Below are positions 1 to 32,426 of a stretch of 32,426 nt of DNA, one piece after another (position 1 is the first letter of the stretch; the number at the start of each line of letters is the position of its first letter). The stretch is from Ruminococcus sp. (GTDB lineage: Bacteria; Bacillota; Clostridia; Oscillospirales; Ruminococcaceae), in contig JAMPDU010000018.1 of assembly GCA_023665505.1 (NCBI GenBank), positions 1 through 32,426 of the forward strand, read 5' to 3'. The notes beneath the pieces are model-generated. The model did not search any database. It saw only the letters and a list, made by a program, of their open reading frames with translations, and was not told the origin of the DNA. A program made the position numbers and the translations under genes.

Positions 1-2
1 AC

Positions 3-356
3 TTTGACAACAAATTCAATACAAATACGTTCTCGATATTTTACAAAACAATTTGCTATATGACGAAGCGTTATACGCTGTACGAAATTAACGATTTCAC
101 GACGGTCGGCACGCTTTTCAAGGAGACTTTCGTATATATGTTTGCGGACTGGACACCGGGGTACGATATAGACTTTTACACCGAAAGTATCAACGGATGC
201 TGTACAATTTTCAAGCTGTTTTTTGTCAGCATTTTGGCAGCGTTCAACTACAACAATTTCAACATCAACAAACTCGCAGAAAAAGTCGGCGGAAAGGTCA
301 AAATCTTTGACAAAACCGAGGTTTTTAACAGCGGGTTCGCTGAAATAATTTTTTGA
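3..356 (+). CDS. Hypothetical protein, 3' part of a gene cut by the window edge
   Basis: The frame is open from the first bases of the window to a TGA at 354-356, giving at least 117 codons. The first ATG in frame is at 60 but has no ribosome-binding site, so the true start most likely lies outside the window. The product is rich in Phe, Tyr and Asn and has one weakly hydrophobic stretch (IFKLFFVSILAAF). No family is recognised. It lies just upstream of a broken ClpP-like gene on the same strand, so it probably belongs to the same decaying accessory segment. The function is unknown. Confidence 0.5.
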   Translation, partial: FDNKFNTNTFSIFYKTICYMTKRYTLYEINDFTTVGTLFKETFVYMFADWTPGYDIDFYTESINGCCTIFKLFFVSILAAFNYNNFNINKLAEKVGGKVKIFDKTEVFNSGFAEIIF

Positions 357-372
357 GAAAGATGGTAATATT

Positions 373-599
373 ATGAGCAATATTATCAAAGAAAGCGTGC
401 GGGGTACTGACTCGTGCCGATTGAGGACGTGCTCCTCGCAGAGAGCAAAATCTTTTTGACAAACGAGATTAACGCGGCAAGTGCAGACAATCTTATCAAG
501 CAATTAATGTACCTTGACAGCAAAAATTCTGACAAAATTACCCTACTACAGGCGAAAAGGCTGTTATTGCTGAGAAAATCAAGCCGTATAGCACGCTGA
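373..599 (+). pseudogene. ClpP-like protease remnant (frameshifted and truncated)
   Basis: An ATG at 373 begins MSNIIKESVRGTDS, then the frame is lost near 413. The next frame continues VPIEDVLLAESKIFLTNEIN and then QLMYLDSKNSDKIT. This matches the N-terminus of ClpP-family serine proteases, which normally reads RxIFLxGEI, then QLxxLxxxxxxxIxLYINSPGG. A one-base loss at about 413 explains the break. The homology stops at about 543, just before the stretch that should lead to the catalytic Ser, so the catalytic core is missing. Bases after that, read in a third frame, give TGEKAVIAEKIKPYSTLK and a TAA, which looks like the tail of a different gene fused by deletion. The family call is from sequence; the fusion is inferred. 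Confidence 0.6.
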
Positions 600-614
600 A
601 ATAACCCTGTTTTT

Positions 615-652
615 AACTGCTGCACTTTATAGTGTAGCAGTTATTTTTTATT
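615..652 (+). terminator. Rho-independent terminator
   Basis: A 12-bp stem (AACTGCTGCACT at 615-626 with AGTGTAGCAGTT at 631-642, one G-T wobble) closes a TTAT loop and is followed by a T-rich tract. It lies just after the ClpP-like remnant and ends that transcription unit. Confidence 0.8.
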
Positions 653-664
653 AATTGCAAAAAA

Positions 665-1274
665 TTAAATATCAAACAAATCATCAACCAAAACCAATAC
701 CGTCCCGTCTTTTTCGGCTCTCTCACGCACGGATTTCGTGTATCCGCCTTTGCTGAAAAGATAAAAATATCTTTTTTCGGGCTTTGTAAATATTTCTGAA
801 ACGCAAATTAAATCGTCATATTCTTTCAAATCAAAAGCAGTATTTTTAAATTTGCACTCGCAGAAAATTGCCGAATTACCGCTCTTATTAAGTGCCAAAA
901 TATCAATATCGTCCTGCTTTTTTTGTATGCGGATTTGCGCCCCACCACCTGCCGATACTGTGCGGAACAAAAGGCAATTTTTTCATTTTTGCAAGCCTTA
1001 TCATATATTGCAGACAAATATTTTCAAAAATTCCGCCCATATATGAGGGCAGCTCCCGCATAATTTCTTCAGCCGCTTCGGGGGCGTCCAACAGCTCATA
1101 ATAACTCATATTTGAAAATATAAATTTGTACCAAAACAAATAATAATTGTCAGCAATTTTATATAAGCTTTTTTTGGACGAATCGCCGTCACCGCACGGC
1201 GTAACGCGCTCTATTAATTTTATCGAACGCAATGTACTTACATGTTTCACACCAAATAAATTTTTATATGCCAT
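665..1274 (-). pseudogene. DUF234-type ATPase, C-terminal remnant with frameshift
   Basis: On the minus strand, residues from 1274 read as the winged-helix and linker part of archaeal-type ATPases with a DUF234 C-terminus (SLYKIADNYYLFWYKFIFSN, then GIFENICLQYM and IGRWWG). The frame is lost in a run of seven A (T at 918-924 on the plus strand). The next frame continues QDDIDILALN, then GNSAIFCECKFKN, the nuclease-like end of DUF234. Removing one A restores a single frame. The AAA+ half with its Walker motifs is missing here, and the probable first codons of the same gene lie at 1681-1761. The presumed ancestor was an ATPase of about 450 residues. This is a dead gene. Confidence 0.75.
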
Positions 1275-1291
1275 TAACCTTAAGATAATAT

Positions 1292-1603
1292 TTATTTATA
1301 GTTTTGTGTATCTGAATATTTTTTTATTATATTATATAATAAAACTGTTTTTTCCTCTTCGCTATTATTTGGGTATATCAAATTAAATAAATCAACTATA
1401 TGCATATATGAATTAATATTATATTCATTAGATAATTCATTGACAACATATGACATATAATTTCCCTCATCAATATTTGAATACTCTTTTTGCGCAAGAA
1501 CATATCCGTTTAATAAAGAAATAACTTCTTTGAAATTATATGACTCATATCCAAAATATGCCCCCGGACGTCCAATTAATCTTTTTAACTGCTCTTTTAT
1601 CAT
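1292..1603 (-). CDS. Small acidic protein, possible immunity protein
   Basis: This is an intact reading frame of 103 residues starting MIKEQLKRLIGRPGAYFGYE. ATG at 1603 is chosen because GGAGG lies about 9 nt upstream; an ATG two codons earlier is too close to it. The product is soluble and mostly helical in appearance. The opening pattern RPGxYxGxxSxxxxxxLLxGY resembles a family of small proteins often found beside polymorphic toxins, which suggests an immunity role, but that is inference. It sits between the two pieces of the broken DUF234 ATPase gene, as if it had replaced the ATPase core. No cognate toxin is next to it. Confidence 0.6.
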   Translation of the reverse strand: MIKEQLKRLIGRPGAYFGYESYNFKEVISLLNGYVLAQKEYSNIDEGNYMSYVVNELSNEYNINSYMHIVDLFNLIYPNNSEEEKTVLLYNIIKKYSDTQNYK

Positions 1604-1680
1604 AATCATTTTCCTCCGCAATAGTCTTTAAAATTTATATACATTTACAAATAAAAATATAGTATATCGTTTCAAATTAC

Positions 1681-1761
1681 TCAAAAAAGCACCTGCGGCC
1701 ATACCTCTCTTCCGTACATATCTTCAAGCAAAGCAAGTTCTGATTTTCGTCCTATAAACAT
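1681..1761 (-). pseudogene. DUF234-type ATPase, N-terminal remnant
   Basis: After a good ribosome-binding site (GGAGG, 7 nt before ATG) the frame reads MFIGRKSELALLEDMYGRE and stops after 26 codons. MFIGRxxEL is the hallmark start of ATPases with a DUF234 C-terminus, whose frameshifted tail is found at 665-1274. The Walker A region that should follow is absent. The piece keeps its promoter and ribosome-binding site and could still be expressed as a short peptide. Confidence 0.6.
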
Positions 1762-1791
1762 ATCAACGCCTCCAATTAACATCATTTACTG

Positions 1792-1830
1792 AATTACGAT
1801 TATTATACTCCAAATTCAGTAATTTGTCAA
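1792..1830 (-). promoter_or_regulatory. Consensus promoter with inverted repeat (possible operator)
   Basis: Reading leftward, TTGACA (1830-1825) and TATAAT (1807-1802) are separated by exactly 17 nt, both perfect matches to the sigma-A consensus. The 9-bp inverted repeat TTACTGAAT / ATTCAGTAA straddles the -10 box and could be an operator. It drives the ATPase remnant at 1761 and possibly the small gene at 1603. Confidence 0.75.
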
Positions 1831-1859
1831 GAGGGTGCGCGATAATTTTTACATTTTAA

Positions 1860-2066
1860 TTATTTACGGCAAATTTCAACCCCGTATTTCCCATAAAAAT
1901 CCTCAATATCGGCATTGTTTCTCACAAGTTCGGCATAGTGCAGTTTTTTATCGGCGTGACTGTAAAATCCGATAGTTTTTTCACCCGTGCAAACACTTGA
2001 TTCGATTTTTATATCATCGGCGGTGAAACCGTCGGGAATTGGCAAAATCTTATTTTTATTTTTCAA
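1860..2066 (-). CDS. Hypothetical 68-aa protein coupled to the WYL regulator
   Basis: The frame reads MKNKNKILPIPDGFTADDIK and ends VEICRK. A TTG at 2066 is taken as the start: GAGG lies 8 nt upstream, inside the last codons of the WYL gene, and the two genes overlap by 11 nt, which suggests translational coupling. Earlier starts in this frame lie inside the WYL gene and give sequence unlike a protein. The product is soluble with no recognised domain. Its position implies a role linked to the regulator, for example as a modulator or ligand-binding partner; that is inference. Confidence 0.6.
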   Translation of the reverse strand: MKNKNKILPIPDGFTADDIKIESSVCTGEKTIGFYSHADKKLHYAELVRNNADIEDFYGKYGVEICRK

Positions 2067-3060
2067 AATTATCGCCTCGTTTATAATTTCCCAAAACCCC
2101 GCAAAGCTGTTCCCTATAACGGTTTTTAAGCTCCTCGGGAGCAATAATTTCCGCGTTTGTTCCAAACATAAAAAGCCATGCGAAAAACGGCTGCTCCGCC
2201 TTGACATTTACCCGCACAATAAAATGCTCGTCACCGTCGGGGACGATAAAAATATCTTTTCCGAAACGGTCGAAAACGATATTCACAAGGTCGTTTTTAA
2301 ACCGTAATTTCACCTCCCGCACCTCGCCGCTGAACATCGAAAATGTCGAATTCATATACTCCGCAATATTAAAATTTGCTGGCTTTTTCACAATCGGCGC
2401 GTCAAGTATTGTAATTCCGTCCATTCTGTCAACGCGGAAATTTGAAATTCCGCCGTATTTTTCATAAAACGCAATCAAATAATATCTTTCGTCGTCCCAA
2501 GTCATCGCGTACGGCGAACAAACCCGCAAACCGTCCCTGTATTTTTTCTTTTTTTCGATATTGTAATCAAAATATTTGAAAGAAATTTGTTTTCCCTCCG
2601 CAATCGCGCGGTGTATCACATCAACGTTTATGTAAATCCGCTCGTTCATTGATTTTACGCGGTTTGCAACATAAACCTGCCTGTGAATTTGCTTAGCCTC
2701 ATAAACGCTTGAAAGCCCCTCGATTTTTTTCAAAAGCTGGTTTGACTTTTTCACGGTCAGAAACCGCAATGAACAAACCGCGTCTGCAAGCAATTTCAGT
2801 TCGGGCAGCTCAAAATCACGGTTCGCAACAAAATATCCCGACGCTCCGCCTTTGAGAGAAACCACGTCCAGACCGAACGCCCGCAGCGCCTCAATGTCTT
2901 CATAAAGAGCCTTGCGAGCTGCGGAAATCCCGTAACTTTCAAGACGCTTAATAATTTCGGGCATTGTTATGGAATGTTCCTCGTCGGTCTGTTCCAAAAG
3001 TATTTTATATAAGTACAAAATTTTCAAACGCTGGTTCGCGTTTTTTACATTGTCGGACAT
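2056..3060 (-). CDS. WYL-domain transcriptional regulator
   Basis: A 334-residue cytoplasmic DNA-binding regulator. Residues about 10-75 form an N-terminal helix-turn-helix (ITMPEIIKRLESYGISAARK, then ALYEDIEAL). A WYL domain spans about 145-220, with RYYLIAFYE at 192-200 and NFRVDR at 207-212, followed by the usual C-terminal extension. The length is normal for the family. ATG at 3060 is chosen because GGAG lies 8 nt upstream, while the earlier ATG at 3069 touches the GGAG itself. WYL proteins bind nucleic-acid or nucleotide ligands and commonly control phage-defence genes, so this one may regulate neighbouring accessory genes; its targets cannot be read from the sequence. Confidence 0.9.
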   Translation of the reverse strand: MSDNVKNANQRLKILYLYKILLEQTDEEHSITMPEIIKRLESYGISAARKALYEDIEALRAFGLDVVSLKGGASGYFVANRDFELPELKLLADAVCSLRFLTVKKSNQLLKKIEGLSSVYEAKQIHRQVYVANRVKSMNERIYINVDVIHRAIAEGKQISFKYFDYNIEKKKKYRDGLRVCSPYAMTWDDERYYLIAFYEKYGGISNFRVDRMDGITILDAPIVKKPANFNIAEYMNSTFSMFSGEVREVKLRFKNDLVNIVFDRFGKDIFIVPDGDEHFIVRVNVKAEQPFFAWLFMFGTNAEIIAPEELKNRYREQLCGVLGNYKRGDNFEK

Positions 3061-3094
3061 TTTTATCATCTCCGCAAAAAATATCTTTTAAATA

Positions 3095-3123
3095 ATTATA
3101 CTTGATTTTTTGCCGAATGTCAA
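3095..3123 (-). promoter_or_regulatory. Consensus promoter of the WYL regulator gene
   Basis: Leftward, TTGACA (3123-3118) and TATAAT (3100-3095) are separated by 17 nt, a perfect sigma-A promoter. The -35 box overlaps the stop codon of the upstream gene at 3120-3122, so the regulator has its own promoter while sitting directly behind another operon. Confidence 0.8.
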
Positions 3124-3425
3124 TCATTTCTGCCCGCAATTTCAAATATTTTTTCTTTCATTTCATAAAAGCCCTCAATAGGCAATCCACCGCCCATATT
3201 TGTCATCATAAGATATTCCATAGCCTCAAACGTTGACCTATCAAAACCATCAACCAGAATATCATCGAGCAGCAGCGTGTCGCGGTAACTGTTTATAGCA
3301 TCGCGATATTCGGGATTTTTTATAAGCTCGTCTGCTTTTGTCTGCCAAATCTTTTTTATTCCTGAGGAAACTCCGCTGTAATCTATATACTGTTCTGTAC
3401 TCCATTTTTTATTCTCGTTGCTCAT
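3120..3425 (-). CDS. Hypothetical 101-aa protein
   Basis: The frame starts MSNENKKWSTEQYIDYSGVS and ends FEIAGRND. It is a small soluble acidic protein with no signal peptide or membrane segment and no recognised family. The ribosome-binding site is weak (GGTG about 6 nt before ATG). It is the third gene of a leftward set (4506, 4083, 3425) with a 37-nt gap to the gene before it. Its size and setting among toxin-immunity genes would fit an orphan immunity protein, but nothing in the sequence proves it. Confidence 0.6.
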   Translation of the reverse strand: MSNENKKWSTEQYIDYSGVSSGIKKIWQTKADELIKNPEYRDAINSYRDTLLLDDILVDGFDRSTFEAMEYLMMTNMGGGLPIEGFYEMKEKIFEIAGRND

Positions 3426-3462
3426 TTTTACACCAACTTTTTAATATATTCAAGAAAAATTT

Positions 3463-4083
3463 CTATTCAATAATAGCAACACACATAAAATTGCCGTCAT
3501 CATTTTTCAGTACATTAAAATCAATTTCCGAATTTAAATGCACAGAGAAATCTTGATTAGGTTCGTTTAATAAAATACCTTTAATTGAATTGTCAGCAAG
3601 ACCGCTGCATCGTACCCAACAACCCTCCGGCTGATTATCTTCTTTAAACAAAATTACCATAACATCATCGGGATAATCCTGATTACGACTGCTATCCAAA
3701 ATTTGCAGCTTTCTTGTACTATTTATTTGTGCCGAACAACAGTACCCCTCGTTGACACTTTTTACTTTCTCAGCAAACATTTCTTCATACATTTTAGTAT
3801 TTTCAATAAAAAACGCCTTTTTATTTTTTACGCTGCCATTTCTTAATTTAAAAGTAACTCCCTCATTTCCACCGTAAACATAAATGGTATTATCATCTGA
3901 TATTTTAACGCAGGAAAGTATTTCATAAGTAAGTCCCGCCTCATAATCAATATAACCGTACACCATTATTCCGTTTGTACTTTCATCATACTCAAATAAA
4001 TCTGATATGTATGATAAATCGGGGTCACATATTATAAAGATTTTGTGGTAAACACTGCGAAAATTCAATTCTGAAATTAACAT
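3463..4083 (-). CDS. Hypothetical protein with DUF2314-like C-terminus
   Basis: A 206-residue soluble protein beginning MLISELNFRSVYHKIFIICD. ATG at 4083 follows AGGAGG with a 5-nt spacer; an upstream in-frame start at 4122 lacks one. The last 60 residues (GCWVRCSGLAD, then IKGILLNEPNQDF, then IDF) resemble the beta-strand pattern WVKVxxIxxxxIxGxLLNEP of DUF2314-like domains. The family match is tentative. It lies 51 nt downstream of the HIRAN gene and 37 nt before the 101-aa gene, so the three are probably one transcript. Function is unknown. Confidence 0.55.
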   Translation of the reverse strand: MLISELNFRSVYHKIFIICDPDLSYISDLFEYDESTNGIMVYGYIDYEAGLTYEILSCVKISDDNTIYVYGGNEGVTFKLRNGSVKNKKAFFIENTKMYEEMFAEKVKSVNEGYCCSAQINSTRKLQILDSSRNQDYPDDVMVILFKEDNQPEGCWVRCSGLADNSIKGILLNEPNQDFSVHLNSEIDFNVLKNDDGNFMCVAIIE

Positions 4084-4134
4084 AATAACCTCCTGATAAT
4101 ATAATTCTCCCTTAAATCCCATAGGGATTTTTTA

Positions 4135-4506
4135 TTATTTTGATTTCTTTTTCCCCGAAACCTTAACCTTATTTTCGGATTTTTCCTCATCGGAATTTTC
4201 AACATCGTCCTTATCAAGAACAAGCGCGATAACCGAGCTGTGGGTAATAAACATAGTCCTCGCGTAAGCGTAATCGTCGATTTTGTCATAAAGCCGCCCA
4301 GCGCTTACAGTACCTTGAAATACGGTGTTTGTGCTGTTTGCAACGTACCCGATTTTCTCAATAAACGGCAGAAAAGCGCAAATCGCCTCATTGTCATAAT
4401 CGTTGTCGGGCTCTTTGATAATTTTGAAAATACGTCCGATTTCAAAGGGCTTTTTTCCGTAATAGTGGTTAAGTCCCGTTATCGTGATAAAATATGCGTC
4501 CTGCAT
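4135..4506 (-). CDS. HIRAN-domain protein
   Basis: A 123-residue protein starting MQDAYFITITGLNHYYG. The HIRAN fold fits the order FITITGLNHYYG, then FEIGRIFKIIKEPDNDYDNE, then IGYVANSTNTV. The N of YDNEAI and the GYVANS segment are typical of these small domains, which bind 3' ends of DNA. A Lys/Glu-rich tail (residues about 103-123) is disordered. ATG at 4506 has GAGGTG about 7 nt upstream. HIRAN proteins occur in replication-repair and defence settings; a direct role here is inferred. The promoter lies at 4538-4576 and is repeated upstream of the toxin operon. Confidence 0.75.
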   Translation of the reverse strand: MQDAYFITITGLNHYYGKKPFEIGRIFKIIKEPDNDYDNEAICAFLPFIEKIGYVANSTNTVFQGTVSAGRLYDKIDDYAYARTMFITHSSVIALVLDKDDVENSDEEKSENKVKVSGKKKSK

Positions 4507-4537
4507 AAAGTACACCTCGCTTTTTTAGTTTATATAT

Positions 4538-4576
4538 CTATTATAGCATATATAGGTGTGCCGTTTTCAGGACAGC
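4538..4576 (-). repeat. 39-bp promoter-region repeat, copy 1
   Basis: This copy matches 10243-10281 at 35 of 39 positions, and all four differences are transitions. Leftward it carries an extended -10 box (TGC then TATAAT, 4545-4540) and an upstream block containing CTGTCCTGAAAA. It precedes the HIRAN operon. No good -35 box is visible at the usual distance, so a regulator binding the conserved block may be needed. Confidence 0.7.
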
Positions 4577-4686
4577 TGATTTAAATAACTTGTGTTTAAC
4601 AATCATCATTTTTAAAATTTCAAATATATCATAATTTTCAAATTATCAGGCTGACAGTAACACTTTTATTGTCAAGTGATATATTT

Positions 4687-5451
4687 TTAATTATAAAATC
4701 CATTTTCATCAGGTTTACCAAAACAACTATGACAAACATAATGTTCCAATACTTCACATACGCCTTCAGGTGAGAGTTTTATCTCACGAGTAATAAAAGG
4801 AAATATTCTACAATGGCTTATCATCAGTAAACCCATTTGCGGATTTCCTCTGATAACCTTATTGATAAGATTGCTTATATATCTTGCATTGACATAGTCC
4901 AGATTATTCAACGGTTCATCAATAATCAAAAGATCGGAATTTGAACGAGTCGCAATCACAGAAAATACTGACAGCAGTCTTTGTTCTCCACCGCTGAATT
5001 TTCCGGGATTTGACTTTGCATCAAAAATACGGCTGTTATCACCTCGCCTTGGCAGCCACTTATCAATAAGTTCATTAACCTCGGAGCAACTCATATCTCC
5101 GCCCGTGTGAGCTTCGCAGCTATTGCTGATTACATCTCTAACTTGGATTCTTCCCATTTCGGAATATTCGTCTTTTTGCGGTATATAGGCTATGCTTGCA
5201 CGAAAACGTTGGAGTTCTTCATTGTCTAACTTAAAAATATTCCCAAATGCATTATGAGTAATTTCACCGCTAATTTTTTTGTTATCAGTTTCCAATTGCA
5301 TAATACATTTTAAAATCGTACTTTTGCCGATACCATTTTCTCCTGACAGCAAAATCGCTTCACCATGACCTATATCAAAGGAAATATTTTGCATTAAAGT
5401 ACGCTGTTTTATCTGTATTGACAGATTTTTTATACTTAGAATACTGTTCAT
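4687..5451 (-). CDS. ABC transporter ATP-binding protein
   Basis: A 254-residue cytoplasmic ATPase. It has Walker A GENGIGKST at residues 37-45, the signature FSGGEQRLL, and Walker B DLLIIDEP followed by LNNLD. ATG at 5451 is preferred because GGAGG lies 8 nt upstream, inside the last codons of the upstream permease gene, and the permease stop is only 2 nt away. It is the last gene of a six-gene operon and should power the two permease-like proteins encoded at 5454-6440 and 6512-7648. The cargo may be the lipoproteins or the toxin of the same operon; that is inference. Confidence 0.9.
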   Translation of the reverse strand: MNSILSIKNLSIQIKQRTLMQNISFDIGHGEAILLSGENGIGKSTILKCIMQLETDNKKISGEITHNAFGNIFKLDNEELQRFRASIAYIPQKDEYSEMGRIQVRDVISNSCEAHTGGDMSCSEVNELIDKWLPRRGDNSRIFDAKSNPGKFSGGEQRLLSVFSVIATRSNSDLLIIDEPLNNLDYVNARYISNLINKVIRGNPQMGLLMISHCRIFPFITREIKLSPEGVCEVLEHYVCHSCFGKPDENGFYN

Positions 5452-5453
5452 CG

Positions 5454-6440
5454 CTATTTCCTCCATAGATGTTTATTTAATATTGCAGACGTTATAAATA
5501 AAGTGATAAGTTCAATTAAAGTTATAATTGTCAAAATCAATATTTCTACTGCAGAAACTTCAATAATCAAAAATATAACATTCGACAGAACCAGTGAAAT
5601 CACTATTGACAATAATCCGAATCCGCAAACAAATCTAAAATACGATTTATTCAGCCGTTTTTTCTCAAATCCCATCATTACAAGCCTTATAAAATTATAT
5701 GATATACTTTTTGTAAATAAAAAGGTACTCAAAATTGTAATTGTAATAAAAATAACTATGCAAACCGATAAATATGGCACAATATTTTTCAGCACCGCAA
5801 TTATTTCATCCTCACGATAAATAATGTCTTCCGGCATGCCATTTACAGAAAGTTCATCAATAGAGTCCTTTGTAAATGCAATGCTGTTATGTGTGACATT
5901 ATCGACATATTGCCCATCATAACCCATAATGATAATTCCATTGTTATAGCTCTTGTCTTTGGAAATCCTCACATTAGCCGTTTCAGGAATGATATATTCT
6001 ATGGAATACTCGTAAATACCACCATTAACAATGTGTTTTGAATATAATTTATCATTCAAATGCAAATCATAAAACTTAGCTAAATTTTTGGAAATTGCAA
6101 TGCCATACTCACTAAGTTTGTCCGCATTCCAATAAATTGAATCATCATATTGAGAATCTCTTGATTGCATAATAATATCAGCATTTAGCCCTGTTTGAGA
6201 ATCAGGGGATACGGCAAAGCTTATTCCGGCATTAAAACGGTAATAGTCATTTTCAAATGTAGGTTCTCTTGTAATTGCTGAATAAATATAATTTGATTGT
6301 ATAACAGAGTATAATTGCATGCAGTAACTTTTAACAGATATTAGCAAAAACAAGGCGAACAGAAACGAAATTACAATAAAAGTCAGCATAACAAATAGTA
6401 TTTTTTGCGGTTCTGTATGAAATGTCACACATTTTTTCAA
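5454..6440 (-). CDS. FtsX/MacB-like ABC transporter permease, second subunit
   Basis: A 328-residue membrane protein. One membrane segment near residues 13-37 is followed by a large extracytoplasmic domain (about 40-215) and three C-terminal segments (about 220-322). This 1+3 layout is that of FtsX/MacB-type permeases, which usually work as mechanotransmitters or exporters rather than importers. It starts with TTG at 6440, with AGGTG 7 nt upstream. The ATPase gene follows after 2 nt. Overall sequence is not close to a named transporter that I recognise. Confidence 0.75.
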   Translation of the reverse strand: MKKCVTFHTEPQKILFVMLTFIVISFLFALFLLISVKSYCMQLYSVIQSNYIYSAITREPTFENDYYRFNAGISFAVSPDSQTGLNADIIMQSRDSQYDDSIYWNADKLSEYGIAISKNLAKFYDLHLNDKLYSKHIVNGGIYEYSIEYIIPETANVRISKDKSYNNGIIIMGYDGQYVDNVTHNSIAFTKDSIDELSVNGMPEDIIYREDEIIAVLKNIVPYLSVCIVIFITITILSTFLFTKSISYNFIRLVMMGFEKKRLNKSYFRFVCGFGLLSIVISLVLSNVIFLIIEVSAVEILILTIITLIELITLFITSAILNKHLWRK

Positions 6441-6511
6441 TGTATATCACCTGCTCCGTTGCTGGATTAAATTAATTGTAAGCCTTATTTTAAAGTATTT
6501 ATTTTACTTTT

Positions 6512-7648
6512 TTAATTTTGATTAATCCCCTTAACCATAAATTTATTCATTATAAAGCTGAGCAATTCAGCTATCAGAACTACCGCAGGAATAACTGCAA
6601 CTTCAACGCCAATCATTGTATTGGGAATGTAATCAGATGAAGATTTTACTTTATAAAATAATATAATTGCATAAGCCACAGCAAAAACCAATAACTCACA
6701 AATAAATGAATATACATAGTAAGGCTTAACATTCTGCCCTTTTGGTATGCAGTGTTTAGTGAAGTACCCTTTTTCACAGCCACGACTTGACATAATAACA
6801 TTGTAAACAATAACTATTACGGCAAATATACCTGCACCTAACCAAATCATTAAGACACTTGCTTTTTTATCAAGGCTGTTCTCTCTTACACGAAAATCTG
6901 TAATTTCATTTGTATATCCGGATGACATAATTGCATCATAGTGAACTTGATACTGTTCGTCACTAGCAAATTGTTTACGAGCTTTTAGTCTGCCCAAAGG
7001 TCGATAATCTTTAGTCATGTATGTCTGACAAACAGCATAATTACTTGCAGATACATACATTCCCGAATACCCATTGTTTTGGGCATTTTGCACGATTAAA
7101 TCCTTTTGCTCGGTATTGAGCTGTGCAAGGATTGCTCCTCCTTCGTATATATTGTTTGTTTCATATATGGCATAAATTTTGTACTCTGCATTTGTACCGC
7201 CGATAGAAAAAAACACCGTATCACCTATATCTGCCGATGTATCATGACAGAATTGCCAATCAACAAGAATAGAATTATTGTATTCTAAAGATGATTTCTT
7301 TATAATACGACTGCTGTTATACATAGTTATATCAACGTTATCCAACCGGTCACTTAATAATATTGTTGTCGTGCGGGATACGCCGTTTACGGTTACCGAT
7401 GTCTTTGTCAAAAAGAACGGAAACACCTTATCTATCCCATGGACTCCCGACAATTCGTTTATTTGTTCAAACGACGGTTCAGGTGCGATAAAATCAATAT
7501 CTGTATTCTTATATATGCTCTGTGAATTATACATATCTGCCTGTTGATTGATAAATGGATACACCACCAGCAAAACTGACACCAAAGCAACAGTAACATC
7601 AAAAAGAAAAGAAAATAATAATCTATGCCTAATCCAATATCTTGTCAT
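6512..7648 (-). CDS. FtsX/MacB-like ABC transporter permease, first subunit
   Basis: A 378-residue membrane protein with an N-terminal segment (about residues 11-33), an extracytoplasmic domain of about 230 residues, and three C-terminal segments (about 266-370). This is the same 1+3 topology as the next gene, so the two probably form a heterodimer energised by the ATPase at 4687-5451. The motif GDTVFFSIGG with downstream YKIYAIYE resembles MacB-type periplasmic core domains. Its ATG overlaps the stop of the upstream lipoprotein gene by 4 nt (ATGA), pointing to coupled expression. Confidence 0.8.
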   Translation of the reverse strand: MTRYWIRHRLLFSFLFDVTVALVSVLLVVYPFINQQADMYNSQSIYKNTDIDFIAPEPSFEQINELSGVHGIDKVFPFFLTKTSVTVNGVSRTTTILLSDRLDNVDITMYNSSRIIKKSSLEYNNSILVDWQFCHDTSADIGDTVFFSIGGTNAEYKIYAIYETNNIYEGGAILAQLNTEQKDLIVQNAQNNGYSGMYVSASNYAVCQTYMTKDYRPLGRLKARKQFASDEQYQVHYDAIMSSGYTNEITDFRVRENSLDKKASVLMIWLGAGIFAVIVIVYNVIMSSRGCEKGYFTKHCIPKGQNVKPYYVYSFICELLVFAVAYAIILFYKVKSSSDYIPNTMIGVEVAVIPAVVLIAELLSFIMNKFMVKGINQN

Positions 7649-8163
7649 TCTTCATTTTCCTCCGTTTTGTCTGCCGCAGCTTCAACGAATATCAGCGTAC
7701 TCTGCTTATCATATGAAGGATCGACATTATCATCAAATATTAATGTCATCGGAACTTCTCCGACTGCATTCGGAACAAACTGGATAACGCACTCCTGGTC
7801 TGCTGTTTCCCTTGACGCGTTTGCGGTAAATTCATATGTTGTCACATTATTCACTGCGTCAAAATTCGGCGTAATAATCTGTCCGTCCATATACTTCGCA
7901 TCAACATTCTGAATGCTTGGAATTGTAAGAACGACTTTGACCTGTGAAATCTTTTTCTTATTTGAGGTAACCTTGAATTTTACTTTCATATACACAGTAT
8001 CACCGATTGCGTATTCCTTAGTACCGTCGCCGTATGTATGCCCCTTATCGCTGCTGTAGAAGAAACTTCCGTCCGCTAAATATGTTGTTTCTCCGCATCC
8101 TGTCAATGAACTCAGTACAAGTGCCATAGTCAGCAGAACCGTGAGTTTTTTAAATTTTTTCAT
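7645..8163 (-). CDS. Lipoprotein of the exporter cassette
   Basis: A 172-residue exported protein. The N-terminus has Lys residues, a hydrophobic core and the lipobox LTGC with Cys23, so it should be lipid-anchored on the outer face of the membrane. The mature part is rich in beta-strand-forming sequence (KVKFKVTSNKKKISQVKVVL) typical of an Ig-like sandwich and ends in an acidic tail. It lies 49 nt behind the immunity gene and overlaps the first permease gene by 4 nt. It may be the substrate-facing partner of the transporter. No named family is recognised. Confidence 0.8.
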   Translation of the reverse strand: MKKFKKLTVLLTMALVLSSLTGCGETTYLADGSFFYSSDKGHTYGDGTKEYAIGDTVYMKVKFKVTSNKKKISQVKVVLTIPSIQNVDAKYMDGQIITPNFDAVNNVTTYEFTANASRETADQECVIQFVPNAVGEVPMTLIFDDNVDPSYDKQSTLIFVEAAADKTEENEE

Positions 8164-8212
8164 CTTATATACTCCTTTTTCAATAATAATTGATTATTAA
8201 AATGGTATTCTA

Positions 8213-8599
8213 TCAAAGAATTATATCCTGAATACCTACTGTAATTTCACCTTTTGAGGAAAAGACAACAGCCAATCCATGTTCCAAGTCATAACGATAC
8301 TTGCACATTAACGCAATTCGCGGGTGTTCTTTATCACGTTTCACAAAAATACATTCCGGCTTGATATAGCTGAATATGTTATCCTTTTTGACATTCTCCT
8401 CATCGTCCATTACTTGTTTTCGGCAAAATTCCTCAACATAGCTTTTGGAATTTGCAATCAATTCTGTATTAGAAACAAAACTGTTAAATGCGTCAATCTG
8501 TAAACTTGTTACAGTTTCTCCATCGTAGCAATCATAATCAACAGGAAGCGTAAATTTTCTTCCCCAAACATTTATATCCAATGACTCAATCAAAAACAT
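8213..8599 (-). CDS. DUF6985-type immunity protein
   Basis: A 128-residue cytoplasmic protein. The order YDGETVTSLQIDAFNSF, then a helical stretch, then LEHGLAVVFSSKGEITVGIQ followed by DIIL, is the pattern of DUF6985 proteins, which are common next to contact-dependent nuclease toxins. The gene starts inside the last codons of the toxin gene (14-nt overlap) with AGGAG just before ATG, the standard arrangement for toxin then immunity. It probably neutralises the nuclease domain encoded immediately upstream. Confidence 0.75.
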   Translation of the reverse strand: MFLIESLDINVWGRKFTLPVDYDCYDGETVTSLQIDAFNSFVSNTELIANSKSYVEEFCRKQVMDDEENVKKDNIFSYIKPECIFVKRDKEHPRIALMCKYRYDLEHGLAVVFSSKGEITVGIQDIIL

Positions 8600-10049
8600 C
8601 CTCTCCTTCCTGACCTATCATAGCGTTATACTCGGCAACACCGCCATAATGTTTAAATGTATCATTTACTTCATATGGTACTAATTGCATATATTCCATA
8701 TTGCTCATTTCATGCCAAGTAAAGTTATAACTTTTTATGTATGTTTCAACATCAGAAATACTCCAAGTTTTACCATTATGCTTTATTTTAGTCCAATATT
8801 CTGCAAGTACCTTATTTGCTTGCTTGAAGTTTCCGCCACTTCCTAATCTTTTATCAGTCATATTAGGTATTTTAACCTGCGCTTTCTGAAATTCTGAAAA
8901 ATCTGGAACTGCATTCTTATATGTACATCTTGTTATTTTTGTTCCGTCTTGAGAAACAATAGGTTCTTTTAGAACGAAGTCAGATTCGCCTACTTCGCCC
9001 GTCCATTCACCAATACCTTTTTTCATTGTTTTCACTTGTCGTAATCGCTTTTCGTAATTAGTGTATGGTGTATTATACTTATGATAATACTCATATCCCT
9101 CAGCACCACCATAAACTGTACCGATAATAGCACCCCACATGTAACCGTCTGCGGCATTCTCAATAACTTTTTCTGCTGCCGATACTCCAACCTTATCCCA
9201 ATCCACATTATTCCAGTCAATGTCGGCAGTATCTGTAGATGTGAAAGTTTTAACTGCATCATATCCTGCTTTGGCAGTTCCTGCTGTTGCAGCTAATGTT
9301 GATATTCCTGCAATTACCAACTTGATTCCTGCTGCCGCTGCAATGGTTGTGATTCCACCCGACGGAACAGCAGCCACCAAATGCACGATTGAAAGGATAA
9401 GCCCAGCTGTTGCTGCTGCAAATCCAATTACTGCCAATGTTCTACCTGTTTCATCAATTTCATCGGCTGCACCTGTCAGACCGCCGAATAAAGAGCCTAT
9501 CGCCGCACCGCTACCTGCAAATTTCAGTGATTCATCCGCCGCAGCAACAACTGCACTTGCTATGGGTTCAGGAAGTCCGATTTTATCCAAGACCACAACA
9601 GTAACAATTACACCTGTCCCAACGGCAACTTTGGTTAGAACGGATTTGAGATTTATACCTTCGCCGAAAAGGTGAGCGGTCTGGCTTTTTTCTGAGAAAT
9701 CATCTATGTTTTCCTGCGGAACATAAATGGTTTTACAACATATAACCTCGCTGATTGTTTCCTCTTCAAGAAACAGTTCAGAAATTTTATTTTCCGCAAC
9801 AACAATTTCCTGCAAATATATTTCAGCAGTAATGAATTCATGAAGTTCATTTTCGGTAATTACATTTTCCACTTCGATGTTCTCCGCAATGGTTTGAGGG
9901 TTGGCATCGGATATAGCAGGGGACGGTGGAGCATTGGAACAACCTGCCGTCATAAGTAAAATCGAAAAAACTAACATTAAAGAAATGATTCTCTCAATTT
10001 TAGTTTGTCTGAATATCAAGGACATTTGAATTTTTAACATTTTATACAT
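8586..10049 (-). CDS. Lipoprotein-like polymorphic toxin with HNH/endonuclease VII-like C-terminus
   Basis: 487 residues in three parts. The N-terminus is hydrophobic with a lipobox-like TAGC (Cys37), so it may be lipid-anchored; T at position -3 is not ideal. The middle (about 130-290) has several long hydrophobic, Gly/Ala-rich stretches that could span or enter a membrane. The C-terminus (about 347-475) matches nuclease toxins: WTGEVGES, then VPDFSEF, NFKQAN, FTWHE with H446 and E447, and FKHYGG with H467. Such domains cleave nucleic acid inside target cells. ATG at 10049 has AGGTG 7 nt upstream. A DUF6985 immunity gene overlaps the 3' end. I see no LXG, WXG100 or RHS delivery region, so the export route is unclear. 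Confidence 0.7.
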   Translation of the reverse strand: MYKMLKIQMSLIFRQTKIERIISLMLVFSILLMTAGCSNAPPSPAISDANPQTIAENIEVENVITENELHEFITAEIYLQEIVVAENKISELFLEEETISEVICCKTIYVPQENIDDFSEKSQTAHLFGEGINLKSVLTKVAVGTGVIVTVVVLDKIGLPEPIASAVVAAADESLKFAGSGAAIGSLFGGLTGAADEIDETGRTLAVIGFAAATAGLILSIVHLVAAVPSGGITTIAAAAGIKLVIAGISTLAATAGTAKAGYDAVKTFTSTDTADIDWNNVDWDKVGVSAAEKVIENAADGYMWGAIIGTVYGGAEGYEYYHKYNTPYTNYEKRLRQVKTMKKGIGEWTGEVGESDFVLKEPIVSQDGTKITRCTYKNAVPDFSEFQKAQVKIPNMTDKRLGSGGNFKQANKVLAEYWTKIKHNGKTWSISDVETYIKSYNFTWHEMSNMEYMQLVPYEVNDTFKHYGGVAEYNAMIGQEGEDVFD

Positions 10050-10097
10050 ATTTAATCACCTAAGAATAAATAATTTACAGTTATAGACACCTATTTA

Positions 10098-10126
10098 ATT
10101 ATAGCATAAATAGAAAGAAAATGCAA
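10098..10126 (-). promoter_or_regulatory. Proximal promoter of the toxin-exporter operon
   Basis: Leftward, TTGCAT (10126-10121) and an extended -10 box TGC-TATAAT (10103-10098) are separated by 17 nt. The -35 box is weak and the -10 box perfect. It lies about 50 nt before the toxin start codon. Confidence 0.6.
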
Positions 10127-10242
10127 TACTTTTTGACAATATTTTGCCTTTTATTACTTATTTCTCCATTACACTCAAACTTGTCATAAGAAGAACCGAC
10201 ATTAGAATTTTCAACATAAATTATACTATATTTTATACATTA

Positions 10243-10281
10243 CTATTATAACATATATAGATGTGTCATTTTCAGGACAGC
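10243..10281 (-). repeat. 39-bp promoter-region repeat, copy 2
   Basis: Matches 4538-4576 at 35 of 39 positions. Leftward it holds TATAAT (10250-10245) and the same upstream CTGTCCTGAAAA block. It would give the toxin operon a second, distal promoter with a leader of about 195 nt. In this copy the block also shows TGTC-N8-GACA dyad symmetry. The remaining bases between the toxin and McrB genes show no gene. Confidence 0.65.
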
Positions 10282-10391
10282 AAAAAAGTTTTCCGAAAAA
10301 CATATTTTAAAAACAAAAAATTCGTGTTGCTGCACAAATTATTCTCTGTAAAAATGTACATTTTAACTTTAAAAATAAGACAAAATCTATG

Positions 10392-10450
10392 TTGCAATTT
10401 GTCAAGCTTTGTGGTATAATTAAATAAACATAGCTTGACATATTTATACC
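10392..10450 (+). promoter_or_regulatory. mcrBC promoter with two interleaved inverted repeats
   Basis: TTGCAA (10392-10397) and an extended -10 box TGG-TATAAT (10415-10420) are separated by 17 nt. TGTCAAGCT (10400-10408) is repeated inverted as AGCTTGACA (10432-10440), and GGTATAA (10413-10419) as TTATACC (10444-10450). The two repeats interleave around the -10 box and start site, as expected for operators or competing RNA structures. No regulator gene is adjacent. Confidence 0.65.
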
Positions 10451-10492
10451 AAAATATGTAAGTTTACAAAATCGCATTGGAGGAAATAATTT

Positions 10493-12421
10493 ATGTTTGA
10501 CAAATCCCGTTTAAAAGATGTTCTTATTAAATATAAGCAGGACTTTGTATCTGCAAATTGGAAAAGTGAAAAATATAAGTGGGAGGCAATAAAATGTTTT
10601 CAGGATAATTGGGATATAAAATCATCGGATTTTGCTGATATGCTCGCGCGTTCGCTCTCAAAAACAGCAAATTTGCTTGCGTCTGTTAATTATTTCCCGG
10701 CGCGAATGATTACGGATTTTGCCAAAATCGCTCCTGAGGAAGTCAAATCAATGTTCATTGCGCTTTTTGATGAGAACGATGATATTTATGAACGTATTAA
10801 TGCCTTTAAACTGAAATCCCAAATTCTTCTTGAAAAGTATGGGAACGGTGCAGGGTCGCATTATCAAACAGAAAACGCAATCAGTACATACCTATGGCTG
10901 CGTTTCCCGGACAAATATTATATTTATAAATTCAGCGAAATTAAAACAGTAGCTAACGAGTTGGGAAACGATTACAAATTCAAAAAAGGCGCTTATGCAG
11001 ACAATATCAGAAATTTTTATAAATTTTATGATGAAATCTGTAATGAACTGACGCGCGATATGGAACTTATAGGTCTTTTCAAAAATCAACTCACGGATAC
11101 TTGTTACCCTGATACAAAATTAAAAACGCTGACAATAGATGTTGGTTTTTACATCAGCCGTTATTATAATAAATGGTTTCCGACCGATTATGAACCGAAA
11201 TTAACTGTTGACGACTGGGTTCGGCTGCTTGCTGACAGTACGGTATTTACAAACGAAAGTCTTGAAATTATGAAACGTATGAAAGATTACGGCGGAGCAG
11301 CTACTTGTACTCAGCTTGCGGAAAAGTATGGAGAAAATTTTAATTTTTACAATAGCGGCTCCGTTGCGCTTGCACGCCGTGTTGCGGAGAAAACAAGCTG
11401 TCCGCTAATGAAACGGGAAGATGGTTCTCCAATTTGGTGGACGGTTCTTTACATAGGCAGAAATGCAAACAACGACGAAAACGGCAGCTATTTATGGAGG
11501 CTGCGTGACGAGCTTTCCGAGGCATTGGAAAAGGTTGATTTAAACAGCATTAATCTGTGCACAAATTTAGATACATATACAAAAGAGAATTTTCTTGAAG
11601 ATGTGTATATGAGCAAGGAAAAATACGAAAATCTTACAGCGGTTCTCAAAAATAAGAAAAATATTATTTTACAGGGCGCACCGGGTGTAGGAAAAACTTT
11701 TTCGGCAAAACGGCTGGCGTATTCAATAATGGGTGAAAAAGACGAAAGCCGAATTGAATTTGTGCAGTTTCATCAAAATTATTCTTATGAGGATTTTGTA
11801 ATGGGTTACAGACCGACAGACGACGGCTTTGAACTTAAATACGGAATTTTTTATCGCTTTTGTCAGAAAGCAGCAAGTCAGCCCGATAAAAAATATTTTT
11901 TTATTATTGATGAAATCAATCGCGGTAATATGAGTAAAATTTTCGGCGAACTTCTTATGCTGATAGAACGCGATTACAGAGATACAGAAGTTGCTCTTGC
12001 CTATAACGGATTGCCGTTTTCGGTACCAAAAAATATTTATATTATCGGTATGATGAATACCGCAGACCGCAGTCTTGCGATGATTGATTATGCGCTGCGG
12101 AGACGTTTCAGCTTTTTGGATGTTGAACCGGGATTTGATTCCGAGGGTTTTATTCGGTATCAAAATAATCTAAATAATGACGCTTTTAACGAATTAATTG
12201 CTAACATAAAGGAATTAAATAAAGAAATAGTTCTTGATAAATCTCTTGGAAAGGGTTTCTGCATTGGACACAGCTATTTTTGTAATTGTGTCAGCTGCAC
12301 AGACGAATGGCTGCGTTCAATTGTAGATTATGATATTCTTCCTACGCTCAGGGAATACTGGTTTGATAATGCAAATGAATTACAGCGTTGGGAAAATATT
12401 CTGCATGGTATATTTCAATGA
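10493..12421 (+). CDS. mcrB: McrB-type GTPase/ATPase of a type IV restriction system
   Basis: A 642-residue motor subunit that assembles on modified DNA and drives the McrC nuclease. The AAA+ domain begins near residue 380: Walker A GAPGVGKT at 395-402, Walker B FFIIDEINRG with D473 and E474, the McrB signature MMNTADRS at 520-527, and an arginine-rich LRRRF. The N-terminal 380 residues, which would recognise DNA, do not match the E. coli McrB domain that I know and are probably a different modified-base or sequence reader. ATG at 10493 has GGAGG upstream. The stop overlaps the mcrC start by 4 nt. Confidence 0.93.
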   Translation: MFDKSRLKDVLIKYKQDFVSANWKSEKYKWEAIKCFQDNWDIKSSDFADMLARSLSKTANLLASVNYFPARMITDFAKIAPEEVKSMFIALFDENDDIYERINAFKLKSQILLEKYGNGAGSHYQTENAISTYLWLRFPDKYYIYKFSEIKTVANELGNDYKFKKGAYADNIRNFYKFYDEICNELTRDMELIGLFKNQLTDTCYPDTKLKTLTIDVGFYISRYYNKWFPTDYEPKLTVDDWVRLLADSTVFTNESLEIMKRMKDYGGAATCTQLAEKYGENFNFYNSGSVALARRVAEKTSCPLMKREDGSPIWWTVLYIGRNANNDENGSYLWRLRDELSEALEKVDLNSINLCTNLDTYTKENFLEDVYMSKEKYENLTAVLKNKKNIILQGAPGVGKTFSAKRLAYSIMGEKDESRIEFVQFHQNYSYEDFVMGYRPTDDGFELKYGIFYRFCQKAASQPDKKYFFIIDEINRGNMSKIFGELLMLIERDYRDTEVALAYNGLPFSVPKNIYIIGMMNTADRSLAMIDYALRRRFSFLDVEPGFDSEGFIRYQNNLNNDAFNELIANIKELNKEIVLDKSLGKGFCIGHSYFCNCVSCTDEWLRSIVDYDILPTLREYWFDNANELQRWENILHGIFQ

Positions 12422-13476
12422 TAAAAGATAAAAGCATATTTATAAAAAATATCTATTATATGCTTTCCTACGCATTTACTGACTTGAAGCAAGGCGGGTA
12501 TGAAAGTGTTGCCGCAGAAAAATTTGAGAACTTGCATAATCTGTTTGCCGCAATTCTTGCTAAAGGTATCGGAAAACAATTAAAGCAGGGATTGTATCGT
12601 GAATATTCAAACTGTAAAGAAGATACTGCGGTTATGCGGGGAAAGATAGATATATCCGGCACGATTAAAAATCGTATTAACGGAAAACACGTATTGACCT
12701 GCGAATATGATGAGCTTTCGGAAAATAACTTGCTGAATATGATACTGAAAACAACGGTTATGCTTTTGCTGCAGTATGGAGATGTTGATGTAAAATACAA
12801 AACCGATTTAAAAAAAGAGATGTTGTTTTTCTCAAATGTTAATATGCTTGACCCGTCATCAATACGATGGACGTCAATTCGTTTTCGTCAGAACAACAGT
12901 ACCTACCAAATGCTTATAAACCTTTGCAGGCTTGTACTGGAGGGAATGCTGCTGACTACGGATAACGGAAAGTATAAATTAGCGTCGTTTATTGATGAGC
13001 AGCGAATGAACAGATTATATGAAAAATTTATTCTTGAATATTATATAAAAGAATGTCCGCAGGTTAAAGCTGCGGCATCGCGGATACCTTGGGCTTTGGA
13101 CGACAGAATGGAAACAATGCTGCCTGTTATGCAGAGTGATATTACGCTTTCACAAGGCAACAAAACGCTGATTATTGACGCGAAGTATTATACCCGTACA
13201 GTACAGACGCACTATGATGCACATACTTTACACTCTGCTAATTTGTATCAGATATTTACTTATGTTAAAAATAAAGATGCGGAGTTCGGTGATAAACAGC
13301 GCACTGTTTCAGGTATGCTTCTTTACGCAAAAACAGATGAAAGTATACAGCCCGATAATGTTTACCATATGAGCGGAAACCGCATAAGCGTTAAAACGCT
13401 GGATTTAAACAGCGATTTTTCGGAAATTTCAGCGCAGCTAAATGAGATTGTGAACGAGCATTTTAAGAATACATAG
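12418..13476 (+). CDS. mcrC: McrC-type nuclease subunit of a type IV restriction system
   Basis: A 352-residue partner of McrB. The C-terminal half carries a PD-(D/E)XK nuclease core: D241 in DITLSQGNK and the D254-x-K256 pair in LIIDAKYY. The upstream stretch FIDEQRMNRLYEKFILEYY is typical of McrC. The ATG overlaps the mcrB stop (ATGA), so translation is coupled; an in-frame start ten codons earlier lies inside mcrB and has no ribosome-binding site. The catalytic residues look intact, so the pair should be active against phage or plasmid DNA with modified bases. Confidence 0.93.
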   Translation: MIKDKSIFIKNIYYMLSYAFTDLKQGGYESVAAEKFENLHNLFAAILAKGIGKQLKQGLYREYSNCKEDTAVMRGKIDISGTIKNRINGKHVLTCEYDELSENNLLNMILKTTVMLLLQYGDVDVKYKTDLKKEMLFFSNVNMLDPSSIRWTSIRFRQNNSTYQMLINLCRLVLEGMLLTTDNGKYKLASFIDEQRMNRLYEKFILEYYIKECPQVKAAASRIPWALDDRMETMLPVMQSDITLSQGNKTLIIDAKYYTRTVQTHYDAHTLHSANLYQIFTYVKNKDAEFGDKQRTVSGMLLYAKTDESIQPDNVYHMSGNRISVKTLDLNSDFSEISAQLNEIVNEHFKNT

Positions 13477-13522
13477 AAATTTATTTAGCTGATAATTATG
13501 CCGTTAATTAAATAATACGCGC

Positions 13523-14743
13523 CTAAAGCAATTCATTTTCAATAAAACTTTCCTGCTCAACCGTTATTTTTTCAAGTATAATTGCCGAAATTACATCATA
13601 AAATATTGTGTAATCGGGATTATTCAGCAGTTCTTTCAGCTTTAAAATATAATTATCATTTTTCTTTAATCCGTTTTTCTTATGTGAATTATATGCTGAA
13701 ATATCCATATTAAACGGCTGTAAGTTATTAATTATATTCTTTTTCAGTCTGACAAACATTTTAAATCCGCCGTAATCAATATCTCCCCAAAAACAAACAG
13801 GTATATTTGCCTTTGAACATAATTTGCTAAAAAACTCACCGCGCTGCGGACTGTAAAATCCGCCGTGATAAACAACCAATTCACGCTCATTTTTATTATT
13901 CAAGCAATATTCCGAATAGTTGGTTTTATTTTCAATAAATATAATCCTGTCAGTATCAAATATATCCGCTCTGCAAATATCCGATACGCATTCACTCGAA
14001 ATACAGGCTCCCTTTTTTATCGGGGAAAAATCAACAGTCCCATTATCAAATAAAATTTTTACATTTCCGCAAAATTCAAAAATTTCAGGCATCATAATAA
14101 TTCCTACTTGAGCGAGAGCTTCTCTGTCGCTTATTTCATCTGGATCAGACAAATCGGGCTCGAAATTCTTAATTACAGATACAACATATTGTTTTATTTC
14201 ACGCTCAAAATATTTTGAATCGCCGTAAACATTTACGCTGAAAGCCCGCATTGAAACGGATTTTCCACTTAACTTACTTATATTTACAAGGGCGTCTGTA
14301 AAATCGGTAATAAACTTATGACCGCCGTTCCATATTCCTGTAAGCTTATTACTTTTAACAATATTATCACGCGTTTGCAAAAAATAATCACATACCCAAC
14401 AGTGTTCTGTCTCATTTATTGCACTATCAATCAAGTCAATAACATAATTAATTTTACTGTTTTTATTTTCACGCCCGAGGTAACGATACGCTTTAGAAAC
14501 ATTGTCAATCGTAAGCCAAATTTTATCAATTATATAATTTTTCTGCACCCAGTCAAAATCAATATAATTCAGAGATTTTAAAGACAGCATATCATTTCTG
14601 AATATATTGTATTTATCGCTCTCAATATCGGGAATATTTATTTCCTTTTTATTGCATTTGATAAGAACTCTGCGGTTTGAGCCTTCTGTACGCACCTCAA
14701 ATTTATCGAGCAGTTTATTGAGTACAAGTGCCTTGTAATCCAT
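13523..14743 (-). CDS. jetD: Wadjet nuclease subunit JetD
   Basis: A 406-residue protein with a C-terminal Toprim-like nuclease domain (DUF2220 type): E271 in FIENKTNYSEY and the D321-x-D323 pair in FWGDIDYGGFKMF. In Wadjet systems this subunit cuts circular plasmid DNA after loop extrusion by the SMC-like JetABC complex. ATG at 14743 directly follows the JetC stop codon (TAA then ATG). All three acidic residues are present, so the nuclease should be active. Its 3' end faces mcrC across 46 nt. Confidence 0.9.
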   Translation of the reverse strand: MDYKALVLNKLLDKFEVRTEGSNRRVLIKCNKKEINIPDIESDKYNIFRNDMLSLKSLNYIDFDWVQKNYIIDKIWLTIDNVSKAYRYLGRENKNSKINYVIDLIDSAINETEHCWVCDYFLQTRDNIVKSNKLTGIWNGGHKFITDFTDALVNISKLSGKSVSMRAFSVNVYGDSKYFEREIKQYVVSVIKNFEPDLSDPDEISDREALAQVGIIMMPEIFEFCGNVKILFDNGTVDFSPIKKGACISSECVSDICRADIFDTDRIIFIENKTNYSEYCLNNKNERELVVYHGGFYSPQRGEFFSKLCSKANIPVCFWGDIDYGGFKMFVRLKKNIINNLQPFNMDISAYNSHKKNGLKKNDNYILKLKELLNNPDYTIFYDVISAIILEKITVEQESFIENELL

Positions 14744-17700
14744 TTATATTTCACCCATTTCTTTAGTCCATTCAATTACCGTTGACCTATATATACCGCC
14801 GTCAGCCTCCTTATAAACCAATAGGGTTTTATCGGAAACAGGCGCAACGTCTGCCGCTTTTTCGGGAGGAGAGCATATTATAGCCTGCAAACCGAATTTT
14901 CTTAAAAGCTTAACGCTTTCAATTATTCGTTCACCGTCCATTTTATTGAATGCTTCATCAAAAATAACTATTCTTGCCGTGTTTCCGTACTCATTGGTTA
15001 GATTGACTTTGTAAAGCTGTGCAAAGGATGCAAGAACAGCAACATAAAACGGCGTTTGGCTTTCGCCGCCCGACTTTGTGTACATAGATTTGGAAAACCT
15101 TTCCGTTCTGCCGTTGCTGTCGGTGGAAAGCAAATCAAAGGACAGATAAGTTTTATATTTGCTGAATTTCTCAACGCTTTTTGCCGTCTTACTCTCATCA
15201 TCGTCATAGCTTACAATTTGCGCGAATAAATTATCAATCACGCTCTTATATTTTTCGGTAAATTCATAGCTGAATAAGCCGACATTTCCGTTATCAAGAA
15301 GCGGCGACATTATCATATTGTAATATTCCAAATATGCAGGATTAGGCTTTACTTCAAACCTGTATTTATCATTTCCGAACCATGTCATTTTTAGAGCATT
15401 GTTTAAATCGTCAATTTTTTCGTATGCAGTAGAAATATTCGACCTGAGCTTATATAAAAAGTCGCTTTTAAACTGCTCCATAGCGTCATTTTTAGCCTTT
15501 TCAATACGCTCCTTATATTTGGGAATTTCATAGTCCTTTATTTGCTGATATGCACTTTCATACTCGTCATTATCCGAAACGTCCGAGACCTTAAAAGACA
15601 TATGCTCTTGTGTATTATATTCGCTTCTTTTGTCCCTGAGTATATTTTCCTGCAAAGTTATTTTAGACATAGTGCCTTTTATCGGAGAAATAAACTTTTT
15701 AGCAACCATTTCAGGACTTCCGCAATCCGACAACTCGGAATTATATCTCGGTATCCCCTCGCTGTTTTTGAAATCGACAGTATAATCGTCATTGATTTTC
15801 TGACCCGATATTTTTATATTATTCTCCAAATCAGGTATTATTTTTTGAACCGTATCTTCTTTTTCACGAGTAAAATTTAGAATATAATTAGACGTTTTTT
15901 CTTTCTCTTTATGTGCGGCAGTAATTGCAGTATTTTTTTCGTTAATCTTCTTTTCCATTTCTTCTATCCAAAAGAAATCAATTTTATCAAGCAACTGCTG
16001 AATTTTTTCAAGCTCCCGTTCCGCATCGTTTTTATATTGATATGTATCAAACGCGGATTTTACCGTAGAATTAATGTACTTATCATTCAAATCCCATTCT
16101 GTTGAAACCGTTGGGACAATCGCGTCATGCTTTTGAATTTTTTCGTTTAATTCTTCAGTAATTTCCTCTAAAATCCTTGTTTTATTTTCAATTTGTTTTT
16201 CAATGGAATTTCTTCCGATATAAGGGTTGCGGTACGCGTCCTGGTTAAGAGACTTTACCGAAAAATTGTTGTACAGCATACACTCTCTCGTTACAGAAGT
16301 TCTGAAATCACGTAGCTTATCATCGCTGTAACAACGCGTGACTTTCCCAAGAAGATAATTTACATATGCCTGAACATATTCATCATCACTTTTAACAACT
16401 TCTGCCAAACTATTTGGAACAAGTTTGCTGTTGTATTCATATACCTTTTCCAAATCCACAACCGCATATTCATATATATTTCCGTCAGCCCTGACTTTTT
16501 TGTAAATTTCATACGCATCCATAAAATACTGCGGCGGAACAATAATATTCATACGCTGAGTGTTGAAATACCCCTCAACAGCATTGTGCCATTCCTCGTC
16601 AGTTACCTCAACCAAATCTGCAAGGAAATCCACCGGAACAGTTTTATTATACTTTTCCTTCAGTCCGTCTGAAATTGCCTTTTTAAGCTTTTCCGCTTTT
16701 GAGGGATACGGCTTTATTCCCTGTTTCAATGCGTTTATTTGATTTCTTAATTCCGAAGAATTATTTTTAAGTTCATCTATTTCATTTTTCAGATGATTTA
16801 AAACAGGTTCAATAAATTTTTCCAATTCATAATATGCTTCCCTTATTTTTGAAAAATAATTATGCGAAAGCTGTTCAAAATCTTTTTCGGAAAATTTTTC
16901 TGTCCTGCTTAAAAATTTTTCTGTGTTTTCAACAGCCATAATTATTTCATTGTTATCACATACAGACTTTAATTTTTTAAGTATCTCCAACCATTGTACC
17001 GACATTGTTTTTACAGTTAAAATAAATTTTTCAAGAGATTTTTCATACTTTTCAATATCATTTTTGAAACGGCTTTCATCTTCCTCCAGCCTGTCAACAC
17101 TATTATTGACCCTATACAGCAGAATGTCCTCGTTAAGCTTGCTTTTTTCGCTTTCAAGAGCGGAAATTAATTTTTCAAGTTCGGTATATTTATTATTTAA
17201 TTCTGCAATATTGGTTTCATATTGCTTTAAATCGGCATTTGCTTTTTCAAGCTGTAAAAGATAATCATTATATGTGCCGTAATCAATTAAAAACTGCTGT
17301 ATATTGTAGAGTGAACGCAGTTTCTCAATTTTAGAAAAAACGTCGCAAATATCAAAAAGTTTTTCAAGCTTGCTTTCAAATCTTGCGGCAATTTCCTCCT
17401 GTTGCTTGTAATAAAGAATATTTTCCTGCATAGCGATAATGTCAATATCATCTTCAATATCGCACACGTTTTCCGTTATAAATTTTTCAATATCATTTAT
17501 CGGCTCAAAAGAAATTGCTTTTTTAAGCATCGGAACAAATTTTTCATCAAGAATACTAAGCCTTTGAAGAACTATTTTCCTGTACGCCTCACCCGTATCT
17601 TTGGTTTCATATTTGTTAGGGTAATTTTCTTTAAAAAACTGCGTCATTCTGCGGCTGTCCATAGTTTTTCCGTTTTCAATAAATCTGCATTCGGGAATTC

Positions 17701-18103
17701 TGTCTCTTAAATAAAAGAAACGCTTATTTATTTCACTTCCGTCGGAAAAGCTGTCAAATACTGCGCCGAAACAAAAATACACGGACTTTAAATCGTCATA
17801 AAATTCCGCTACGATATATGTGCTGAAATCTTTTCCCTCTCTGACGCTTTTATTGCCGCTGTCAATATCTTCCCCCATTGAACCCTCAAGATAGCTTTTC
17901 AGCGTTCTTTCAGACTTTTTCCCCGCCGCTCTGTTAAAAGTCGTACTTCTTGTTTCACCCATAAGAACTACTTGCAAAGCGTCAATTATCGTCGATTTGC
18001 CCGCTGAATTTTTCCCCGTAAGAAAATTGATTGTATCGAAATCAATCGTTGTGTTTTGAAAAAAGTGCCAGTTAATAAGCAATAGCCTCGTCAGCTTTTT
18101 CAT
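14744..18103 (-). CDS. jetC: Wadjet SMC-like ATPase JetC
   Basis: A 1119-residue SMC/Rad50-like motor. It has Walker A GKNSAGKST at residues 30-38, long Glu/Lys/Asn-rich coiled-coil arms (about 240-470 and 650-900) around a hinge region, then an ABC signature SGGESQ near 1011 and Walker B IVIFDEAF with D1049 and E1050. ATG at 18103 has GGAGG 9 nt upstream and overlaps the JetB gene by 32 nt. It extrudes DNA loops and senses small circular DNA as part of JetABC. Confidence 0.95.
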   Translation of the reverse strand: MKKLTRLLLINWHFFQNTTIDFDTINFLTGKNSAGKSTIIDALQVVLMGETRSTTFNRAAGKKSERTLKSYLEGSMGEDIDSGNKSVREGKDFSTYIVAEFYDDLKSVYFCFGAVFDSFSDGSEINKRFFYLRDRIPECRFIENGKTMDSRRMTQFFKENYPNKYETKDTGEAYRKIVLQRLSILDEKFVPMLKKAISFEPINDIEKFITENVCDIEDDIDIIAMQENILYYKQQEEIAARFESKLEKLFDICDVFSKIEKLRSLYNIQQFLIDYGTYNDYLLQLEKANADLKQYETNIAELNNKYTELEKLISALESEKSKLNEDILLYRVNNSVDRLEEDESRFKNDIEKYEKSLEKFILTVKTMSVQWLEILKKLKSVCDNNEIIMAVENTEKFLSRTEKFSEKDFEQLSHNYFSKIREAYYELEKFIEPVLNHLKNEIDELKNNSSELRNQINALKQGIKPYPSKAEKLKKAISDGLKEKYNKTVPVDFLADLVEVTDEEWHNAVEGYFNTQRMNIIVPPQYFMDAYEIYKKVRADGNIYEYAVVDLEKVYEYNSKLVPNSLAEVVKSDDEYVQAYVNYLLGKVTRCYSDDKLRDFRTSVTRECMLYNNFSVKSLNQDAYRNPYIGRNSIEKQIENKTRILEEITEELNEKIQKHDAIVPTVSTEWDLNDKYINSTVKSAFDTYQYKNDAERELEKIQQLLDKIDFFWIEEMEKKINEKNTAITAAHKEKEKTSNYILNFTREKEDTVQKIIPDLENNIKISGQKINDDYTVDFKNSEGIPRYNSELSDCGSPEMVAKKFISPIKGTMSKITLQENILRDKRSEYNTQEHMSFKVSDVSDNDEYESAYQQIKDYEIPKYKERIEKAKNDAMEQFKSDFLYKLRSNISTAYEKIDDLNNALKMTWFGNDKYRFEVKPNPAYLEYYNMIMSPLLDNGNVGLFSYEFTEKYKSVIDNLFAQIVSYDDDESKTAKSVEKFSKYKTYLSFDLLSTDSNGRTERFSKSMYTKSGGESQTPFYVAVLASFAQLYKVNLTNEYGNTARIVIFDEAFNKMDGERIIESVKLLRKFGLQAIICSPPEKAADVAPVSDKTLLVYKEADGGIYRSTVIEWTKEMGEI

Positions 18104-18707
18104 TTTCAGATTCCTCCGTTTCATTTTTTAACATATCGCATATTGCTTTGCATCTTTCATTGGAAACCGCAATAAGTACAGACGGCAAAATCATAAATCT
18201 GCACTCAAAATCATCATAGCTTTCATCAATTTTTCTTATAAGATTATGCAATTCCAAAATTCTGAAAGCCTCCTTAATTTCTTTCTGCGGCGGCTTTTTC
18301 TTATAAACGGAAAATTCATTTACTATTTTTCCGAATAATTCTCCCACCGAAGAACACACGTCATTTGTGCCGCCGACCCGAGCGCGGTGCTCCTCATAAA
18401 TTATCCGTATCGTTGCAAGCATTACCGTGGTAAGCTTATTCATAACAAGTTTATTGTACCCCTCCGTATTTCTGACATAAATAATTCCGTACTGGCTTTC
18501 CTTATATATTTTCCAACCGCTTAATTCAAGATAATCATAAAATAATTCAAACTTATCTTCAATATAGCGATATTCCTTTGAAACACGCCTGTCCGCGGTT
18601 TCTCTGAGAATATAAGTTACCGACAAAAGCATATTGCAGATACGGGAAAATTCATCTCTTTCTTTTTGTGACATTTCCGCAAGTTCATTTAAATTCCGCA
18701 TATCCAT
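18072..18707 (-). CDS. jetB: Wadjet subunit JetB (MukE-like)
   Basis: A 211-residue winged-helix protein of the DUF4194 type, the MukE-like kite subunit of the Wadjet condensin. The pattern IIYVRN, then KLTTVMLATIRIIYEEHRAR, then a C-terminal AFRILELHNLI helix fits the family, and the length is normal. ATG at 18707 directly follows the JetA stop, and the C-terminus (acidic Glu-rich tail) overlaps JetC. It should bridge JetA and the JetC heads. Confidence 0.88.
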   Translation of the reverse strand: MDMRNLNELAEMSQKERDEFSRICNMLLSVTYILRETADRRVSKEYRYIEDKFELFYDYLELSGWKIYKESQYGIIYVRNTEGYNKLVMNKLTTVMLATIRIIYEEHRARVGGTNDVCSSVGELFGKIVNEFSVYKKKPPQKEIKEAFRILELHNLIRKIDESYDDFECRFMILPSVLIAVSNERCKAICDMLKNETEESENEKADEAIAY

Positions 18708-20102
18708 TTATTTTCGCCTCCTGTATGTCATAAGCGGTATTTCATATTTTTCCGATTTAACAAATTCCTTTGAAACATTTATCTTGTATCTCGAATTTCT
18801 CTCATTTGCCTGCACAACCGAAAGCAAAGTCATAATGTAAGTATCATCGTCTTTTATTTCAATGTCTGCCGTTGATATTTCATTTTTATTTTCAAGAAGC
18901 TTGTCCACAAAAGCCGCCACATTTTGTTTGCTGTACTTATTATTCATTATCTGCAAAGCCATTGCCTTTGCTTTTACTTCAAAATCCACAGGACATTCTG
19001 TCATAATCAGTTCGGAATTTCTATCTCTTTTAACCGATTTTTTTCTTGAATACAACCCATCTTCGCTGACAAAAGACAGTTCATACAATTCAAATGAATC
19101 CTCCAGCAAACCGCAAACTCTTTCTGAGTATTTATCATCTGAAATGTATTTTAAAAGCGAAATAAGATTACCCTTAACCGTCCTGTCGGAATTTATAAGA
19201 TAATCTATTTTCTGCGTGGTAGCCCGTGTGTACTGACGGTTTTTATTATCAATTACGCTTATAAAATCCTTTTCCAAATTATCGTATGTATCAATAATAT
19301 AATATATCTTTTTCAAAATATCTGTTCTGCATTCATCTTCGTCTGCTTTTTGATTTGATACGGTATATCTGACCATTTCCTCAACAGCATTTTCGTCAAC
19401 AATCCACTTTTTCAATATAAGCTGTATCGGAATTTTATATTTGGGAACAGAATCTTTAATTTTCAGCGGTTTCAAAATCGGCGCAACAATTTCCTCCTGA
19501 AATCTTTCATAATGAGATTGAAGAACATTATTTACGTTAAGCGTATCAATCAGCTGCTGATTATAATACGTTATACTGTGATATACGGATTTAAGGCTTT
19601 CAACAAGCTTTTCAGTCCTGTCCGCTCCGTCATTGAGAGCAGTTATCATTTCGTATGCGTCACGCGTATCATCTGCGTTTTTCAATGACGAATACGTTGA
19701 ATAAACATAGGCGAAATTTTCAGTTTCCGAAACGTTGGATATATCATAAAGAAGCTGTATAATTTTATAACTGAATCCCGGAACGGTAACATATTCCTTA
19801 AAATCACTTTCGGTTTCAATCAATATCCAACCGACATTTTTTAACCTGCGAACCAAGAAGTGCGCTTTGCCCGACATTGAATATTCATTTTCAAGAAGTT
19901 CCTCTTCAGAAAAATCAGCTGAAATAATATCATCGTCCAGCTTTGATATTATCATCGAAATAAGCTCGTCCTTTGATATTTTCAAATGCTGTTTGAACGC
20001 TTCCAAAATCACAAATAATGTTTTGACATACAGGCTTTTATTTTTTGAAACCAAAACAGTAAATAGGTTTTCGGGTATCACGTTGTACAAATTCAAAAAC
20101 AT
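18708..20102 (-). CDS. jetA: Wadjet subunit JetA (kleisin, MukF-like)
   Basis: A 464-residue largely helical protein starting MFLNLYNVIPENLFTVLVS. The N-terminal winged-helix part, the long central helical bundle and the C-terminal winged helix match the DUF5716-like JetA of clostridial Wadjet systems rather than the DUF3375 form, so the system is probably type II. ATG at 20102 is preferred over the TTG-type start five codons earlier because AAGGGAAG precedes it. It is the kleisin that closes the JetC ring. It begins 29 nt after the helicase gene. Confidence 0.85.
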   Translation of the reverse strand: MFLNLYNVIPENLFTVLVSKNKSLYVKTLFVILEAFKQHLKISKDELISMIISKLDDDIISADFSEEELLENEYSMSGKAHFLVRRLKNVGWILIETESDFKEYVTVPGFSYKIIQLLYDISNVSETENFAYVYSTYSSLKNADDTRDAYEMITALNDGADRTEKLVESLKSVYHSITYYNQQLIDTLNVNNVLQSHYERFQEEIVAPILKPLKIKDSVPKYKIPIQLILKKWIVDENAVEEMVRYTVSNQKADEDECRTDILKKIYYIIDTYDNLEKDFISVIDNKNRQYTRATTQKIDYLINSDRTVKGNLISLLKYISDDKYSERVCGLLEDSFELYELSFVSEDGLYSRKKSVKRDRNSELIMTECPVDFEVKAKAMALQIMNNKYSKQNVAAFVDKLLENKNEISTADIEIKDDDTYIMTLLSVVQANERNSRYKINVSKEFVKSEKYEIPLMTYRRRK

Positions 20103-20131
20103 CACTTCCCTTCTCAATATCGGAAAAAATT

Positions 20132-22405
20132 TTATTTCGCAAATCTTTTATAATATTCCTCAAGCTTTTTGTCGCATATATTCCCTATCTCATCTTTTTC
20201 AAGCTTGGAAAGATTTCTCCATACTGTCGGTTCTACCTCAATAATTCCCAAAGTCTTTGTATGCCTCAGCATCTGCATATCCTCAAACCGTCTAAACGGA
20301 TTTAAAAGTATATTGCGCTGCGCGTCTTTATCCGTATATCCGCCCTTGGCAAAAATGCTGTTTGATTTTTCAACAACCAAACCTGCGTTTCTCCTGCCCT
20401 CATAATATTTCTTGAAATAGTCAGCAATATCGTCTATCCTAACCCGTCCCTTTTCGTCTGCGCCTTCAAGTATTGATTTTATTAAAACAGGTTTATATGA
20501 ATAACTCATATCCATTTGACGTATCATTTCCATAAACAAATCTTTTCTGTTGCTGTCATTTATAATACGCCAGCCAAACTTTTCGGCAGACTTATTAAGC
20601 GTATCCTCCGAAAAATATTTGAATACCCTATGCTCGCTCATCGGGGCTGTCAAATCGGGAATTATTTCTCCCTCGCGTATGTATTTTTCAACCGTTTCGG
20701 CAGCGGCGTCAACCCTGCGTATAAATTCCATCTGCGAAATCATTCCGGCGGCTTCCTCCTGCCAATTAAAAACGTCGACCGTTTCATAATCCGCAACGCT
20801 TACCGGAAAATCTACAATTGCCTCAGGCTTTTCACCTCTTGAATAAAGCTCGTCGTCAGCTTTAAACTGTTCTCTTGTGCCCAATACCAGCTTGCCCGGT
20901 CTGTATTCGGAAAGTCTGAAAAGCCTGTGCATTGAATACGGCATATTATACTGACTTGCGTTATCAACAAAATCAAAAACTATAAGACATTCCTTGCCGT
21001 CTGCAAGTCTCATTCCGCGACCAAGCTGCTGAGTATACAGAACCTTTGACATTGTGGGACGCGCCATAAACAAAACCTCAGTTTCGGGACAGTCCCAGCC
21101 CTCGTTCAGCAAATCGCAGGCGCATAACGCTTTTATCTCACCGCTTTGAAATTTAGCAAGATATTCCCTACGCTCCGAGGTTTTCATACTTCCCGAAACC
21201 GCACATGCGCGCACACCCCTGTCATTTATCATTTCGGCAATTTCTTCAGCATGCTTAACGCTTGCACAGAAAATTACCGTGCGCTTATTGCTTGAGTATT
21301 CCATAAAAACATCAACAATAAGCTTGTTTCTTTCCGGAACGAAAATTTTGCTTTCAAGGTCGCGGATATTATACTGAACGCTGTTAAAACGAACCTTTGT
21401 CAAATCAATGTTGGTATGTATCCTTATGCACCTTACCGGAACAAGCTCGCCAATTTCAACCGCTGTCTGAATATCGAGCTTGTGCGCCGTATTTTTAAAA
21501 ATATCAATAATATTTTTATCATCTGCACGCTCCGGAGTTGCGGTAAGTCCGAGAGTGAATTCGGGCGCAAAATAAGAAAGCACCTTTTGGTACGTTTCCG
21601 CCGAAGCGTGATGCGCCTCATCAATAATGATATAACCGAAATCGTTTTCTTTAAACATATCAAGGTTGAGAGCCACGCTTTGAATACTTCCGCAGACGAT
21701 ATATGTGTCCGGCTGTTTTACAGAATCATAGAAACGCCCCACATCTACATCTTTCCAAAGTTCGCTGAATGTCTGTACTGCCTGTTCCACAAGCTCGCGG
21801 GTATGTGCAACAAAAAGAGTCCTTTTGCCGAAACGTTTTGCGTCCGATACGGCAGTAACTGTTTTTCCCGTCCCCGTAGCATGATAAAGCAAAGCTATGG
21901 TTTCGCGGTTTTTTCTCATATTCTCAAGAGAAACAAGAGCTTGATACTGATGCTCTTTTAGTGAAAAATTCTGTCCGTCGATAGCCTTGCCGCGCTGTTC
22001 GGGAAGATATTCAGCCGCGTCTCTGAACGCTGTGTTTCTGCCGACAAAAACACGCAGCTCATCTTTTACCGTATCGGGCTGGTTCTGCATCTGTCTCACA
22101 GCCCAGCGGAACACGTCCCAGCCAAGATTGACCATACTGTTTTGTTTAAGCAAATCGTCATAAAATTTGTTATCGGAAATAATATTTTTATTGTGTGAAG
22201 CTTCATCATCAATCTCAAAAGCAATTTTTCTCGCGCCGCATTCAAGATAAAAATCCGCAAACCTGTCATTCTGATATATATCGTAAAAATGATACTGCGA
22301 ATACAAAAATCCTGCCTTTTCCGCTCCGAAAGCGTCACTGAAAAGCTCTATAAATAAGTTCTCTGCCTCACTTCCGGAAACAGAATGATATTTTGATTCA
22401 ATCAT
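20132..22405 (-). CDS. Nuclease-helicase fusion: PD-(D/E)XK domain plus DEAH-box SF2 helicase
   Basis: 757 residues. The N-terminus (about 10-120) resembles DUF559/Vsr-like restriction nucleases: D51 in RFADFYLE, E64-x-D66 in FEIDDEASHN, and a WDVFRW strand. The helicase follows with ATGTGKT at 176-182, DEAH at 262-265, TAT at 288-290, and QQLGRGMR in the second RecA domain. A C-terminal region of about 200 residues is unassigned. Such proteins occur in restriction and defence islands. It is co-directional with MazG-like (30 nt before) and JetA (29 nt after), so it may be an accessory to Wadjet or an independent defence gene. Confidence 0.85.
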   Translation of the reverse strand: MIESKYHSVSGSEAENLFIELFSDAFGAEKAGFLYSQYHFYDIYQNDRFADFYLECGARKIAFEIDDEASHNKNIISDNKFYDDLLKQNSMVNLGWDVFRWAVRQMQNQPDTVKDELRVFVGRNTAFRDAAEYLPEQRGKAIDGQNFSLKEHQYQALVSLENMRKNRETIALLYHATGTGKTVTAVSDAKRFGKRTLFVAHTRELVEQAVQTFSELWKDVDVGRFYDSVKQPDTYIVCGSIQSVALNLDMFKENDFGYIIIDEAHHASAETYQKVLSYFAPEFTLGLTATPERADDKNIIDIFKNTAHKLDIQTAVEIGELVPVRCIRIHTNIDLTKVRFNSVQYNIRDLESKIFVPERNKLIVDVFMEYSSNKRTVIFCASVKHAEEIAEMINDRGVRACAVSGSMKTSERREYLAKFQSGEIKALCACDLLNEGWDCPETEVLFMARPTMSKVLYTQQLGRGMRLADGKECLIVFDFVDNASQYNMPYSMHRLFRLSEYRPGKLVLGTREQFKADDELYSRGEKPEAIVDFPVSVADYETVDVFNWQEEAAGMISQMEFIRRVDAAAETVEKYIREGEIIPDLTAPMSEHRVFKYFSEDTLNKSAEKFGWRIINDSNRKDLFMEMIRQMDMSYSYKPVLIKSILEGADEKGRVRIDDIADYFKKYYEGRRNAGLVVEKSNSIFAKGGYTDKDAQRNILLNPFRRFEDMQMLRHTKTLGIIEVEPTVWRNLSKLEKDEIGNICDKKLEEYYKRFAK

Positions 22406-22435
22406 ATTGCCGCCTCACTTTACCGTATATATTTA

Positions 22436-22753
22436 TCATTGTTTATCCTCAACATTTTCAAGAAACACCCTATTCCCGAAACCGCCTCGTTTGGTTAGCT
22501 TTTCTGACCTGACCTGTTCCAAATCAAAAACGGAATATCCCCTTGCTTCCGCAATCGCATATATTACTTCCATTACATCCGCAAGTTCTTCAATACTTTT
22601 ATCATTTTGATATTCTGCACATTCCTCATTAAGCTTTCGGTCAAGCTCTGCTAAATACTCATCTTTACCGAGAATATGACAGTTTGCTTTTTTGCCTGAC
22701 GCCGAAATTATTTCTGGAATCTTGTCGCGGACAAGCTTATTATATGTGGGCAT
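22436..22753 (-). CDS. MazG-like NTP pyrophosphohydrolase
   Basis: A 105-residue all-alpha protein. It has the NKLVRDKIPEII opening and the metal-binding series E43 E44 xx E47 and E55 E56 xx D59 xx E62 of the MazG/phosphoribosyl-ATP pyrophosphohydrolase superfamily, which hydrolyses nucleoside triphosphates to monophosphates and pyrophosphate. ATG at 22753 has GGGAGG 6 nt upstream. It is the first gene of the leftward cluster that continues into the helicase and Jet genes. A role in nucleotide depletion or cleansing during infection is plausible but not shown. Confidence 0.82.
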   Translation of the reverse strand: MPTYNKLVRDKIPEIISASGKKANCHILGKDEYLAELDRKLNEECAEYQNDKSIEELADVMEVIYAIAEARGYSVFDLEQVRSEKLTKRGGFGNRVFLENVEDKQ

Positions 22754-22792
22754 AATGTACCTCCCGTGTCAAAAATATAATTTTCTATAATA

Positions 22793-22821
22793 AGTATAGC
22801 ATTATTTTTGTCAAAAGTCAA
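22793..22821 (-). promoter_or_regulatory. Promoter of the pyrophosphohydrolase-helicase-Wadjet cluster
   Basis: Leftward, TTGACT (22821-22816) and an extended -10 box TGC-TATACT (22798-22793) are separated by 17 nt. A second overlapping pair, TTGACA with TATTAT at 16 nt, lies a few bases downstream. No other promoter as good was seen down to 13523, supporting one long transcript. Confidence 0.65.
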
Positions 22822-22867
22822 CAAAATTTGAAATAATTGAAGTTTCCGGCTGCAATATTTGCACTGA

Positions 22868-23212
22868 ATGGAATATTTTTCCTGTTTAATATATCAAAAT
22901 CCGAGTAAGCAGTCATATAATAATGCAAAAGGTCAAAAAATAAGCCAAAAAAAGTTTGCCGAAAAGTGCGAGCTTCACGCCACATACATCGGACAAATCG
23001 AACGCGGCGAAAAGAACGCCACCATTGAAAGCATAAGCAAAATCGTTGCCGGCTTGTCGGTTTCTATGAGTACCTTATTTGAAAAGCTCGACATCAGCGG
23101 CGACGGCAAGCCAAATTATCCCTTATCGGCTTATGAGTTGGTTCAGTCCGTTCCCGAAAATGTTCAGGAAAAACTTATCAGTATTTTGAAAACAATTGTC
23201 AGCATTGAATAA
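22868..23212 (+). CDS. XRE-family transcriptional regulator
   Basis: A 114-residue protein with a helix-turn-helix (ISQKKFAEKCELHATYIGQI, then ERGEKNATIESISKI) at about residues 25-65 and a short C-terminal helical region. The first 20 residues do not look like the usual start of this family, and the ATG at 22868 has no ribosome-binding site, so the 5' end may be damaged or the real start uncertain. It is transcribed away from the pyrophosphohydrolase-Wadjet cluster across 114 nt and could repress that promoter; this is inferred from position. Confidence 0.75.
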   Translation: MEYFSCLIYQNPSKQSYNNAKGQKISQKKFAEKCELHATYIGQIERGEKNATIESISKIVAGLSVSMSTLFEKLDISGDGKPNYPLSAYELVQSVPENVQEKLISILKTIVSIE

Positions 23213-23252
23213 AAAATGGCTGTTGTACGAACACAACAACCATTTTTATTAT
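23213..23252 (+). terminator. Rho-independent terminator of the XRE gene
   Basis: AAAATGGCTGTTGT (23213-23226) pairs with ACAACAACCATTTT downstream apart from one C-A mismatch, and the stem ends in a run of T. It begins right after the stop codon. Confidence 0.8.
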
Positions 23253-23735
23253 AAAACTTTGCAGCATTGCCATCACCACAACAATTGCAAAATATTCGTC
23301 ACTTTAAACATATAAATTTTTGTACAAATCGCCAATAAACAAAGCGCAAATTTATGCAATTAAATAAATCCCAATATATTCCAGCGCAACTAAGCCTGCG
23401 AATTTACAAGCATTTGCAGACTTGATGTGCCGCTGCTTGAAAATAAACTGTCACGTCCGCAAAAGTCAAAACAAAAGTTTCTGCTAAATATGTAAGAAAA
23501 TGGGACTTCATACAGACAACACACCATCTTTTAATTTGCGATTTAAACATCATTCAGACATATTTGAAACGCAGACATGCTTTTACGATTTTACAAAATT
23601 TACCTTTAATCAGATAACAACTGCACCGACATTCTCCGCACATAGAGTACCGGAGAAATTGTTTCAAATGAATATTTATAAAATAATTTCACTATAAATC
23701 CAATAATTATGCAATACTTTTGTAAAAAAATCTGC
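23253..23735. other. Gene-free stretch
   Basis: About 480 nt with no convincing gene. The only open frame of any length on the plus strand (23500-23697) has no ribosome-binding site and no protein-like composition. Short frames on the minus strand stop after 36 codons or fewer. A 7-bp inverted pair (TTCTCCG, CGGAGAA) near 23634-23659 is too weak to call. Confidence 0.5.
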
Positions 23736-23741
23736 TATAAT
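23736..23741 (+). promoter_or_regulatory. Extended -10 promoter of the AlkZ-related gene
   Basis: TATAAT preceded by TGC, 31 nt before the start codon of the AlkZ-related gene. No good -35 box is visible at 16-18 nt, which extended -10 promoters can tolerate. Confidence 0.5.
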
Positions 23742-23772
23742 ATTATTAAAAATAAACACGGACGTGAATAAA

Positions 23773-24456
23773 ATGAAAAATAAATTCGATTTTCAAATCC
23801 GTTCGCAAGCGGACTTGTCAAAAGCGGTGCAAAAATACGGATTTCTGCCGTTTTTCAAAAACGATATACCCGGCTTTTCCGTGGAGGAGCATACGCCGCC
23901 CGAGCTTTGGTTTTCGGACGTGAACGACGGTCCTTGGGAGTGGAAAGGTCCAGTGATAAGGGAAACGGGGTGCGCTTACGGGAAATTTTTCAAGAAAAAA
24001 GCGGGTTTTATCAGCGCGGAATGGTACCCCGATTTCGCAAATTACCGTCGGGACGGCTACGATTTTGACGCGCGGTACGAGGACGGTCTCGCGCCTTACG
24101 CCGATAAAACGGTTTACGACATAATTGCGGAACACGACAGTCTGCTTTCAAAGGAACTGAAACGGCTGGGCGTTTTCGGCAAAAACGGTCGGAAAGGCTT
24201 TGAAACGATAATTACCCGTCTGCAAATGCAGGGCTATGTTGTCACGGCGGATTTTGAGTATATGCGGGACAAAAACGGCGTTTCCTACGGCTGGGGCGTG
24301 GCGCGGTACGCCGTCCCCGAAAAATTTTTCGGAGACGATTTTGAGAAACGGGTTTATTTGCAAACACCCGAGCAGTCCAAAGAAAAAATAATTAAGCATT
24401 TTTCGGAATTATTTAAAAATGTACCGAAAGAAAAATTGCTGAAAATAATCGGGTAA
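23773..24456 (+). CDS. AlkZ-related protein
   Basis: A 227-residue soluble protein. The segments WEWKGPVIRE, YGKFFKKKAGFISAEWYPDF and YRRDGYDFDARYEDG are the pattern I associate with clostridial AlkZ-related proteins, distant relatives of the AlkZ/YcaQ DNA glycosylases. The catalytic motif of true AlkZ is not evident, so glycosylase activity should not be assumed. ATG at 23773 is chosen over the GTG three codons earlier because GGA lies 10 nt before it. The base composition is richer in G+C than the defence island to its left. Confidence 0.6.
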   Translation: MKNKFDFQIRSQADLSKAVQKYGFLPFFKNDIPGFSVEEHTPPELWFSDVNDGPWEWKGPVIRETGCAYGKFFKKKAGFISAEWYPDFANYRRDGYDFDARYEDGLAPYADKTVYDIIAEHDSLLSKELKRLGVFGKNGRKGFETIITRLQMQGYVVTADFEYMRDKNGVSYGWGVARYAVPEKFFGDDFEKRVYLQTPEQSKEKIIKHFSELFKNVPKEKLLKIIG

Positions 24457-24496
24457 AAAAATTAAAAATAAAATTTATATAAATTTGGAGGATATA

Positions 24497-24959
24497 ATGA
24501 ACGCATATATTTTTTTAAATGATAATCATAAATGCTTTGAGAAATGGTGTGAAAAAAAAAAAAAATTATAAATTAAACAAAACTTCAATTTGTTGCGCAG
24601 ACGTGGAAATTTATTTTGATGAAACATTTGAAAAAAATTCATGGGTTGAATACGGGTTGCTTCTAAATCACGAAATTTATATGGAAATACTCGATTATCC
24701 CTCTCCGTATTTCATTGAAAGTCTGAATATTTTTTTATCTTTTTTGAAATATGTTTGTGAAAAAACCGATTCGGATATATTATCTTTTTGGGAAGGCGGA
24801 ATACCGTTACTGCATAGAAAAAACAAGAAGATTTTGATAGGTGTTGATTATTATAACAATACAAAATTCAGCACTGAAGTTTACGGCGAACCTTTGAAAA
24901 AATTTTTGGACGGACTGACTTATGAAATGGTTGATATAGATAAACATTTTGGTTTATAA
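24497..24959 (+). pseudogene. Hypothetical gene broken (or switched) at a poly-A tract
   Basis: GGAGG precedes an ATG at 24497 that reads MNAYIFLNDNHKCFEKWCE, then enters a run of 14 A (24552-24565) and stops at 24569-24571. The frame one base over continues as NYKLNKTSICCADVEIYFDE to 24959 with normal protein character but has no start signal of its own. A run of 13 or 16 A would join them into one protein of about 154 residues. No family is recognised; its size and setting resemble immunity-type proteins. It could be a dead gene, a phase-variable gene, one rescued by slippage, or a sequencing error. Confidence 0.65.
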
Positions 24960-25023
24960 AATATTGAAATAGGCTTTCGAGGTTTTGGATAAACAGTAAC
25001 AGGCATTTTCGGATTTACAGTAT

Positions 25024-25836
25024 TTATCGAACATCATTCATAGGCGAACAGCCGAAATATTTCACATAGGCTCGGTAGAAAACCGAGTAATCACCAAATC
25101 CGCAGCTTTCGGCGGCTTGTCTCGCCGAAACGCCCCTGCGGATTTTTTCTTTTGCAGCCGTGAGCCGTTTTATCGTTATGTACTCCCAAGGTGCGGCACC
25201 TGTGGCTTGCTTGAAAATCCTGCTGAACTGTGACGGACTTAGAAAAAATTTTTCCGCAAGAGTTGGTACGGAAATTTCCTCAAATAAATTCGCGTTCACG
25301 TACGCCATAATTTGCTCGGAAATACTTTGCGGCTCGTCAAAATCGGCAGTCCCTTTTTTCAAAAACGCGCCGTTTATAAGGTCGAGCAGTGCGAAAAGAT
25401 TTATCTGAATTTTAAGATTTTTTTCGTAATCGTCATTCCCACTGTTCATATCATCAAAAATATTTTCAAGACGAATTTTGTCAAGCGCGTAAAAATTTCC
25501 CCTGCCGAGAGGACGGTCAAAAAAGGCTTTCAGAAACCTGCGCTCGGGGTCGATACAGTCAACCGCCGAAACCGAAAAATTCAAGGCGCAGCGTTCATAT
25601 CTGCCTTTGCCGAGAATATGCACTCTATGGGACTCGGCGGGGCGCATTATCAGAATACTGCCCGTTTCGAGAGGGTATCGTGCGCCCTCAACAAGATACT
25701 CGGCGTTACCCGAAATAAAATAAAAAATTTCACAGCGTTCGTGGATGTGCATATTAAAATCCCTGTCGTCAGGATTTTCGTCCGCAGCGTACCGCATATA
25801 TAAGTTACCAAAATTAAATTCCCGCAAAACATTCAT
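25024..25836 (-). CDS. AraC-family transcriptional regulator
   Basis: A 270-residue regulator with an N-terminal cupin-like sugar-sensing domain (H30 x H32 and E36, PLETGSILIMRP) and a C-terminal double helix-turn-helix (about 172-270) with ISVPTLAEKFFLSPSQFSRI and AAESCGFGDYSVFYRAY. ATG at 25836 has GAGGAG upstream. It is divergent from the sugar-metabolism operon starting at 25977, across 140 nt, and most likely activates it in response to the pathway substrate. Confidence 0.9.
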   Translation of the reverse strand: MNVLREFNFGNLYMRYAADENPDDRDFNMHIHERCEIFYFISGNAEYLVEGARYPLETGSILIMRPAESHRVHILGKGRYERCALNFSVSAVDCIDPERRFLKAFFDRPLGRGNFYALDKIRLENIFDDMNSGNDDYEKNLKIQINLFALLDLINGAFLKKGTADFDEPQSISEQIMAYVNANLFEEISVPTLAEKFFLSPSQFSRIFKQATGAAPWEYITIKRLTAAKEKIRRGVSARQAAESCGFGDYSVFYRAYVKYFGCSPMNDVR

Positions 25837-25915
25837 AAAAATTGCTCCTCTAAGTTTTTATTTAAGTATATCATATTATGCGCGAATTTGCAATATATAA
25901 TGCTTAAATTTACAA

Positions 25916-25944
25916 TTGCAATGCAAATAATTTTATAGTATACT
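25916..25944 (+). promoter_or_regulatory. Promoter of the sugar-metabolism operon
   Basis: TTGCAA (25916-25921) and TATACT (25939-25944) are separated by 17 nt. ATTTGCA and TGCAAAT occur in inverted orientation around and upstream of the -35 box, possible half-sites for the divergent AraC regulator. Confidence 0.6.
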
Positions 25945-25976
25945 GATTACAGCAAATAATTTTAGGAGGGATTTTT

Positions 25977-26798
25977 ATGGAATTTAAGCTTGCTGCGTTT
26001 GCCGACGAGGTTGACGGAAATCTTGAAAAGCAAATTTCCGCAATGAAAGAAAACGGCATAGATTACCTTGAAATTCGCGGCGTGGACGGTGAAAATGTTT
26101 CCGATATTTCTGCCGAAAAAGCACGGGAAATTCGCCAAAAGCTGGAGGGAAACGGCTTAGCTGTATGGTCGGTAGGCTCGCCTTTCGGGAAGATTGGCAT
26201 AGAGGACGATTTCGCCCCGCACCTTGAAAAATTCAAGAGACAAATTGAAACAGCAAATATTTTAGGCGCAAAGCATATGCGGATTTTCAGCTTTTATGTA
26301 CCGAGCGAAAATGCCGAAAAATATTCCGACGAGGTAATGTCCCGCTTGGGAAAATTCCTTGAAACAGCGCGGGGCAGCGGCATTATTTTGTGCCACGAAA
26401 ACGAAAAAGGAATTTACGGAGGTATTGCCCCGAGGTGCGGGGAAATACATAAAAATTTCCCCGAAATAAAAGCGGTTTTCGACCCCGCCAATTTTATTCA
26501 ATGCGGTCAGGACACAAAAGCAGCTTGGGAAATTCTCGCCCCATACGTTGAATATATGCACATCAAGGACGCTTTGGCGGACGGCTCGGTGGTTCCTGCG
26601 GGAAAGGGCGAAGGGAACATACCGTTCCTGCTTGAAAATTATACGGGAAAAGTGCTGACAATTGAGCCGCATTTATCGGTATTTTCGGGCTTTGAAAAGC
26701 TTGAACGGAACGGTGAAAATCCACCGAAAAAATATTGCTACTCATCTTCGCGAGGGGCTTTTAACGCGGCGGTTTCGGCGTTAAAAGAATTACTTTAA
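25977..26798 (+). CDS. Sugar phosphate isomerase/epimerase-like TIM-barrel protein
   Basis: A 273-residue member of the xylose isomerase-like TIM-barrel superfamily. Probable metal ligands E141 (CHENEKG), D169 (FDPANF), H195 (MHIKD) and E230 (IEPHL) are all present in the expected order. These enzymes isomerise or epimerise keto or aldo sugars in the cytoplasm. ATG at 25977 follows GGAGGG. It is the first gene of an operon with an oxidoreductase and a transporter. The exact substrate cannot be read. Confidence 0.88.
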   Translation: MEFKLAAFADEVDGNLEKQISAMKENGIDYLEIRGVDGENVSDISAEKAREIRQKLEGNGLAVWSVGSPFGKIGIEDDFAPHLEKFKRQIETANILGAKHMRIFSFYVPSENAEKYSDEVMSRLGKFLETARGSGIILCHENEKGIYGGIAPRCGEIHKNFPEIKAVFDPANFIQCGQDTKAAWEILAPYVEYMHIKDALADGSVVPAGKGEGNIPFLLENYTGKVLTIEPHLSVFSGFEKLERNGENPPKKYCYSSSRGAFNAAVSALKELL

Positions 26799-26822
26799 AT
26801 TCATTTGATAGGAGCGTTAATT

Positions 26823-27989
26823 ATGGAAAAAATTCGTCTCGGAATAATCGGCGTGGGAAATATGGGCAGCGGACATTTGCGGAATGTTATTGACGGGAAA
26901 TGCCCCAAAATCGAGGTTACGGCTGCCGCCGACATTGACCCGAAAAGACTTGAAAACGCGAAAAAAATATTGCCGTCTTTGGCGTGTTATGATAACGCGG
27001 AAAAAATGCTTGACAGCGGACTTATTGACGCCGCGCTTATTGCCGTACCCCATTACGACCACCCGACATATGCCATAGAATGTTTCAAGCGGGGCATTCA
27101 CGTTATGACGGAAAAGCCCGCAGGCGTGTATGCGGAACAGGTTCGCGAAATGAACGAAGCCGCCGAAAAAGCGGGAGTAAAATTCGGGATAATGTTCAAT
27201 CAGCGGACAGACCCGATTTACAAAAAAGCCCGCGAAATAGTCCAAAGCGGCGCGCTGGGCGTACCGAAAAGGCTTGTGTGGATAGTCACAAACTGGTACC
27301 GCACGCAGGCGTACTACAACTCGGGCAGCTGGCGCGCGACGTGGAACGGCGAAGGCGGCGGAGTGCTGTTAAATCAAGCTCCTCACAACCTCGATTTGTG
27401 GCAATGGATATTCGGTATGCCCCAAAGGGTGCGGGCGTTCTGCGCGGCGGGAAAGTACCACAATATCGATGTTGAGGATGATGTTACGATTTACGGCGAG
27501 TACGAAAACGGCGCAACGGCAACATTTATTTCCACAACGGGTGAAGCACCCGGCACCAACCGTCTTGAAATTTCGGGGGACTTGGGCAAGCTTGTTCTTG
27601 AAAACGGCAAGCTGAAATGGTGGAAATTAAAAGTCCCCGAACGTGAATTTTGTTTCACGTCAAAGGAGGGATTTTTGTGCCCCGAAACGGATTATGAGGA
27701 ATTTTCCGAGGAAGCCCCCGACGGACATTCGACCGTCCTTGAAGCCTTTGCGGGCGCCATTTTGGACGGTACCGAGCTTATCGCGGACGGTCGCGAGGGA
27801 CTTAATTCCCTGTCAATTTCAAACGCCGCCTATTTGTCCTCTTGGACTGACGGCTGGGCGGAAATTCCCACCGATGAAAAGCTGTTTGAAAAGTACCTTG
27901 CGGAGCTTTGCAAAAAAGAAAATATTAAGAAAAATAATGCTCAAAACGCCGATACAAACATAAGCGAACGGTGGAAAGTACGGTGGTAA
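26823..27989 (+). CDS. Gfo/Idh/MocA-family oxidoreductase
   Basis: A 388-residue NAD(P)-dependent sugar dehydrogenase-like protein. The Rossmann motif GVGNMG is at residues 10-15, the cofactor motif EKPAG at 97-101, and H188 and D191 in PHNLDLWQWIFG match the catalytic region. ATG at 26823 has GGAG about 9 nt upstream. It lies 24 nt after the TIM-barrel gene; together they suggest oxidation followed by isomerisation of a sugar or sugar acid, such as an inositol or 3-keto-glycoside route, which is inference. Confidence 0.92.
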   Translation: MEKIRLGIIGVGNMGSGHLRNVIDGKCPKIEVTAAADIDPKRLENAKKILPSLACYDNAEKMLDSGLIDAALIAVPHYDHPTYAIECFKRGIHVMTEKPAGVYAEQVREMNEAAEKAGVKFGIMFNQRTDPIYKKAREIVQSGALGVPKRLVWIVTNWYRTQAYYNSGSWRATWNGEGGGVLLNQAPHNLDLWQWIFGMPQRVRAFCAAGKYHNIDVEDDVTIYGEYENGATATFISTTGEAPGTNRLEISGDLGKLVLENGKLKWWKLKVPEREFCFTSKEGFLCPETDYEEFSEEAPDGHSTVLEAFAGAILDGTELIADGREGLNSLSISNAAYLSSWTDGWAEIPTDEKLFEKYLAELCKKENIKKNNAQNADTNISERWKVRW

Positions 27990-27990
27990 A

Positions 27991-28854
27991 ATGAACGTTT
28001 TCGCGCTTATGCTTACCGTGACCTGCTGTTATACAATTTCGTCGCTGAGCGATAAATACGCCGCGTCAACCGCGAAATTTTCGGGGAATGAATTTACATT
28101 TTTAATGTGTTCGTCAATGTCAGTTTTTCTCGCTCTGAGCCTGCCTTTTCAAGAAATTTATTTTAAATTCTGTCCGCAGGCTTTTGCGGCGGTGCTGCTT
28201 ATCGCGGTGTGCAAAATGCTTGAATTTCAGACAAGCGTTTTGGTGCTCAAACAGCTTTCGGCGTTTGAATTAAAGGCTTGGCTCGGTGTAAATTTATTCG
28301 TTTCCTACATAACCGACATTTTATGCGGCGCAAAGGCGAACGTACTGAAATTTATTTTTATTGCCGTAACCGTTTGGGGACTTGTTTTTATTGCGCGGTC
28401 GGGCGCTGACAAAAAAATAAATTACCGAAAAATAATTATTCCGCTTGCGCTGTATCTTGCCTCGAAATTCGGCTACGGACTTATTATAAAAAGCTTTGCG
28501 GAATACGCCTCCTCAACAATGCAGCTTTTGCCTGCGCTTGCAATTATTTCGGCGGTAACAATTCCAAAAGCAATGCCGAAAAAAATATTTCAAAAAAATC
28601 CTAAAGGCACGGCAAAAGTAATTCTCGCGAGGATACCCAATACCGTCGGTATGCTCGCCGAAAACGCCGTAATTTCAATAAGCCTTTCGGATTACGCCTT
28701 TGTTCAGCCGATGATACTTGTCACGCTGTTTGCAATAGGCTTGATACGGAAAGAAACCTATTCAAAGCTTAATTTAATCGGAAGTGTAATTTGCGTTATT
28801 GGGGTGATTTCTTTTCAGATTTGCGGGAATTTAACAACATTTTTTCCAAATTAA
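27991..28854 (+). CDS. EamA/DMT-superfamily transporter-like membrane protein
   Basis: A 287-residue integral membrane protein with about ten hydrophobic segments, the size and layout of the drug/metabolite transporter superfamily (two EamA-like halves). The conserved C-terminal SVICVIGVISFQI segment fits. It begins one nt after the stop of the oxidoreductase, so it is in the same operon and probably moves the pathway substrate or product. Its stop codon overlaps that of the convergent antiporter gene (28851-28854). Confidence 0.75.
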   Translation: MNVFALMLTVTCCYTISSLSDKYAASTAKFSGNEFTFLMCSSMSVFLALSLPFQEIYFKFCPQAFAAVLLIAVCKMLEFQTSVLVLKQLSAFELKAWLGVNLFVSYITDILCGAKANVLKFIFIAVTVWGLVFIARSGADKKINYRKIIIPLALYLASKFGYGLIIKSFAEYASSTMQLLPALAIISAVTIPKAMPKKIFQKNPKGTAKVILARIPNTVGMLAENAVISISLSDYAFVQPMILVTLFAIGLIRKETYSKLNLIGSVICVIGVISFQICGNLTTFFPN

Positions 28855-30029
28855 GATTTTTTCTCCAAAAATTTCTTATAAGTCAAATCAATAGCAAACG
28901 CCCCAAGCGGCGCGGTTATCAGAATTGCAATAACCGACACTGTAAGCACCGTGCCGCCGCAGGAAAGTCCCATTGCAAGCGGCAGTCCGCCGATTGCGGC
29001 TTGCACCGTGGCTTTCGGGGTGTACGCCAACATACAGAAAATTTTTTCCTTGACGTTCAGACCCGTTTTTGCAACGCAAACAAACACCCCCGCCATTCTG
29101 AAAATCAGCACTCCCCAAATAAGTATGACGGCGGAAAATCCTGCGCTTTTAACGCTATCAGTGGCAACTGACGCGCCCACCAATACAAAAAGAAATATTT
29201 CCGACGGTATCCAAAGCTTGTCGAATACGGACGAAAGCCCTTTTGCGGTTTCTGCGGATTTCCTTTTTATCTGCGTGCCCGCCGCCATTATCGCGATAAG
29301 TCCCGCAAAAGGAATTACTGCGGAAACTTCTTCAATCCAATTTAAAACAAAGCTTGCCGACAGTACCAAAATCACCTGCACGACCGTGTTGATTTTAAAT
29401 TTTGCGAAAAACCAAAACATTAAAAGTCCGACCGCAAGTCCCGCCGCCGTACCGATTATTATTGATACGGGAATATTTATAAAGCTTGAAAACGACACGC
29501 TTTCTCCCTGCGCAAGCCCCGTAAATGCAGTGAACATTACAATAACAAATACGTCGTCGACGGACGCCCCCGCAAGTATCATTTGGGGTATTCCCCTTTC
29601 CGTCCCGTAACCGCCGTCAATCAAATTTATCATTCTCGGCACGACCACTGCGGGCGAAACCGCGCCGACCACCGCGCCGAGAATTGCCGAGTCCAAAAGG
29701 GACAATCCCAGCAATTTCGGCGCAAGCAAAATCATACCGATAATTTCAAAACAGGCAGGGACAAAGCACATCATCACGGCAGGTCTGCCCACTTTTTTCA
29801 AATCGCCGATATTCAGCTTTAATCCCGCCCTTATGAGAATTATAATAAGGGCAATTCGCCGTATCTCCGAAGAAATTCCCAAAATACTGACCTCAAGCAG
29901 ATTAAGACCGTGGGGACCTATAATAATTCCCGCAATAATCATTCCAAAAAGCGCGGGGAAACGCGCCTTTTTGCATAATGTGCCAAACAGCAGACCCGAA
30001 AATAAAATCAACGAAATACTTATCAACAT
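28851..30029 (-). CDS. Cation:proton antiporter under fluoride control
   Basis: A 392-residue membrane protein with about 11-12 transmembrane segments of the CPA (NhaP/Kef-like) family. The motif AGASVDDVFVI, with adjacent D158 and D159 in the ion-binding helix, and VGAVSPAVVVP upstream are typical of these Na+/H+ exchangers. ATG at 30029 has GGAGG 7 nt upstream. The leader carries a fluoride riboswitch and terminator, so expression should rise with fluoride; the protein may expel fluoride-linked protons or fluoride itself. The protein family is clear, the transported ion is inferred. Confidence 0.9.
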   Translation of the reverse strand: MLISISLILFSGLLFGTLCKKARFPALFGMIIAGIIIGPHGLNLLEVSILGISSEIRRIALIIILIRAGLKLNIGDLKKVGRPAVMMCFVPACFEIIGMILLAPKLLGLSLLDSAILGAVVGAVSPAVVVPRMINLIDGGYGTERGIPQMILAGASVDDVFVIVMFTAFTGLAQGESVSFSSFINIPVSIIIGTAAGLAVGLLMFWFFAKFKINTVVQVILVLSASFVLNWIEEVSAVIPFAGLIAIMAAGTQIKRKSAETAKGLSSVFDKLWIPSEIFLFVLVGASVATDSVKSAGFSAVILIWGVLIFRMAGVFVCVAKTGLNVKEKIFCMLAYTPKATVQAAIGGLPLAMGLSCGGTVLTVSVIAILITAPLGAFAIDLTYKKFLEKKS

Positions 30030-30050
30030 AATAATTCCTCCATATAAAGC

Positions 30051-30095
30051 AAAAAAGCCGACAGCTCCTGCGTAAAATCGCAGAAGTCATCAGCT
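30051..30095 (-). terminator. Riboswitch-controlled intrinsic terminator
   Basis: On the minus strand, AGCTGATGACTTCTGCG pairs with CGCAGGAGCTGTCGGCT (16 of 17 positions, counting wobble pairs), followed by a T6 run at 30056-30051. The 5' arm is also the 3' part of the fluoride aptamer, so aptamer folding and termination exclude each other: ligand binding should turn the gene on. Confidence 0.88.
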
Positions 30096-30147
30096 TTAAA
30101 AAGCGGTTTTAGATGTTTTTCATCTATGGGAGAACCTCATTCCCAAG
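30075..30147 (-). promoter_or_regulatory. Fluoride riboswitch (crcB motif) aptamer
   Basis: Leftward, the RNA shows the conserved GGGAATGAGGTTCTCCC hairpin, a variable hairpin (AGATG, CATCT), then AAACCGC and GCTGATGACTTCTGC, the core of the fluoride riboswitch with its pseudoknot. It starts a few nt after a promoter and leads directly into the terminator that overlaps its 3' end. Recognised from the known consensus by eye. Confidence 0.88.
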
Positions 30148-30150
30148 TCA

Positions 30151-30179
30151 ATTATATCACGTATAAGCTGTGATTTCAA
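30151..30179 (-). promoter_or_regulatory. Promoter of the fluoride riboswitch-antiporter unit
   Basis: Leftward, TTGAAA (30179-30174) and TATAAT (30156-30151) are separated by 17 nt, and the aptamer begins a few nt beyond the -10 box. Confidence 0.75.
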
Positions 30180-30337
30180 TACTTTTTTGAAATTTTACAA
30201 ATTAATTATAAAGCATGCTAAATATATTAACAAAATGTTATGGCAGATTTATTATTTTGTGAGACTATCTTTCGATAGTTCTTTTTAGTTTTTGTAAAAG
30301 TAAATCCTCTAATAATGCATTTATTTTATAGTATGAG

Positions 30338-30375
30338 TACGCACAGTTTCCCGTTAGTGGCTGTGCGATTTTTTT
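30338..30375 (+). terminator. Intrinsic terminator without an obvious upstream gene
   Basis: CGCACAG (30340-30346) pairs with CTGTGCG (30361-30367) across a 14-nt loop and is followed by A then seven T. A weaker hairpin with a T-run lies at 30264-30285. No plus-strand gene precedes them, so they may end a small RNA or insulate the following element. Confidence 0.6.
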
Positions 30376-30390
30376 GTTTACGTCTACGCT

Positions 30391-30423
30391 CACCCCGTCA
30401 GCCGCAGGGCGGCTGACGGGGTG
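30391..30423. repeat. Perfect 15-bp GC-rich inverted repeat
   Basis: CACCCCGTCAGCCGC (30391-30405) is followed by AGG and an exact inverted copy (30409-30423). It is far richer in G+C than its surroundings and lacks a T-run on either side, so a simple terminator is unlikely. It may be an element boundary or a mobile repeat. Confidence 0.75.
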
Positions 30424-30632
30424 TTTCAAAATGATAAAGCGATGCCTGTAGGTTTATTGCAATGTCATTTTTGAAATGGATTTAGTCGGAAACATTAACA
30501 GATAAAACCGTCTCGTAATTATTGATTAAAGTTTAGTAACGAGAGTATGCAGGCGCTTGCGCACCTGCCGGAGTTATTTTAAATGGTTCTGACAAGACAC
30601 CGTTTAATTTACCTGAAAGGACTGATTTATCT

Positions 30633-30689
30633 ATGAAAATTCTAAATAAAGAGGGGGTGAAAATGTGGTTTTATACAAGCCTAAAATAG
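30633..30689 (+). CDS. Possible 18-aa leader peptide
   Basis: A short frame (MKILNKEGVKMWFYTSLK) with AAAGGA upstream of its ATG. Its codons contain the GAGGGGGT that serves as ribosome-binding site for the next gene, which it overlaps, so translating ribosomes would open or occlude that site. It may be a coupling peptide or chance. Confidence 0.35.
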   Translation: MKILNKEGVKMWFYTSLK

Positions 30690-31234
30690 TTAAAAACGCC
30701 TGCAAAGCCACAATTGAGCTGGTAGAAAACTACACCTTTTCCGACAACACGAACCGCAGCCGCCTTTATCATTTGATAAAGCTCGCACGCTCATCTGCAA
30801 AAGACTTCATCGACACTGACAGAGAGCTTAACGAAATGTTCGACACTCTCGGCATGTATGCTGCAAAACTGAAACGAAATCCCGACGTAAAAATTATACA
30901 GGTTCAATACGTTCTGACTTGCGTTAATACCAAATTCTCGACGCTTATTCCAATGCCAATTTCCAACGCTCATTTCGCGCTTATCAAGCTTATTCGGCAA
31001 AGTTTGAAAGACAAAACTACAGACAATTATGTGCGACTTCACGACGTAACCAACTTGTATGTTCAAAGGCTTTTTCGATATTGCGACTGGGTGAACGCTC
31101 ACCGTGAAATTGAAAATTACGAATTAATAAGCGGATTTTTGTTGATTTTTGTCGCCGAAATACGTCAGCATACGGGTTGGCTTGAAAGTGCTATGAAGTT
31201 CAACGGCATTGCTTACGAAAAAATTCTTATGTAA
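30665..31234 (+). CDS. Hypothetical helical protein, paralogue A
   Basis: A 189-residue soluble protein, apparently all helical, starting with GTG at 30665 behind a strong GAGGGGGT ribosome-binding site. It contains KIVKNACKATIEL, LYHLIKLARSSAKDFIDTD and MFDTLGMYAAKLKR, all shared with the downstream gene at 31324. I do not recognise the family. The setting beside SpoVG and short leader frames suggests a mobile element or plasmid gene. Confidence 0.75.
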   Translation: MVLYKPKIVKNACKATIELVENYTFSDNTNRSRLYHLIKLARSSAKDFIDTDRELNEMFDTLGMYAAKLKRNPDVKIIQVQYVLTCVNTKFSTLIPMPISNAHFALIKLIRQSLKDKTTDNYVRLHDVTNLYVQRLFRYCDWVNAHREIENYELISGFLLIFVAEIRQHTGWLESAMKFNGIAYEKILM

Positions 31235-31247
31235 AGGAGTTGAGAAC

Positions 31248-31400
31248 GTGACTCTACACAAGCTGAAAAAGCACACGTCCGCGCATTTTTCCAAAAATAA
31301 ATTACGAAAGGAATTGAAGAAATATGTACAACAAGAAAGTTGTAAAGAATGCCTGCAAAGCGGCAATCGACCTCTCAAAGGATTACACCTTCGACAATAA
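31248..31400 (+). CDS. Possible 50-aa basic protein or coupling ORF
   Basis: A GTG at 31248 has AAAGGAG 8 nt upstream, directly after the stop of paralogue A. The frame encodes a Lys-rich peptide (MTLHKLKKHTSAHF) and runs 77 nt into the start of paralogue B in another frame. Either it is a real small protein or ribosomes reading it help translate paralogue B, whose own ribosome-binding site is weaker. Confidence 0.35.
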   Translation: MTLHKLKKHTSAHFSKNKLRKELKKYVQQESCKECLQSGNRPLKGLHLRQ

Positions 31401-31887
31401 TCCCACCCGCAGTTGCATCTACCATCTTGTAAAGCTTGCCCGAGTCTCGGCAAAGGAGTTCATCGAAACCGACGACGAGCTTAGGGAAATGTTCGACACC
31501 CTCGGCGTTTACGCCGCTAAGCTGAAACGCATTCCCAACCTCAAAATCATTCAAGGGCAGTACGTTCTGACCTATGACGATGAAAAAGTCAAGATACCAG
31601 TCCCCACGCCAATGTCAAACGCCCACAACTCGGTTATTAGGCTCATTCGGAATAGCCTAAACAACAGGACTACAGACGATTACGTCCGCCTGTACAACAT
31701 TTCAAACCTCTACGTTCAAAAGCTTTTCCAGTATTCCGACTGGCTGCAAGTTCACAAGTCAATGGAAAAATACGATATGATTAACGGACTGCTTTGGGCG
31801 TTAGTTTCCGAGATTTGGCGGCACACCTATTGGCTCGAAAACGCAATGAACTTCGAGCACATCAAATATGATGAAATTCTTATGTAA
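31324..31887 (+). CDS. Hypothetical helical protein, paralogue B
   Basis: A 187-residue homologue of the upstream gene. By eye well over half of the aligned residues are identical, including VVKNACKA, YHLVKLARVSAKEFIETD, EMFDTLGVYAAKLKR, TTDDYVRLYN and the C-terminal EILM. The middle (after QYVLTYDD) and last third differ more. ATG at 31324 has AAAGGA about 11 nt upstream. A tandem duplication followed by divergence is clear; the function is unknown. Confidence 0.78.
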   Translation: MYNKKVVKNACKAAIDLSKDYTFDNNPTRSCIYHLVKLARVSAKEFIETDDELREMFDTLGVYAAKLKRIPNLKIIQGQYVLTYDDEKVKIPVPTPMSNAHNSVIRLIRNSLNNRTTDDYVRLYNISNLYVQKLFQYSDWLQVHKSMEKYDMINGLLWALVSEIWRHTYWLENAMNFEHIKYDEILM

Positions 31888-31902
31888 AGGAGTTACAGGC
31901 TT

Positions 31903-31938
31903 ATGAAAGCACTTACCAAAAGGAACAAATACATTTGA
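31903..31938 (+). CDS. Possible 11-aa leader peptide
   Basis: MKALTKRNKYI follows AAAGGAG at 31886-31892. The same AAAGGAGTT string follows the stop codon of paralogue A. It may be a remnant of a third copy of the duplicated unit or a short leader before the SpoVG gene. Confidence 0.3.
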   Translation: MKALTKRNKYI

Positions 31939-31971
31939 AGGAGCTTTATCCCGCCTCCCACAGTTAACCGC

Positions 31972-31991
31972 TTATCTACAAATTATCAACA
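31972..31991 (+). other. Two tandem near-consensus DnaA boxes
   Basis: TTATCTACA (31972-31980) and TTATCAACA (31983-31991) each match the DnaA box TTATCCACA at 8 of 9 positions and lie as direct repeats 11 nt apart, between paralogue B and the SpoVG gene. They could be part of a replication origin of an element or a DnaA-controlled promoter; the pair is suggestive only. Confidence 0.4.
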
Positions 31992-32030
31992 ATTCCATCA
32001 AAATTAAAATCAAAAAGGAGTCAGATTATT

Positions 32031-32336
32031 ATGACAGTTACAAATATTAAAATTCGCAAAATATTCCCCGAAAACGCTTTCAGAGACGGTGTAATGGCAA
32101 TTTTGTCAATTACTTTGGACAACTCCCTTGCCGTTCACGATATCAAAATTATTCAGAACGAGAGCAAACGCTTTATTGCAATGCCGAGCCGAAGGGACTT
32201 GTTCTACGGTTTCAGAGACGTGGTACATCCCATTACCCAAGAGACTCGGAAAAATCTCGAGGCTATCATTCTCGAAGCTTACAACAACTATCTTGCCGTA
32301 GCTGAGGCGCAGGCTGAAACTGAAATTCAGACTTAA
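32031..32336 (+). CDS. SpoVG-family protein
   Basis: A 101-residue protein with the SpoVG pattern: VTNIKIRKIF, then MAILSITLDNSLAVHDIKII, then FIAMPSR, then VVHPIT and a C-terminal helix LEAIILEAYNNYL. SpoVG proteins bind nucleic acid and tune septation and gene expression; copies also occur on plasmids, phages and integrative elements. The loop between MPSR and HPI differs from the chromosomal form (RRDLFYGFRD), fitting an element-borne copy. ATG has AAGGAG 9 nt upstream. Confidence 0.88.
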   Translation: MTVTNIKIRKIFPENAFRDGVMAILSITLDNSLAVHDIKIIQNESKRFIAMPSRRDLFYGFRDVVHPITQETRKNLEAIILEAYNNYLAVAEAQAETEIQT

Positions 32337-32359
32337 TGTCTAATGAATAGCCCTCGGAG

Positions 32360-32402
32360 CATATGTGTTGTTTTTGTGCATTTTGCACAAACAGCACATA
32401 TG
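32360..32402 (+). terminator. Long hairpin after the SpoVG gene, probable terminator
   Basis: CATATGTG (32360-32367) pairs with CACATATG (32395-32402), and the inner TGTTTTTGTGCA pairs with TGCACAAACA around a TTT loop with a small bulge. It lies 23 nt after the stop codon. No T-run follows directly, so a terminator role is likely but not certain. Confidence 0.5.
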
Positions 32403-32426
32403 TGCAATTCGATACCCTATTTTTCC

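What the first reader, a model, noticed from the sequence alone, without database searches (positions are those of the whole stretch)
8586..10049. Toxin with an unusual N-terminus: lipobox plus long Gly/Ala-rich hydrophobic stretches
Between Cys37 and the nuclease lie several hydrophobic blocks (for example VAVGTGVIVTVVVL and the Ala-rich run after residue 200) of the kind seen in pore-forming or membrane-translocation domains. This suggests the protein may carry its own entry device rather than a secretion-system adaptor.
Basis: partly seen in the sequence, partly recalled or inferred. Interest (0 to 1): 0.6.

Follow-up and report, generated by a model that had tools for sequence, protein, structure and literature searches.

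The report
Lipoprotein-anchored nuclease toxin with Lol-like transporter
A gut-type clostridial bacterium makes a DNA-cutting toxin that appears to be tethered by a lipid to its own cell surface; the front half is a reusable delivery module that relatives join to other toxins, and it travels with its own ABC transporter resembling the machine Gram-negative bacteria use to pull lipoproteins out of membranes.

Summary
The gene is real (minus strand, 8586-10049, 487 aa). Its end is a WHH/Colicin-DNase HNH nuclease, followed by an overlapping DUF6985 immunity gene. The lipobox and hydrophobic blocks hold in all 11 orthologues. So this is a constant trafficking module with polymorphic C-termini; no Pfam or NCBIfam model covers it. 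Two things go beyond the finding. (1) The toxin heads a conserved six-gene operon: toxin, immunity, small lipoprotein, two MacB/LolC-type permeases, ABC ATPase. The predicted permease fold matches LolC/LolE and YknZ. DUF6985 follows the nuclease even where the N-terminus differs; the transporter follows the lipoprotein N-terminus even where the immunity gene differs. (2) Relatives with other nucleases lack the transporter but carry an upstream type-I surface protein. The genome is monoderm with LspA and no T7SS EssC above cut-off. I read it as a new delivery variant of polymorphic toxins: Sec-exported, lipid-anchored, probably contact-delivered. Whether the transporter releases the toxin or protects the producer is open.

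The parts
8586..10049 (-). Lipoprotein toxin (487 aa): signal/lipobox with Cys37; acidic conserved region about 55-125; hydrophobic Gly/Ala block about 134-320; WHH/Colicin-DNase HNH nuclease about 372-475
9939..10022 (-). Signal peptide and lipobox (about residues 10-37, Cys37 codon at 9939-9941)
9088..9650 (-). Hydrophobic Gly/Ala-rich block, GTGVI ... DGYMWG..G...GG (about residues 134-320)
8625..8936 (-). HNH nuclease domain, WHE...QLVP.E(V/I)N...H.GG motif (about residues 372-475)
   Evidence: Pfam PF12639 E 2.5e-12 and PF14414 E 1.7e-9; modelled with pLDDT about 93
8213..8599 (-). DUF6985 immunity gene, overlaps the toxin by 14 nt, RBS GGAGAGG
   Evidence: PF22481 E 4.4e-9; 11/11 orthologues; also beside the same nuclease type on unrelated N-termini
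7645..8163 (-). Small predicted lipoprotein (CL2), 172 aa, RBS AGGAG
   Evidence: 11/11 orthologues and L068, L102
6512..7648 (-). LolC/MacB-type permease 1 (CL3): TM1, extracellular domain of about 230 aa, TM2-4; overlaps CL2 by 4 nt
   Evidence: Foldseek to LolC/LolE/YknZ/MacB
5454..6440 (-). Permease 2 (CL4): TM1, extracellular domain, C-terminal TM helices
4687..5466 (-). ABC ATPase (CL5), intact Walker A GENGIGKS, signature FSGGEQ, Walker B DEP; overlaps CL4 by 13 nt
   Evidence: PF00005 E 2e-20

Best explanation
A polymorphic antibacterial toxin with a delivery mode not described in the held literature. The protein is exported by Sec, lipidated at Cys37 and cut by LspA, so it sits on the outer leaflet of the producer's single membrane (inferred from sequence). 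The constant N-terminal module (lipid anchor, acidic region, hydrophobic Gly/Ala helical block) handles trafficking; on contact or after release the hydrophobic block is proposed to insert into the neighbour's membrane and help the C-terminal HNH nuclease reach the cytoplasm, where it cuts nucleic acid (inferred). DUF6985 protects the producer (inferred from linkage). The co-operonic ABC transporter (two LolC/MacB-type half-permeases, one ATPase, one small lipoprotein) is proposed to act on the lipoprotein toxin at the membrane, most likely lifting it out as LolCDE does (about 40%), otherwise clearing it from the producer's membrane as self-protection (about 30%). Shown: modularity, the operon, nuclease-linked immunity, N-terminus-linked transporter, permease family. 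Not shown: lipidation, export, killing, translocation, substrate.
For: Lipobox in 23/23 members; LspA present, no Omp85, no EssC above cut-off. Nuclease: PF12639 and PF14414. Modularity: family profile search, profile-profile probability 97.3%, E 1.6e-11 between the two N-terminal clades, different ends, second copy with an LHH-like end and SUKH immunity in the same genome. Operon: immunity 11/11, CL2 11/11, CL3 10/11; the full CL2-CL5 set in 8 of 9 loci where sequence extends far enough. Transporter-side search of 279 family genomes: four strong CL3 hits, three with the toxin upstream and one whose contig starts inside CL2; one more in another family (L068). Double dissociation: DUF6985 beside the same nuclease on unrelated N-termini (L004-L007, L009), CL2 not seen in those loci; CL2-CL5 with a different immunity gene in L102 and L068. 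Fold: 7mdx LolCDE E 1.3e-7, 5f9q YknZ E 6.4e-7, 5udf LolE E 6.8e-7.
Against: No experiment. One orthologue (L017) has toxin, immunity and a divergent CL2 but no CL3 nearby or elsewhere in its genome, so the transporter is dispensable or replaceable. Clade B lipoprotein toxins do without it. The ATPase is not specifically LolD-like by sequence, and the LolC match is equally a MacB/YknZ match. The permease model rests on 5 sequences (pLDDT 59 overall, confident only in the extracellular domain). The hydrophobic block has no confident fold. L057 and L018 lack the Cys in the CL2 signal. CL2-CL5 has been seen only with WHH-type ends, so a link to the nuclease class is not fully excluded. Flanks of L004, L005 and L007 are only about 1 kb.
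Confidence: 0.55

Rival explanations
1. Same lipoprotein toxin, but the ABC transporter plus small lipoprotein is a second line of self-protection that expels the toxin's hydrophobic part from the producer's membrane, as YknWXYZ does for SDP and LanFEG/LanI for lantibiotics.
For: The same gene kinds (lipoprotein, two permeases, ATPase); the YknZ extracellular domain is among the top fold matches; YknWXYZ protects against SDP (PMC4887032). LanFEG/LanI is from general knowledge.
Against: Clade B toxins with the same hydrophobic block have no such transporter. LanFEG permeases are of a different type (general knowledge).
Confidence: 0.3
2. The hydrophobic block is only a membrane anchor or packing domain; the toxin reaches neighbours after proteolytic release and uses target-cell proteins to enter, as proposed for SitA escort domains.
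For: SitA toxins need target-cell envelope proteins specific to the escort domain (PMC8546572); no confident fold for the block.
Against: Related blocks recur just upstream of PT-HINT in other toxins, suggesting a common function near the toxin end.
Confidence: 0.25
3. The toxin is exported by a type VII system and the lipobox is incidental.
For: A related nuclease end sits on a long helical N-terminus plus HINT in L006.
Against: Lipobox in 23/23 members; only an FtsK-like match below cut-off for EssC in the genome.
Confidence: 0.05
4. An intracellular defence or toxin-antitoxin module: the locus lies beside McrBC-like genes and a Wadjet operon.
For: Defence genes at 10493-13476 and 13523-20117.
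Against: Secretion signal and lipobox; polymorphic ends and immunity partners typical of secreted toxins; no PADLOC match for the toxin, immunity protein, CL2 or the two permeases.
Confidence: 0.05

Closest known systems
SitA lipoprotein toxins of Myxococcus (PMC5562445, PMC8546572)
   Same: Lipobox, conserved N-terminal region (SitA escort domain about 375 aa; here about 330), polymorphic C-terminal nucleases, paired immunity genes.
   Different: SitA toxins move by TraA/B outer-membrane exchange between diderm cells. This genome has no Omp85, and the partners are an ABC transporter or a surface protein. I made no sequence comparison with SitA proteins.
APD1/APD2 lipobox effectors of Amoebophilus and MafB/MafA of Neisseria (PMC3482391)
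   Same: Lipid-anchored constant N-terminus, or lipoprotein partner, with polymorphic C-termini.
   Different: Lineage-specific domains in Gram-negative bacteria, with no linked ABC transporter described in the passages read; here the hosts are clostridia.
WHH / Colicin-DNase HNH toxins (PF14414, PF12639)
   Same: Nuclease domain and motif.
   Different: A WHE sub-type (third position N or H); known carriers use T2SS, T5SS, T6SS, T7SS and other adaptors (PMC3482391, Tox-WHH row).
LolCDE / MacB / YknWXYZ type VII ABC transporters (PMC5985334, PMC8333309)
   Same: 4-TM permease with large extracellular domain between TM1 and TM2; two different half-permeases plus separate ATPase as in LolCDE; best fold matches LolC/LolE/YknZ.
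   Different: Found in a monoderm, in a toxin operon, with an extra lipoprotein; no LolA/LolB counterpart identified; ATPase not LolD-specific.

Membership tests
Polymorphic toxin system | Constant N-terminal region joined to different C-terminal toxin domains | tested here: met
Polymorphic toxin system | Cognate immunity gene next to the toxin and tracking the toxin domain | tested here: met
   DUF6985 in 11/11 and beside the same nuclease on other N-termini; SUKH beside LHH ends
WHH/Colicin-DNase HNH nuclease | Pfam model above gathering score and conserved catalytic motif | tested here: met
   47.9 and 37.7 bits against cut-offs of 25 and 25.1; W-H-E, N, H invariant in orthologues
Bacterial lipoprotein | Lipobox Cys after a Sec signal, with Lgt/LspA in the genome | tested here: met
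   PS51257-type pattern in 23/23; LspA present. The stricter pattern fails for the window copy; Lgt not searched; lipidation itself not testable
Type VII (MacB/LolC) ABC transporter | 4-TM topology with large domain between TM1 and TM2, and MacB/LolC extracellular fold | tested here: met
   no Pfam FtsX/MacB hit for the window permeases, sub-threshold MacB_PCD in L068
LolCDE | Extracts lipoproteins from the membrane | not testable with these tools
   Inferred from operon context only
SitA family | Host with TraA/B outer-membrane exchange | tested here: not met
   No Omp85 in the genome, so no outer membrane is expected; TraA/B not searched
T7SS (LXG/WXG) toxin | LXG/WXG N-terminus and EssC-type ATPase | tested here: not met
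   No such domain in the toxin; EssC model only below cut-off
Pore-forming or translocation domain | Membrane insertion and pore fold | tested here: inconclusive
   Hydrophobic beyond chance but no confident model or significant fold match

The most novel reading that the evidence does not exclude
In single-membrane bacteria a dedicated LolCDE-like ABC transporter lifts membrane-anchored toxin lipoproteins from the producer's surface and hands them, perhaps via the small lipoprotein, to neighbouring cells: a lipoprotein-based toxin delivery system.
Probability: 0.3. Interest if true: 0.85.

Novelty: new variant of a known kind. Interest (0 to 1): 0.62.

Why it matters
Polymorphic toxins of monoderm bacteria are mostly discussed in terms of type VII secretion or large wall-associated proteins. 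A lipid-anchored class with a constant module, two alternative partner systems and a Lol-type transporter would add a delivery route among gut Clostridia, and would suggest lipoprotein extraction outside diderms. It is directly testable by gene deletion.

Tried and rejected
Viral contigs with profile A1: no relative. Phage and plasmid tblastn with the N-terminus: none; PHROGs: none. Most weak N-terminal hits match only the signal and lipobox; the three examined are other lipoproteins (GH26, PnrA-like, DUF3048) and such hits were discarded. L075/L084 and L076/L085 match the N-terminal module but end where the toxin would start and look truncated. Whole-toxin Foldseek gave nothing significant because most of the model is low confidence. 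PDB sequence search of the permease: none. The ATPase could not be assigned to the LolD subfamily. Weak CL3 hits on long ORFs match only part of the extracellular domain and were not counted. The CL5-like hit in L084 lies on the other strand and was judged unrelated.

Full report
Observation. The stretch 8586-10049 is a minus-strand gene for 487 aa. It has a basic n-region, a hydrophobic segment and a lipobox with Cys37, then an acidic conserved region, a long Gly/Ala-rich hydrophobic region and a C-terminal nuclease. The lipobox pattern would arise in 1.4% of shuffles of the first 60 residues, but it occurs in 23 of 23 family members, and the Cys is invariant among nine aligned orthologues. 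The window copy has Thr at -3 and fails the stricter Gram-positive pattern; close and distant relatives with canonical boxes support the assignment. Hydrophobic windows exceed shuffles (32 against 5.7, P = 0.0014).

Toxin and immunity. The end matches Colicin-DNase (PF12639, E 2.5e-12) and WHH (PF14414, E 1.7e-9) above their cut-offs; the W-H-E...N...H residues are invariant in orthologues, and this part is modelled confidently. A DUF6985 gene overlaps the toxin's 3' end. It is present in 11 of 11 orthologous loci and also lies beside the same nuclease type on unrelated N-termini (L004, L005, L006, L007, L009), as an immunity gene should.

The N-terminus is a module. A profile of the N-terminal region searched against 398 family genomes found distant lipoproteins with the same order of parts; the two clades align with hhalign probability 97.3%, E 1.6e-11. 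Their C-termini differ: LHH nuclease (PF14411), a PD-(D/E)XK-like end by motif (L051, L055; no Pfam match, so inferred) and, on a more divergent N-terminus, GHH (PF15636). The window's own genome carries a second member, G000:C187, with an LHH-like end and a SUKH immunity gene. Related hydrophobic blocks, including the terminal DG(Y/F)M-type motif, also precede PT-HINT domains in L066 and L067, so the block is a more general pre-toxin element.

The operon. Downstream of the toxin and immunity genes lie a small predicted lipoprotein, two permeases and an ABC ATPase, co-directional, with 4-nt and 13-nt overlaps. The lipoprotein is in 11/11 orthologous loci, permease 1 in 10/11, and the full set in 8 of the 9 loci where sequence extends far enough; L017 is the exception, and its genome has no permease-1 homologue elsewhere. 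Searching from the transporter side in 279 genomes gave four strong hits: three with a lipoprotein WHH toxin upstream, one at a contig edge. Two distant cases (L102, same family; L068, another family) have a different immunity gene but keep the order toxin, immunity, lipoprotein, permeases, with the ATPase following in L102. So immunity follows the nuclease while the transporter follows the lipoprotein N-terminus. The limit is that all transporter-linked toxins seen so far have WHH-type ends.

What the transporter is. Both permeases show TM1, a large extracellular domain, then C-terminal TM helices. The model of permease 1 (confident only in the extracellular domain) matches LolCDE (E 1.3e-7), the YknZ extracellular domain, LolE and MacB. 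Two distinct half-permeases with a separate ATPase is the LolCDE arrangement (PMC5985334). The ATPase sequence itself is not LolD-specific.

The other branch. Clade B toxins lack the transporter; instead all nine loci carry, immediately upstream, a secreted protein with a C-terminal TM helix, often after a Ser/Thr-rich stalk. The more divergent L086 carries a related upstream protein (blastp E 2e-20). Four other genomes with a clade A toxin have no relative of this protein.

Mechanism. The genome is monoderm by the absence of Omp85, has LspA and lacks EssC above cut-off. I infer Sec export, lipid anchoring on the producer's surface, contact-dependent or short-range delivery, help from the hydrophobic block in crossing the target membrane, and nuclease action in the cytoplasm. 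The transporter most likely handles the lipoprotein at the membrane, either releasing it (about 40%) or clearing it for self-protection (about 30%), for which YknWXYZ is the precedent (PMC4887032).

Known relatives. The nearest analogue is SitA of Myxococcus (PMC5562445, PMC8546572): lipoprotein toxins with constant escort domains and polymorphic nucleases, but moved by outer-membrane exchange. Zhang et al. 2012 (PMC3482391) describe lipobox prodomains in Amoebophilus. I found no account of such toxins in Clostridia, or of a linked Lol-type transporter, in the library; subscription papers are not covered.

Verdict. Observation confirmed; interpretation partly supported; a new delivery variant of a known kind of system, interest 0.62.

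Noticed in passing
13523-20117: A complete Wadjet type I operon, JetA-JetB-JetC-JetD, on the minus strand (PADLOC).
   Followed up: partly
10493-13476: McrB-like AAA_5 protein and McrBC component divergent from the toxin operon; a homologous pair also sits next to a clade B lipoprotein toxin in L051, suggesting shared defence or conflict islands.
   Followed up: partly
20132-22405: Helicase-nuclease resembling type IV restriction enzyme models in PADLOC, next to a MazG-like gene.
   Followed up: no
30665-31887: Two tandem paralogous genes of about 188 aa, all-helical by eye, with no Pfam match, upstream of a SpoVG homologue at 32031-32336.
   Followed up: no
L075/L084 and L076/L085: N-terminal lipoprotein modules that stop where the toxin would begin, still with the upstream surface-protein gene: possibly truncated or orphan donors.
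   Followed up: no
L102:4195-4671: The gene in the immunity position of the L102 operon resembles a beta-helix fragment (weak, sub-threshold M26/pectate-lyase-like matches), an unusual immunity candidate.
   Followed up: no
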